Source: Candidatus Margulisiibacteriota bacterium (GTDB lineage: Bacteria > Margulisbacteria > WOR-1 > JAHJIW01). Taken from it: a stretch of DNA of 50,555 bases. The stretch spans positions 1 to 50,555 of the forward strand of contig JAHJIW010000018.1 in the NCBI GenBank assembly GCA_018823125.1. The letters run 5' to 3'. Positions within the stretch are counted from its first letter, which is position 1; every line of letters starts with the position of its first letter. Made by a program: the position numbers and the translations under genes. Under the pieces are notes generated by a model. The model did not search any database. It saw only the letters and a program-made list of their open reading frames with translations, and was not told the origin of the DNA. Below, piece after piece: positions 1-50,555 of this stretch.

Positions 1-3000
1 CCCCTGCGGTTGTCCACCCTATCCGCAGCTTCTACATAGACAAAATAATAATTACCCGAAAGCAATACCGGCACTTCCCAGGAAGTTGTATCCGCACTTA
101 ACGTTGAAGATTGCGTAATTGCAGTACCGATAATATCGCTGGAATCAGTAGATATGTATACGTTAAAACTGCTCAAATTTGTGTCTTCCGGTCTTTCCCA
201 TTCGATAGTTAGATCGCGGCCGGAGAAAAGCATTGCTTCGGGCGAAGGAGATAAAATTGAAAAGGCAGAAGGCGGGTTGCCGTCAACAATAAGCTCAGCG
301 GTGGCAACCGCAGTATTTCCTGCCAAATCAGTAGCTTTGAGCTCTAAAAATCCATCGGCTTCTGCATACCAGGATCCAACCTTACCGTCCCAGGTTAAAG
401 ATTCATCTACTGACAAAGATTTTTCTTCTTCAAAGATAACGCTTAATACTTCGTCATCTTTCAGGAAGGAAATAGTTACTTCGGCAGTGGGAGATGCATT
501 ATCTGAAACGGTGTAATTGATAGCCAGAGAATCATTGGTCCCGTCACCATTAGGAGAAAATCCCGGCGGATCACGGTTTAATGCTACGCCTGGTTTGACC
601 GTATCAACATGAATATCAAAAGTTTCGGTTTTTTTGTAATCACCAAAAGAAGCAATAATTTTTAAAGTGTAGTTTCCATCGGCAACGGTTTCCTGGTTTT
701 CTGGGTCGCTGCCTCCGTCTCCCCGCAAGGTTTCATTCCTCACTATTTTTCCGTTCCAGGTTTCTACATTTTCTCCCGCATTTCTTAAAACTTCGTTCAC
801 AACGGTTACCCCATCAGTACTTATTGCGCGGGCATCAATACTACTTTCACTATTTAAAATCTGAATCGATACATCCGCCGGATGGGATAGATTATATGAA
901 ATATTTATCGAGTCTCCACTCCCATCCCCATTTGGCGAAAACCAGCTATCCGATAACTCAACTTCAGATATTTCCCCGGCAATATTCCAAACCAGGGGTT
1001 CTTCAAAGTTGGCATCGGCGATGTAAAGATTATCGCCTCTAATCACTATTTTGTGCGGATTGATTTCATATTCGTCGGACTTATATTCGGCAATCAGGTT
1101 TCCGGATGAATTAAACTTAACTATCCTATGATTGCCTGTATCTGCCACCCAAACATTTCCTGAAGAATCAACATCAATCCCTTGGGGAGAAATAAGCACA
1201 TCTTCGCCGAATTGTGAAACAAAAGCCCCGTCAGGAGAAAACTTTTGGATGCGGTTGTTGCCAGTGTCAAGAACACAAATATTTCCGGAAGAATCAATAA
1301 TTGCATCTGATGGAGAAGCAAATTGTCCATTAGCATTCCCTGACGGACTAGAGTAATTAAACATTTCTCTCAACCATCCTCGATCGTACCGACTTTTGTC
1401 TATCGCCTTAGAATCAAAGACAATTTTGTCGTTCAGGGCGCTTGAATAGACAAGAGCTTTATCAACTGTTCTCCCCGCAACCGGTATACCTAATGCATGA
1501 TGGGTACGATTAAACGCATCCCTGGCTTCTCCTCTCAAGTCTGCTTTCAGAAGTGAAAAGATCGCAGCTTCTCCATTACTGTCATATTTTAATAAGCGGT
1601 GTTTTTCCTTATCTGATATATATAGATTATCTTGATATACTGCTATCCCCTCAGGAAGACTGAATCCTTCATAAGAATATTTCTTAATCCCATTGCCAGC
1701 ATTATTTGATTGATTAATAATAGCAATCCCCAGAGCCCAGTCGTAGGTGATAATATCACCGTTAGTAATGTAAACGTCTTGACCTTTAATTTCTTTTATT
1801 GATGCAAGCTTCCCATCAAAAACCACCACCCTATTATTATACGTGTCCGCCACATACACTCTATCCCCCGCAGAACTAACCGCCAGCCCAAGCGGGCCGT
1901 TGAAATCTTCGCCGCCGTAGCTGGTTCCCTCCGCAAGTTTATTTCCACTTGGATCATATTTAATTAGCTTGTTTTCTTTTGCGTACAACACATATTCATT
2001 GCCTGCCGAATCAAAAGCAATGTCGGAAACAAGGGGAAGGGTGGCGGGGGTGGGGGTGTCATCATCATCTATATCTGGTTCTGATCCCGCACTTTCTTCC
2101 CATGGCTTGTCTATCTTAATCTTTGTTTCTATTGCACCACGATTTGTTATATTACCAGCCAAGTCTATCATTTCTATCTGGAGAAAATACCATCCATTGG
2201 GATATGTCCCAGCATCCCACCAATCAATCAACATCTGGCCATCTTTTTCAATTCCAGACGATACATCCAGGTATTCAACCACCTTTTCTCCAGTCTTCGC
2301 ATTGTAGAGATGAACTACAACTGAAGAAAGATCCTCATTTGGCGAGAAAACCACAGAAGTTCCCTCTTCTGTAGAGGTAATTTCATTCTTTGCGCCAGGG
2401 GCAAAAGCAGGTGAATCTGTAAAACCAGGCGGCTCACTATCAATTATTACCGATGATCCTTCAATCGTTCTTATCCCACCCAAATGCACGCTTTTAGCTT
2501 CGATCTCATAAGTATATTCACCGGATAATATATCCCCATTCCACTTTGTTTTTGTCTCGTACCCTCTCCCTCCATCTAATGTATCTTTTATATTCCCTAA
2601 AGCATCCTTTATGTTTACCTTCCAGTCTGACAATAGATTTGTACGCGCTGAAAATACAGTATGGTCTGAAAAACCATCGGCCTCCGGATGCTGAGTAAAT
2701 ATTTGATTACTGATATCCGTATAATAAATAGTTGGACTAATTGTTATATCCATCGCTCTAACCGATGGAACAGATGCTCCCGTATCTGGATTATACGCTA
2801 AGCCGTAACTATCATCGTAGTAATCAATTAAATTAAGCCCGACCGAAATCTCTCTTTCTGCATCATCTGTATAACTTACCCCTTTATTATCATTATGGAT
2901 TGGATATACCTCTACCCTAATTTTATATAATCCAGCTTCTCCCGGCTGCCAGTAACGCCAATAATAGTTTTTCGTGCCGAATGGTATGGATCCATATTTG

Positions 3001-3899
3001 CTATTACTATCTTCTTCAACAATTCTATAATCATTTCCAACCGGCGTATCCATGTCGTCAAAAACAATCTCATCAGGATTATTTGAAACTTCTACTCCAT
3101 CCTTTGTGATTATAAACTTGATTTTATGAGGATTTGTCTTTTTATATTTATACTTATGCAGCTTATCGTCATAATATCTATTGGTATATTGATAAGCTTC
3201 AACGATTATTTTTATCGGATGTATCTGAAATGAACCATCGTCTGAAACTGAACTTAAATCGGACTGAATAGCATTTATTTCTTCTCCTGTATTAGCATCC
3301 AGAAGTATGATTTTTGGATGTGCCTTTAGATTCCCTTCATTTGTCTCCAGATATGCGTTACCAATTTTATCGTCAAGAATACCAGTTGCATTTTTGGGTT
3401 GAGCTAAGATATCTTTAAGGGGATTGGTTTGGTAGTGGGCACTGGATTTTAAAACATCAACTTGTTGTGAAGCTACTCCAAAATGAAGGTGTGCACCATC
3501 AACATAAGTGCCGGTTGCACCGCTTTTCCCAATTTCTGCCCCCTCGTCTATCCTTGCTCCATTTGCAATAGCTTTAATACTAGATAAATGGGCATATAGT
3601 GTTTGCATCCCATCATCGTGTTTAATAACTACATAATTCCCGTAGGCGTGGGTTTTGCCAAATTCATATTTATAAAAGGTCCCCCCTTTCATCGCATAAA
3701 CAGAAACTCCTTCTGGCGCAGCTAAATCCACCCCTTCATGCTTTGCCTTCCAAGAACCGTAAATTCGATACTCACCAAAGGCGTGCGACATCCAATAGTG
3801 ATTGGATAAAGGATAATCATCTGGCTTAGCATTACTTGCAGAAGCAAGCCAAACACAAACTATCGAACAAAGCAACAATATCCTAACAGATCGATTCAT
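1..3899 (-). CDS. M23 peptidase / NHL-propeller surface protein, copy 1 (3' end off window)
   Basis: The frame is open from the ATG at 3899 to the left edge, giving at least 1299 residues. An N-terminal signal sequence (about 1-24) is followed by an M23 (LytM-type) zinc peptidase domain with ligands in HEGVDL (H54, D58) and HLHF, so the predicted role is cell-wall peptide cleavage outside the cytoplasm. After it come Ig-like segments, an acidic linker (DIDDDD), NHL-type beta-propeller repeats with recurrent ADTGNNRI/ADTYNNRV motifs, and FlgD/Ig-like modules containing FSPNGDG. The protein is closely similar over most of its length to the one at 5243-8518, but continues past that copy's end into a second FSPNGDG module and a fibronectin-like stretch. 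Its start overlaps the upstream stop in ATGA (3896-3899), implying translational coupling. The true C-terminus is not visible. Domain calls are from motif recognition. Confidence 0.88.
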   Translation of the reverse strand, partial: MNRSVRILLLCSIVCVWLASASNAKPDDYPLSNHYWMSHAFGEYRIYGSWKAKHEGVDLAAPEGVSVYAMKGGTFYKYEFGKTHAYGNYVVIKHDDGMQTLYAHLSSIKAIANGARIDEGAEIGKSGATGTYVDGAHLHFGVASQQVDVLKSSAHYQTNPLKDILAQPKNATGILDDKIGNAYLETNEGNLKAHPKIILLDANTGEEINAIQSDLSSVSDDGSFQIHPIKIIVEAYQYTNRYYDDKLHKYKYKKTNPHKIKFIITKDGVEVSNNPDEIVFDDMDTPVGNDYRIVEEDSNSKYGSIPFGTKNYYWRYWQPGEAGLYKIRVEVYPIHNDNKGVSYTDDAEREISVGLNLIDYYDDSYGLAYNPDTGASVPSVRAMDITISPTIYYTDISNQIFTQHPEADGFSDHTVFSARTNLLSDWKVNIKDALGNIKDTLDGGRGYETKTKWNGDILSGEYTYEIEAKSVHLGGIRTIEGSSVIIDSEPPGFTDSPAFAPGAKNEITSTEEGTSVVFSPNEDLSSVVVHLYNAKTGEKVVEYLDVSSGIEKDGQMLIDWWDAGTYPNGWYFLQIEMIDLAGNITNRGAIETKIKIDKPWEESAGSEPDIDDDDTPTPATLPLVSDIAFDSAGNEYVLYAKENKLIKYDPSGNKLAEGTSYGGEDFNGPLGLAVSSAGDRVYVADTYNNRVVVFDGKLASIKEIKGQDVYITNGDIITYDWALGIAIINQSNNAGNGIKKYSYEGFSLPEGIAVYQDNLYISDKEKHRLLKYDSNGEAAIFSLLKADLRGEARDAFNRTHHALGIPVAGRTVDKALVYSSALNDKIVFDSKAIDKSRYDRGWLREMFNYSSPSGNANGQFASPSDAIIDSSGNICVLDTGNNRIQKFSPDGAFVSQFGEDVLISPQGIDVDSSGNVWVADTGNHRIVKFNSSGNLIAEYKSDEYEINPHKIVIRGDNLYIADANFEEPLVWNIAGEISEVELSDSWFSPNGDGSGDSINISYNLSHPADVSIQILNSESSIDARAISTDGVTVVNEVLRNAGENVETWNGKIVRNETLRGDGGSDPENQETVADGNYTLKIIASFGDYKKTETFDIHVDTVKPGVALNRDPPGFSPNGDGTNDSLAINYTVSDNASPTAEVTISFLKDDEVLSVIFEEEKSLSVDESLTWDGKVGSWYAEADGFLELKATDLAGNTAVATAELIVDGNPPSAFSILSPSPEAMLFSGRDLTIEWERPEDTNLSSFNVYISTDSSDIIGTAITQSSTLSADTTSWEVPVLLSGNYYFVYVEAADRVDNRR

Positions 3900-5179
3900 C
3901 GTAAATTTTCCAAACAATATATTGAAATATTCGGATAAGTTCTTTCGAAGTCAAACCATCCGCTCTTGCCGCCAAATCCAAGTATAAAATATTTCGTTTT
4001 ACCCAGATTGTAACTTTGCACCTTTTCCCGGGATAATATTTTCATTTCGTATTGAACTACCTGCTGAAACAAAAGCACCCTTTTTTTGTCAATCATATAA
4101 ATATTGGATAAAGATTTGATACCTTCTTTATAAATTTCAACATTCATTTTCTCTTCCCTAAAGTTATCTTCAACATCAAAAACATGAACACAATCTTCAG
4201 TCGCAGCTACAAGATAATTACCATCCGGAGTCATATTAATGCCATAATAATAAGGCGAAGTTCGTTTAAATTTAATTTGATTATTCTTATCAACAACTAG
4301 AATACTCATAAATTCAAGATCTTCGCGTTTTTTCTCATCCTTATTAAAGCCACACAGATAAACATCTTCCCCATTGTTTGAAATAAACATACCTTCATAA
4401 TCTTTCGTTATATAAAAATTGGACAAGTCAACCCGAGAGATAAGACTTCCCGCATGGTCAAAGATAAACAATTCTGGCTGGGATTTTTCGCTTCCCCGGT
4501 GAAATTCAGCTAAAACAAATTTTCCATTTTTCGAAAATATTAGCTGATTAAAATGGCCTTGAGACGTATCGTATTTATAATATCCTTTTAATTTTCCTGT
4601 TATATCAAAAAATTCTAGCTTTTCTATGGGCTGCTGATACATATTTTTCCATCTAATATAATATTGACCATTTGGCGAAAAACTAAATAAAGCATAAAAA
4701 CTCTTATTATCGATAAATAAATTGCCTTCTACATCATAGTATCTTTCATATACCGGGCCAGATTCTGACAATCCTACAATTCTCACGGCGCTAAAGTTAT
4801 TTTCCAAACTCACTTTAGTAAGGTCTTCTATCAAAAGCTCTCTCTTAATCTTGCCATCTTTTCCAATAAACCTAATCTTTCTCTTTATTACCATTCCTTT
4901 TGTTGTCAATCCCTCCTCATCGTTTTCTAAATTTGTAACCACTATATGCGGTTCATCCAATTTTCCATCTTGCAAATCCAAATGGTATAAAGTTTCGGAA
5001 AGTGTTTCATTGGTGCTAACATATACAAGTTTGGCAACCGTTTCTTGATTGCTTTCTTCGGCTATTGAGGTTTGGTCTGTCTCACTGGGTACGTGTCCCA
5101 AAGAAAAGCTTTTCCCCATTCCCACCCCAATTACAATTATCAACCCAAGAATCACCAAGCCAATAACTACCTTTTTCAT
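3896..5179 (-). CDS. Membrane-anchored beta-propeller-like protein
   Basis: 427 residues. One N-terminal membrane segment (about 4-23, VVIGLVILGLIIVIGVGMGK) with a short cytoplasmic KK start anchors a long extracytoplasmic domain. Residues about 24-54 (FSLGHVPSETDQTS...QETVAKLV) are nearly identical to the same region of the protein at 8617-9555, but the rest is unrelated to it. The body has repeated blade-like strands (FSPNGQYYIRW, FSKNGKFVLAEF, ISNNGEDVYLCGF, MTPDGNYLVAA) typical of WD40/TolB-like propellers. It is translationally coupled to the M23 protein downstream through an ATGA overlap, so the two are probably made in fixed ratio and may interact outside the membrane. No catalytic motif was recognised, and function is unknown. 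Confidence 0.85.
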   Translation of the reverse strand: MKKVVIGLVILGLIIVIGVGMGKSFSLGHVPSETDQTSIAEESNQETVAKLVYVSTNETLSETLYHLDLQDGKLDEPHIVVTNLENDEEGLTTKGMVIKRKIRFIGKDGKIKRELLIEDLTKVSLENNFSAVRIVGLSESGPVYERYYDVEGNLFIDNKSFYALFSFSPNGQYYIRWKNMYQQPIEKLEFFDITGKLKGYYKYDTSQGHFNQLIFSKNGKFVLAEFHRGSEKSQPELFIFDHAGSLISRVDLSNFYITKDYEGMFISNNGEDVYLCGFNKDEKKREDLEFMSILVVDKNNQIKFKRTSPYYYGINMTPDGNYLVAATEDCVHVFDVEDNFREEKMNVEIYKEGIKSLSNIYMIDKKRVLLFQQVVQYEMKILSREKVQSYNLGKTKYFILGFGGKSGWFDFERTYPNISIYCLENLR

Positions 5180-5211
5180 TTTTATTCCCCTTTCCTTTTG
5201 AGCACAAAATC

Positions 5212-5322
5212 AAAACACTAAATTCTAAACAAATTCTAATTCCTAATGAACAAAATCCCGAAAGTTTGGAACATTGGAATTTAGATTTTCGATATTGTTT
5301 AGAATTTCGGATTTAGGATTTA
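5212..5322. repeat. AT-rich interspersed inverted repeat (AATTCTAAAC type)
   Basis: Short AT-rich words occur as ATTCTAA, TTCTAATTCCTAA on the left side and, inverted, as TTTAGAATTTCGGATTTAGG on the right, with a spacer around 5250-5270. The element lies at the junction between the copy-2 M23 gene and the next gene, and the last ~25 codons of the M23 gene read through its right arm. It resembles short interspersed repeats common in uncultured-bacterium genomes. Exact ends are uncertain. Confidence 0.6.
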
Positions 5323-8300
5323 CAACTTCCCCATCCGCTATCACCTCAAAGTCATCCGAATCCACCCTGCCGTCAACTGTAAACTGTTCACTGTGTACTA
5401 TTTTCCCATTCCATATTTCTTCATTTTCTCCCGAATTTCTTGAAACTTCGTTCACAACGTTCACGCCGTCATTACTTATTGCGCGGGCATCAATGCTACT
5501 TTCACTATTTAAAATCTGAATCGATACATTCGCCGGATGAGACAGATTATATGCAATACTTATCGAGTCGCCGCACCCATCCTCGTTTGGCGAAAACCAG
5601 TTATCTGATAATTTAACATCTGATATTTCTCCAGCAATATTCCATACCAGCGGTTCTTCAAAGTTAGCATCGGCGATGTATATATTCTCTCCTCTAGCAA
5701 CTATTTTATGTGGATTGATTTCGTATTCGTCGGATTTGAATTCTGCAATCTGACTACCTGAAGAATTAAACTCTACTATTCTATTGTTGCCAGTGTCTGC
5801 AGCCCAGATATTTCCTTCCGAATCGACGTCTATTCCTTGAGGTGAAGACAGAATTCCTTCGCCAAATTTAGAAACAAACGCTCCGTCAGGAGAAAATTTT
5901 TGGATACGGTTGTTACCGGTGTCGGCTACGTAAAGGTTGCCGGAAAGATCAAGCACAACAGAATCGGGATTCAGAAATTCGCCATTACCATCTCCCGAAT
6001 GCTGATTTTCAACATTGTGATGAATAAAGTCATAACCATCAAATTTTATTGTATCATTTAGAGAATTAGAATGAACCAGGTATTTCTCTATTGTTGTACC
6101 GGAAGCCACAAAGTGTGTGTTACATTCTTCCCTGAATGTCCCTCTTAAATCAGCCAGTAGAACATCAAATCTTACCGGTTCTCCTTCTTTATCATACTTT
6201 AACACTCGATGTTTATCACTATCCACTACATACATGTTTTCACCGAATAAACAAATTTCCTTTGGAAGCAAATATTTTTCCTCATCAACATGCCGTATCC
6301 CCCCGCCATAAGTCGGAGCGGCATCCGATCTGATTAATCCAAACCATGACCAGCAATACGCATCTACATCACAGTCCGTTATATATACTTCCTTCCCTTT
6401 AATTTCTTTAACTTGAGCAAGATTTCCGTCAAAGACTACTACCCTGTTATTATACGTATCCACCACATACACTCTATCCCCCGCAGAACTAACCGTCAGC
6501 CCAAGCGGGCCATTGAAATCTTCGCCGCCGTAGCTGGTTACCTCTTTTATTTGGTTACCCTCTAAATCATACTTTATTAATTTACTATCCTTCGCGTACA
6601 AAACAAACATATTCCCGGATGAATCAAAAGCAACGTCGGAAACCAGGGGGAGGTTATCGGGGGTGGGGTCGTCATCGTCATCTTCGGAGGTAGGTTCTGA
6701 CCCCGCACTCTCTTCCCATGGTTTATCTATCTTAATTTTTATTTCTATTGCACCGCGATTTGTTATATTACCAGCCAGATCTATCATTTCTATCTGCAGA
6801 AAATACCATCCATTGGGATATGCACCCGCATCCCACCAATCAATTAACATCTGGCCATCTTTTTCAAGGCCCGACGATACATCCAGGTATTCAACTACCT
6901 TTTCACCAGTCTTCGCATTGTAGAGATGAACTACGATTGAAGAAAGATCCTCGTTTGGCGAGAAAACAACAGAGGTTCCCTCTTCTGTAGAGGTAATTTC
7001 ACTCTTTGCCCCGGAGGCAAAAGCAGGTGAATCTGAAAAACCAGGTGGCTCGCTATCAACAATTACCGATGATCCTTCGATCGTTCTTATCCCATCCAAA
7101 TAAACACTCTTAGCCTCAATCTCATAGGTATATTCATCGGACAACACATCCCCATTCCACTCTGTTTTTGCCTCGTACCCCCTCCCTCCATCTAATGTCT
7201 CCTTTATATTCCCTAAAGTATCCTTAATGTGCACCTTCCAATCAGATAATAAATTTGCACGCGCTGAAAATACAGTATGATCAGAAAAACCATCGGCCTC
7301 CGGATATGGTGTAAATATTTGATTACTGATATCCGTATAATAAATAGTTGGACTAATTGTTATATCCAAAGCTCTAACCGATGGTGCGGATACTCCCGTG
7401 TCAGGATTATACGCTAACCCATAGCTGTCATCATAATAATCAACTAAATTAAGCCCGACCGAAATCTCTCTTTCTGCATTATCTGTATAATTTACCCCTT
7501 TATTATCATTATGGATTGGATATACCTCTACCCTGATTTTATATAATCCAGCTTCGCCCGGCTGCCAGTAACGCCAATAATAGTTTTTCGTGCTGAATGG
7601 CATGGATCCATATTTGCTTTTACTGTCTTTTTCAACAACTCTATAATCGTCTCCAACCGGCGTATCCATGTCGTCAAAAACAATCTCATCAGGATTATTT
7701 GAAACTTCAATCCCATCTTTTGTGATTATGAATTTAATCTTGTACGGATTTGTCTTTTTATATTCATACTTATTTTGCTTATTGTCATAATATCTACTGG
7801 TATATTGATAAGCTTCAACGATTATTTTTATCGGATGTATTTGAAATGAATCATTGTCTGAAACTAAACTTAAATCAGACTGAATGGCGTTTATTTCTTC
7901 TCCTGTATTTGCATCCAGAAGTATGATTTTGGGATGTGCCTTGAGATTTCCTTCATTTGTCTCCAGATATGCGTTGCCGATTCTATCATCTAGAATACCA
8001 GTTGCATTCTTCGGTTGGGCTAGAATGTCTTTGAGGGGGTTGGTTTGGTGGTTTGTACCAGAAGAACTTAATGTATCAACATTTTGCGATGCTTTACTGA
8101 AGTGTAAATGCGCTCCCTTTGAATTGCCAGTATTTCCAGAATAACCAAGTAATGTTGTTGTATTAACCGGTGCATTTTTTCTAAAAGCTTCCACACTGCT
8201 TAAATGAGCATATAATGTTTGTGTTTTATCAGCATGCTCAACAATCACATAATTGCCATAACTTTTTTCCTCGTCCTCATTTACTTTTATAATAATTCCC

Positions 8301-8518
8301 GAGGCAATAGGATAAACATCTTCCCCTACCGGAACTTTTAAATCTACACCCTCATGTTTAGTTTTCCAACCATCGTATATCCGGTATTCTCCAAAACTTG
8401 CTGTCATTTCTTTATGTTCGCTAAAAGGATAGTTTTCAATACTTGTGCTTGCAGAAGCCACCTGCATCGAAAAAGACAATATTAAAACTAATATACTAGC
8501 CATCCTTACAATGAACAT
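5243..8518 (-). CDS. M23 peptidase / NHL-propeller surface protein, copy 2 (altered C-terminus)
   Basis: 1091 residues. Signal sequence about 1-24, then an M23 domain with HEGVDL (H55, D59) and GAHLHF zinc ligands, Ig-like segments, an Asp-rich linker (EDDDDDPTPDN, near 610), NHL beta-propeller repeats (DTYNNRVVVFDG, ADTGNNRIQKFSPDG) and one FlgD/Ig-like module (FSPNEDGCGDS). It is a paralogue of the copy at 1-3899. The two diverge in the propeller face and in the tail: this copy ends in a run (NPKSEILNNIENLNSN...) encoded by an AT-rich interspersed repeat, where copy 1 continues with more Ig-like domains. An AGGAT-type ribosome site precedes the ATG. It is probably cotranscribed with the small anchored protein upstream (8617-9555). 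Confidence 0.9.
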   Translation of the reverse strand: MFIVRMASILVLILSFSMQVASASTSIENYPFSEHKEMTASFGEYRIYDGWKTKHEGVDLKVPVGEDVYPIASGIIIKVNEDEEKSYGNYVIVEHADKTQTLYAHLSSVEAFRKNAPVNTTTLLGYSGNTGNSKGAHLHFSKASQNVDTLSSSGTNHQTNPLKDILAQPKNATGILDDRIGNAYLETNEGNLKAHPKIILLDANTGEEINAIQSDLSLVSDNDSFQIHPIKIIVEAYQYTSRYYDNKQNKYEYKKTNPYKIKFIITKDGIEVSNNPDEIVFDDMDTPVGDDYRVVEKDSKSKYGSMPFSTKNYYWRYWQPGEAGLYKIRVEVYPIHNDNKGVNYTDNAEREISVGLNLVDYYDDSYGLAYNPDTGVSAPSVRALDITISPTIYYTDISNQIFTPYPEADGFSDHTVFSARANLLSDWKVHIKDTLGNIKETLDGGRGYEAKTEWNGDVLSDEYTYEIEAKSVYLDGIRTIEGSSVIVDSEPPGFSDSPAFASGAKSEITSTEEGTSVVFSPNEDLSSIVVHLYNAKTGEKVVEYLDVSSGLEKDGQMLIDWWDAGAYPNGWYFLQIEMIDLAGNITNRGAIEIKIKIDKPWEESAGSEPTSEDDDDDPTPDNLPLVSDVAFDSSGNMFVLYAKDSKLIKYDLEGNQIKEVTSYGGEDFNGPLGLTVSSAGDRVYVVDTYNNRVVVFDGNLAQVKEIKGKEVYITDCDVDAYCWSWFGLIRSDAAPTYGGGIRHVDEEKYLLPKEICLFGENMYVVDSDKHRVLKYDKEGEPVRFDVLLADLRGTFREECNTHFVASGTTIEKYLVHSNSLNDTIKFDGYDFIHHNVENQHSGDGNGEFLNPDSVVLDLSGNLYVADTGNNRIQKFSPDGAFVSKFGEGILSSPQGIDVDSEGNIWAADTGNNRIVEFNSSGSQIAEFKSDEYEINPHKIVARGENIYIADANFEEPLVWNIAGEISDVKLSDNWFSPNEDGCGDSISIAYNLSHPANVSIQILNSESSIDARAISNDGVNVVNEVSRNSGENEEIWNGKIVHSEQFTVDGRVDSDDFEVIADGEVVNPKSEILNNIENLNSNVPNFRDFVH

Positions 8519-8616
8519 ATCATCATCATCCTATTTAAATCATAAAATAATACATATTCCAAAAATCATTCCCATGTTCGCCTTGTACTTTTTCCTTTAT
8601 TATGGCGCATCCAGAT

Positions 8617-9555
8617 TTAATCCTTCTCTCTGTCATTAAGACCCTCATCCTCTATCTTACGCTCTAGGGCCGCTGCTTCTCTGCTAGCCGTTAACGCGTA
8701 ATGCTCTTCCCTAGAGGGGTAATAATAGGTTTTTACTTCCGGATATTTGGTTATTATTTCTTGAAAAGTCTCAATTGATTCTCTTGTTTTATTTAGCTCA
8801 GCCAATTTCCTTGCTTTTGTTAATAAAACCTTACATATCAATTCTTCATTTTTTGATTCTCTCAAAACTTGATTACATTCGATAATAACTCTTTCTGACG
8901 AATATTTTTTTTCAGTTATCCTAACAATTTTTCTAAAAGCTTCAACATCAAACTGCCCTCCTCCCTCATAATAATTCTTTTTAGCTTTAGGATATTGTCG
9001 GATCAATCTGTGATAGGTCTCTAATGATTTTTCTGGCTTATCGAAGTAAATATTGGCAATACATAAAAGCGCAAATGCCCCCGTCTTCCCAAAAGGTCCC
9101 GACGAATGCATATCTTCCCCAATAATTTCAATATCTCCGTATCTTGATATTGCGTATTCGTACGATACAAGCGCTTTACGAATATCTCCTTTTTCTGCAT
9201 AGATTCTTGCTTTTAGCATTTGAGCCATTGCACCAAAGGCTCCCTTTAAAGGATCTGTATCATACGCACTTACATCCTCGCCCTCATACTTCGCAGCAAA
9301 AGACGCTAATTCTGTTAGCGCATCTTCAGGATCACGTTGACTATCTTTATAAATGCCAAGTAACACATGATATAAATAGTAATTATCTTGCGGTTCATCC
9401 AATACAAGTTTGGCAACAGTTTCTTGTGTATTTTCTTCGATTTTTGAGGTTTGGTCTGTTTCCCTAGGCACATGTCCCAAAGAAAAACACTTTCCTATCG
9501 CTACCAAAATAACCAACACCAAACCAATCAAAATAACCGTAAATTTCTTTTTCAT
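8617..9555 (-). CDS. Membrane-anchored TPR-like protein
   Basis: 312 residues from the ATG at 9555. I prefer this to the in-frame ATG at 9573 because AAAGGAATAAGG sits just upstream of 9555 and the paralogue also starts MKK. One N-terminal membrane segment (FTVILIGLVLVILVAIGK) is followed by FSLGHVPRETDQTS...QETVAKLV, almost identical to the protein at 3896-5179. From about residue 50 the body is alpha-helical with TPR-like pairs (AMAQMLKARIYAEKGDIRKAL, CIANIYFDKPEKSLETYHRL, ETFQEIITKYPEV), suggesting a protein-interaction scaffold outside the membrane. It heads the operon leading into the M23 protein at 5243-8518. A sigma-28-like promoter lies at 9580-9606. Function unknown. Confidence 0.85.
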   Translation of the reverse strand: MKKKFTVILIGLVLVILVAIGKCFSLGHVPRETDQTSKIEENTQETVAKLVLDEPQDNYYLYHVLLGIYKDSQRDPEDALTELASFAAKYEGEDVSAYDTDPLKGAFGAMAQMLKARIYAEKGDIRKALVSYEYAISRYGDIEIIGEDMHSSGPFGKTGAFALLCIANIYFDKPEKSLETYHRLIRQYPKAKKNYYEGGGQFDVEAFRKIVRITEKKYSSERVIIECNQVLRESKNEELICKVLLTKARKLAELNKTRESIETFQEIITKYPEVKTYYYPSREEHYALTASREAAALERKIEDEGLNDREKD

Positions 9556-9579
9556 TGCCTTATTCCTTTCCATATATAT

Positions 9580-9606
9580 TTATCGATAATTTTTGCTTAA
9601 AATCCC
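9580..9606 (-). promoter_or_regulatory. Sigma-28-like promoter candidate
   Basis: Read on the minus strand this is GGGATTTT, 11 nt, ATCGATAA. It matches the spacing and much of the sequence of three other sites in this window (15438-15464, 15850-15876, 48279-48305) and resembles the FliA-type consensus TAAAGTTT-N11-GCCGATAA. It is the weakest of the four. It would start transcription about 20 nt before the ATG at 9555. Confidence 0.4.
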
Positions 9607-9660
9607 GAAAATCCCCCTTCCGATTTTTCGCTAATGCCAATTAATTTTACTCTTTTGGGG

Positions 9661-9731
9661 GACTATAGACCATAGACTATGGACTGTAGACCGGCCACCG
9701 CGCCTTTGGTCTTTTTTGGTCTCTAGTCTAT
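9661..9731. repeat. 7-nt periodic inverted repeat (GACTATA type)
   Basis: Four heptamers in register, GACTATA, GACCATA, GACTATG, GACTGTA (9661-9688), are followed by GACC, a GC-rich spacer (9693-9707) and inverted units GGTC...GGTCTCTAGTCTAT. The layout parallels the 8-nt periodic ACTAAG elements at 22442-22895 and 28121-28190. No ORF is inside. This element fills part of the 380-bp gene-free stretch 9574-9953, which otherwise holds the promoter, operator and terminator candidates listed separately. Confidence 0.6.
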
Positions 9732-9792
9732 ATAAAGCAACTTTTCTGCCAATAGATTGAATAGGTGCTTGAGCTTACTATATTATTGCGGG

Positions 9793-9817
9793 TGTAGTGG
9801 ATTTCGACAAGTGTAGT
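9793..9817. promoter_or_regulatory. Direct TGTAGT half-sites
   Basis: GTGTAGTGGA occurs twice (cores at 9793-9798 and 9812-9817, 19 bp apart). The cores are the same half-site found in the palindrome at 9891-9904. The set may form one regulatory array, but no regulator gene of this type is in the window. Confidence 0.35.
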
Positions 9818-9847
9818 GGAAACTGTGCAAGTATGCAATGTGCGACC

Positions 9848-9874
9848 AAAAAAGCCCCGATCTTTGGTCGGAGC
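9848..9874 (-). terminator. Intrinsic terminator, minus strand, orphan
   Basis: On the minus strand GCTCCGA, loop CCAAAGA, TCGGGGC is followed by TTTTTT: a 7-bp stem (one GU pair) with a U-run. No minus-strand gene precedes it, so it is an orphan, possibly left by a rearrangement or serving a small RNA started near 9900. Confidence 0.6.
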
Positions 9875-9890
9875 GTGAGGGATTATTATC

Positions 9891-9904
9891 ACTACACCTG
9901 TAGT
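9891..9904. promoter_or_regulatory. BlaI/CopY-type operator palindrome
   Basis: ACTACACCTGTAGT is a perfect palindrome of ACTACA/TGTAGT with a 2-bp centre. It contains TACANNTGTA, the core bound by CopY and close to BlaI/MecI operators. It sits 14 bp upstream of the -35 box of the histidine kinase promoter. The motif is seen directly; the regulator assignment is inference. Confidence 0.5.
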
Positions 9905-9917
9905 AAAATTCAACATC

Positions 9918-9946
9918 TTGCAAACCACTAAAAAACCATATAAAAT
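9918..9946 (+). promoter_or_regulatory. Promoter of the histidine kinase gene
   Basis: TTGCAA (9918-9923), 17-bp spacer, TAAAAT (9941-9946). The ATG follows only 7 nt later (9954), so transcription would begin at or next to the start codon, giving a leaderless mRNA. Confidence 0.5.
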
Positions 9947-9953
9947 CTAAGGC

Positions 9954-10976
9954 ATGTTTCTGGAAACCTTAAAGCAAGATAACCCATTATACAAATACTT
10001 AGTCAGCAAAAACGAAGCCCTCGTTTTAGATGAAGTTGCTTACGAATTAGAATCCCGCTCGGACAAAAATGCGGAAGACTATTTAGAACTCACCAAAGTA
10101 AAAAATGAGCTGGAAGCCATAAAATGTGCTCTTTGTCTGCCCCTCACCACCCCCAAGGGCCTCATCGGCATACTAAACATCGGCCAAAAACTATCCGGAG
10201 ACATGTTTACCAGCGAAGATATCAACTTATTAACCACCCTCGCCCATCAACTAGCCATTTCGATGGAAAACGCTTTGCTGCAGGAAGAAAGACTAAACAC
10301 CCAAAAACAACTGCTGATGGCAGATAAGTTAACCTCAATCGGCACGATGATGGCGGGAATGGTGCATGAAATAAAAAATCCGATCGCTTCGATACAAGGG
10401 CTTACTCAAGTATTACCCGAAAGCACCAATGATCCAGAGTTTATGAATAGTTACAACGAAATGATACCCAAACAAATCAATCGCATCAAAAAAATTGTCG
10501 ATAACATCCTCAACTACAGTAAAACTCCTAAATTAAAAAAGGAAAAGACGGATATAAACAAGGTTATTGAAGAGACTGTCGATTTATTCTTCCACTCGGC
10601 TCGCAAAAAGAACATTGAATTCATTAAAGATCTGCATCCCCTCCCCCAAACCCAGGCCGACCCCGATCAATTAAGCCAGGTATTCATTAATTTAGCATTA
10701 AACTCTATCCAGGCTATGCCTACCGGCGGCAGTATTTGGATCAGAAGCAAAGTAAGTCAAAACGAAATCCAGATTGAATTTAAAGATACGGGGCTGGGTA
10801 TTCCAGAGGATCGATTGAAAAATGTTTTTGATCCGTTTTTTACCATGAAACGCGAAGGAACCGGATTAGGCATGTGGGTATCCTACCAAATCATTAAAGA
10901 ACACAAAGGCAAGATGGATGTCGAAAGCGCGATCAATCAAGGAACCACCTTCTACATAACCCTGCCGGTTAATTAA
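9954..10976 (+). CDS. Histidine kinase lacking its N-terminal sensor
   Basis: 340 residues. Residues about 20-108 look like the second half of a GAF domain (CLPLTTPKGLIGILNIGQ, LAHQLAISMENALL). Then come HisKA with the H-box HEIKNP (phospho-acceptor H138) and a complete HATPase domain: N-box NLALNSIQAMP, G1 DTGLGIP, F-box FDPFF, G2 GTGLGMWVS. It should autophosphorylate in the cytoplasm, but no membrane segment or full sensor remains. An in-frame TAA lies two codons upstream of the ATG, so the sensor part is absent rather than missed. Kinases with this layout usually carry a long N-terminal membrane or GAF region, so this looks like a 5'-truncated gene with a replaced promoter. No response regulator is adjacent. 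It converges with the next gene, their stop codons overlapping in TTAA. Confidence 0.87.
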   Translation: MFLETLKQDNPLYKYLVSKNEALVLDEVAYELESRSDKNAEDYLELTKVKNELEAIKCALCLPLTTPKGLIGILNIGQKLSGDMFTSEDINLLTTLAHQLAISMENALLQEERLNTQKQLLMADKLTSIGTMMAGMVHEIKNPIASIQGLTQVLPESTNDPEFMNSYNEMIPKQINRIKKIVDNILNYSKTPKLKKEKTDINKVIEETVDLFFHSARKKNIEFIKDLHPLPQTQADPDQLSQVFINLALNSIQAMPTGGSIWIRSKVSQNEIQIEFKDTGLGIPEDRLKNVFDPFFTMKREGTGLGMWVSYQIIKEHKGKMDVESAINQGTTFYITLPVN

Positions 10977-12508
10977 TAGAGAGCTCCATGAATCGCTTCT
11001 CCAGAAATAAACGAGCTTGTACCGCCGGTAACAATGACTGAAACGTTTCCACTGGAAACCGGACTAAATACTAAATATGACGGAGCCCAAGATTGAAACG
11101 ATTTAGACGATGAAGAAGCTGGGTACGATGTAACCGCTTCATAGGTAGGCCCAGTAAGGGTTTGCACTCCTCCGTGGGCAGCGCCTAGATCATAGGATCC
11201 TCTCAGGTCAATTGATGAGTAAAAATAGGGTGAAAGTGCAGCTAACCCATCCATATAATTAGCGATTGCCCATGCATTAAACACCAATGCAAAAGGTTTT
11301 GCCGTTGCGTTTTCGATGTTAGCGATATCAGTTTTATTACTGGTTACCAGAGATTGAATTGCCGCATCGCCAAACTGTTCAGCAATATAAAGTATAAAAA
11401 GATATCCCGAACCATAACCATAACTAGAATTCCAAATCGGCAAAGGACTAGTATTAGGACTATTTAAATAGGTTTGTACCGAACCAAAGACAAAATAATC
11501 TCCAGCCGGCAAACCATAACCACAAACTTGTTCGGCATACATTGAAAGTCCTTCGTTAACCCAGGTACTGGCGGAGACACCATTAATTAAAGTTTTATTA
11601 TTAAAATTAATCATGTGTTGAAATTCGTGGGCCATAGTCTGAGGAAGATCCGGAAGAATAGCGGCATTTCCGTTTAAAAATAACATTTCGCGTTCATTAC
11701 TATTTGAATAAGTAGAGGTAGGATATTCGTTGATACTATCAAAGAAACCAAATAATCCTGCGGATAAATCTACCAGCAAAAGGGTAACCCGCGAATCGTT
11801 ATCAATCCCTGGATTGGGCTCATCTCCAAAATTTGCTCTATCAGTTGGATAAGTATTACTATCAAACTCGTTCATTAGACTAGTAACATCAGATGCTGAC
11901 ACGGTAAGTGTATTATCTACATATACATAACAATACGTTCCAACTGCCACACAAGTAGCAGTCTTAGAATCATAACCACCGGTGCCGAAATTATAAACTC
12001 GGAATGATTCCACCGAACCAACCGCATCCAGCATCGCAATCCCCTTTTGGTTACGTGAGGATAAGGATTGATTTGGGATACCGGCGTCTGCTAATTGTTC
12101 TTTTTCGTTCTCACGCATTATTTCTGAAATTTTTTCTTGTGGGCTTAATTCATAAGATCGCGCAGATCGCTCAGATAACTCTGGTTCAGCTGCTGGGGTT
12201 GCCAGGGCACGTGAAGTAGAAGTGCTGGCCGAGAAAGAATAAGTGCGGGTTGTAGTAGAGGCCGTATTCGGCTGACTTGAACACATTAAAATAGCCTGTT
12301 TTCCTGAGGTAAAATCACTAAAAGTAATACCCCCAACATTACTGGCAAAGGTTAAAACCGTAACTTCCCACGTGGAAGTACCGCCGCCACCGCCACCGCC
12401 GCCGCCTCCGCCGCCCCCTCCACCATCGCTCGCCTGACCACATCCAATAACTGTTACAAATAATAATAAGATAAGAGCCGCAGAATATTTTTTCATTATT
12501 TTAAACAT
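10973..12508 (-). CDS. M30-like zinc metallopeptidase lipoprotein
   Basis: 511 residues. A lipoprotein signal with lipobox VIGC (Cys about 23) is followed by a run of 15 glycines (about 29-43), a flexible spacer holding the domain off the membrane. The catalytic motif is HEFQH (in MAHEFQHMINFNN) with a downstream glutamate in WVNEGLSMYAE, as in gluzincin families; the closest fit I recognise is M30 (hyicolysin-like). Residues near 225-260 (NPGIDNDSRVTLLLVDL) also suit that family. The predicted role is cell-surface protein cleavage. It lies 1 nt after the small exported protein at 12510-12830, whose stop codon overlaps this gene's ribosome site (GAGGT), so the two form an operon. The family assignment is moderate; the metalloprotease motif is clear. 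Confidence 0.8.
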   Translation of the reverse strand: MFKIMKKYSAALILLLFVTVIGCGQASDGGGGGGGGGGGGGGGTSTWEVTVLTFASNVGGITFSDFTSGKQAILMCSSQPNTASTTTRTYSFSASTSTSRALATPAAEPELSERSARSYELSPQEKISEIMRENEKEQLADAGIPNQSLSSRNQKGIAMLDAVGSVESFRVYNFGTGGYDSKTATCVAVGTYCYVYVDNTLTVSASDVTSLMNEFDSNTYPTDRANFGDEPNPGIDNDSRVTLLLVDLSAGLFGFFDSINEYPTSTYSNSNEREMLFLNGNAAILPDLPQTMAHEFQHMINFNNKTLINGVSASTWVNEGLSMYAEQVCGYGLPAGDYFVFGSVQTYLNSPNTSPLPIWNSSYGYGSGYLFILYIAEQFGDAAIQSLVTSNKTDIANIENATAKPFALVFNAWAIANYMDGLAALSPYFYSSIDLRGSYDLGAAHGGVQTLTGPTYEAVTSYPASSSSKSFQSWAPSYLVFSPVSSGNVSVIVTGGTSSFISGEAIHGALY

Positions 12509-12509
12509 A

Positions 12510-12830
12510 TTATTTTACCTCAGTATATTTATCAATAATTATGTAGGCCTCGGTATAACGAGACTGAGCGGGCACAACTTTTCCGTAGACGATAACGTTA
12601 GTTCCCTGCAGCCACCACAAGTCACTTTCTTCGTTTTCTCTGATTAACAGTAAATCACCATCTTTGGTTTCGAGTACTAATTCGGTAAAAGGTTCGTTCC
12701 CAACTACCCTTACTTTACCTAAAATCGCGGCGCGCGCATTAGCTTCCTTGCTGGGAACCGTGGAAAAAGCAAATGCAACCGAAGAAAGCACAAAAACTAA
12801 CAGTAAAAACAATAAAATTAATTTTTTCAT
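12510..12830 (-). CDS. Small exported OB-fold-like protein
   Basis: 106 residues with a clear Sec signal peptide (KKLILLFLLLVFVLSSVAFA). The mature part (about 22-106) is all beta by pattern: ILGKVRVVG, ELVLETKDGDLLLI, WWLQGTNVIVYGKVV, TEAYIIIDKY. This recalls small OB-fold periplasmic proteins in which a property is listed as a permitted value (BOF-like), but the match is by shape only. It is the first gene of an operon with the metallopeptidase lipoprotein. Start supported by AAGGTG ahead of the ATG. Function unknown. Confidence 0.75.
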   Translation of the reverse strand: MKKLILLFLLLVFVLSSVAFAFSTVPSKEANARAAILGKVRVVGNEPFTELVLETKDGDLLLIRENEESDLWWLQGTNVIVYGKVVPAQSRYTEAYIIIDKYTEVK

Positions 12831-12848
12831 TTTATCACCTTGGCGGAT

Positions 12849-12876
12849 ATTATATCACTTTTCCTCATGATATAAT
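12849..12876. promoter_or_regulatory. Mirror-image divergent extended -10 promoters
   Basis: ATTATATCA (12849-12857) and TGATATAAT (12868-12876) are exact inverted copies separated by 10 bp. Each is an extended -10 box (TGnTATAAT), one directing the small exported protein gene (minus) and one the FAD oxidase (plus). Each box lies where the other's upstream contacts would be, so the two promoters should compete. The plus gene's ATG is 9 nt past its box (leaderless); the minus gene keeps an 18-nt leader with a ribosome site. Confidence 0.6.
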
Positions 12877-12885
12877 ACCTAGCCT

Positions 12886-14352
12886 ATGCTCATCAAAAAC
12901 GACCAGGATATGATCAAAAACTACCTCGAAGATACCTCGGTAATGCCGGGTGCCAAAGCCGAAGCCGTCATTATTGCTGAATCACAGGATGAAATCCCCC
13001 AAATCCTTAAAGAAGCCAGTAAAAATCATACTCCCATAACCATTTCATCTGGGAAAACCGGCACTACCGGCGGATGTATTCCATTAAAAGGAAAAATTTT
13101 ATCCGTCGAGAAACTCAATAAAATTATTAACATCAATAAAAAGAATTTAACCGCCACAGTTGAATGCGGCGTAGTACTTGAGGATTTACAAAAAGCATTG
13201 GCGAAGGAAAACCTGGTTTATCTTCCAGATCCAACTGAGTCCACTTGTTTACTGGGAGGAACTTTAGCCACCAACGCTTCCGGTTCACGCACTTTTAAAT
13301 ATGGCCCCACCCGCAATCACGTAAAAAGAATTAAAGTAGTGCTTTCCACTGGCGAAATTTTAGATATTGAACGCGGAAAAATATTTGCCGAAGGCCGCCG
13401 TTTTGAAACGATCAAATGCGATCTCCCCTCTTATGAAATGCCTATGATTAAAAATGCGGCCGGATATTACGTTTACGACAACATGGATTTAATTGATTTA
13501 TTCATCGGATCAGAAGGAACGTTAGGTGTGATTGTTGAAATGGATTTAAAGATTGCGGTCAAACCCGAAAAGATCTTTGGCGGGATCGTATATTTCAATA
13601 ACCCAAAAGATTGTTTAAATTTTGTTAAAGAAGTTCGGCAAATATCTCTGGAAAGCAAAAAATCAGGTGATATTACAAAGCTCAGTGCCGCCTCGATTGA
13701 ATATCTCGATCAATACACCCTGGATCTTATCCGAGAAAAAAATCCATCCATTCCTAAAGACGCTAAAGCGGCTATTTTCTTTGAGCAGGAGTCAACTGAA
13801 ACAGTTGAAGATGACCTTTTACAGCAATGGAGTGATTTAATTGAAAAACACGGCGCCGATTTAGATCAATGCCGCATCGCCTTAACTGAATTAGAGGATA
13901 AAGAGCTAAAAGAAATCCGTCATTCAATCCCGGAAACTATCAATGAAATATTTAAACGCACTGGATTTCAAAAACTAGCCACTGACATCGCGGTTCCAGC
14001 CGATGCATTTGATGAAATGATGGCTTATTACGATGAGATTCTTAAACCGTTATCAATTCATCATCTAGCGTTTGGGCATATTGGAAATTATCACCTGCAT
14101 GTCAATCAGCTTCCAAAAAACAATGAGGAAAAAGAACTAGCGCTTAAAAACATTAAGCTGTTTGTTACTAAAGCGGTGCAATTAGGTGGCACGATTTCCG
14201 CCGAGCACGGCATTGGTAAAATCAAAAAGCCTTATCTTAAAATCATGTACGGTGAAAATGGCATTAAAGAAATGGCTGCGGTAAAAAAAGCCTTAGATCC
14301 GGCGTTAATTCTTAACCTAGATAATATCTTCGAGGAAAAATACCTGCGCTAA
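12886..14352 (+). CDS. FAD-linked oxidase, GlcD / D-lactate dehydrogenase type
   Basis: 488 residues. An N-terminal FAD_binding_4 (PCMH-type) domain covers about 25-230, with ISSGKTGTTGG, LPDPTESTCLLGGTLATNAS and IGSEGTLGVI. A C-terminal FAD-oxidase_C domain has FGHIGNYHLHVN and the family signature SAEHGIGKIKKPYL. Enzymes of this kind oxidise 2-hydroxy acids (glycolate or D-lactate) and pass electrons to a quinone or partner subunit. Length and motifs are complete. No GlcE/GlcF partner is adjacent, so a stand-alone D-lactate dehydrogenase role is more likely, but the substrate cannot be read from sequence. Transcribed alone from an extended -10 promoter 9 nt before the ATG. Confidence 0.88.
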   Translation: MLIKNDQDMIKNYLEDTSVMPGAKAEAVIIAESQDEIPQILKEASKNHTPITISSGKTGTTGGCIPLKGKILSVEKLNKIININKKNLTATVECGVVLEDLQKALAKENLVYLPDPTESTCLLGGTLATNASGSRTFKYGPTRNHVKRIKVVLSTGEILDIERGKIFAEGRRFETIKCDLPSYEMPMIKNAAGYYVYDNMDLIDLFIGSEGTLGVIVEMDLKIAVKPEKIFGGIVYFNNPKDCLNFVKEVRQISLESKKSGDITKLSAASIEYLDQYTLDLIREKNPSIPKDAKAAIFFEQESTETVEDDLLQQWSDLIEKHGADLDQCRIALTELEDKELKEIRHSIPETINEIFKRTGFQKLATDIAVPADAFDEMMAYYDEILKPLSIHHLAFGHIGNYHLHVNQLPKNNEEKELALKNIKLFVTKAVQLGGTISAEHGIGKIKKPYLKIMYGENGIKEMAAVKKALDPALILNLDNIFEEKYLR

Positions 14353-14387
14353 TCACGTGCGCCAAACACTGCGATGACGGTAAGGAG

Positions 14388-14425
14388 AAAAAAACTCTCC
14401 CTCCCAGAGAAATCTGGGAGGGAGA
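14388..14425 (-). terminator. Strong intrinsic terminator of the triosephosphate isomerase gene
   Basis: A 13-bp perfect stem (14396-14408 with 14413-14425) closes on a GAAA tetraloop (on the plus strand). On the minus strand it is followed within 2 nt by a run of seven T, so it stops the minus-strand gene at 14440. It lies between convergent genes and may also slow plus-strand readthrough. Confidence 0.85.
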
Positions 14426-14439
14426 TGAATAACTAAACC

Positions 14440-15351
14440 TTATGCAACTGGTACAATCTCGGCTAAGATCGCGCCTGCGGTCACAGGATCTTTTCCAGCC
14501 GTTCCAATTAAACCACCGTTATATAAATCCAGGGACACCAAATTTTTAGGACCAACAAAGCGTTGAACTGGAGCGCCTTCGTTTTCGGGTCCTTTCATAC
14601 TGCCGCCGTATTGGAGAGTAAACATCTGTGCCATAGCTTTAATCCCTACAATTTCAGCCGTGGCTCTTAAACATTCCCATCCCATTTTCGCAATATGCGC
14701 ATCTGAAGGTGGAATACCTGGCTTATCTCCAACCTGAATCGCAAATCTTGGCTCATAAGCAATTCCAACTTGTGACATTTCTTCAGCCGTTACTCCGGCC
14801 AATTGCAGCATGGTTCGTACTTGGTTTTTCACGTATCTAACCGATGCCGTAGTACCTCTATCATAGGTTGCTCGGTCTTCACCAACACAGAGCGTAATAT
14901 ATTGAAACGCTGCACTATTACGACTGGTGTCCAATGCCCTACGTAACTGTCCAGCAGCTTGCTCTAGGGTTCTTCCGTGTTCACCAATGACTTCTGAGTG
15001 ATTGATTAACACACCTCTAACGTTTCCAAAATCAGCAGCAATTGATTCAGCATGGACTCCACTGGTATGCGATCCGGGTGCTGCCCAGTGAATTTCTTGC
15101 GCACCAATTACCCCACGAAAGATCCCAGCAGCCTGCTGATTAACATGAGCAAGATAAAGCGGCGGGAAATAGGCAGCTACGGTTAGCCCATCACGCGAAC
15201 CAACATTATTTTTACTTGCTCCGTTTATCCAGTCTGTTATTGATGCTTTAGTTGCTCTCAGATTCTTCAGATTAAAACCAAAATTATAACCCCTGCGCGG
15301 CGCGGTTCGTCTCCATGCTTTTTTAACTTGTGTCATTGATACTTTTGCCAT
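14440..15351 (-). CDS. tpiA: Divergent triosephosphate isomerase
   Basis: 303 residues, against about 250 for ordinary TIM. All catalytic landmarks are present: the FNLKN segment (K29, matching Lys12 of the classic enzyme), VAAYFPPLYL, GAQEIHW, INHSE (H118, catalytic His in place of GHSER), AYEPRFAI (E200, catalytic Glu) and LQYGGSM plus GGLIGTAG, the phosphate-binding loops. It should interconvert dihydroxyacetone phosphate and glyceraldehyde 3-phosphate in glycolysis. The oddities are an N-terminal extension (about 20 residues, Arg/Lys-rich), the loss of Arg after HSE, and replacement of VWAIGTG by RFAIQVG. Single gene with an AGGAGG ribosome site, an 86-nt leader from a sigma-28-like promoter, and its own terminator. 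A related TIM-barrel isomerase cannot be excluded. Confidence 0.82.
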   Translation of the reverse strand: MAKVSMTQVKKAWRRTAPRRGYNFGFNLKNLRATKASITDWINGASKNNVGSRDGLTVAAYFPPLYLAHVNQQAAGIFRGVIGAQEIHWAAPGSHTSGVHAESIAADFGNVRGVLINHSEVIGEHGRTLEQAAGQLRRALDTSRNSAAFQYITLCVGEDRATYDRGTTASVRYVKNQVRTMLQLAGVTAEEMSQVGIAYEPRFAIQVGDKPGIPPSDAHIAKMGWECLRATAEIVGIKAMAQMFTLQYGGSMKGPENEGAPVQRFVGPKNLVSLDLYNGGLIGTAGKDPVTAGAILAEIVPVA

Positions 15352-15437
15352 TTTCTTTTCCTCCTAAAATTTTATTTCTTGTCGAAACGGTCTCGATTGA
15401 ACCTTCCCCTGCTTAGCTCTTTTGGCTATCTGACATA

Positions 15438-15464
15438 TCTTCGGCCACTGCAGAAAAAAATTTC
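15438..15464 (-). promoter_or_regulatory. Sigma-28-like promoter of the tpiA-like gene
   Basis: Minus strand: GAAATTTT, 11 nt, GCCGAAGA. The same 14 nt (AAAGTGAAATTTTT) occurs at the promoter of the Com-like gene with identical spacing to a GCCGA box. The rest of the 246-bp gap (15352-15597) holds the leader with AGGAGG near 15360 and the neighbouring terminator. Confidence 0.6.
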
Positions 15465-15544
15465 ACTTTGGAGGGCAATTATTTTTGGGGAAATCGCTAA
15501 TTTTTTTGCAAATTAGAAAATTCGAGATAATGCGAAGCACAAAA

Positions 15545-15570
15545 AAAGCCTCTACTTTCGTAGAAGCTTT
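15545..15570 (-). terminator. Intrinsic terminator of the Com-like gene
   Basis: On the minus strand the arms AAAGCTTCTAC and GTAGAGGCTTT pair around a short GAAA loop with one mismatch, followed by a T-run (15541-15547). It sits about 30 nt after the stop codon at 15598. Confidence 0.75.
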
Positions 15571-15597
15571 AATTTAAACTTAGGATCGGTACAAAAA

Positions 15598-15813
15598 TTA
15601 GTGAGTTACGAAATTATATGAAACTTTTCCCTTTTGGATTTTGCGTTTCAGGTAATCTTCGTCAACTTGAACCACTACTACCATGTCATCGTTATACAGA
15701 TTCATGGTTTTACACTTGGGGCACTTGATTTCGACTTTCTTGGCTTCGCCAACTTTTGCGAGGAGTCTATGACAAAACTTACAACGGAACTCTTTCATGT
15801 CTTCTGGGTTCAT
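15598..15813 (-). CDS. Com-like zinc-ribbon protein
   Basis: 71 residues with two CxxC pairs, RCKFC (C11, C14) and IKCPKC (C31, C34), in the arrangement of the phage Mu Com family (FRCKFCHRLLAK...VEIKCPKCKTMN). Mu Com is a zinc-binding RNA-binding translational activator of the mom gene. Here there is no phage context, so the cellular role is unknown; nucleic-acid binding is a reasonable inference. The start is fixed by AGGAGGAGG 8 nt ahead of the ATG. It is monocistronic between a sigma-28-like promoter (15850-15876) and a terminator (15545-15570). The C-terminal tail is Lys-rich. Confidence 0.8.
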   Translation of the reverse strand: MNPEDMKEFRCKFCHRLLAKVGEAKKVEIKCPKCKTMNLYNDDMVVVVQVDEDYLKRKIQKGKVSYNFVTH

Positions 15814-15849
15814 TTGGCTCGCCTCCTCCTGGTTTCACCGGCCATTTAA

Positions 15850-15876
15850 TTATCGGCAAGTAGTATCAAAAATTTC
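15850..15876 (-). promoter_or_regulatory. Sigma-28-like promoter of the Com-like gene
   Basis: Minus strand: GAAATTTT, 11 nt, GCCGATAA. The -10 octamer equals the FliA consensus and the spacing is exact; the upstream octamer matches TAAAGTTT at 6 of 8 positions. It is the best of four such sites in the window. Confidence 0.65.
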
Positions 15877-15980
15877 ACTTTTTAACAAAGTTTTTTTATG
15901 CCGACGGGAAATATCTTAACACAGCACTTTGCGGAAATCCAGCAGATTTGCGGGTTTTAGCTCATAAAAACGGTGAAAAT

Positions 15981-16727
15981 TTAGGCCAAAAGCTGATACA
16001 ATTTTTTGGGGATAGCATTAATTAATTTGCGCGTATATTCTTGTTGGGGGTCTTTATACAATAATTCGGGGGTATTCTCTTCTACCAGCCTACCATCGTG
16101 CATGACCACTACTCGATCGCAAAAATTGTAAACTACCGCCAGGTCATGGGCAATAAACAGGTAAGTTAAGTTCAATTTTTGTTGCAGATCCTTCAATAGT
16201 TTCAATATTTCCGCCTGGATTGACACATCCAACGACGAAACCGGCTCATCACATACGATAAAGGATGGATTTAAGGCCAGCGCCCGCGCGATCACTACCC
16301 GCTGCCGCTCGCCACCGGATAATTCATGCGGATAACGGCTGATAAACGACTGCGGAAGTCTAACTAAATCCAAAAGTTCGGCCACGCGTGCTTTAGAAAA
16401 CTTTTTATGGATTTTTAGGGGCTCATAAATCGCATCAAAAATCTTCATCCGCGGATTAAGCGAAGAATAAGGATCTTGGAAGATGATCTGCATCTTTTGC
16501 CTGAGCTCGGAAAGGGGAATTTTATTAATAGGTTTACCTTCGAATACAACTTCACCGCTGGTAGGCTCCAGTAAATTTAAAATTAGACGTCCCAGGGTAC
16601 TTTTCCCGGATCCTGATTCCCCTACTAACCCCAAAATCTCTCCTTCATTAATAATAAGGTTCACATCTTGAACCGCACGGACGGCGCCAAACTCTTTATT
16701 TAAATTAATCGTTTTTACTTTTTCCAT
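15981..16727 (-). CDS. oppF: Peptide ABC transporter ATPase, OppF/DppF type
   Basis: 248 residues. Complete ABC ATPase with Walker [10 protein letters not shown], signature LSGGERQR, Walker [13 protein letters not shown] and H-loop IAHD. It is the second ATPase of the Opp/Dpp importer and powers uptake of oligopeptides across the inner membrane. At 248 residues it is shorter than typical OppF (about 320) and ends right after INAIPKKL, lacking the C-terminal oligo_HPY extension with its Cys motif. Its ATG overlaps the oppD stop (TAATG), so the two ATPases are coupled. Last gene of the operon. Confidence 0.92.
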
Positions 16728-17509
16728 TATTCAATCCTCGGTACGGTTGAAATTAGTTTTTGAGTATACGGATCTTTGGGCCTTTGCACCACTTGATTCA
16801 AATTTCCATCTTCGACAATTTTACCGTTGTGCATGACCGCCACTTTATCGCACAGCTCGGCCACCACCGAAAAGTCATGGGTAATTAAAATAATCGAAAC
16901 ATCCAGATTATCTTTTAATTCACGTAAGAGCTTAATAATTTCCCATTGGACTGTGACGTCTAAAGCCGTAGTTGGCTCATCGGCAATTAAAAGCTTGGGA
17001 TTACAGGCTAAGGCCATGGCAATCATTACGCGCTGCTGCATTCCACCTGAAAATTGATGCGGATAGCTGTTGATTCTGCTTTCGGGATTTTTAATATGGA
17101 CCATCTTCAGCATCTCGATGGTCTTGTCGCGGGACCTGCGCCTGGAAAGCCCCTGGTGAAATCTTAACGTTTCAGCGATTTGATCACCGACGGTAAAAAC
17201 TGGATTCAATGAAGTAAATGGATTCTGAAAAATCATCGAAATCTTGGCCCCGCGAATATTGCGCATCGCTTTTTCGGGCAATTGCATCAAATCGATGCCT
17301 TCAAAATTGATTGCACCTTCCACAATTTTACCGGGAAGATCAATTAATCTTAAAAGCGAAAGCCCGACCGTGCTTTTGCCGGATCCTGATTCACCAACAA
17401 TACCTAATACCTCACCCGCTCCCACCCCAAATGAAATTCCATCCACGGCCTTAACCGGAAGGCCTTCCTGATAAAAATGAGTTTTTAAATTTTTAACTTC
17501 CAGTAACAT
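16727..17509 (-). CDS. oppD: Peptide ABC transporter ATPase, OppD/DppD type
   Basis: 260 residues. Walker [11 protein letters not shown]-loop [10 protein letters not shown], signature FSGGMQQR, Walker [14 protein letters not shown]-loop ITHD. First ATPase of the Opp/Dpp importer. Like its partner it stops at ISTVPRIE without the usual C-terminal oligo_HPY domain seen in full-length OppD. One nt separates it from oppC and it shares one nt with oppF. Confidence 0.92.
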
Positions 17510-17510
17510 A

Positions 17511-18320
17511 TTATTCCTTAGGATTAAAGACCTGCCTTAATCCTTCTCCCACAAAGTATAAACTTAGTACTGACAACAAGATAAAAAGACCCGGGAAAAT
17601 AGCAATCCACGGAGCATCACGCATATAGGCCTGGGCATCCATCAGCATATTTCCCCAGGATGGAGTTGGCGGCTGAACCCCTAATCCTAAAAACGATAAT
17701 GCCGATTCAGTTAATATCGCTCCTGCCATTCCTAACGTAGCAGCCACTACAATCGGGGCAATCGCATTCGGCAAAATATGGCGGAAAATGATTCTTAAGT
17801 TTGAGGCACCAATGGCATGCGCCGCTTCAACGTACTGGCGCTCTTTCTGGGTTAAAAATTCACCCCGCACCAACCGCGCCACCCCCATCCACGAGGTCAG
17901 CCCGATCACGATCATTACATTATATATATTAGGCGAAAGCATGATCTGGATAGTTAATATCAGGAAAATCGATGGGAAAGCCAGCATGACATCCACAAAG
18001 CGCATCAGGACTGTGTCCAGGAAACCGCCGAAATATCCGGAAAGTGCACCAAAGACGATCCCGATAATAATGGCGATTACCACGGCGACAAATCCAACCG
18101 TAAGCGAAATCCGCGATCCGTAGAATACGCGGCTTAAAATATCGCGGCCAATTTCGTCGGTTCCAAACCAATGTTTTAAGGACGGCGGCTGGGTTTCACT
18201 TTCGACAATTGATTCAGGATTATAGGGACTAATCACATTGGCAAAAACGGCCAAAAATATAAATAGCCCTAAAACCACTAGTCCAAATATCGCAAATTTG
18301 TTTTTCTTAAATTGATTCAT
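17511..18320 (-). CDS. oppC: Peptide ABC transporter permease, OppC/DppC type
   Basis: 269 residues, about six membrane spans. N-terminal OppC-type segment (KNKFAIFGLVVLGLFIFLAVFA) with HWFGTDEIGRDILSRVFYGSRIS, typical of DppC/OppC, then the BPD transmembrane domain with the EAA loop YVEAAHAIGASNLRIIFRHILPN that docks on the ATPases. It forms the inner-membrane channel with oppB. Its ATG overlaps the oppB stop by 4 nt (ATGA). Confidence 0.93.
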   Translation of the reverse strand: MNQFKKNKFAIFGLVVLGLFIFLAVFANVISPYNPESIVESETQPPSLKHWFGTDEIGRDILSRVFYGSRISLTVGFVAVVIAIIIGIVFGALSGYFGGFLDTVLMRFVDVMLAFPSIFLILTIQIMLSPNIYNVMIVIGLTSWMGVARLVRGEFLTQKERQYVEAAHAIGASNLRIIFRHILPNAIAPIVVAATLGMAGAILTESALSFLGLGVQPPTPSWGNMLMDAQAYMRDAPWIAIFPGLFILLSVLSLYFVGEGLRQVFNPKE

Positions 18321-19288
18321 TTTTTTCCGTACCTTATCCGTGGATCAACTAATGCATAACCAATATCAGCTAATAAATTTCCTAGCGCAATTAAAACTGC
18401 AGATAACATTACTACTCCCATAATCAGCGGATAGTTTCTGGAGAATATCGCCTGCACTCCTAGCCTACCCATTCCCGGCCAGGCAAAGATGGTTTCAATA
18501 ATAAAAGCTCCACTGAAAAGACCTGAAAGTGAAAGCCCCAAAATTGTTACGGTCGGAATTAACGCATTGCGCAGGGCATGTTTAAAAATAACTACTTTTT
18601 CTGGAAGACCCTTTGCCCGCGCGGTTTTAATATATTCTTCTTTTAAAACTTCAAGCATCGCTGCTCTTTGATAACGCGACATTCCCGCTAAAGATAAGAT
18701 GGTCATGGTTAAAAGCGGTAAAAACATATGGTGCATCACATCTAAAGCTTTGATATACCACACCGCATCTTTTAATTGATAACTAAACATGCCCACCGCC
18801 GGAAACCAATGCAGCTGAACCGCAAATAAAAGCATGAGCATTAAACCTAACCAAAAAGAAGGGATCGCCATTCCAGCAAAAGAGAAAACGGTAAAAAATT
18901 GATCAAAAAACTTGCCCTTTTTTACCGCAGAATATACACCAAGTGGGATCGTTATGATTAAAGTAATCAGCATGGATGAGACCATCAGTAGCAATGTTGC
19001 AGGTAACCGCTCGGCAATCTCTAAAACCACTGGTTTCCCGGTAAAATAGCTGGTGCCAAAGTCTCCGCGTAAAACATTTTTGAGCCAATAGAAATATTGA
19101 ACAATAACTGGTTTATCTAAACCAAAGTTGGCCCGAATGCGAGCTAACTCTTCAGGTTGTACAGAGGGATCGACAAATAAATTAGTAGGATCACCCGGTG
19201 CCAGGTGAATTACAAAAAACGATATTAAGGAAATACCAATTAAAAGTGGAATTAATTGTAATAGACGACGAATGACAAACTTGCGCAT
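18317..19288 (-). CDS. oppB: Peptide ABC transporter permease, OppB/DppB type
   Basis: 323 residues. Starts RKFVIRRLLQLIPLLIGISLISF, the usual DppB/OppB opening, then FVIHLAPGDPT, GLDKPVIVQYFYWL, and the EAA loop YIKTARAKGLPEKVVIFKHALRN. About six membrane spans. Pairs with the oppC product as the channel. It begins 3 nt after the oppA stop and overlaps oppC. Confidence 0.93.
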   Translation of the reverse strand: MRKFVIRRLLQLIPLLIGISLISFFVIHLAPGDPTNLFVDPSVQPEELARIRANFGLDKPVIVQYFYWLKNVLRGDFGTSYFTGKPVVLEIAERLPATLLLMVSSMLITLIITIPLGVYSAVKKGKFFDQFFTVFSFAGMAIPSFWLGLMLMLLFAVQLHWFPAVGMFSYQLKDAVWYIKALDVMHHMFLPLLTMTILSLAGMSRYQRAAMLEVLKEEYIKTARAKGLPEKVVIFKHALRNALIPTVTILGLSLSGLFSGAFIIETIFAWPGMGRLGVQAIFSRNYPLIMGVVMLSAVLIALGNLLADIGYALVDPRIRYGKK

Positions 19289-19291
19289 GAT

Positions 19292-20926
19292 CTATTTTAT
19301 TACAAACACGTCTTCGATATCAAGAAAAGCCCCGGCCGGCCCCGGATTAGGATCAAGTCCCCCCACCCGTTTTGAAATGGCAGACACGGCTCGGGGATAC
19401 CATAAAAAGATGTAAGGTACATCTTTCGCAATTTCTTGATAAATTTTAGCGTAAGTGGCTTTGCGTTTTTTACGATTAAGTTCGGTACGCCCAACTTCCA
19501 GCCAGTGATCTACTTTCTTGTTTTTATAATCAATAAAGTTAAATCCGCGCGGATATTGGCTGGAATGCCAGATAATATAACCATCCGGATCTAATCCTAG
19601 TGACCAGCCCATAATGACTGCATCAAAATTTTTGGGGCCTTTGGGTGCATTAACAATACGGAGCAGTGCACTCCACTCTAATACTCTAATTTTTACTTTC
19701 GCGCCGATTTTTTTATACTGTTGCTGAAGGATAATCGCCGCTTTTTCTCTTTCCTTGTTTCCCTGGTTGATAATTATCGTAAATGCTAATTTTTTACCAT
19801 TTTTTTCGCGTATGCCATCTGAATTTAATTTCCAACCGGCTTGATCTAAAAGTGCATTGGCCTTTTTAAGATCATATTTATATTTCACGACATCATCCGC
19901 ATAAGCCCACGAAACCGGAGCATTGGGAACATCCGCTCTACTACCTAAGCCTTTTAATACCAATGAGATCAATTGATCTTTATTAGTCGCATGCGCGAAG
20001 GCTTGCCTGACCGTAACGTCGCGGAAAATTGGATTGGCTAAATTAAATCCTAAGTAAACGTACAATAAAACATCATATTCAAAAATATTTACGCTGGGAA
20101 TTGTCCACATTCTTTTGTAATCTTTAGGAGGAACACCGGCACTATCAATTTCACCGGCTTCGAGTGCCACTAAGCGAGCATTCTCATCCGGAATAATCTT
20201 ATAAATTATCTTTTTGAGGCACGGTTTCTTGCCAAAATAGTTTTCGTTGCGCTCAACAATAACGTGATTGCCAACTTGCCAATCCGCTAACTTAAAGGGA
20301 CCGGTACCAATCGGATTACGATTGAATTCAGCGCGGTTGATATCTTTTCCGGCTAGTAGATGCTTTGGAATAATACTCATCGCGGCATGCACAATGAACG
20401 GCGCATACGGTTTGGGTAAAATTGCTTGAACGGTATACTTATCAACTACTCTAAACTTAATCGGAACACCGTCGATAATATAATTACTGCGTCTTACCGT
20501 ATTAACTTTGGGATTTAAGATCGAATCAAAAGTAAATTTTACGTCTGCAGCAGTAAAAGGATGGCCATCCTGCCAGAAAACATTTTTCTTTAAATAGAAA
20601 GTCCATACTTTGCCATCTTTCGATACTTTCCAGTGGGTAGCAAGGTCCGGTTCTGGCTCTAGATGCTTATTAAAACGAATCATCCCCGAGAAGATAGTAC
20701 CCTCCACCGCCGAAGAAGTAGTATCGGTCGATAAAATGGGATTTAAGATTGAAACTTCTCCGCCGAGTGCTAACACTAAGGTCCCGTTTGGATCCATTTG
20801 TGAAAGTTTGGGCAATTCTACAGCACGTTTTTTTATCTCGCGGCTGGAATCACCGGTACAGCCTAATAAGGAAAGTAAAAGTAAAATACTGATTACAAAT
20901 TTACCAATCCTATTTTTAAAAATCAT
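19292..20926 (-). CDS. oppA: Peptide-binding lipoprotein, OppA/DppA type (SBP_bac_5)
   Basis: 544 residues. Lipoprotein signal with LLGC (Cys about 23). SBP_bac_5 motifs: LATHWKVSKDGKVWTFYLKK, WQDGHPFTAADVKFTFDSIL, NRNPIGTGPFKLADWQVG and ARLVALEAGEID. It captures peptides (or nickel/other small ligands, as some family members do) outside the membrane and delivers them to OppBC. Only 2 nt separate it from the fic stop codon, placing the whole importer under the fic promoter. No clear ribosome site precedes it, suggesting coupling to fic. Confidence 0.92.
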   Translation of the reverse strand: MIFKNRIGKFVISILLLLSLLGCTGDSSREIKKRAVELPKLSQMDPNGTLVLALGGEVSILNPILSTDTTSSAVEGTIFSGMIRFNKHLEPEPDLATHWKVSKDGKVWTFYLKKNVFWQDGHPFTAADVKFTFDSILNPKVNTVRRSNYIIDGVPIKFRVVDKYTVQAILPKPYAPFIVHAAMSIIPKHLLAGKDINRAEFNRNPIGTGPFKLADWQVGNHVIVERNENYFGKKPCLKKIIYKIIPDENARLVALEAGEIDSAGVPPKDYKRMWTIPSVNIFEYDVLLYVYLGFNLANPIFRDVTVRQAFAHATNKDQLISLVLKGLGSRADVPNAPVSWAYADDVVKYKYDLKKANALLDQAGWKLNSDGIREKNGKKLAFTIIINQGNKEREKAAIILQQQYKKIGAKVKIRVLEWSALLRIVNAPKGPKNFDAVIMGWSLGLDPDGYIIWHSSQYPRGFNFIDYKNKKVDHWLEVGRTELNRKKRKATYAKIYQEIAKDVPYIFLWYPRAVSAISKRVGGLDPNPGPAGAFLDIEDVFVIK

Positions 20927-20928
20927 AT

Positions 20929-21948
20929 TTAAAATGAAGCCAGCTTATATCTGGTAGCCCGGCTTTTTCCCTCCTTAACTATAAATCCTTTTTTCATTAA
21001 GGGTGCAATTATTTGATTGATTCTAGCGCGCGTTAACTTTAGATTCTTTTGTAATTCGGAAACACCAATTGCCGGATTATCTCTTAATATCCGAACCAAT
21101 TCTTCCTGACGACGGGAAAGCGATCCCTTAAATCTTGTGGATACCTGTAAAGTTTCAATGCGCCGCTTAACCTCTTCCAAGGTTTTAATAATTCCTTCAG
21201 TAACATATTCAATCCAATAAGTCAGGTCATTATCTAGTTCACGTGCTTGTTGAATTTTTTGATAATAGCGCTTACGATTTCCTGCAAAAAAATCATCCAG
21301 ACTAAATATATGATGGGTATCAAACCCCTGCTGATAAAGGGACCAGGTTCCGAGAGCCCGGGCAATTCTGCCGTTACCATCTGAAAAAGGATGAATTGAA
21401 ACCAGGCGATGATGCAAAATCGAACAAACTAGAATACTATGCAGTTTTTTAGTTTCTGGCAAATTTAGCCAATTTACTAAATCCTTTACCAGCCCTGGAG
21501 TTTGCTTTGGGGAAGGCGGGGTATAAATTCTGATCTTTTTTTCGTCGATTACGTAATTTTGTTTATCTTTATATTTCCCACATTTTTCATCATTCATTAG
21601 ATTTCGCATTAAAATTTTGTGAAGTTTTAAAATTGCGGGCACCTTCATTGGACTGCGGGCATACTTCCCTATCCAGCGCATGACTTTCAAATAATTAGCC
21701 ACTTCCATTTCGTACTCTTGAGGAACACCTACCGGCTCTCCCCGATCTACCGCCTCCACTTGAGAAAGAGTTAAGGGATTCCCCTCAATTGCAGTGGATG
21801 AATGTGCAGCTTTAGCTCTGGATTCCCGCTGAATAATTGGAAGCCAGGCGACCTTTAGTGAAGCTTCCTCTATCCAGGAACGCAAGGCACTAGCTTCACC
21901 AATAAGGTTTAATAAATATGGAGTAATACGATATTTCGGCTGATACAT
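20929..21948 (-). CDS. Fic-family AMPylase-like protein with winged-helix tail
   Basis: 339 residues. Fic core motif HPFSDGNGRIAR (186-197; catalytic H186), which normally transfers AMP from ATP onto Ser/Thr/Tyr of target proteins. The N-terminal inhibitory helix carries STAIEGN (51-57), the (S/T)xxxE(G/N) motif of class II Fic proteins whose Glu blocks ATP binding, so the enzyme should be self-restrained. Residues about 275-339 (SRRQEELVRILRDN, ISV-like turn, LTRARINQIIAPLMKKGFI) form a winged helix, suggesting DNA binding and possible autoregulation. It is the first gene of the fic-oppABCDF operon, and its promoter has three repeated TTGACG boxes. Target protein unknown. Confidence 0.9.
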   Translation of the reverse strand: MYQPKYRITPYLLNLIGEASALRSWIEEASLKVAWLPIIQRESRAKAAHSSTAIEGNPLTLSQVEAVDRGEPVGVPQEYEMEVANYLKVMRWIGKYARSPMKVPAILKLHKILMRNLMNDEKCGKYKDKQNYVIDEKKIRIYTPPSPKQTPGLVKDLVNWLNLPETKKLHSILVCSILHHRLVSIHPFSDGNGRIARALGTWSLYQQGFDTHHIFSLDDFFAGNRKRYYQKIQQARELDNDLTYWIEYVTEGIIKTLEEVKRRIETLQVSTRFKGSLSRRQEELVRILRDNPAIGVSELQKNLKLTRARINQIIAPLMKKGFIVKEGKSRATRYKLASF

Positions 21949-21957
21949 GACTTAAGC

Positions 21958-21999
21958 ATTATACATTTGCGTCAAGCTTTCGTCAAGGTTTGCGTCAAG
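21958..21999 (-). promoter_or_regulatory. Promoter of fic-opp with triple TTGACG repeat
   Basis: On the minus strand TTGACG (21981-21986), 17-bp spacer, TATAAT (21958-21963). The ATG lies 9 nt past the -10 box, so the mRNA is probably leaderless. CTTGACG occurs three times in a row (plus-strand GTCAAG at 21971, 21982 and 21994), 11 and 12 bp apart, covering the -35 region like an operator array. Confidence 0.7.
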
Positions 22000-22003
22000 C
22001 GAA

Positions 22004-22414
22004 TTACATATTAGTTAATTCAATAATCTTTAACAATCCGCCCCGCTTATACCCCTTTAGTGAATACTTACCCGTGGAATCATCATAACTATACATGACT
22101 TTACCAGAAGAATCTCCATCGGTATAAGCCACCCCGGTAAAAGGATTTTTAGGAACTTCGGTCATGTAGCCGCCGGGCATTAAATAGTTTTCGATAAAAG
22201 TTTTCAATGGGACATCACTGCCGATTGGATAAATTAAATTTTCCATATTGTAAGCTTCGACAGCTAACTGAACATTGCGCATAACCCCTTTAACCGCTGC
22301 TTCTTTACCGCGATCTTGAACACTTAAAAGATTGGGAACCAAAAAGAAGATTAATAACGCGAGTACCGCGATTACGACCAGTATTTCTAGTAAAGTGAAA
22401 CCTTTTTTATGCAT
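22004..22414 (-). CDS. Type IV pilin-like / GspG-like pseudopilin
   Basis: 136 residues. Classic prepilin leader MHKKG|FTLLEILVVIAVLALLIFFLVP with the Gly-Phe cleavage site, Glu at mature position 5 and a hydrophobic alpha-1 helix. The soluble part (NPFTGVAYTDGDSSGKVMYSYDDSTGKYSLKGY) resembles type II secretion major pseudopilins (GspG) and short type IV pilins. An AGGAGG ribosome site precedes the start. It lies downstream of a PilC/GspF gene, separated from it by an inserted S23-type gene. Assembly ATPase genes are not in the window. Confidence 0.85.
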   Translation of the reverse strand: MHKKGFTLLEILVVIAVLALLIFFLVPNLLSVQDRGKEAAVKGVMRNVQLAVEAYNMENLIYPIGSDVPLKTFIENYLMPGGYMTEVPKNPFTGVAYTDGDSSGKVMYSYDDSTGKYSLKGYKRGGLLKIIELTNM

Positions 22415-22441
22415 TGTAGATTCCTCCTGTTTTGTTTAAAG

Positions 22442-22473
22442 TGACTAAGAAACTAAGCAACTAAGAGACTAAG
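22442..22473. repeat. ACTAAG 8-nt periodic array, left arm
   Basis: Four tandem octamers NNACTAAG (TGACTAAG, AAACTAAG, CAACTAAG, AGACTAAG). This is the left arm of an inverted element whose right arm is at 22858-22895; the S23 gene lies between the arms and its last codons are made of this array. Confidence 0.8.
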
Positions 22474-22849
22474 TGTTAGCACAACTTAGCAACTTTGCCT
22501 TTTTCTGACTATTTATTAAACCTTGCAACATACAACTTATTCGCTCAAGTTTATCGATCATTTGGTTGTATTCATTATCCTTAATAAATCCTAATCTAAA
22601 TGAAATTTCAATTTGTGCATCTAATTCACTCAATGAACTCTTAGAAATAGTAAAAAATCGAATTTTCTCCTGCTTTCCATAACGTGCGCATCCCTCAGCG
22701 ACATTTGAAGCAACTGACACGGCAGATCTTCTCATTTGCATAGCAATTCCATATTTTTCTTCTTTGGGAAAGATTGAGGTTATTTTATAAACCTCATCAA
22801 TTGCAAACATAATTTCTTTCCAGATATTCAATTTCTTATGTGGTCTCAT
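22469..22849 (-). CDS. S23 / four-helix-bundle protein inside a repeat element
   Basis: 126 residues. S23 (23S rRNA intervening-sequence) family: KKLNIWKEIMFAIDEVYKIT, FPKEEKYGIAMQMRRSAVSV, SNVAEGCARYGKQE, FFTISKSSLSELDAQIEI and KLERISCMLQGLI. It is an all-helical four-helix bundle; relatives occur in rRNA intervening sequences and, as Avd, in diversity-generating retroelements, but no retroelement is visible here. The final codons (LLSCANT, stop) are encoded by the ACTAAG array, and the inverted array lies just upstream of the ATG. The gene interrupts what would otherwise be an adjacent pilC-pilin pair. Function unknown. Confidence 0.88.
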   Translation of the reverse strand: MRPHKKLNIWKEIMFAIDEVYKITSIFPKEEKYGIAMQMRRSAVSVASNVAEGCARYGKQEKIRFFTISKSSLSELDAQIEISFRLGFIKDNEYNQMIDKLERISCMLQGLINSQKKAKLLSCANT

Positions 22850-22857
22850 ATAAATAT

Positions 22858-22895
22858 CACTTAGTTGCTTAGTCGCTATTCGCTTAGTTACTTTC
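22858..22895. repeat. ACTAAG 8-nt periodic array, right arm (inverted)
   Basis: CACTTAGT, TGCTTAGT, a degenerate unit, then CGCTTAGT and TACTT: the inverted partner of the array at 22442-22473. Together they bracket the S23 gene as terminal repeats would. Confidence 0.7.
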
Positions 22896-24058
22896 TACTT
22901 AATTGAGTTCATTAATTCTGTCATCGGATACAACATGGAAATCGCGACCAGTCCCACAAAGACCCCCACCCCTAAAGTCGCCACCGGCTCCAAAAACATA
23001 GTTACTTTTTTCAAACTGCCGTCCAGCTCTTCTTCAAAGACCGATCCTAAACCGGAAAGCAGAGACTCGAGATTTCCGGTTTCTTCGGAAACAATCACTA
23101 CTTCTTTAAGTAGTGGTGAAAATATTTTTTGTTTTACCAGTGCTTCGGCAAGACTGGCACCGGATTCAACCTCGCTAATTATACAAGAAAACCCTTTCTT
23201 AAACACGGTATTGGGACACACCTTTTTAACGTACGAAAGTGCGTTGACCAAAGGCACCTGAGAGCCTAAAAGGGTTAATAAGACCTTAACAATTCTTAGG
23301 TGAAGATAACAATAGATAATTTTGGATACTCCCGGAATTTTAAATAACGCTTGTTGGGTAAATTCTTTTACTTTTTCTTTTTTAAGTGCTCTTTTGAATA
23401 AAAATCCCAACAATACGATTAATAAAACAACGTAAATCCCATAAAGCTGTAAGAATATTCCAAAATCAATAAAAAACTGAGTCAAGGCCGGAAGCTTAAC
23501 CCCACTCGAGGCAAAAAGATTTTTAAAGTTGGGCAGCAGAAAAACTGAAATGCCGATAAAAGACGAAAAACAGATAACCATAATAAAAGATGGATACGAA
23601 AGCGAACTGATAATTTTTGATTTGAGCCGGATCTTATCTTCGAAGTAGCGGCTGATCTCCATAAACACACTGCCTAAGTCCGAAGTCTCCTCACCCACCT
23701 TAATTAAATAGCCAATCTCGCCTTCGATATGCGGAAAATCTTCAAAAGCGTCAAAGGCGCCTCTTCCTTCTAATAAATTATTCCTTACCTGGATTATTTT
23801 TGCGGAAAGTTCTTGAGCAGCACTCTTTTCCACTACGCCCAGAGCATTTTGCAGACTAATTCCAGACGCTAACATGTACGAAAGTTTTTTAAAAAAGTTA
23901 GCGGTTTCCTGTAGGGTAATTTTTTTGCGGAGTAAGGTTTTAAGGAAGCTTAAAAAGACGGCGCGCGTTTTCGGAAGTTTTAAGTGCAACTTCTTCGGTA
24001 GAAATTCCGAGAATTTCAGATATCTTATCAGCGATAATACTAATGTTTGCGGGCTCAT
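22895..24058 (-). CDS. Inner-membrane platform protein, PilC/GspF type
   Basis: 387 residues. Two T2SSF domains: one from about 50 (ETANFFKKLSYMLASGISLQNAL, then IKVGEETSDLGSVFMEISRYFEDKI) and one from about 250 (LRIVKVLLTLLGSQVPLVNAL, then VIVSEETGNLESLLSGLGSVFEEEL), with three membrane segments. It is the platform on which pilin or pseudopilin fibres assemble. The ATG at 24058 overlaps tatD by 119 nt. A TTG at 23989 would shorten the overlap to 50 nt, but no start removes it, and the first conserved residues fall at the end of tatD, so some overlap is real. Confidence 0.87.
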   Translation of the reverse strand: MSPQTLVLSLIRYLKFSEFLPKKLHLKLPKTRAVFLSFLKTLLRKKITLQETANFFKKLSYMLASGISLQNALGVVEKSAAQELSAKIIQVRNNLLEGRGAFDAFEDFPHIEGEIGYLIKVGEETSDLGSVFMEISRYFEDKIRLKSKIISSLSYPSFIMVICFSSFIGISVFLLPNFKNLFASSGVKLPALTQFFIDFGIFLQLYGIYVVLLIVLLGFLFKRALKKEKVKEFTQQALFKIPGVSKIIYCYLHLRIVKVLLTLLGSQVPLVNALSYVKKVCPNTVFKKGFSCIISEVESGASLAEALVKQKIFSPLLKEVVIVSEETGNLESLLSGLGSVFEEELDGSLKKVTMFLEPVATLGVGVFVGLVAISMLYPMTELMNSIK

Positions 24059-24707
24059 TTCTTTTTCCTCGATATGGAATCGGTGCCAGATACGGACAAT
24101 CGGTTTCGAGCATAATCCGGTCTAGCGGAATACTTTTTACCACTTCAACGATATTTTTTGCTTTAGGAAAAGTTACAATTCCGGTTACGGAAATGTAAAA
24201 TCCTAAATCGATCACCTTTTGCGCTTGCTCTACGTCCCCCGCATAGCAGTGAAACACCCCGCTTAGTTCATCCGAAGCTTCTTGTCGCAATATTTTAATC
24301 GCGTCATCCTCAGAAGCACGCGAATGAATTGCTAACGGCAGCTTAAATTCTTTCGCTAATTTTATTTGCGCCTGATAGGCTTCGATTTGCTTATCCTTTG
24401 GAGAGTAACTTTTAAAATAATCTAATCCGGTTTCGCCGATCCCTACAATTTTTTTGCTTTTCCCCAAAGTTTTACGCAAATAGGCCAATAAATCAGCATT
24501 AAACAGCTTTGCATCATGCGGATGAATCCCGATTACCGAATAAATCTCTTCCGCTTTAGCCGAAAGCTGCAATGATCTTTCAATTGATTCCGGATCAAAG
24601 CCCACGTCGATAATATATTTTACATTTTTCTCTTTGGCGCGCGCCAAAACGTCGGCCAAGTCGAAAAATTCGGGCATATTAACATGTGCATGCGTGTCGA
24701 TCAGCAT
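23940..24707 (-). CDS. tatD: TatD-family metal-dependent DNase
   Basis: 255 residues, normal length. Metal-site motifs in order: DTHAHVN, IGIHPHDAK, GIGETGLDYF, IHSR, HCYAG and ETDCPYLAP...RGKRNEP. TatD enzymes are TIM-barrel 3'-5' exonucleases/DNases in the cytoplasm, linked to DNA repair. It sits directly after metG (metG stop and tatD start share one base), a common bacterial arrangement. Confidence 0.95.
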   Translation of the reverse strand: MLIDTHAHVNMPEFFDLADVLARAKEKNVKYIIDVGFDPESIERSLQLSAKAEEIYSVIGIHPHDAKLFNADLLAYLRKTLGKSKKIVGIGETGLDYFKSYSPKDKQIEAYQAQIKLAKEFKLPLAIHSRASEDDAIKILRQEASDELSGVFHCYAGDVEQAQKVIDLGFYISVTGIVTFPKAKNIVEVVKSIPLDRIMLETDCPYLAPIPYRGKRNEPANISIIADKISEILGISTEEVALKTSENARRLFKLP

Positions 24708-26242
24708 TATTTTTCCAAACGCGGGAACAATGGCTGACCTTTGGCTACCTTCTTACCAGCAAGTTTTTTGCCAAAGGAAAGTTCCCTAATATCTGAGGCT
24801 TTGAGCTCGGAGAGCATCTTCTCCCCTGTCGAAGGCATATACGGTGAGATTAAAATTGCAGTAATTCTCAACACTTCTAATAAATTAAAGATGACCGCTT
24901 CCAGTTTTTCGGTTTCGCCCGCTTTGGCCAGTTTCCAGGGCGCTTCTTTTTCGATATAGGTATTAGCCACGCCGATCACTTTCCAGATTTTAGATAGTGC
25001 TTCCGAAAAAGCTAATGCATTCATCGATTTATCTACTTCATCAATTGTTTTTTCGGATAAAGCAACCAGCTCTTTGCTTAAATCATCAAATTTATGATTT
25101 TTGGGATTAGGAATTTCTCCTTTGAAATATTTTTCACACATAGTTAGAGTGCGATGGAGTAAATTCCCTAAGTCGTTAGCTAAATCAGCATTAAATCTGG
25201 CAATCAACGAGGCGCGGGAAAAATCACCATCCACCCCAAAAGGAACTTCGCGCAGTAAGAAGTAGCGGACCGGATCAACGCCAAATTCTTCGGCGAGTGC
25301 GATTGGATCAACTACGTTGCCGGTGGTTTTACTCATTTTTTTGCCTTCGACCGTCCACCAACCATGTCCAAATACTTTTTTGGGCAGTGGTACCCCAACT
25401 GACATCAACATAATAGGCCAAATCACCGCATGAAAACGAATAATCTCTTTTCCCATGACGTGCACGTCCGCCGGCCAATACTTTTTATAGTTTTTGCCGT
25501 CAAAAGCATCTAAAGCCGAAACGTAATTAATTAACGCATCAAACCAAACATAAATAACATGCTTATCATCACCGGGAATCGGAACTCCCCAGGTAAAAGA
25601 GGTGCGGCTGATCGATAAATCTTTTAATCCTTGTTTAATAAAACTTAAAACTTCGTTTTTGCGCGAAACCGGCTGTAGAAAATCCGGATTTTCCTCGAAA
25701 TGTTTTAAAAGTTGATCCTGATATTTTGAAAGTTTAAAGAAATAAGTATCTTCTTTTACTTTTTTAACCGGTCGTCCGCAATCCGGGCAAACGTATTTCT
25801 TTTTATCTTTATTTTTCGGTGAGTCTTTAAGATGGATTTCGGTCCAGTAAGATTCACAAGGAATACAGTACCAACCTTCGTACTGCCCTTTGTAAACATC
25901 GCCTTTTTCCATCATCTTCTTGAAAAATTCCTGGACTACTTTTTTATGTTTTTCGCTGGTGGTGCGAATAAAACCGTCGTTTTTAATCTCCAGCTTATTC
26001 CAAGCTTTTTTAAATCCTTCGGCCATTTCATCGACGTGTTTTTGAACCTCTACCCCTTTAGCCTGCGCCGCTTCCATAATTTTTTGGCCGTGTTCATCTA
26101 ATCCGGTTAGATAATAAACATCAAAGCCTTTAAGGCGTTTATAGCGGGCTAAAACGTCAGCCGCAATGGTGGTATAAGCGTGACCGATATGCGGAATATC
26201 ATTAACGTAGTAAATGGGTGTTGTGATATAAAATTTGTTCAT
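24707..26242 (-). CDS. metG: Methionyl-tRNA synthetase
   Basis: 511 residues. Class I signature HIGH (18-21) and KMSKT in the KMSKS position; a zinc knuckle with CIPCE and CPDCGRP in the connective peptide; anticodon-binding helical domain at the C-terminus. Charges tRNA-Met with methionine. The C-terminal tRNA-binding (EMAP/Arc1p-like) domain found in longer MetG proteins is absent, as in short monomeric forms. Part of the efp-to-pilin gene string. Confidence 0.97.
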   Translation of the reverse strand: MNKFYITTPIYYVNDIPHIGHAYTTIAADVLARYKRLKGFDVYYLTGLDEHGQKIMEAAQAKGVEVQKHVDEMAEGFKKAWNKLEIKNDGFIRTTSEKHKKVVQEFFKKMMEKGDVYKGQYEGWYCIPCESYWTEIHLKDSPKNKDKKKYVCPDCGRPVKKVKEDTYFFKLSKYQDQLLKHFEENPDFLQPVSRKNEVLSFIKQGLKDLSISRTSFTWGVPIPGDDKHVIYVWFDALINYVSALDAFDGKNYKKYWPADVHVMGKEIIRFHAVIWPIMLMSVGVPLPKKVFGHGWWTVEGKKMSKTTGNVVDPIALAEEFGVDPVRYFLLREVPFGVDGDFSRASLIARFNADLANDLGNLLHRTLTMCEKYFKGEIPNPKNHKFDDLSKELVALSEKTIDEVDKSMNALAFSEALSKIWKVIGVANTYIEKEAPWKLAKAGETEKLEAVIFNLLEVLRITAILISPYMPSTGEKMLSELKASDIRELSFGKKLAGKKVAKGQPLFPRLEK

Positions 26243-26255
26243 GTTGAGAGTAATT

Positions 26256-26825
26256 TTAGCACAAAATAAGCTGCTTGACCTTACGAAACGCCTTGGCCCG
26301 GTGGCTGATCTTGTTCTTAAAAGAAGGTTTCATCTCGGCAAAGGTTTTTGAGTATCCCAGTGGCACAAAAACCGGATCATAACCAAAACCATGCTGGCCG
26401 CGCATTTCATTGATAATACGGCCGCGGACTTCGCCCTTAATTATTTTAGTTTTTCCGTCCGGCCAGGCAATCGCTACGCAACAAACAAACTTAGCCGATC
26501 TTTTTTTAGCGCCCTGCATATTTTTTAGCAGTTTCTTACACAATTTTTCTTTAGTGGGGTTAGGGCCAGCGTAGCGAGCCGATTTTATTCCCGGGGCACC
26601 TTTTAAGTAATCCACCATCAATCCCGAATCATCCCCCATCGCCGGAAGATTATATTTTTTTATTACCACTTGCGCCTTTTTGAGGGCGTTACCTTCAAAG
26701 GTCTTTTTGTTTTCGATAATTTTTGGCGGGTTATCAACATCCAGGAGGCTTAAGATCTCAACCCCAAGAATTTTGGCGATTTCCTGGGCTTTATGTTTAT
26801 TTTTAGTGGCTAGAATAAATTTCAT
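26256..26825 (-). CDS. rdgB: XTP/dITP pyrophosphatase (RdgB/HAM1)
   Basis: 189 residues. ATKNKHKAQEI nucleotide loop, FEGNALKKA, MGDDSGLMVDYLKGAPGIKSARYAG, GQHGFGYDPVFVP and the SHRAKAF tail are all family signatures. Hydrolyses non-canonical purine triphosphates to monophosphates to keep them out of DNA and RNA. It is separated from purD by 1 nt, which groups two purine-nucleotide functions. Confidence 0.96.
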   Translation of the reverse strand: MKFILATKNKHKAQEIAKILGVEILSLLDVDNPPKIIENKKTFEGNALKKAQVVIKKYNLPAMGDDSGLMVDYLKGAPGIKSARYAGPNPTKEKLCKKLLKNMQGAKKRSAKFVCCVAIAWPDGKTKIIKGEVRGRIINEMRGQHGFGYDPVFVPLGYSKTFAEMKPSFKNKISHRAKAFRKVKQLILC

Positions 26826-26826
26826 A

Positions 26827-28098
26827 CTATCTATTTAGCGCCCTCTTACCAATATCTTTACGATAATGAGCACCTTCAAAGCTAATTTTACTTACTGCCG
26901 CATAAGCCGCATCGATGGCAGCTTTAATTCCTTTACCCAAAGCCGTAACTCCTAATACTCTTCCACCTGAAGTTACAATTTTTTCTCCGTCCAAAGCGGT
27001 GCCAGCATGAAAAACAACTGTATCTTTAAGTTTAGCGGCAGCTTCAAGGCCCTTTATTTCTATTCCTTTTTCGTATTTACCCGGATATCCGCCGGAAGCC
27101 ATTACTACACATACGCAATCCTTATTTTCCCAGTCGATTTTTTTGTCTTTCAATTTTCCATCAATCACTGCATCAAATAGATCAACGATATCAGTTTTCA
27201 TGCGGGGTAAAATTACCTGGGTTTCGGGATCGCCAAAGCGCACGTTAAATTCTAAAACACTGGGGCCATCTTTTGTAACCATCACTCCACAATAGAGTAC
27301 TCCTTTATACGGAACGCCTTCTTTTTCCATACCCTTGATGGTCGGAATTAAAATTTCGTCGTTAATTTTTTTCATCAGCGCATCGGTAACTACTGGAGCC
27401 GGACTGTAAGCACCCATCCCGCCGGTGTTGGGGCCTTCGTCATTATCATTAACTCTTTTGTGATCCTGAGAAGACGCCATTGGAATAATGGTTTTACCAT
27501 CGGTAAAAGCTAAGATAGAGGCTTCCTCACCCATTAAGCAGTCTTCGATAATAATCTGTGATCCGGCTTCACCGAAAACTTCGTCGTCTAAAATAGTTTT
27601 TACTGCATCAATGGCTTCTTCAGTATTTTTAGCAACAAATACACCTTTTCCTGCGGCTAAACCATCAGCTTTAACTACTAGCGGTGCTCCTTTTTGTTCG
27701 ATGTATTCAATCGCGTCAGCCGATTCGGTAAAAACTTTAAAATCAGCAGTAGGAACATTGTATTTCTTCATGATGTTTTTTGAGAATATTTTACTACCTT
27801 CTAAATAGGCGGCTTTACGGGATGGACCAAAAACGCGCAGTCCTCTTTTTTCAAATTCATCTACAATTCCTTCTACTAGAGGAGCTTCAGGACCAACTAC
27901 GGTCATGTCAATTTTATTTCTCTCTGCAAATTCGGCTAGTTTAGCGATATCGGTTGCGGCAATTCCAAGATTTTCAGCTACCAACGCAGTACCTGCATTC
28001 CCCGGAGCACAATAAACTTGTTCTACCTTAGGACTTTGTTTAATTTTCCAGCAGAGGGTATGCTCGCGACCTCCTGAACCGATTACTAGTATTTTCAT
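26827..28098 (-). CDS. purD: Phosphoribosylamine-glycine ligase
   Basis: 423 residues, full length. Opens MKILVIGSGGREHTL; ATP-grasp core with PLVVKADGLAAGKGV, EEASILAFTDG, DHKRVNDNDEGPNTGGMGAYSPAP and EFNVRFGDPETQV. Catalyses the second step of de novo purine synthesis. Leader region is an ACTAAG-type inverted repeat (28121-28190) shared with the end of recJ. Confidence 0.97.
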   Translation of the reverse strand: MKILVIGSGGREHTLCWKIKQSPKVEQVYCAPGNAGTALVAENLGIAATDIAKLAEFAERNKIDMTVVGPEAPLVEGIVDEFEKRGLRVFGPSRKAAYLEGSKIFSKNIMKKYNVPTADFKVFTESADAIEYIEQKGAPLVVKADGLAAGKGVFVAKNTEEAIDAVKTILDDEVFGEAGSQIIIEDCLMGEEASILAFTDGKTIIPMASSQDHKRVNDNDEGPNTGGMGAYSPAPVVTDALMKKINDEILIPTIKGMEKEGVPYKGVLYCGVMVTKDGPSVLEFNVRFGDPETQVILPRMKTDIVDLFDAVIDGKLKDKKIDWENKDCVCVVMASGGYPGKYEKGIEIKGLEAAAKLKDTVVFHAGTALDGEKIVTSGGRVLGVTALGKGIKAAIDAAYAAVSKISFEGAHYRKDIGKRALNR

Positions 28099-28120
28099 TT
28101 GTTGGGGCTCCTTTCATTAG

Positions 28121-28190
28121 CAACTAAGTAACTAAGCGACTCAGCGACTAAGTATTCTCACTTAGTTACTTAGTCTCTTAGTTGCTTAGT
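28121..28190. repeat. ACTAAG 8-nt periodic inverted repeat, empty copy
   Basis: Left arm of four octamers (CAACTAAG, TAACTAAG, CGACTCAG, CGACTAAG; 28121-28152), a 6-nt TATTCT loop, and right arm of four inverted octamers (CACTTAGT, TACTTAGT, CTCTTAGT, TGCTTAGT; 28159-28190). It has the same units and orientation as the arms around the S23 gene at 22442-22895, but without a gene. It overlaps the last codons of recJ (KSD, stop) and could fold as a long hairpin in the recJ-purD message. Confidence 0.85.
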
Positions 28191-29901
28191 CACTTTTAGC
28201 TACCCTAATGTCAACTAAGTTAAGCTGCACATTATCAAACCCGTTCCACTCGTTCGATTGCAAATTATACGCTAAATCAAATTCTTCATCAAAATTTATA
28301 TACGAAGCCGCGTCTCCCATACCAAAGCCAATTACGTCTAAGGTAGCTGAGCCATCCGAAAAACGACCCTTAAGATGTTTTTTGTTGGCACCTACTCTAC
28401 CCCAATCCTGCGCTTTTAAATTTCTACTAATAAAAATCGGCTTAGGATTATCCTCGCCGTGGGGATCTAAGGATTCGAGTTCGCGCACCATCGCCAAATT
28501 AATAATTTTGGGAATAATTTCAGCTTCGATTTTAATTTTCGCGGCCAAATCACTATCTTTCACTAATTTTCCCGCCGCTTCAATCAACTTTTGTTTTAAT
28601 TCGGGGATTTTTTTGGTTTCAATTTCAAATCCGGCCGCACCGGCATGTCCGCCAAAATCAACAAACATATCCCGACAGCTATCTAAGATTTGAAAAACAT
28701 TTACCCCTTCAATACTGCGCGCCGAACCTCTGCCCACCCCATCCTGAACACTAATGATCACTACCGGACGATAATATCTTTCGGTAGCCTGCGAAGCCAC
28801 AATCCCGATCACTCCGGGATGCCAGTCTTTTCCTTCCAGCACAATAATCTTTTCTTCCGGTTTTATATCGCGCGTCAACCGGTCAAAAACTTCTTCCTGA
28901 ATACTGCTGCCGATCCCCCGGCGATCAAGATTAGTGGTATTAAGTTTGTCCGCCAGTTCCTTAGCTTCGTTGGCATTGGTGGTTAGCAAAAGTTTAAGCG
29001 CCAGTTCCGCATGTTTAATTCTTCCCGCTGCGTTTAAGCGCGGAGAAATCTGAAAATTAACCGCGTGCACCGAAACTTTATTTTTAACTCCGGCTACTTC
29101 CATCAAATACTTCAAGCCGATTCTTTTTTTCTTGTTTAAAGCCGAGAGTCCGTGTACCGCAAAGACGCGATTTTCCTGAGTTAAGGGCACAATGTCGGAA
29201 ATGGTGCCCAGTCCTACTAAATCCAAAAGATCCATTAAAAAAGCACTGTCTTTGATGCCGGCCAGTTTAAATACTCCCCAGACAAACTTAAAAGCGACCC
29301 CTACTCCAGCTAAATACCGGGTGGGATGATCTTCTTTTAAAAATTTTGGATTAACCATCGCTACCGCGGCAGGAAGTTCAGACGGAATATTATGGTGATC
29401 CGTAACAATTACATCTATCCCCAGCTTTTTTGCTAATGCAATTTCTTCCACGTTGGAAATTCCGCAGTCGACGGTAACAATGAGCTTTACCCCGCGCTCG
29501 GCAATTTCTTTGATGGCATCCGGATTCATACCGTAACCTTCTTCGTAGCGATGCGGGATGTAATAATCGGTGTCTAATCCTAAAAAACGAAAAGCCGATA
29601 CCAAAAGCGCGGTTCCAGTCACTCCATCGACGTCATAGTCCCCGTAAACTAAAACTTTTTCCTTTTTTTCCTTGGCTTCAAAAAGTCGCTTGGCGGCTTC
29701 TTTGATTTGGGGAAGTTCCAGCGGATCAGAAAGCGTAGTTAATTTAGGAGAAAGAAAGTTTTTAGCTTGCTCGGCGTTAGTAATGCCGCGATTAATCAAA
29801 ATTTGGGCAGTTATATGCGAAACCGATAACTCTTTTGAAAGTTTTGACGAAAGATCAAAATCGGGAGGGAGGATTTCCCATCGCTTTGTGAGACTATTCA
29901 T
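28186..29901 (-). CDS. recJ: Single-stranded-DNA exonuclease RecJ
   Basis: 571 residues. DHH/DHHA1 phosphoesterase: VYGDYDVDGVTGTALL, VTVDCGISN and VIVTDHHNIPSELP, then SPRLNAAGRIKHAELAL, GVIGIVASQ and FGGHAGAAGFEI. The C-terminal OB-like domain is present (KHLKGRFSDGSATLDVIGFG). A 5'-3' ssDNA exonuclease for recombination and mismatch repair. The stop codon and last three sense codons lie in the ACTAAG repeat. It follows accB after a small REP-like palindrome. Confidence 0.96.
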   Translation of the reverse strand: MNSLTKRWEILPPDFDLSSKLSKELSVSHITAQILINRGITNAEQAKNFLSPKLTTLSDPLELPQIKEAAKRLFEAKEKKEKVLVYGDYDVDGVTGTALLVSAFRFLGLDTDYYIPHRYEEGYGMNPDAIKEIAERGVKLIVTVDCGISNVEEIALAKKLGIDVIVTDHHNIPSELPAAVAMVNPKFLKEDHPTRYLAGVGVAFKFVWGVFKLAGIKDSAFLMDLLDLVGLGTISDIVPLTQENRVFAVHGLSALNKKKRIGLKYLMEVAGVKNKVSVHAVNFQISPRLNAAGRIKHAELALKLLLTTNANEAKELADKLNTTNLDRRGIGSSIQEEVFDRLTRDIKPEEKIIVLEGKDWHPGVIGIVASQATERYYRPVVIISVQDGVGRGSARSIEGVNVFQILDSCRDMFVDFGGHAGAAGFEIETKKIPELKQKLIEAAGKLVKDSDLAAKIKIEAEIIPKIINLAMVRELESLDPHGEDNPKPIFISRNLKAQDWGRVGANKKHLKGRFSDGSATLDVIGFGMGDAASYINFDEEFDLAYNLQSNEWNGFDNVQLNLVDIRVAKSD

Positions 29902-29925
29902 GTTCGCTACTTCTTAAGTGTGCTA

Positions 29926-29943
29926 GCCCGCCTCCGGCGGACT
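29926..29943. repeat. Small GC-rich palindrome (REP-like)
   Basis: CCGCC TCC GGCGG (29928-29940) within GCCCGCCTCCGGCGGACT, directly after the accB stop codon. GC-rich against its surroundings. No U-run follows, so it is more likely a REP-type mRNA-stabilising hairpin than a terminator. Confidence 0.55.
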
Positions 29944-30403
29944 AATTAGGTTTGACCAGTAGGAGTTTTTGTCCGTACTCTACCGGTTTACCGTTTTCAA
30001 CTAATATTTTTTCGACGGTGCCACTGATTTCAGATTCGATTTCGTTAAAAAGCTTCATCGCTTCAACAATACACACGGTTTTGCCCGGATTAATTTTATC
30101 GCCGACTTCAATAAAGGGAGCTGAATCCGGCGAAGGAGAACGATAAAAAGTACCAACCATGGGAGAAGTAACCACTAACAGACCATCATCCTCGGACTTT
30201 ATAGGAGCGGCAACCACTGGCTGCGGAGCGGCATGCGGAGCCTCGTGATGGACTGAGCCCGATACCGATTTTGAAACCCCGTTTCCTTTTTTAACCTCTA
30301 CCTTAATTCCATTTTCCTCAATTGAAATTGATGAAATTTTATGTTGGTTTATCTTTTCGACCAACTTATCAATCAATTTATCCATTTTATTAAAATCAAC
30401 CAT
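29942..30403 (-). CDS. accB: Biotin carboxyl carrier protein of acetyl-CoA carboxylase
   Basis: 153 residues. N-terminal helical part (about 1-40), a Pro/Ala-rich mobile linker (about 54-68), then the biotinyl domain with [16 protein letters not shown] and the biotinylation motif EAMKL (K117). Carries carboxybiotin in fatty-acid synthesis. It follows efp as in many bacteria, but the usual accC partner is not next; recJ is. Confidence 0.96.
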
Positions 30404-30412
30404 AGGGCCTCC

Positions 30413-30973
30413 TTAAACTCGTTCGAGATATTTACCAGTGCGGGTATCAACTTTGATCTTATCGCCGTTGTTAATAAACAGAGGAACTTTGACTACGATT
30501 CCGGTTTCCATCGTGGCGTCTTTGGATCCTCCGGAAACGGTATTGCCTTTGATTCCGGGAGGGGTATCGGTAACTTTTAGGGGTACAGCAGCCGGTAAAT
30601 CGACCCCTAAGGATTCTTCTTCGTAAAAGGTAACCTGAACAACATCGCCGTCTTTTAAATACTTAATGGAATCGCCCATAGTTTTTAGGTCGATCCCAAT
30701 TTGGGTATAGTTTTCCTGGTCCATAAAGTGGGCGACTTCGTCATCGGCATATAAAAACTGCATTTGTTTGCGGTCGATCTGGGCGCGTTTAATTTTTTCG
30801 CCGCTTTTGAAGGTTTTTTCGATGGTGGCCCCGTTACGAATGTTTTTCATCTTAACGCGGATAACCGCCCCACCCCGTGCCATCTTGATGTGATTGTATT
30901 CGATTACCACGAAGATATTATTGTCGATCTCGACCGTCATTCCGGGGCGCAGGTCCTGGGATTGAACTACCAT
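30413..30973 (-). CDS. efp: Translation elongation factor P, arginine-type loop
   Basis: 186 residues with KOW-like, OB and C-terminal OB domains (DLRPGMTVEIDNN, FYEEESLGVDLP, PPGIKGNT, IVVKVPLFINNGDKIKVDTRTG). EF-P rescues ribosomes stalled at polyproline. The tip of the domain I loop reads IKMARGGAVIRV, placing Arg (R33) where the modified Lys sits in the E. coli type; this is the residue that is rhamnosylated by EarP in R-type EF-Ps. No modification enzyme gene is in the window. AAGGAGAT precedes the ATG. First gene of the long housekeeping operon. Confidence 0.95.
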   Translation of the reverse strand: MVVQSQDLRPGMTVEIDNNIFVVIEYNHIKMARGGAVIRVKMKNIRNGATIEKTFKSGEKIKRAQIDRKQMQFLYADDEVAHFMDQENYTQIGIDLKTMGDSIKYLKDGDVVQVTFYEEESLGVDLPAAVPLKVTDTPPGIKGNTVSGGSKDATMETGIVVKVPLFINNGDKIKVDTRTGKYLERV

Positions 30974-31004
30974 TTAGATCTCCTTGTTCATGGGAAACTC
31001 GGGT

Positions 31005-31033
31005 ATTTTACTATATTGGGGGGAGTGAGGCAA
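31005..31033 (-). promoter_or_regulatory. Promoter of the efp operon
   Basis: Minus strand TTGCCT (31028-31033), 17-bp spacer, TAAAAT (31005-31010), then a 31-nt leader with AAGGAG. Divergent from the nucleotidyltransferase promoter, sharing about 50 bp. Confidence 0.5.
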
Positions 31034-31049
31034 CTAAGAAACAAAAAAA

Positions 31050-31058
31050 TGGTATAAT
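31050..31058 (+). promoter_or_regulatory. Extended -10 promoter of the nucleotidyltransferase operon
   Basis: TGGTATAAT (TGnTATAAT, with TATAAT at 31053-31058) and no good -35 box. The ATG at 31065 is 6 nt downstream and there is no ribosome site, so the transcript should be leaderless. Confidence 0.55.
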
Positions 31059-31064
31059 TACCTC

Positions 31065-31778
31065 ATGAAAGTCATCATTTTAGCCGCGGGGATGGGTACC
31101 CGGTTATTCCCCATTACCAAAAAGACCCACAAATGCTTACTTGAAGTTGGCGGAAAACTAATTATTCAACATCAGCTGGATGCCATCAAAAGCTATGGAG
31201 ATATTGAAGTTGTGGTGGTAGGTGGATATAAAATTGATGATCTAAAAAATCACCTTAAAGACTCGGTTACTGTTCTAGATAATCCTCGCTATGAAACTAC
31301 CAACAGTATAGTATCCCTCTGGATAGCAAAAAAAGAACTGGACGATGATGTAATTATTATGAATGCCGATATAATATTTGATGAGATGGTTTTTAGACGT
31401 CTGGCAGAAAACGAAGACGGAATATGTGTCGCTATTTCAAAGAAATGGGATCCGAAAAAGGGATACAAAGTTCAAATCAAGGGTAAGAATATTGTAGATA
31501 TGGGAATGAATTTAGCCCCAAATATTATCGGTGGAGAATATGCTGGAATTATAAAATTTTCTAAAAGTGCGGCAAAATTACTACAAAACATACTGGATTC
31601 TTTCATGAAAGAAAACAAAGTAACTGGTTGGTTTGAGTCTGCAGTCGTTAAGATGTTAAAAAATGGTTCAAAAGCAAATTTTATCACCGTAGATGATTAT
31701 CTATGGCATGAAATTGACACAAAAGATGAGCTAGAAAATACTAGGAAAATATTCAATAAGGGAAAAATGCATGTCTAA
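31065..31778 (+). CDS. LicC/PntC-like nucleotidyltransferase
   Basis: 237 residues. NTP-transferase Rossmann fold with an intact activating loop LAAGMGTRLFPIT (from residue 6) and the HKCLLEVGGK lysine (K23); metal site in MNADIIFD. The TTNSIVSLWIAKKEL segment resembles LicC (phosphocholine cytidylyltransferase) and PntC (2-aminoethylphosphonate cytidylyltransferase), which attach CMP to a phospho-amino-alcohol. The next gene, a PhnW-like aminotransferase, and the CDP-alcohol phosphotransferase at 34850 support that reading. A sugar-1-phosphate substrate is still possible. First gene of a four-gene operon; it overlaps the next gene by 8 nt. Confidence 0.82.
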   Translation: MKVIILAAGMGTRLFPITKKTHKCLLEVGGKLIIQHQLDAIKSYGDIEVVVVGGYKIDDLKNHLKDSVTVLDNPRYETTNSIVSLWIAKKELDDDVIIMNADIIFDEMVFRRLAENEDGICVAISKKWDPKKGYKVQIKGKNIVDMGMNLAPNIIGGEYAGIIKFSKSAAKLLQNILDSFMKENKVTGWFESAVVKMLKNGSKANFITVDDYLWHEIDTKDELENTRKIFNKGKMHV

Positions 31779-32910
31779 GAAAAAGCTACTAATGGTTTTA
31801 GGCCCGACCGAGATCGAGGAAAATATTCGACAACTCGGTGCCCTACCCCAAGTTTATAACCGAACCCCCGAATTTTCCTCATTAATGAAAAGAATCAATA
31901 AAAATCTGCAATATTTATTTAAAACTAAAAATCCTGTATTTACTCTGTCATGTTCAGGTACTGGGGCAATGGAAGCAGCTGTAACAAATACTCTTTCTCC
32001 CGGAGACAAAGTCCTGATAATAAATGGTGGAACATTTGGTGAAAGATGGGTAAAAATTTGCAAAAAACATAAATTAAAAGTAAAAGAAATTAAGTTGCGC
32101 TACGGAAAAGCAATCAATCCCACAATAATCGAAAACCTTATCAAAAAAGATAAGCAAATCAAAGCAGTATTTACTACCCACAACGAAACTTCTACCGGAG
32201 TCCTAACCGATATCAAAACAATTGGCAAGATAGTCCACAAAACTAAAGCTATATTAATCGTTGATGCCATAAGCAGCATTGGGGTTGAACCTTTGGAGAT
32301 GGACCAGTGGCATTGTGATGTAGTCATAACTAGTTCCCAAAAAGCACTTGCGCTCCCGCCTGGCCTGGCTTTTATATCATTTAGCCCCAAAGTCTGGAAA
32401 TACGTAAAAAAAGCGCGGCTAAGAACATTTTATTTCGATGCTTTTGATTATCTAAAAAACTGGAAGAGAGGACAAACCCCATTTACTCCATCAATTTCTT
32501 TAATATTTCAGTTAGATGTCCGTTTACAAAAGGTTAAGAAAATTGGGCTGCAACAGATTCAAAATAAATATAAATTACAGACCAACATGTTAAGAAGTGG
32601 AATCAAAGCTTTAGGACTAAAATTAGCTGGGGAACGACCAGCAAACTGCGTAACCGGGGTATGGGCTCCGAAAAAAATCGATGCCAGCAAAATAGTAAAA
32701 ATTATGAGTAAAAAACATGGTATTTCCATTGCTCCCAGCCCAGGCATACTAAAAACTCGTCTTTTCCGCATCGGCAATTTTGGGGATATCGATCAAAAAG
32801 ATATCATAAGAACCATCTCATCTCTCGAAAAGATATTGACTCAATTGGGCTGCTCGGTTATCCCACAAAAGTCAGCAGTCACAAAAGCATTGATTAAAAA
32901 GAGGTATTAA
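31771..32910 (+). CDS. Class V aminotransferase, PhnW/AGXT-like
   Basis: 379 residues. PLP fold type I. Opening LLMVLGPTEIEENI, cofactor loop SGTGAMEAAV, THNETSTGVLTDI, Asp in LIVDAISSIGVEP and the Schiff-base lysine in TSSQKALALPPGLAF. These are typical of alanine-glyoxylate and 2-aminoethylphosphonate-pyruvate aminotransferases. Beside a LicC/PntC-like gene it may make or use an amino-alcohol or aminophosphonate headgroup; no phosphonate-forming PepM is seen here, so the substrate stays open. A Lys-rich C-terminal tail (about 20 residues) exceeds the family core. Confidence 0.83.
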   Translation: MSKKKLLMVLGPTEIEENIRQLGALPQVYNRTPEFSSLMKRINKNLQYLFKTKNPVFTLSCSGTGAMEAAVTNTLSPGDKVLIINGGTFGERWVKICKKHKLKVKEIKLRYGKAINPTIIENLIKKDKQIKAVFTTHNETSTGVLTDIKTIGKIVHKTKAILIVDAISSIGVEPLEMDQWHCDVVITSSQKALALPPGLAFISFSPKVWKYVKKARLRTFYFDAFDYLKNWKRGQTPFTPSISLIFQLDVRLQKVKKIGLQQIQNKYKLQTNMLRSGIKALGLKLAGERPANCVTGVWAPKKIDASKIVKIMSKKHGISIAPSPGILKTRLFRIGNFGDIDQKDIIRTISSLEKILTQLGCSVIPQKSAVTKALIKKRY

Positions 32911-32911
32911 C

Positions 32912-34159
32912 TTGTCAATTAAAAAAGCAGTTATTCTGGTAGCTGGATATGAAAAAAAGCTATCTCCCCTAACGGATGAAATGCACCAATGCCTTTTTAA
33001 GCTGGGAGATACAACCGTTATTGAAAACATGCTTACCAAATTGGGTAACCAAGGCATTAAAGAAGCTATCTTGATTGTAGGACATAAAGCCGAAATAATA
33101 AAACAAAAACTTAAAGATAAATTTAAAGGTTTAAAGATCAAATACATTTATAATCGTGAATTTAAAAAAACAAATGTAATTTATTCTTTATGGCTGGCTC
33201 GCCACGAGCTCAATGACGCTTTTCTCTTGATTGATGGTGATTTAATCTGCGAAGAAGACTTGCTCAGCAATATCATCCATGCTAAACAAAAAGATGTTAT
33301 CGCTATTGATTTCTCTATCCAACCATCAAAAAATCACATTGTGGCTAAAATCGTAAAAAACGAAGTCGTCTCCGTAGGTAAAAACCTGAAAGTTAAGCGG
33401 GATTCTCTTTTTGGACAATCCGTTGGGATTGAAAAGTTCTCCTCCAAAACAGCATCATTATTTATTAATGAAATGGACAACTTAATTAAAAAAGGCAAAA
33501 AACAATTATATTATGAAGATGCGCTAAACTTAATTCTCAATAAAATTCATCTTTTCGCGCTAGATGTTCGAGGCTTCAATTGGCTTGAAATCGATCGCAC
33601 TGAAGAATTTGAAAAAGCTAAAAAGCTCTTCGGCAACACTGCAGATTTAAAAAAACAAGCCAAAGTACTAGGTGCCACCGAAGTTTATACAATTTTCCCT
33701 TCTGATCTTATCTTTGACGAGAGGGCCCGGCTAAAGTGCTTTGATTGCAAAAATTACAATCAGAAAAACACCTGTCCACCGAAGATCCCAAATTTAGATT
33801 ATAAGAACATATTATTAAAATACAAAAAGGGATTAATTGTTGCGGTAAAAATGAAGTTCAATAATAAGAATCTTGAAAGGAAAAGAAGAGAATCAACCAA
33901 TAAACTTCATAAAATATTATTAAAATTAGAAAAATCTGCTTTTAACCAAGATAACCACTATACCCTTTCATTTATTGGGGGTTCGTGTAAATTATGCTCC
34001 AACGGATGCTCTCCAACATGCAAATTTCCTCAAGCATCTAGAATTCCTGTTGAAGCAACTGGTGTCGATGTTGTTGAAACCTTAAAAAAATTAGGCCTTT
34101 CACTTAAATTTCCTGCAAAGAAATACTTTTATAGAGTTGGCCTATTAATGGTAGGATAA
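32912..34159 (+). CDS. Degenerate nucleotidyltransferase fused to DUF2284 metal-binding domain
   Basis: 415 residues from a TTG start, 7 nt after GAGG and 1 nt after the previous stop. Residues 1-240 are an NTP-transferase domain related to the protein at 31065 (TNVIYSLWLARHEL, LIDGDLICEEDL), but the activating loop reads AGYEKKLSP instead of GxGTR and the conserved Lys is Gln (Q26 in HQCLFKLG), so catalysis is doubtful. Residues about 250-415 match DUF2284, a Cys-rich predicted metal (Fe-S?) binding domain: KCFDCKNY, NTCPPKIPNL, GGSCKLCSNGCSPTCKFPQASRIPVEATGVDV. I know of no standard fusion of these two. A partner or regulatory subunit of the upstream enzymes is plausible. Confidence 0.8.
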   Translation: MSIKKAVILVAGYEKKLSPLTDEMHQCLFKLGDTTVIENMLTKLGNQGIKEAILIVGHKAEIIKQKLKDKFKGLKIKYIYNREFKKTNVIYSLWLARHELNDAFLLIDGDLICEEDLLSNIIHAKQKDVIAIDFSIQPSKNHIVAKIVKNEVVSVGKNLKVKRDSLFGQSVGIEKFSSKTASLFINEMDNLIKKGKKQLYYEDALNLILNKIHLFALDVRGFNWLEIDRTEEFEKAKKLFGNTADLKKQAKVLGATEVYTIFPSDLIFDERARLKCFDCKNYNQKNTCPPKIPNLDYKNILLKYKKGLIVAVKMKFNNKNLERKRRESTNKLHKILLKLEKSAFNQDNHYTLSFIGGSCKLCSNGCSPTCKFPQASRIPVEATGVDVVETLKKLGLSLKFPAKKYFYRVGLLMVG

Positions 34160-34163
34160 ATAA

Positions 34164-34847
34164 ATGAGCAGCGAAAAGACATCAAACAAATTCTTTGGTG
34201 ATATCGGAATCGATGGGCTCTCAAAAATATTGCCTTCCGGAAGACAAGCAGAAGATATCAAACTAGTAAAAAAGCTATGCAAAAAATCTGATAAAATCTT
34301 GGATTTGGCCTGCGGTTATGGCCGCGTAACCATTCCCATTGCAAAATTAGGTTATGATATCACCGGGATGGATCTTCTGCCAAAATATATAAAAAAGGCG
34401 AAACTTAACACAAGAAAAGCAAAATTAAAAATTCAATTTGATATTGGAAGCATGCTCCGCTTACCATACAAGAAAGATAGCTTTGATAAAATTTTATGCC
34501 TTTGGACCAGTTTCAGTTATATTTTAAAGAAAAGTGAGCAAATTAAAGCTCTTAATGAAATTTTTCGGGTGTTGCGTCCGAATGGAATCGCTTTTATTGA
34601 TACTTTTGATGGAGATAACACAGCAATAAAACTATTGTTAAAAGAAGAAGGTCAAGGGGTAGAAAAACGTTTACTATTTCTAGATTATGATATAGAGCTC
34701 AATGCAATTGTCCATGGAACCTTACACTATGTTCACGATCGAAAAAGTCTTGCAAATATTTGTAAAGCTTCGAAATTTAAGCATTTTATAGTAGGCTTTA
34801 AAAATATGTATGGGGGAAGAAGGCTGGCTGTATATCTTAATAAGTAG
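34164..34847 (+). CDS. SAM-dependent methyltransferase, copy A
   Basis: 227 residues, class I Rossmann methyltransferase: motif I LDLACGYGR (46-54), GMDLLPKYI acid loop, GSMLRLPYKKDSFDKI, ALNEIFRVLRPNGIAFIDTF. Strongly similar to the protein at 49421-50098, including the MSSEKTSN start and the preceding GGATAAATAA ribosome region. Being last in the operon with nucleotidyltransferases, it may N-methylate an amino headgroup or its precursor. Starts 4 nt after the previous stop. Substrate unknown. Confidence 0.88.
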   Translation: MSSEKTSNKFFGDIGIDGLSKILPSGRQAEDIKLVKKLCKKSDKILDLACGYGRVTIPIAKLGYDITGMDLLPKYIKKAKLNTRKAKLKIQFDIGSMLRLPYKKDSFDKILCLWTSFSYILKKSEQIKALNEIFRVLRPNGIAFIDTFDGDNTAIKLLLKEEGQGVEKRLLFLDYDIELNAIVHGTLHYVHDRKSLANICKASKFKHFIVGFKNMYGGRRLAVYLNK

Positions 34848-34849
34848 TC

Positions 34850-35548
34850 CTACTCAAAACCCTTTCGAACTGCCCTTATCACTGAATAAATATATAAGCC
34901 CAATGAACAAATTGCAGCATAGGCAAAATAAATTGCCAACAACTTAAAGTTCCAAAACAATACGGTCATAACCACCAACACGTTAGGCAGAGTAAAAGAA
35001 CTAATAAAAAAAATTCTTAATCGTTCGTCAATAGGTACCCTCCCGCTAGATGGAAAGGTTTTAAAAGTAAGTCCTTCTTGATTAATTGCATATTTATCAT
35101 AAATTAGGTCGAGATTAGCTCTAAATAAAATATCGGCCAAGGCAAATAATGCTACAAAAAATGACAACTCGACGTAACCATCATAATAAACACTAAACGC
35201 AAACGAAAGGAAAAATATTGGATGAAATAGATAATGAGACAAATCATCTAAATATGAACCAAGCAAGGAAGTAGTTCTTGTTGCTCTTGCTAAAACCCCA
35301 TCTGCAGCATCTATTAGATAAAACAAATGAAAAACAATTATTGCAGCAACATAATGTGCATTAAGATTAAAAAAAAGTGCAGGGAAAAGCAAAAAAATGC
35401 CACTCATGGTTAATTGATTTGCAGTAAATCCAATTTTATGTGAAATAAAGGCCATTGGAGCAGCAAATAGTGATGACAATATTTGAAAATAAAAGCATGG
35501 TTCTTTTACTACTGACTTTTTAAATGTTTTATATTTGTAATTTCCCAT
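34850..35548 (-). CDS. CDP-alcohol phosphotransferase with variant active site
   Basis: 232 residues from the ATG at 35548. An upstream ATG at 35608 lies inside a terminator palindrome and is rejected. Integral membrane protein, about six spans. The CDP-alcohol phosphotransferase signature is present as DAADGVLAR, 8 residues, GSYLDDLSH: the first three acidic ligands are intact, but the fourth, normally Asp, is His (H105). The family transfers a phospho-alcohol from a CDP-activated donor to a lipid or alcohol. With the LicC/PntC-like genes converging on it, it could be the final headgroup transferase. It ends 2 nt from the methyltransferase stop. Confidence 0.8.
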   Translation of the reverse strand: MGNYKYKTFKKSVVKEPCFYFQILSSLFAAPMAFISHKIGFTANQLTMSGIFLLFPALFFNLNAHYVAAIIVFHLFYLIDAADGVLARATRTTSLLGSYLDDLSHYLFHPIFFLSFAFSVYYDGYVELSFFVALFALADILFRANLDLIYDKYAINQEGLTFKTFPSSGRVPIDERLRIFFISSFTLPNVLVVMTVLFWNFKLLAIYFAYAAICSLGLYIYSVIRAVRKGFE

Positions 35549-35587
35549 TTTATTATCAATAATATCCGTATAGCTGCAATAAACAAA

Positions 35588-35613
35588 CAGGGATGAATAA
35601 TTATTCATCCCTG
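35588..35613 (-). terminator. 26-bp perfect palindrome terminator
   Basis: CAGGGATGAATAA and its exact complement TTATTCATCCCTG abut with no spacer. On the minus strand TTTGTTTATT follows, so it ends the transcript of the heptad-repeat protein gene. Confidence 0.75.
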
Positions 35614-35633
35614 TCAGTATTTAAATTTACCTA

Positions 35634-35834
35634 TTAGATATTTTTCTTAATAGCATTAATATCTGCTCTGATTGCTTTTATGTCTGCTTTCAATCTTTGT
35701 ATGTCGCCAACAACTCTTCTAGAAACACCAACCGTTCCTCTGCTAACGCCTACGGTTCCTCTACTAACACCCACTGTGCCTCTGCTATAACCGACCGTAC
35801 CTCTGCTGTAACCTAATGTACCTCTTCCCGCCAT
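35634..35834 (-). CDS. Nine-heptad repeat protein
   Basis: 66 residues = MAG plus exactly nine 7-residue units: RGTLGYS, RGTVGYS, three RGTVGVS, then RRVVGDI, QRLKADI, KAIRADI, NAIKKNI. The first five are Gly-rich and near-identical, encoded by a 21-bp tandem repeat; the last three keep the register but become amphipathic helix suited to a coiled coil. No Cys, signal peptide or membrane segment. Ribosome site AAGGAGGTGA is perfect and the gene has its own promoter and terminator, so it is probably made in quantity. It lies right after the M16 peptidases of the peptide-maturation locus, so it may be a multi-core substrate or a structural partner. No homologue recognised. Confidence 0.75.
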   Translation of the reverse strand: MAGRGTLGYSRGTVGYSRGTVGVSRGTVGVSRGTVGVSRRVVGDIQRLKADIKAIRADINAIKKNI

Positions 35835-35877
35835 TTAACTCACCTCCTTATTCTCATAACATTTTAACAATGAATTT

Positions 35878-35906
35878 ATTATAAGCCTCAGATGTTTGGT
35901 TTTCAA
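35878..35906 (-). promoter_or_regulatory. Promoter of the heptad-repeat protein gene
   Basis: Minus strand TTGAAA (35901-35906), 17-bp spacer, TATAAT (35878-35883). A GTTTTC/GAAAAC hairpin overlaps the -35 box. Confidence 0.7.
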
Positions 35907-35924
35907 GGAAAACAAACCTTATTT

Positions 35925-37250
35925 TTACTGGCCCACTATCACTAACGTATATGCTTCCGGATGCAAGTATTTTCTAGCAGCCCTTTGAATATCTTCTTTT
36001 GTAACATGGTTGATATATTCTGGATATTTATCAATAAAATCAAATCCCAAATCGAAAACTTCACAAAGAATCAAATAATTTGCCAAGGCTTCGTTTCCCT
36101 GCAAACCAAAGTAACTGCTGCCAATTAGATAGGATTTAGCATCCTCAAGCTCCTCAGTTAAAACCGGTTCATTTCTAATCTTTTGGAGTTCATTTAGTAA
36201 ACCCGTAATCGCCGCTTCCTTGTTTTCAGGAGAAACAGCCATATATGCCAAAAAGCGACCAGGTTCCATCCCTGCAGAGCCAGTAATGTCACTATAAGCT
36301 GTATAGGCTAATCCTTTGACATCCCTAAGGTTATAAGCAATACGCGAGGAAAGCCCGCCCGCACCTAAAATGATATCTAAAACTTCTAGGGTATAATAAT
36401 CAGGATTTTTGTATTTTATTCCCAAATGCCCCAGAAAAACGTGAGTCTGTTCTCCCTGCATATTTACTGTTTTTGCTATTATTTCCTTCTGGCTTGAAAT
36501 CTCAGGAAGTTCAGGAAGCTTAACCGATTTTCTGGGCCATCCACCGAACTCCTTTTTTATCTTGGGAATTATTTTTTGGGAATCTATATCTCCAGCAATG
36601 GCTAATACGGTATTGTTTGGCACATAATATTTTTGGTGAAATTGGATTAAATCCTCTCGAGTAATATTCTCAATTGTTTCCTCATACCCGGACAACGGCC
36701 GATGATATGGATGTTTCCCATATACATATTTATTGAATTCTAATTTACCTACTGTTTCTGGATCATCTCCTCGTGATTTTATGCCGGAAAGAAAATATTC
36801 CTTTTGCCTTTCCATTTCTTGATAGTCAAAAGAAGGATTAATCAAAACGTCGCTAATCATTTCCAGCGCTAAATCCAAATCATTTTTTGATGCTTCACAT
36901 TGCACAAAACTGCCGGTCTGGCTCCCACTCGAAATAATATAACCACCCGCAAATTCAATTTGAGAAACAACCTCTTCAGCACTTTTTGCTTGAGTACCTT
37001 TAGTAAGCATTGCGCTTACCAAATAAGACAATCCTGCCTTCTCATCCGGTTCATATTGGGAACCCGCCTTAACGTGGGCGATTAAACAAACTAAAGGTAA
37101 AGCATGATTTTCGTAAATTAGAACGGTTAAGCCATTATCTAAAACTACTTTAGATATGCTCGCCGGTGGTTGGGGCGGAGCACTAAAACCCAGCGCCATA
37201 AAGGACAAAATTATCAGAGCTATCAAATATATTTTTTTAAATTCAAACAT
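35925..37250 (-). CDS. M16 peptidase-like subunit, inactive (exported)
   Basis: 441 residues. Signal sequence at the N-terminus (YLIALIILSFMALGFSA). Two M16 domains: LDNGLTVLIYENHALP opens the first, KYYVPNNTVLAIAGDI and GGLSSRIAYNLRDVKGLAYTAYS mark the second half. The zinc motif HxxEH is replaced by YLVSA (Y76, S79, A80), so this subunit cannot be catalytic. The R/Y-type substrate-binding residues of an alpha-like subunit remain plausible in the second domain. It follows the active subunit by 5 nt, matching M16B heterodimers with one active and one inactive chain. Confidence 0.9.
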   Translation of the reverse strand: MFEFKKIYLIALIILSFMALGFSAPPQPPASISKVVLDNGLTVLIYENHALPLVCLIAHVKAGSQYEPDEKAGLSYLVSAMLTKGTQAKSAEEVVSQIEFAGGYIISSGSQTGSFVQCEASKNDLDLALEMISDVLINPSFDYQEMERQKEYFLSGIKSRGDDPETVGKLEFNKYVYGKHPYHRPLSGYEETIENITREDLIQFHQKYYVPNNTVLAIAGDIDSQKIIPKIKKEFGGWPRKSVKLPELPEISSQKEIIAKTVNMQGEQTHVFLGHLGIKYKNPDYYTLEVLDIILGAGGLSSRIAYNLRDVKGLAYTAYSDITGSAGMEPGRFLAYMAVSPENKEAAITGLLNELQKIRNEPVLTEELEDAKSYLIGSSYFGLQGNEALANYLILCEVFDLGFDFIDKYPEYINHVTKEDIQRAARKYLHPEAYTLVIVGQ

Positions 37251-37255
37251 ATTAA

Positions 37256-38587
37256 CTACTTATCCCTCGGCAAAAGCCAGCCAACTGTTCTATTTTTTTT
37301 AACTAAATACTTTTGAGCTACTCTTTGCACATCTTCTCTAGTAATAGATTCTATCTCTTGTGCATATTTTTGAAGTTGTTCAATACCATAAAAAAACTCT
37401 GTCGTTGCTAACAATTCTGCCTGGTCATTTATTGATTCCTGCAAAAAAAGAGCCCCCATCTCCAGCTGATTTTTAGCTCCTTTAATTTCGTGCTTTAAAG
37501 GCGGGTCTTGCTTTAAACTATCAATTTCGTTGAAAAGGTCAGCTTCGGCTTTTTGGCTACTTACTCCTTCTTTTAATTCTGCAGTAATTGAATAAATATA
37601 AGGATCCAAACTTTCATAATAAGAAGAACCAATGAATGTAAAAATGGGCTGCTCCTTCACCAACTTTTTGATTAATCGAGAATTCTCTCCGCCGGTCAAA
37701 ATGTAGTCCAATACTTGAAGGGCATAACTATCTTTAGTATCGTTTGGAGGAACATGGAACAATACCTGTATTATTGGATGAGTTACTCTTTGTTTTAATT
37801 CGAGTCTTTGTTCTTGTTTTTGCTCTGGTTCAATTATTGTTACCTGAGGAGGATCTGGCCCTTCGGGAATTTGGCCAAATAACTTTTTGATTAATTTAAG
37901 AGTCGAATCCGTTTGAATATCCCCTACCACCACCAAAATAGCATTATTGGGCTGATAATATGTATTATAAAAATTTAAAATCCCTTCCCTGGTAAAACCT
38001 TCGATCTCTTCTATAGAACCGGTAATAGAATTCCGATACGGATGCACCTTAAAGGCCTTTTTAAGATTTTCATCCCTAAAACTTACAAAGGGAGAATCTA
38101 GGTCCATTTTTCTTTCTTCAATAATTACTTTTTTTTCCGAAACAAATTCCATCGGATCAAAAACACAATTTCGCATACGATCCGCTTCTATCGCTAAGGC
38201 TATCTTTAAATACTTAGCAGGAAGACTTAAAGAATAATAGGTATAGTCCTCTGAAGTATAGGCATCTAACATTCCTCCATGTTTCTGTACGCTTGAATAT
38301 ATTTCACCCTTTTTAAATTTTTCTGTTCCTTTAAACATCATATGTTCCACTAAGTGTGCTTTCCCGCTTTTTCCCGAAATTTCATTTCTGGAACCCACTT
38401 TATAGAGGACCGTGGTCGCCACGATGGGCAAAGTGTGGTTTTCTTTGATTAAAACAGTGAGGCCGTTGGGAAGAGTTGTTTTAAATACATCTGTATCAGC
38501 TAAAGCACTGGTAATCATCAACAAAAGAAACATTATTGTCAAAGAAACACTATGCTTTTTATTAACGAATTGCCAGATATTACTCAT
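37256..38587 (-). CDS. M16 zinc peptidase, active subunit (exported)
   Basis: 443 residues from the ATG at 38587 (MSNIW). A TTG start at 38638 is also open but would put extra residues before the signal sequence (KKHSVSLTIMFLLLMITSALA). The zinc motif HLVEH with a downstream Glu pair (KKVIIEERKMD) is intact, followed by KYYQPN-like YYQPNNAILVVVGDI and second-domain motifs (GGENSRLIKKLVKEQP). M16 peptidases enclose and cut short peptides; pairs of active and inactive M16 proteins process several modified peptides (PqqF/G type). Located between B12 radical SAM genes and the heptad-repeat gene, it is the likely extracytoplasmic processing enzyme of the locus. Confidence 0.9.
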   Translation of the reverse strand: MSNIWQFVNKKHSVSLTIMFLLLMITSALADTDVFKTTLPNGLTVLIKENHTLPIVATTVLYKVGSRNEISGKSGKAHLVEHMMFKGTEKFKKGEIYSSVQKHGGMLDAYTSEDYTYYSLSLPAKYLKIALAIEADRMRNCVFDPMEFVSEKKVIIEERKMDLDSPFVSFRDENLKKAFKVHPYRNSITGSIEEIEGFTREGILNFYNTYYQPNNAILVVVGDIQTDSTLKLIKKLFGQIPEGPDPPQVTIIEPEQKQEQRLELKQRVTHPIIQVLFHVPPNDTKDSYALQVLDYILTGGENSRLIKKLVKEQPIFTFIGSSYYESLDPYIYSITAELKEGVSSQKAEADLFNEIDSLKQDPPLKHEIKGAKNQLEMGALFLQESINDQAELLATTEFFYGIEQLQKYAQEIESITREDVQRVAQKYLVKKNRTVGWLLPRDK

Positions 38588-38638
38588 TATGGTGAGTATA
38601 AATAGTCCACAAAAAGAAGTCAAATAACACCTGACCAA

Positions 38639-40588
38639 TTAAATACAAGAAATTATCCCCTGCTTTTGAAATGATTTAAATGTATTAAGAATATCTTGCT
38701 TAATTTTCTTACTATTAACCGAAAATAAGTTAACAATTTCGTTAATTGTCTGTTTTCCGTTACTATTTATAAGTAATTGATATAAAAATGGTGTTATAGA
38801 ATACGCCTCCATCATCTCCCCCGGAACATATAAAACATAACATTTAGATTTGGGGATATGCTCTCTTTTTTTTCCTCGCAAATAATCGGTTATCCCCAAG
38901 ATATCATATGCATATTCTTTAATCTTTACACCTTTGATCAATTTTGGTCGAGAATTCAATCGTACCGACCGAATTTTTTTAGCTTTTTGGCTTTGTTTAA
39001 AACTAGTTTTAAAGAACAGATCTTCGTGCATAAATACTTCTTTAATCAATTGCGAAGAAATTCCATCAATAAATGTTTTGACATAAGGAAAATAGTAATT
39101 TGTATAGGGCTTTGATTTTATGATCCTGGCCCAACCAGCTTTTGAAGAATCGAACACTGCAATCGTTTTCTTGCCAAGCTGCATAGGAGTCATTGATAAA
39201 TGTTTCATTAATAATAAAGTGGTCAGCGGAAAAGATTCACTTAAAAAGACAAAAAGATCACAAATTTTCTCAAGAAATCGGAATTGGTAATTTGACTCCC
39301 TTTTATAATAAAAGGTCGGGAAAATATGCAGGTACTTGTTTATTAGAGCGACTTCCTCTGGAAGCTTAGTCAATGTTTGTAATTTATCCGTTTGCCATAA
39401 ATCAGCCTGTTTAAATTGGCTTTTGGCATTAACGTATAATTCACTACCCTTCAGATATAAAAACGGGAAAACTTGAATCACCGGAGCAAAACTATAAAGC
39501 TTTGACTGCAATATTGAATATAGTGTTTGATTAATCTGAGCGGTTTTTTCGCCAGGGAAACCTATAATATAAGATAAACTCGTTTGAATGCCATTTTCGG
39601 TAAGCAATTTAAGAATTTGGGGCAATTTTGAAAGGGGTAAATTTTTCTTGATTTTCCTTTGCATTCCTGGAGAACCAGACTCAATGCCAATAAAAATTCT
39701 TCTGCAACCCGATTTTTTTAATTTCTTGATAATATCTCCATCTAACGCATCTAAACGTGAAAAACATATCCACTGAAAATTATCATTTGAAATAAGATCA
39801 AAAAATCCTTCAACAATTTTTCGAGAAACCAAGAAATGATCATGCATAATCATGACAAGAAAATCTTCTTTTTCTTTGTAAATTTCCTGAATCCTTTTCA
39901 TTTCTTGGGCCAACCGCTCGGCGGACTTTATTCTGAAGGTTCTTTTCCACATCCTACAATTTGAACAAAATGTACATTGGTGGGGACAGCCCCTTCCCGC
40001 CTCAATCTCAGCAGCTCTATATTTTTTTAAATGCGGGATCAAAGAAAAATCCGGAAAAACAAGTGTATTTAAGTCTTTTATTAAAGGGCGGTCAGGATTT
40101 TTGGAAACCCGAGAATTATTCCTATAAGTAATCCCTAAAATCTCCGCAAGAGACTCGTTTTTCTCTAAAGCAGCTAAGACCTCTCCTGTGGTGACATCCC
40201 CTTCACCACGCACAATTATATCAATTTGCACAAATGCCTTTAAAAGTTCTACATCATCAAAAGTAACTTCTGGGCCTCCCAAGATTATTGGAACTTTGGG
40301 ATCAATTTTTTTACACTCTTTTGCCAACAGCAAAATTGTCGGCAGCGTCAGACACATCACGCTAAAGCCTAAAACCTGTGGATTACTTCCCATAATTTCT
40401 TTGGCTGTTCGTTTAAAATAATTTGACGGAAACTTTTTCTTGGTAAAAAGTAAGTTTAAATCAATTATATGAGGATGATGATTTTCCTGTTTAAGACTAG
40501 AGGCCAGACATAGTAAACCCATCGGGATAAAACAATCATCCTGCGTATGTGGAGCTGATTGTGGAGCCTGAATAAGAGAAATGCGCAT
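38639..40588 (-). CDS. B12-type radical SAM enzyme with C-terminal PqqD-like domain (C)
   Basis: 649 residues. N-terminal B12-binding-like Rossmann domain (about 1-160: FIPMGLLCLASSLKQ, IIDLNL, IILGGPEVTFDD, DIIVRGEGD); it lacks the DxHxxG histidine. The radical SAM core has CPHQCTFC (CxxxCxxC), IFIGIESGSPGMQRKI and LSYIIGFPGE. After a helical region comes NSRPKLIKGVKIKEYAYDI, then a C-terminal PqqD/RRE-like domain (about 585-649: AYSITPFLYQLLINSNGKQT, INEIVNLF, ILNTFKSFQKQGII). PqqD-like domains bind leader peptides, so this enzyme probably acts on a peptide; B12 radical SAM enzymes commonly C-methylate unactivated carbons. Closely similar to the next gene upstream. Confidence 0.88.
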   Translation of the reverse strand: MRISLIQAPQSAPHTQDDCFIPMGLLCLASSLKQENHHPHIIDLNLLFTKKKFPSNYFKRTAKEIMGSNPQVLGFSVMCLTLPTILLLAKECKKIDPKVPIILGGPEVTFDDVELLKAFVQIDIIVRGEGDVTTGEVLAALEKNESLAEILGITYRNNSRVSKNPDRPLIKDLNTLVFPDFSLIPHLKKYRAAEIEAGRGCPHQCTFCSNCRMWKRTFRIKSAERLAQEMKRIQEIYKEKEDFLVMIMHDHFLVSRKIVEGFFDLISNDNFQWICFSRLDALDGDIIKKLKKSGCRRIFIGIESGSPGMQRKIKKNLPLSKLPQILKLLTENGIQTSLSYIIGFPGEKTAQINQTLYSILQSKLYSFAPVIQVFPFLYLKGSELYVNAKSQFKQADLWQTDKLQTLTKLPEEVALINKYLHIFPTFYYKRESNYQFRFLEKICDLFVFLSESFPLTTLLLMKHLSMTPMQLGKKTIAVFDSSKAGWARIIKSKPYTNYYFPYVKTFIDGISSQLIKEVFMHEDLFFKTSFKQSQKAKKIRSVRLNSRPKLIKGVKIKEYAYDILGITDYLRGKKREHIPKSKCYVLYVPGEMMEAYSITPFLYQLLINSNGKQTINEIVNLFSVNSKKIKQDILNTFKSFQKQGIISCI

Positions 40589-40592
40589 CTTA

Positions 40593-42605
40593 TTATTTCC
40601 CTTTCGGTTTCTTTGAAAATATCTTAGGAATATAAATTATGTTCTGCTTCTGCAAAACTTTTAATAATTTCAACAATGCTTTTCTCGATAATTTATCATT
40701 CTCTACACCTAAAATATTGCTAATTATTTCGCCGGCTGTTCTTCTGCCATTACAAAGCGAAAGGATACGATATAAATGCGGGGTTAAAGCAAAAGACTCA
40801 GCGGTTACTCCCGGAACAACAGCCATAAAACTTTGGACTCTTTTCACTTTTATTGCTATTCCTGATCTCAAGTTTTTAATAATTGAAGAAACGTTATAAT
40901 TATATGTTTTAATTTGCACTCCCCTAGTGATTTTAGGGCGAGAAGTTAGGTGGATTTTATTCCTATTAGATAGGCCAGGATCAACAAAAAAGTCGGTTCT
41001 ATGAAACAATTCTTCGTAAGCAAAAACTTCTTTGATTAAATCCGCAGCATAGTGTTTAACGAATTTCTTGAAAAATGGCAAATAATAACAAAATAAGGAT
41101 TTTCCGGGTTTTTTTACCTTCCACTCTATTTCCAAGGAATTAAAAAACGAAATTAATCTACGATCCAATGCTAACGGGGACATCGAAAAGGACTTGAGCA
41201 ACAAAGATGTAGTTATCGGGAAAAATTCTATCAGGAAACTAAATAGCAAACAGGTTCTGGCTAAAAATATTGGCTGAAAATCCTTTCTTTTCAAAGAATA
41301 AAAAGAAGGGAAAATTCGAGGGTATTTTTTAATTAAATCAAACTCTTCTGACAAACCAGTTAGCATTGGAGAAATTGCCGAATGCCAAAATTCTACATTC
41401 TTAAAATCATCTTTAACCTTATTAAACATCTCGCTGCCCTTAAGAAAAGTTGCCGGACGAATCCAAACATTCGCCAAAAATCCATATAATTTTGCACTTA
41501 AAGCCATATTCAACGTTTTATCAATTTGGGACGCCTTTTCATTTGGAAATCCAATAATAAAGGAGAGTGTAGATTGAATCTCATGCTGACTTAGCAACTT
41601 TACAACTTTAGGAAGCATGGAAAGTGGTAGGTTTTTTTTAATTTGTCTCTGAATTTGAGGAGAAGCTGATTCAACTCCGATCAGCATACCACGACACCCG
41701 GCTTTTTTTAATTTCTTAATTAAGGGCTCATCCAAAGCCTCTAAACGTGAAGAACAAGCCCAGGCGATATTCTTATGAGCAATTAAAGATAAAAATTCGT
41801 CTGCGGTTTCGCGCGAAGTTAAAAAATGATCATGAATAACATTTATACACGAATCCTCGGTTTTATTAAAAAGTGAATCTACCAGCATGATTTCCCTGGC
41901 TAATCGCTGGGGGGATTTAATTCTAAAGGTTTTTCTCCACATTTTACAGGTCGAACAAAAAGTACATTGATTCGGGCATCCCCGACCAGCTTCAATTTGT
42001 CCAATTTTGTATTTATCCAGATGAGGAAGAATCGAAAAATCTAAGGGAGGCAAACTATCTAAATCTTCAATAAAAGGCCGATCAGGATTTTGAATAACTT
42101 TGCCTTTTTGTCTATAAGTAATTCCCGCAACATTCGAGAGAGGCTCACCCTTTGAAAAATTTGATAGAACCTCCGTAAAAGTTAGCTCGCCTTCCCCCCT
42201 AACGATAATATCAATAAATTTAAACGTGTTTAGTAGTTCAACGCCTTCAAAAGAAACATCGGGTCCCCCTAAAATAATTGGAAGCGCAGGTTCAATTTTT
42301 TTACATTCTTTTGCAATTAAGAGTGTTTCTGGCAAAGTAGAACAAACCACCGTAAATCCAATTACACTCGGCCGCGAATTTAATATTTTCCTTGCCGCGC
42401 TCTTGAAAAAATTGGAGGCCAATTTACCACTTTTAAAATGTAGATTCAAATCAACAATAATCGGATCAAAACTAAATTGCTTCAAATATTGAGCTAAACA
42501 CAATAGTCCAAAAGGAACGTAGAAATCAACATCGCTATCCGGAGGCTGAACCAACGCTATGCGGTTCTTTTTTACTGTCAAATTTTTATCTGGGTCATTA
42601 TTCAT
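40593..42605 (-). CDS. B12-type radical SAM enzyme with C-terminal PqqD-like domain (B)
   Basis: 670 residues, paralogous to the product at 38639-40588 through its whole length. B12-binding-like domain (FYVPFGLLCLAQYLKQ, IIVDLNLHF, IILGGPDVSFEG), radical SAM CPNQCTFC, LIGVESASPQIQRQI, LSFIIGFPNE, then LTSRPKITRGVQIKTYNYN and a C-terminal PqqD-like domain (SFALTPHLYRILSLCNGRRT, AGEIISNIL, LLKLLKVLQKQNII). The pair probably performs related modifications on different residues or on different peptides. TAGGATT lies before the start, 7 nt after the previous stop. Confidence 0.88.
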   Translation of the reverse strand: MNNDPDKNLTVKKNRIALVQPPDSDVDFYVPFGLLCLAQYLKQFSFDPIIVDLNLHFKSGKLASNFFKSAARKILNSRPSVIGFTVVCSTLPETLLIAKECKKIEPALPIILGGPDVSFEGVELLNTFKFIDIIVRGEGELTFTEVLSNFSKGEPLSNVAGITYRQKGKVIQNPDRPFIEDLDSLPPLDFSILPHLDKYKIGQIEAGRGCPNQCTFCSTCKMWRKTFRIKSPQRLAREIMLVDSLFNKTEDSCINVIHDHFLTSRETADEFLSLIAHKNIAWACSSRLEALDEPLIKKLKKAGCRGMLIGVESASPQIQRQIKKNLPLSMLPKVVKLLSQHEIQSTLSFIIGFPNEKASQIDKTLNMALSAKLYGFLANVWIRPATFLKGSEMFNKVKDDFKNVEFWHSAISPMLTGLSEEFDLIKKYPRIFPSFYSLKRKDFQPIFLARTCLLFSFLIEFFPITTSLLLKSFSMSPLALDRRLISFFNSLEIEWKVKKPGKSLFCYYLPFFKKFVKHYAADLIKEVFAYEELFHRTDFFVDPGLSNRNKIHLTSRPKITRGVQIKTYNYNVSSIIKNLRSGIAIKVKRVQSFMAVVPGVTAESFALTPHLYRILSLCNGRRTAGEIISNILGVENDKLSRKALLKLLKVLQKQNIIYIPKIFSKKPKGK

Positions 42606-42612
42606 TATAATC

Positions 42613-45018
42613 CTACTTCATTATCTGCTTATCAGCAGGAATGATTATCCCATCTGACAACAATTGTTTTGCCAATTTTAGATAGGCTTTCATCTCTTTT
42701 TTTGTTAAGGTTCCCATAATATCACTCAATGATTTTTTCCCATTAAAATGGCACAAAAAAGAAAGAATTACAGAATCATCATAATATATCTCTTCACTAT
42801 TCTTATTAAATATTAGGACTTGTCCAATTTGCACCTGTGACTCTTTTCTGCTAACTACAAGATCATTTAATTGTACAAATTTAATCCCCTTAAATCTCTT
42901 CCCACGTTTCTGATTGCTCAATATTCGATTAATAAACGGGAGGGTATCTTTTTTATTATTTCTCTCGGCAAAAATCACATCAGGAGAAATTAAATATATA
43001 TTATCCATTGAAATTGCAGAAACTCTCTTTTTCTTTTGGCTATCAGAAAAGCAAAGGTGCCTTTCTTGAAAATCATTATCCTTTTCGATAAGTTCATCAA
43101 AAAGCGAATATATCTGTTTCCTGCCGTTAAATGCATCCATCCTCCCGATATCTCTCTCTCCACAAATTATTACTTTATTTCTTTCAACCTTAAACAACTC
43201 CAAACAATCTTGGCAGCCCTGAGGTATAAATATAGCCTTATTAAGTAATTGGTTGATTTGTTTGTCATGAAAATTTGGGGGGAAGGGTTTAGTAAGCACA
43301 AAATCAATACCATTTTCAACCAAGTATTTTAAAAACAAACGGAAATTTCTTATAAATTCATTAATTTTGCAATGCTGAGTAATTCTCACGGAAAGATAAC
43401 AAAACTTGGGTTTGATTAAATCAATCTTACTAATATTTAATGAAAGATCGAAATCCATTGAATTAATTACCACTAAACTTTTGGTTGGCGATTTTCGCTT
43501 TACATCTGTACTCGCAAGCTTTGTTTTGTTTTCAAAATCAACAAAATATATACTTTTTTCTCGATAAAGAAAGTAATTGAACACAAAATAGCTTTTTCCC
43601 GAAACATTTTCTAACCCAAGCATGTCTCTTGCCTTTTCATAATTAGACAGAAATTTATTAATTCCAATTTCCGGAATAAATACAAATTTATCTGGATTTT
43701 CATCACGGATTAAATTCAAGGTATCTTGAAATAAAAACATTTGTTCATCTAGAAAAACATCTCCCTGCCTCAAAACCGCCCAACGGTCTAACTTTTTCAA
43801 GTAATTTCTAAACACGTTAACCGCCGGGGTATCCGGGTATGGCGTCATTATCCAAAATTGAATTGCTGCTCCCAGGTTTTTTAGTTCCGCAGCTAATGAA
43901 ACCGTATCCCAAAAATCCTTTTCAGTTTCCCCAGGTATACCAACCATAAACGAACAAGTAGAGGTTATGTTTAAACTGTTTTCGATGATGATAATTTTCT
44001 TAATGTATTCATTAGTAATGGAGGGGCTATTTTTTTTACTTAGAATACCGCGCATTTTCATATTCCCAGATTCAATACCATGGTAAATACTCACGCATCC
44101 TGAATCCCGCATTTTTTTCAGCAAATTATAATCCACCTGATCAATACGTGTTAAACATGACCAAGAGATATTTCTTTTCTTCAGCCCTCGAATAAGCTTT
44201 GACGCCCAGCTTCGATTTAATGTTAAACAGTCATCCTCAAACCCAATAAAATCTGTTTTTAAATTCTTTATCTGATAATCTACTTCTTTAAGGATCATCT
44301 TCACCGGTTTCCGTCTTTGATATTTCCACATGCGATTTGAAGAACAAAATAAACACTTATATGGACATCCCCTACTGGCAATCACCCGACCATTTTTCTT
44401 CAGCTGCGGTCTTTGATAAAATTGAAAATGAGCGGGCCTTAATTTTATTCTTTTATCATGACGAATTTGTTTTAATAAATCATAAGCTGGGAACGGCAGC
44501 GATGATAAATTCTTTATGAGAGGTCTTTCAGGGTTATGTTGCACTATCCCATTCTTTTTATAGGACAACCCCAAAATATTTTGCAAATCAACCTGCTTTC
44601 CACGGCCTGATAAAAAATCTAACAATTCCGTAAAAGTTTCCTCTCCTTCGCCACGGATAATATAATCAATGTGACATAATTCAAATAGTTCCTTGGGTCT
44701 AAAGGTTGGATGTATTCCCCCCAATACAATCGGTATGTTTAATTTTTGCTTCAACATTTTTGTAAATTTTACACAAAAGGGAACATGAATAGTTTGGCAG
44801 GTTATTCCGATGACATCAGGGGAATACTTTTCCACCTTTTCCAAAGCCTTATGAAACTTTTTTTCAGGATCAATTATCTCAAACACTTCTGCATTGAGAT
44901 CGAGAATATGGATATCGCGATACCCTTTTTTTCGAATAAATCCAGCTAGCTCGGCTAAATTAACCGGCAGGGAGGCACAAGTATAAGACCACACGGGGTT
45001 TAAGAGAAGAATCTTCAT
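42613..45018 (-). CDS. B12-type radical SAM enzyme with C-terminal PqqD-like domain (A)
   Basis: 801 residues. B12-binding-like domain (NLAELAGFIRKKGY, IHILDLNAEVF, IVLGGIHPTFRP, DYIIRGEGEETF), radical SAM core with CPYKCLFC, EDDCLTLNRSW, IYHGIESGNMKMRGIL and MVGIPGETEKDF. Residues about 490-720 form an extra region not seen in its two neighbours (ICGERDIGRMDAF, QGCQDCLEL), which I do not recognise. The end (about 740-801: ILSFLCHFNGKKSLSDIMG, LLSDGIIIP) is PqqD-like. First of three such genes. A TGTTATAAT extended -10 box ends 6 nt before its ATG, so it also has a probable leaderless promoter of its own. Confidence 0.86.
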   Translation of the reverse strand: MKILLLNPVWSYTCASLPVNLAELAGFIRKKGYRDIHILDLNAEVFEIIDPEKKFHKALEKVEKYSPDVIGITCQTIHVPFCVKFTKMLKQKLNIPIVLGGIHPTFRPKELFELCHIDYIIRGEGEETFTELLDFLSGRGKQVDLQNILGLSYKKNGIVQHNPERPLIKNLSSLPFPAYDLLKQIRHDKRIKLRPAHFQFYQRPQLKKNGRVIASRGCPYKCLFCSSNRMWKYQRRKPVKMILKEVDYQIKNLKTDFIGFEDDCLTLNRSWASKLIRGLKKRNISWSCLTRIDQVDYNLLKKMRDSGCVSIYHGIESGNMKMRGILSKKNSPSITNEYIKKIIIIENSLNITSTCSFMVGIPGETEKDFWDTVSLAAELKNLGAAIQFWIMTPYPDTPAVNVFRNYLKKLDRWAVLRQGDVFLDEQMFLFQDTLNLIRDENPDKFVFIPEIGINKFLSNYEKARDMLGLENVSGKSYFVFNYFLYREKSIYFVDFENKTKLASTDVKRKSPTKSLVVINSMDFDLSLNISKIDLIKPKFCYLSVRITQHCKINEFIRNFRLFLKYLVENGIDFVLTKPFPPNFHDKQINQLLNKAIFIPQGCQDCLELFKVERNKVIICGERDIGRMDAFNGRKQIYSLFDELIEKDNDFQERHLCFSDSQKKKRVSAISMDNIYLISPDVIFAERNNKKDTLPFINRILSNQKRGKRFKGIKFVQLNDLVVSRKESQVQIGQVLIFNKNSEEIYYDDSVILSFLCHFNGKKSLSDIMGTLTKKEMKAYLKLAKQLLSDGIIIPADKQIMK

Positions 45019-45024
45019 AGACTA

Positions 45025-45033
45025 ATTATAACA
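45025..45033 (-). promoter_or_regulatory. Extended -10 promoter of B12 radical SAM gene A
   Basis: Minus strand TGTTATAAT (TATAAT at 45025-45030), 6 nt before the ATG at 45018, with no ribosome site between. Leaderless start expected. Confidence 0.5.
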
Positions 45034-45059
45034 AAGGTGATGAGGGTTTTCATCTTGAA

Positions 45060-45210
45060 GAGAACAATTAAGATATACTTTTCACAACCGTCAGCTTCCC
45101 TCCAGAAACTTTATACAAAAAACACTATCTTTCTGACACTAACCAAACATCGTATTGCTGTTTTCCATTCCTAGAGGGAAGCATATTAGCATCAACCAAC
45201 AACATTTACA
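45060..45210 (-). pseudogene. Decayed fragment of a SPASM radical SAM gene
   Basis: Immediately after the stop of peptide 2, the minus strand reads TTTAATGTAAATGTTGT...GTTGATGC...GCTTCCCTCTAGG and later TTTCTGGAGGGAAGC...AAAAGTATATCTT. These align, with similar spacing (about 123 versus 136 bp), to the part of the intact radical SAM gene (about 46630-46797) coding for the CxxxCxxC loop, ALPSRD and the SGGEP motif. All frames are broken by stops (TAG, TGA). It is the eroded remainder of a second enzyme copy. Confidence 0.7.
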
Positions 45211-45372
45211 TTAAATCCAATATGCTACGGATCTTGCAATTCCTTTTTGGACTTTAATCAATTTTTGACCAGCTAGTTTCTTAGCATCTGCTGCTTTTAC
45301 GTATACCGGAACATTTGTGCCAGCAAGTTTAACTTTTTTCATTTTCATTGATTTCTTTATCTTCTTTTTCAT
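45211..45372 (-). CDS. Putative RiPP precursor peptide 2 (53 aa)
   Basis: 53 residues, paralogous without gaps to the peptide at 46896-47057 (41 of 53 identical). Three zones: a Lys-rich variable start (MKKKIKKSMKMKK), a conserved middle VKLAGTNVPVYVK then KKLAGQ, and an invariant end KLIKVQKGIARSVAYWI (37-53). No Cys, no signal peptide. It has its own promoter (TTGACA-N17-TATAGT) and a perfect AAAGGAGGTGA ribosome site, features of abundant precursor peptides. It sits between the PqqD-like gene and the B12 radical SAM genes, next to a decayed radical SAM fragment. Modification on the C-terminal aromatic cluster (AYWI) or on VPVYVK is inference. It could alternatively be a small regulatory protein. 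Confidence 0.75.
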   Translation of the reverse strand: MKKKIKKSMKMKKVKLAGTNVPVYVKAADAKKLAGQKLIKVQKGIARSVAYWI

Positions 45373-45403
45373 GTCTCCTCACCTCCTTTTACCTAACAAA
45401 AAT

Positions 45404-45432
45404 ACTATATTAAAGTATTCTTCTTTTGTCAA
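45404..45432 (-). promoter_or_regulatory. Promoter of peptide 2
   Basis: Minus strand TTGACA (45427-45432), exactly 17 bp, TATAGT (45404-45409); followed by AAAGGAGGTGA before the ATG at 45372. Confidence 0.8.
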
Positions 45433-45472
45433 TCATCTACTTTAGATAATTACTGTGTCAATTAGCAGTATA

Positions 45473-45748
45473 TTATTTTCCCAAAAAACTAGATGCTCGC
45501 AACTCTTGTTGAGATCGTTTAATCCTTTCTCCTGCCATCTTCAAAGAAATGCGCATTTTTTTGGCTAAGCTTGCTTTGCAACGCTCAACCGAATTATTAA
45601 TTGTATGTTTTAATACCTGAAAAGAAATTTCATCTAAAAGAAAAGTAGCCATTTCATCGGAATTATGAGCAATATAATAATCCTTTTCCTTTCTAATGAT
45701 TTGAGTCCTACCATTAACTTTATATTTAAAAACTTCTCCAATTTTCAT
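45473..45748 (-). CDS. PqqD/RRE-like peptide-recognition protein
   Basis: 91 residues. A beta-rich start (GEVFKYKVNGRTQIIRKEKDYYIAHN) and a helical second half (FLLDEISFQVLKHTINNSVERCKASLAKK, ISLKMAGERIKRSQQEL) follow the PqqD layout, in which a small winged-helix-like domain binds the leader of a precursor peptide and presents it to a radical SAM enzyme. It lies 6 nt after the SPASM radical SAM gene with a GAGGGAT ribosome site inside that gene's end, so the two are cotranslated. The call rests on pattern and context; sequence identity to PqqD is low. Confidence 0.72.
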   Translation of the reverse strand: MKIGEVFKYKVNGRTQIIRKEKDYYIAHNSDEMATFLLDEISFQVLKHTINNSVERCKASLAKKMRISLKMAGERIKRSQQELRASSFLGK

Positions 45749-45754
45749 AATCTT

Positions 45755-46873
45755 TTAATCCCTCACGCATCTCGAATCTGAAACAAGCATATTACCTGAT
45801 AGAAAATGGGCTTCTCCCGGACAGGCCCCCGAACAATAAGGATTTTCACAATTGCGACAAAAACCAATTAAATTTTTTCTGGTTAGTCCACGCAGCTTAC
45901 TAAACACTTCAGATCCATTCCATACTCTGCTCAGATCATTTTCCTTTATATTACCTGCCTTAAGCTCCTCAATTCCCATCATCTGCTCACACGGATAAAT
46001 ATCTCCATTGGCAGAGATTGCACAACAATTAATCGCGGCTGTACAGTGAAAGTCTCCCGTAGGTACAATCGCATGCTCAAGGTCAATCTTCCATACTTTT
46101 TTCAAAATGTTCTTTCTTTCTTTTGCCGGTAATGGATAATACAACTCCCACGAACAAAAATTACAATTAAAAGGCACTATCTGAATATTTTTATAAACCA
46201 GATCATTACTAATTTTTTTCTTTGTTAATTCAAGATAAAAATCTTTCCATTTTTCATAAGATAATGCATAGTCTTTTGCTTGGTCCACTGCCCTACCTGC
46301 CAAAGAAAGAGGAAATATCTTAACCAAATCCACCTTTAATTCACGCGCAATACTTAAAAGATCATAAAAATAACTACAATTTAATTTAGTAAGTACAAAT
46401 TCTAAAGCGACCTTAATGTTTTTTCTTTTTAACTTTTCAATTCCACTAATGACTTTCTGAAAACTTTGCGGCACCCCACAAATTTGCTCTTGAATTATTT
46501 TGGGCCCATCCAAGCTAACGTTCACTAATTCAATATCAGATTTGACTAATTCTTTTGCAATCTCATTAGTAATAAAAAAACCATTGGTGTTGAGGGTTGC
46601 GGAAAAATCGTAACGTTTTAAAAGGGAGATAACCTGAAGAATATCTTTTCTGATTAATGGCTCCCCTCCAGAAATCTTAACCAATAAAACATTGAGCTCT
46701 TGGCATTGATCAAAAACTTTCTTGATATCTTTTACCGTAAGCTCATCCCTGGAGGGAAGCGCATGCGCATCAACAAAACAATATTTACACTTAAAATTAC
46801 ATCGCTTGGTCAGATGAAAAAAAACCCGGACCGGAGCACTTAAATAATTACGCTTTTTTTTACTTTTGACCAT
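45755..46873 (-). CDS. SPASM-domain radical SAM peptide maturase
   Basis: 372 residues from the ATG at 46873; the TTG at 46882 in the same frame is less likely. Radical SAM core with CNFKCKYC (C25, C29, C32), ISGGEP, TNGFFI, VNVSLDG. The C-terminal SPASM/twitch region carries many Cys for auxiliary Fe-S clusters: CTAAINCCAISANGDIYPCEQM, then FCRNCENPYCSGACPGEAHF and a final SRC. SPASM enzymes modify ribosomal peptides through thioether, C-C crosslink, epimerisation or splicing chemistry. With no Cys in the neighbouring 53-residue peptides, a thioether is excluded and carbon-carbon crosslinking or another Cys-free reaction is more likely. It follows peptide 1 by 22 nt and precedes the PqqD-like gene. 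Confidence 0.92.
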   Translation of the reverse strand: MVKSKKKRNYLSAPVRVFFHLTKRCNFKCKYCFVDAHALPSRDELTVKDIKKVFDQCQELNVLLVKISGGEPLIRKDILQVISLLKRYDFSATLNTNGFFITNEIAKELVKSDIELVNVSLDGPKIIQEQICGVPQSFQKVISGIEKLKRKNIKVALEFVLTKLNCSYFYDLLSIARELKVDLVKIFPLSLAGRAVDQAKDYALSYEKWKDFYLELTKKKISNDLVYKNIQIVPFNCNFCSWELYYPLPAKERKNILKKVWKIDLEHAIVPTGDFHCTAAINCCAISANGDIYPCEQMMGIEELKAGNIKENDLSRVWNGSEVFSKLRGLTRKNLIGFCRNCENPYCSGACPGEAHFLSGNMLVSDSRCVRD

Positions 46874-46895
46874 AAACGACAACTACAAAATCCTA

Positions 46896-47057
46896 TTAAA
46901 TCCAATATGCTACTGATCTAGCAATTCCTTTTTGAACTTTAATCAATTTGTGGCTAGCTAATTTCTTTACATCTGATTGTTTAACATATACAGGAACATT
47001 CGAGCCAGCAAGCTTAACTTCTTTCATACTTTCTGCTTTTTTTGCTTTCTTAGGCAT
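46896..47057 (-). CDS. Putative RiPP precursor peptide 1 (53 aa)
   Basis: 53 residues. Variable Lys-rich start (MPKKAKKAESM), conserved VKLAGSNVPVYVK and KKLASH, and the invariant C-terminal 17 residues KLIKVQKGIARSVAYWI. Identical in length to peptide 2. Ribosome site GGGAGGTGA is near perfect; a TTGACA-N17-TATATT promoter lies at 47097-47125. It is the first gene of the peptide, SPASM radical SAM, PqqD-like trio. The pattern, a variable front and an invariant tail in two paralogues, suggests the tail is the essential product or the enzyme-binding part. No similar described precursor is known to me. Confidence 0.78.
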   Translation of the reverse strand: MPKKAKKAESMKEVKLAGSNVPVYVKQSDVKKLASHKLIKVQKGIARSVAYWI

Positions 47058-47096
47058 AATTCTTCACCTCCCTTTCAGGTATAAGTTCATAAAGAA

Positions 47097-47125
47097 AATA
47101 TATACAATAAAGTTACCCTTGTCAA
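47097..47125 (-). promoter_or_regulatory. Promoter of peptide 1 / radical SAM operon
   Basis: Minus strand TTGACA (47120-47125), exactly 17 bp, TATATT (47097-47102). A consensus-like strong promoter, about 40 nt before the start of peptide 1. Confidence 0.8.
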
Positions 47126-47147
47126 TTATTTAAACCAAGATAAAACA

Positions 47148-48233
47148 CTAAATCAACAAATTACCATTTCGCATTAATATTTTGGATGGCATTTGAGGCC
47201 TACGATAGAAAACCTCGATCGTCGGATGAATAACTAAAAAATCGCGGTGAGTTTTTGAAATGTTTTTTCCACCAAACGTGGCATTGTGTCCAAAAGCAAC
47301 ATGAATAGTCTCGATTGCTTTTTCGTCTTGCAAAAGGCTACCAATCAGATTATAAGGCCCCAATCCAATCCCAAGCTCACCAATTACTGAAGCCATTTCA
47401 TCCAATAAAAGTTTTTCTTTTAATCTTCCTAAAAAATTGCTTTGATCCATAAACTGAGGATCTCGCCACCGAATGCCGACTAAATCATTTTTTACCCTTC
47501 TAATCTTGCCATTGTTAATTTCGATTATTAGCGGAGAAGGGACAAAACCAAAGTCACCGATTGCCCCATCAACTACTAATATCCCATTTGCCCCATCCTC
47601 CACCGGCGCACAATAAATCTCTCCGTTAGGAATATTTGTTACATCTCCCGGCCTGGCAATTAAATCATCCTGCCATGGTCTTCCAGCAATTTGGATTTCT
47701 ACGTTGGTACCAAGGTTTGAAGTTATTTTAACCTTTTCGGCATGTTGGAAAGCCTGGCTGATTCTAAAACTCGTTTCTTTAAGTACAGCATAATCTACCT
47801 TGATTTTAAGCATTTCTTCTGTAATCGCCGGAGAATGACAAATTTTTGCACCACTTGCTATTTCTGCTTTTACTAACCTTACCCTACTCGCAGTCTCTTC
47901 CGGAATACCATCAAAAAAATTAAGGCAAATATCATATCCACTCCGAACAACAGCCTCTATCTCTCCTATCCCTCCAGAAACAAAACGATTTTCGCTAAGT
48001 AAAAAATCATCAACCGTTGCGCCCAGTGTTTCAGCCCCTTCCGTAAAAGCCCGTGCAATAGATAGCTTATCCCTATCACAAACAATTAAAATTCTTTGCC
48101 CTTTTCTTAAAGAAAATACGTGAGATAAAACATCCTTAGCCCTAATCGTTAAATTTGTGGCCTCAGCTCTCCGCCTTGTCGCAGCTTTCACTGCAACCGG
48201 AGGTTTAGATGAGGTCATCTTTCGCACTGGCAT
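47148..48233 (-). CDS. M29-like aminopeptidase
   Basis: 361 residues. Motifs of the thermophilic aminopeptidase (M29/AmpS) fold: ARAFTEGAETLGA near the start, NIPNGEIYCAPVEDGANGILVVDGAIGDFG, ELGIGLGPYNLIGSLLQDEKAIETIHVAFGHN, and GKNISKTHRDFLVIHPTIEV. Catalytic metal ligands (Glu, His and Asp) appear conserved. It removes N-terminal residues from peptides in the cytoplasm. Its N-terminal 20 residues are basic and Ala-rich (KPPVAVKAATRRRAEA), outside the family core. GAGGAG lies 8 nt before the ATG and a sigma-28-like site 45 nt upstream. It precedes the peptide 1 operon on the same strand, so trimming of the modified peptide is conceivable. Confidence 0.75.
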   Translation of the reverse strand: MPVRKMTSSKPPVAVKAATRRRAEATNLTIRAKDVLSHVFSLRKGQRILIVCDRDKLSIARAFTEGAETLGATVDDFLLSENRFVSGGIGEIEAVVRSGYDICLNFFDGIPEETASRVRLVKAEIASGAKICHSPAITEEMLKIKVDYAVLKETSFRISQAFQHAEKVKITSNLGTNVEIQIAGRPWQDDLIARPGDVTNIPNGEIYCAPVEDGANGILVVDGAIGDFGFVPSPLIIEINNGKIRRVKNDLVGIRWRDPQFMDQSNFLGRLKEKLLLDEMASVIGELGIGLGPYNLIGSLLQDEKAIETIHVAFGHNATFGGKNISKTHRDFLVIHPTIEVFYRRPQMPSKILMRNGNLLI

Positions 48234-48278
48234 GCTTACTACTCCTCTGTTTATTGATTAATAATTCTATCCATCTAA

Positions 48279-48305
48279 TCTTCGAAAAATACCACAATAA
48301 ATTTC
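48279..48305 (-). promoter_or_regulatory. Sigma-28-like promoter of the M29-like gene
   Basis: Minus strand GAAATTTA, 11 nt, TTCGAAGA, preceded by AAAGT as at the tpiA-like and Com-like promoters (shared AAAGTGAAATTT). Position fits a 45-nt leader. Confidence 0.55.
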
Positions 48306-48381
48306 ACTTTATTCGACTATTTTTTATCAACGTATGGGTTAACACCCCTAATTTATTCTTATCAGAAAATTACTATTATGC

Positions 48382-48396
48382 TATACTTTTAAAAGG
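48382..48396 (+). promoter_or_regulatory. -10 box and ribosome site deciding the U32-like start
   Basis: TATACT (48382-48387) and AAAAGG (48391-48396) stand just ahead of the ATG at 48407. They rule against the longer in-frame start at 48209, which would overlap the divergent gene. Confidence 0.5.
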
Positions 48397-48406
48397 TTTT
48401 AACAAA

Positions 48407-49405
48407 ATGAAATTCTCAATAGGATACAATCACGACCCAAAATTACTAGACCTACTGGATGATTACAAAGAAAACATCGAGGCGCTCTATTTTCCCATCC
48501 CCAACCAATATTTAGGAACGGGAAGAGGCTTTAAACAAAAAAAATCTTACCCCAAAGAAATCCCCATCATAATCAAAAAATGCAATTCATTAAAAATCAA
48601 ATCTCAACTTTTATTAAATGAAACCTGCGAAGGCAAACCGAGCCTAAAAAAGGAGTTTTTTGCAAAGCTCATCAATTATATTCGGCGACTAAAAAAACTT
48701 GGGCTAAAAAGCATTGTTATCACCAATCCTGTTTATATTCAGAAAATCAGAGAAGCTTTTAAAGACATCCTTATTGAATCGTCCATCAATTGTTACGTAA
48801 GAACGGTTGAACAGGCATTATATCTTAAACAATTTGGAATTGACGTTTTAACCATTGATCGAACCATAAACAGAAATATCCCCTTGATCAACGAAATTAA
48901 AAAGCAAACAAAACTTAAAATCAGAATGTTGCTTAACGAAGGCTGTATTAGATACTGCCCTTTCAGACATTTACACTATAATCTTATCTCTCATCGGGCA
49001 CAAAGGTCCCAACAAACCATAAAAGGCCTCTACCCTGAAAGATTGTGCATTAGTGTTTTTCAGAAAAGCCCTGCCGATGTTTTTCGCGTCCCGTTTATCC
49101 CCCCTGAAAAATTAAAAAAGTATTCAAAAATCGTTGATTACAATAAATTATCAACCCGATCCTTTTCAACCGAACGCATAAAATTATGCCTGGATGCTTA
49201 TATCAATCAATCATTTTCAGGCGACCTTTTGGACATATTAGACAGTCCCTGTCTTACATATTTTAATTCGATTGATTATGATCTTCTTAAAAAAAGTAAC
49301 TTTTTCGATAAAACCAGCAAATGTGATCTAAATTGCAAGAAATGCAATTTTTATTGTCAAAAACTATTAAAAAAAGCGGCAGTAATTAATTCGAGTTTCT
49401 GCTAA
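48407..49405 (+). CDS. U32-family-like protein with C-terminal Cys cluster
   Basis: 332 residues from the ATG at 48407. TIM-barrel pattern of the U32 (UbiU/UbiV/YhbU) family: FSIGYNHDPKLLDLL, IVITNPVYIQKIRE, ESSINCYVRTVEQALYLKQFGIDVLTIDR, and the motif LNEGCIRYCPFRHLHYN that parallels the NxxCxxxCPxxxxHN site. The end has CDLNCKKCNFYC, so Cys residues for an Fe-S cluster are split between barrel and tail, as in UbiU/UbiV. Those relatives act in oxygen-independent hydroxylation or RNA modification. Here the gene precedes a methyltransferase by 15 nt and lies beside a peptide-modification locus; its reaction is unknown. Confidence 0.65.
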   Translation: MKFSIGYNHDPKLLDLLDDYKENIEALYFPIPNQYLGTGRGFKQKKSYPKEIPIIIKKCNSLKIKSQLLLNETCEGKPSLKKEFFAKLINYIRRLKKLGLKSIVITNPVYIQKIREAFKDILIESSINCYVRTVEQALYLKQFGIDVLTIDRTINRNIPLINEIKKQTKLKIRMLLNEGCIRYCPFRHLHYNLISHRAQRSQQTIKGLYPERLCISVFQKSPADVFRVPFIPPEKLKKYSKIVDYNKLSTRSFSTERIKLCLDAYINQSFSGDLLDILDSPCLTYFNSIDYDLLKKSNFFDKTSKCDLNCKKCNFYCQKLLKKAAVINSSFC

Positions 49406-49420
49406 CAACAGGATAAATAA

Positions 49421-50098
49421 TTGTCTAGCGAAAAAACATCAAACCGAACTTTTAAACAATATGGCGCCGATGGCCTAGAACAATCATTACCTGCAGGCAA
49501 ACAAACAGAAGACCTTAAACTAATAAAAAAGCTATGCAAAAAATCCGATAAAATACTAGATTTAGCTTGCGGTTATGGACGCCTGACAATTTCCCTCTCT
49601 AAGTTAGGATATAACATATTGGGCATGGACCTTTCCCCAACGCTCATCAAAGCAGCAAAACGTAAAGCAAAGAATAAAAACATAAAAACCCAATTTGATC
49701 TCGGCAATATGTTACGCTTACCATATAAGAATAATAGTTTTGATAAAGTAATATGCTTTTGGACCAGCTTTAACCATCTTTTAACAAAAATAGAACAAAT
49801 AAAAGCGCTTAATGAAATATTTCGTATTTTACGATCTCATGGTCTGGCTTTTATTGAAACGTTTAATGGTGAGGCAAAGCCCCTAAAAGAACATTTAAAA
49901 CAGGAAGGCTATGGACCCGAAAAACGCTTGGCAAAAATTAGGTTCTATAAAAAGAACAGTTTCGTAAAAGGTGTCTATTACTTCCATGACCGAAAAAGCC
50001 TCTTAGCTATCTGCAAAGCTTCTAAATTCGAACACTATAAAATCGGATGTAAAAATATCAGCGGAGAAAGAAGACTAACCGCATCCCTATACAAGTAA
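49421..50098 (+). CDS. SAM-dependent methyltransferase, copy B
   Basis: 225 residues, class I methyltransferase: LDLACGYGR (46-54), GMDLSPTLI, GNMLRLPYKNNSFDKV, ALNEIFRILRSHGLAFIETF. Paralogue of the protein at 34164-34847 with the same MSSEKTSN start. The start codon is TTG here, in the same GGATAAATAA context that precedes ATG in copy A, so the flank was duplicated too. Cotranscribed with the U32-like gene and ended by the terminator at 50146-50179. Substrate unknown; the divergence from copy A is greatest in the C-terminal half, where the substrate usually binds. Confidence 0.88.
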   Translation: MSSEKTSNRTFKQYGADGLEQSLPAGKQTEDLKLIKKLCKKSDKILDLACGYGRLTISLSKLGYNILGMDLSPTLIKAAKRKAKNKNIKTQFDLGNMLRLPYKNNSFDKVICFWTSFNHLLTKIEQIKALNEIFRILRSHGLAFIETFNGEAKPLKEHLKQEGYGPEKRLAKIRFYKKNSFVKGVYYFHDRKSLLAICKASKFEHYKIGCKNISGERRLTASLYK

Positions 50099-50145
50099 AC
50101 CCCCTCTTCTCATAAACTACATCAGTTTATCAAATCAATCTATAT

Positions 50146-50179
50146 AAAAAAGGGATACTAGATAAAGCATCCCTTTTTT
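50146..50179. terminator. Bidirectional intrinsic terminator
   Basis: AAAAAAGGGAT (50146-50156) pairs with ATCCCTTTTTT (50169-50179) around a 12-nt loop, with T-runs on both strands. It separates the methyltransferase from the oppositely oriented Lys-rich peptide gene. Confidence 0.8.
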
Positions 50180-50238
50180 TCATACTCGTGTGATTGTAAA
50201 CGGCCTCAAATTTTAAGGCGACTTCGTTATGATCGAAT

Positions 50239-50346
50239 TTATCTTTTTGCCTTTTTTTTGCCGCTCTTTTTAGCTGCTGTTTTCTTTTTTGCCGCTTTTA
50301 ATTCCGAAAGTTTCTTCTTCTCTGCTGTTATCGCAAAATGTCCCAT
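50239..50346 (-). CDS. Lys/Ala-rich 35-residue peptide
   Basis: 35 residues: MGHFAITAEKKKLSEL followed by a tail rich in AAKKKTAAKKSGKKK, with 13 lysines. It resembles histone H1-like tails of bacterial nucleoid proteins. Its ribosome site (GGGGGTGAAGGG) and promoter (50383-50411) follow the pattern of the other small genes in the locus, which supports it as real. It is too small to assign; DNA or RNA binding is a guess from charge. Confidence 0.6.
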   Translation of the reverse strand: MGHFAITAEKKKLSELKAAKKKTAAKKSGKKKAKR

Positions 50347-50382
50347 TTCCCTTCACCCCCTCTTACTTATTTTATGTGTTTA

Positions 50383-50411
50383 ATTATACATACTCCAAAC
50401 TGATCTGTCGA
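50383..50411 (-). promoter_or_regulatory. Promoter of the Lys-rich peptide gene
   Basis: Minus strand TCGACA (50406-50411), exactly 17 bp, TATAAT (50383-50388). Confidence 0.65.
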
Positions 50412-50555
50412 TATTATACTGCTCCCCATTAGCATAAAGCCAAGTTAAGGGAGTAAAATATGGTTGTCCTGCTCAGAAGGAGGGCAATCATGAAACGGAG
50501 AAAATGGGATTCGAGAACTAAGGCAATGGTCGTCATTCAGGGGCTCAAGGGAAAA
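50400..50555 (+). mobile_element. Left end of an IS3-family insertion sequence (partial)
   Basis: The transposase start at 50490 places the left terminus of an IS in about 50400-50460, probably at or near the TG-starting segment around 50401-50425. The inverted repeat cannot be defined without the right end. Confidence 0.5.
50490..50555 (+). CDS. IS3-type transposase OrfA (3' end off window)
   Basis: 22 residues visible: MKRRKWDSRTKAMVV then IQGLKGK, the typical start of IS3-family OrfA (helix-turn-helix transposase subunit). AAGGAGGG lies 7 nt before the ATG, so this start is chosen over an in-frame ATG at 50460. It is cut by the window edge. Confidence 0.8.
   Translation, partial: MKRRKWDSRTKAMVVIQGLKGK

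What the first reader, a model, noticed from the sequence alone, without database searches (positions are those of the whole stretch)
35634..47125. An apparently undescribed RiPP-type locus: twin peptides, one SPASM enzyme, three PqqD-tailed B12 radical SAM enzymes and an M16 pair
Seen: on one strand, peptide 1, SPASM radical SAM, PqqD-like protein, peptide 2, three B12-type radical SAM proteins that each end in a PqqD-like domain, active and inactive exported M16 peptidases, and a heptad-repeat protein. Known: PqqD/RRE domains bind leader peptides, SPASM enzymes modify peptides, B12 radical SAM enzymes often C-methylate, and M16 pairs cut modified peptides. Inferred: a multi-enzyme peptide natural product or peptide cofactor pathway with four radical SAM enzymes acting on very short Cys-free substrates. 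I recognise no characterised family with this gene set.
Basis: partly seen in the sequence, partly recalled or inferred. Interest (0 to 1): 0.93.

Follow-up and report, generated by a model that had tools for sequence, protein, structure and literature searches.

The report
Peptide factory with four radical enzymes
A microbial gene cluster encodes two nearly identical 53-residue peptides next to four radical enzymes and a peptidase pair, and is predicted to turn such peptides into cross-linked, methylated products, a kind of chemistry that other bacteria use to make antimicrobial peptides.

Summary
The gene list and order are real: pep1 - SPASM radical SAM enzyme - 91-aa protein - pep2 - three B12/radical SAM enzymes - active and inactive M16 peptidases - heptad-repeat peptide, all on the minus strand. 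The three small genes look real: pep1/pep2 evolve under purifying selection, the heptad units differ in codons but hardly in residues, and three of the region's four best promoter-like sites lie 60-72 nt before them. The SPASM enzyme scores best with WgkB and the B12 enzymes with ApyD, all far below cut-off. B12b and B12c end in a PqqD-like domain; the B12a tail is weakly supported, the 91-aa protein not at all by sequence. Two other lineages (Lachnospiraceae; Anaerococcus/Tissierellia) carry precursor-like peptide - WgkB-like SPASM - small protein - B12 radical SAM. This supports a RiPP reading, a new variant of a known kind. pep1, pep2 and the 91-aa protein found no relatives outside the window's own sequence in a 5.8-billion-protein search, so substrates and products are unproven. 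The heptad peptide's likeness to cyclopropylglycine precursors failed its control. One joint pathway or two adjacent ones cannot be separated here.

The parts
46896..47057 (-). pep1, 53 aa, candidate precursor; identical last 17 residues with pep2, ending SVAYWI
   Evidence: strong Shine-Dalgarno; no relative but pep2
45755..46882 (-). SPASM radical SAM enzyme (listed from TTG; gene-caller start ATG at 46873, 372 aa), WgkB-like
   Evidence: Pfam Radical_SAM + SPASM; best NCBIfam WgkB 275 bits, cut-off 650, next 153
45473..45748 (-). 91-aa protein, candidate free-standing leader-binding (RRE) protein
   Evidence: position and size as wgkC and as small proteins of L004/L006; model with three strands then one long helix; no sequence support
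45211..45372 (-). pep2, 53 aa, twin of pep1
   Evidence: 77% identical to pep1; dN 0.157, dS 0.637
42613..45018 (-). B12a: B12-binding + radical SAM, 801 aa; tail weakly PqqD-like
   Evidence: full-length relative at 48% in G013 only of 74 phylum genomes
40593..42605 (-). B12b: B12-binding + radical SAM, 670 aa, PqqD-like tail
38639..40588 (-). B12c: B12-binding + radical SAM, 649 aa, PqqD-like tail; about 47% identical to B12b
37256..38638 (-). M16b: M16 peptidase with HLVEH, listed from TTG (true start not settled)
35925..37250 (-). M16a: M16 homologue without the zinc motif
35634..35834 (-). heptad-repeat peptide, 66 aa: five GT[LV]G[YV]SR units and a charged helical-looking tail
   Evidence: found once in its genome
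47097..47125 (-). promoter-like site TTGACA-17-TATATT before pep1
   Evidence: 11 of 12 matches
45404..45432 (-). promoter-like site TTGACA-17-TATAGT before pep2
   Evidence: 11 of 12 matches
35878..35906 (-). promoter-like site TTGAAA-17-TATAAT before the heptad peptide
   Evidence: 11 of 12 matches
35586..35615 (-). terminator-like hairpin after the heptad peptide
   Evidence: 13 pairs, T-rich tail

Best explanation
Two twin peptide genes, a WgkB-like SPASM radical enzyme, a 91-residue protein that is likely its leader-binding partner, three B12-binding radical SAM enzymes and an M16 peptidase pair lie in one locus that likely makes a modified peptide (RiPP): the SPASM enzyme would form a carbon-carbon cross-link at the aromatic C-terminus AYWI of pep1/pep2, the B12 enzymes would methylate unactivated carbons, and the M16 pair, predicted to be exported, would cut off the leader. 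Shown: genes, motifs and Pfam domains, the PqqD-like tails of B12b/B12c, purifying selection on the twins, promoter placement, and a matching gene order in two other lineages. Inferred: that pep1/pep2 are the SPASM substrates, that AYWI is the core, that the 91-aa protein binds the leader, that the cross-link is WgkB-like, that the B12 enzymes are C-methyltransferases (by likeness to ApyD), and that they act on pep1/pep2, on the heptad peptide, or on both. Because the last 17 residues of the twins are identical, they would deliver the same product, for dosage rather than diversity.
For: Best model of the SPASM enzyme is WgkB, 275 bits against 153 for the next. wgkA - wgkB - wgkC is precursor - radical SAM enzyme - RRE protein (PMC8092268, passages), the order seen here. 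L004 and L006/L022 carry peptide - SPASM with WgkB as best model (L004 and L006 scanned) - 93-101-aa protein - B12 radical SAM; L038 carries SPASM - B12 enzyme - PqqD-like protein. B12b/c tails are PqqD-like, and ApyD, their best model, is an RRE-containing Tyr C-beta methylase. dN 0.157 against dS 0.637, only synonymous changes in the last 17 codons. Three of the four 11-of-12 promoter-like sites precede the three peptides. In each of the three genomes with B12b/c-type enzymes one cluster also holds a SPASM enzyme. The B12a relative of G013 converges on a SPASM enzyme behind two more B12 enzymes and a small peptide; G013 also holds the closest M16 pair, 47-50%.
Against: pep1 and the 91-aa protein found only the window's own sequences in 5.8 billion proteins (the search needs shared 5-residue words). 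pep1/pep2 are not clearly like the L004/L006 peptides (best of four tests 26 of 2000 shuffles). The 91-aa protein has no sequence support as an RRE. No WGK motif. No transporter in the locus. B12a has its own promoter-like site (10 of 12), 192 nt separate it from pep2, so it may be another unit. Two more B12b/c-type copies in the own genome, C14 and C10, have no SPASM enzyme or candidate peptide beside them. The SPASM enzymes of G018 and G013 are of other types than WgkB (two of three in G018 scanned). Six of the nine loci with a B12 hit near the SPASM gene, all but L004, L006 and L022, lack the full order.
Confidence: 0.5

Rival explanations
1. Two neighbouring, independent peptide pathways: pep1/pep2 with the SPASM enzyme and the 91-aa protein, and the heptad peptide with B12a-b-c and the M16 pair. 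The B12 enzymes would methylate repeated Val, Tyr or Thr residues of the heptad units.
For: 192-nt gap with a promoter-like site before B12a, gaps of 0-7 nt from B12a to M16a, heptad peptide and a terminator-like hairpin at the end. Separate promoter-like sites for pep1, pep2 and the heptad peptide. B12b/c carry their own PqqD-like tail and so need no shared partner.
Against: SPASM and B12 enzymes lie together in L004, L006/L022 and L038, in G018 and in G013. The heptad peptide's tail is not shown to be related to the G018 peptides, and its TigB match fails a control.
Confidence: 0.3
2. A peptide-derived redox cofactor, in the manner of PQQ or mycofactocin, cut from the C-terminal Tyr-Trp-Ile by the M16 pair.
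For: Identical aromatic C-termini in two copies; an M16 pair, with PqqF among its weaker models; MftC and PqqE among the SPASM enzyme's weaker models.
Against: MftC 125 of 265 bits and PqqE 115 of 381 bits; no dehydrogenase among the flanking genes that I scanned. PqqF scores below YfmH/YfmF for both M16 proteins. The three B12 enzymes have no counterpart in PQQ or mycofactocin routes (recalled).
Confidence: 0.08
3. Not a peptide pathway: the B12 enzymes modify a lipid or another metabolite, the M16 pair is general, and the small genes are unrelated small proteins.
For: M16a relatives at E 1e-20 in 27 of 31 class genomes. HpnJ and BchE are also among the B12 enzymes' models. Flanking genes include a CDP-alcohol phosphatidyltransferase and an aminotransferase. 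The exporter cassette next to the G013 M16 pair also occurs in four genomes without a B12b/c-type match at E 1e-40.
Against: Most of those M16a relatives are about 30% identical; the close one (49%) is in G013 alone. PqqD-like tails and RiPP maturases as best models point to peptide substrates.
Confidence: 0.12

Closest known systems
wgk operon (tryglysin RaS-RiPPs of streptococci; WgkB model NF050035)
   Same: order precursor - SPASM radical SAM - small protein; WgkB is the best model of the SPASM enzyme (operon from PMC8092268 passages)
   Different: 275 bits against a cut-off of 650; no WGK motif; 53-aa twins instead of a 21-aa prepeptide; three B12 enzymes and an M16 pair added; no transporter gene in the locus
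apy cluster (aminopyruvatides; ApyD, model NF050148)
   Same: RRE-containing B12 radical SAM enzyme in a peptide cluster; best model for all three B12 enzymes
   Different: 162-249 bits against a cut-off of 750; Pfam scan of the ten proteins shows no MNIO or P450; three copies instead of one
uncharacterised loci L004 (Lachnospiraceae) and L006/L022 (Tissierellia/Anaerococcus porci)
   Same: peptide - SPASM with WgkB as best model - small protein - B12 radical SAM
   Different: SPASM identity about 28%; peptides with TSLQWNRT; a NodU-like protein and an MFS-like protein (the latter by eye) instead of an M16 pair
TVG/TIG cyclopropylglycine RiPPs (TvgA/TvgB; TigB model NF047709)
   Same: the heptad peptide repeats a TVG triplet, as TvgA repeats TVGG (PMC9062424, passages)
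   Different: TigB 14.2 bits against a cut-off of 70, and a permuted control scores higher; no TvgB-type enzyme identified
PQQ and mycofactocin pathways
   Same: SPASM enzyme, small partner protein, short precursor; M16 peptidases in PQQ (recalled)
   Different: PqqE and MftC models far below cut-off; no Val-Tyr C-terminus

Membership tests
wgk-type RaS-RiPP | SPASM enzyme over the WgkB model cut-off | tested here: not met
   275 bits, cut-off 650, although best model
wgk-type RaS-RiPP | WGK motif in the precursor | tested here: not met
   single Trp at position 52 of 53 followed by Ile
wgk-type RaS-RiPP | RRE protein directly after the SPASM gene | tested here: inconclusive
   91-aa protein in place; no sequence support; model strands then helix, pTM 0.49
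aminopyruvatide (apy) | B12 radical SAM enzyme over the ApyD cut-off | tested here: not met
   162, 234 and 249 bits, cut-off 750
aminopyruvatide (apy) | MNIO and P450 in the cluster | tested here: not met
   no such Pfam domain in the ten proteins
PqqD/RRE-tailed B12 radical SAM enzymes | C-terminal PqqD-like domain | tested here: met
   B12b/B12c family tails Prob 95.2 and 96.1 with controls at most 0.4; Pfam PqqD itself stays below cut-off; B12a only weak
TIG/TVG cyclopropylglycine RiPP | precursor over the TigB cut-off | tested here: not met
   14.2 bits, cut-off 70; control not passed
PQQ / mycofactocin | PqqE or MftC over the model cut-off | tested here: not met
   115 of 381 bits and 125 of 265 bits
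RiPP in general | precursor is modified after translation | not testable with these tools
   needs co-expression and mass spectrometry; the small genes look constrained and well placed for expression

The most novel reading that the evidence does not exclude
A dual-substrate radical-SAM peptide factory: a WgkB-like enzyme closes a new C-terminal Tyr-Trp-Ile cross-link on twin precursors, and three B12 enzymes, at least two with their own leader-binding tails, methylate both that core and a five-unit GTVGVSR repeat peptide, so that one locus yields a cross-linked C-methylated mini-peptide and a poly-methylated repeat peptide, both trimmed outside the cytoplasm by the M16 pair.
Probability: 0.18. 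Interest if true: 0.85.

Novelty: new variant of a known kind. Interest (0 to 1): 0.6.

Why it matters
Radical SAM enzymes make bonds in peptides that are hard to make otherwise. If the reading holds, this locus joins a WgkB-like cross-linking enzyme with three B12 methylases and orphan precursors. It would give new substrates for both enzyme classes and a direct test of whether one leader can serve several radical enzymes. The loci L004 and L006/L022 suggest that the pairing of WgkB-like and B12 enzymes is a wider group.

Tried and rejected
TigB likeness of the heptad peptide as evidence for cyclopropylglycine chemistry: rejected. It scores E 0.033; one of five unit-permuted controls scores better (0.0023), the other four and all four full shuffles do not match.

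Homology of the heptad peptide's tail to the tails of three G018 peptides: rejected. 375 of 3000 composition shuffles and 707 of 3000 pattern-keeping shuffles reach its score. Its hit is by construction, since it was in the alignment searched.

Homology of pep1/pep2 to the L004 and L006 peptides: not supported (694, 209, 472 and 26 of 2000 shuffles reach the score in four tests). RRE identity of the 91-aa protein: not supported by sequence.

PHROGs on eight small proteins gave only matches of E 0.096 or weaker. PDB sequences for the B12b/c tail: PadR-like regulators on top (E 0.1), a PqqD chain at E 1.8. Predicted structure of the B12c tail: pLDDT 53, not used. Pfam PqqD over the own genome: no match.

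SPASM orthologues with a known neighbourhood: none. The genome-contig scan used one peptide pattern; the best of the 80 loci kept has 31% identity. 143 relatives, 31 class and 74 phylum genomes gave only the own genome at E 1e-40 or 1e-45. The organism was named by no call and I do not name it.

The exporter cassette as a marker of this system: only partly useful. Its small membrane protein matched in 10 of 74 genomes at E 0.01, two of them marginal (E 0.003 and 0.0096). Of the 8 clear ones, 4 had no B12b/c-type match at E 1e-40 (G010, G017, G027, G029). In G017 a B12 enzyme 27% identical to B12b lies about 1.6 kb away.
Full report
WHAT IS THERE. Gaps from B12a to M16a are 0-7 nt; 192 nt lie between pep2 and B12a, 90 nt between M16a and the heptad peptide.

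THE SMALL GENES. pep1 and pep2 are 77% identical; dS is 0.637 and dN 0.157, and the last 17 codons differ only at synonymous sites. The five units GTLGYSR, GTVGYSR and three times GTVGVSR use different codons for nearly the same residues. The promoter scan found 52 sites against 46.5 +/- 6.4 in shuffles, so their number means nothing. But of the four sites with 11 of 12 matches in 13.2 kb, three lie 60-72 nt before the three peptide starts on the right strand; the fourth lies inside B12a. By chance this would happen about once in a million placements (the upstream windows were set after seeing the sites). A 13-pair terminator-like hairpin follows the heptad peptide, although such sites in the region are fewer than in shuffles (6 against 9.0).

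ENZYMES. The SPASM enzyme's best NCBIfam model is WgkB, 275 bits (cut-off 650); the next has 153. All 13 members of alignment A1 match WgkB at E 1e-20, but so do they match eight other models. The three B12 enzymes score best with ApyD: 162, 234 and 249 bits, cut-off 750. ApyD is an RRE-containing B12 radical SAM enzyme that methylates the C-beta of Tyr (PMC10635010, passages). Eight tails of the B12b/c family, from the own genome, G018 and G020, match the PqqD domains of four proteins with Prob 95.2 and P 2.9e-8; a reversed profile and 20 column permutations give at most 0.4. A seven-member PqqD set gives 96.1, with 40 permutations at most 0.3; three of its members I added by my own reading, two of them checked against the first four. 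Single tails reach Pfam PqqD only below cut-off (E about 0.06, 2 of 10 scanned) and NCBIfam PqqD at 0.0034 at best. The B12a tail gives 8.3 against PqqD (40 permutations at most 1.9) and 42.7 against the B12b/c tails. The 91-aa protein gives at most 2.0, while shuffles of it reach 2.6; its single-sequence model has three strands and then one long helix. M16b keeps HLVEH, M16a has lost it.

RELATIVES OF THE PEPTIDE MODULE. pep1 finds only itself and pep2, the 91-aa protein only itself, among 5.8 billion proteins; the search misses relatives that share no 5-residue words. The SPASM enzyme has nine relatives at 44-57% (P0004-P0012) without organism names, and none at that level among the 80 loci kept from the named genome collection (best 31%). 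I looked for small neighbours in 23 of those 80 loci; 11 of 23, by my reading, have an RRE-sized protein beside the SPASM gene. A B12-enzyme hit lies within the held flanks of 9 of the 80, and all nine were annotated. L004 and L006/L022, the last two nearly identical, carry a 31- or 49-51-aa peptide with TSLQWNRT, a SPASM enzyme (best model WgkB, 196 and 164 bits, L004 and L006 scanned), a 93-101-aa protein, a B12 radical SAM enzyme, an MFS-like protein (by eye) and a NodU-like protein. L038 carries SPASM, B12 enzyme and a PqqD-like protein. L028, L031, L041, L075 and L076 look different. This shared order is the strongest support for a RiPP reading and agrees with wgkA-wgkB-wgkC (PMC8092268, passages).

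RELATIVES OF THE B12 MODULE. B12b/c-type enzymes at E 1e-80 occur in 3 of 383 relatives: own genome, G018, G020. In G018:C125 they alternate with three SPASM enzymes, each beside a 71-77-aa peptide, and an ABC exporter; two of the three SPASM enzymes were scanned and score best with DynA and with the sulfatase maturase. In G020:C224 a SPASM-like fragment lies at the contig end. Two further copies in the own genome, on C14 and C10, have no SPASM enzyme or candidate peptide beside them; the C14 copy adjoins the ABC exporter cassette. A full-length B12a relative is in 2 of 74 phylum genomes, own and G013. In G013 it converges on a SPASM enzyme that follows two more B12 enzymes, a TrhP/UbiU-like protein and a 59-60-aa peptide with SWGYGYHSSSGG. 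The closest M16a relative (49%) is also in G013, paired with an M16b relative (47%) beside the exporter cassette; the other M16a relatives, in 27 of 31 class genomes counted with these, are at 27-32%.

HOW IT WOULD WORK (inferred). The leader of pep1/pep2 is bound by the 91-aa protein; the SPASM enzyme cross-links at AYWI; the B12 enzymes methylate pep1/pep2, the heptad peptide, or both; the product is exported, perhaps by the C14 cassette; M16b/M16a cut it. I give a modified-peptide pathway of some kind about 0.88 (best explanation plus the first two rivals), and the joint chain 0.5.

LITERATURE. Nine searches listed no paper that I could recognise from title and abstract as describing this gene set; the library lacks most subscription journals. 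I read outline, passages and Discussion of PMC9062424, and passages of PMC10635010 and PMC8092268.

VERDICT. Observation mostly right, interpretation partly right; a new variant of a known kind.

Noticed in passing
L004 9717-17607; L006 4831-12396; L022 8957-16522: A conserved candidate RiPP cluster in Lachnospiraceae and Anaerococcus/Tissierellia: TSLQWNRT peptide, WgkB-like SPASM, small protein, B12 radical SAM, MFS-like protein, NodU-like protein and one more gene.
   Followed up: partly
L106 6209-15372 (G013:C20): A second multi-radical-SAM locus of the same class: B12a relative, two more B12 enzymes, a SPASM enzyme (best model PapB), a TrhP/UbiU-like protein and a 59-60-aa peptide with SWGYGYHSSSGG.
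   Followed up: partly
L104 and L105 (G018:C125): A cluster with three SPASM-peptide pairs, at least four B12b/c-type enzymes and an ABC exporter; one peptide holds WEN, a motif I recall from cyclophane RiPPs.
   Followed up: partly
L101, L103, L140, L163-L166: A cassette of ABC transporter, 71-76-aa membrane protein and response regulator, mostly with an SLH-like barrel protein, clear in 8 of 74 phylum genomes.
   Followed up: partly
window 31065-35608: Nucleotidyltransferase, class V aminotransferase (BhcA/PhnW-like), nucleotidyltransferase with DUF2284, methyltransferase and CDP-alcohol phosphatidyltransferase: looks like a head-group or aminophosphonate-lipid pathway.
   Followed up: no
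window 34164-34847 and 49421-50098: Two methyltransferases, 59% identical, lie on either side of the locus.
   Followed up: no
window 47148-48233: A protein with a partial M29 aminopeptidase match sits 90 nt upstream of pep1 on the same strand; it could trim peptides or be unrelated.
   Followed up: no
window 48209-49405: A 398-aa protein without a Pfam or NCBIfam match at E 1e-5; by eye it resembles U32-type proteins such as those beside radical SAM genes in L106 and L166.
   Followed up: no
window 45018-45053: The TATAAT before B12a ends 6 nt ahead of its ATG, as in a leaderless transcript.
   Followed up: no
window 38639-47057: The genes from pep1 to B12c have a G+C of 31-36% against 38% for the window, the heptad peptide 43%; foreign origin is possible.
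   Followed up: no
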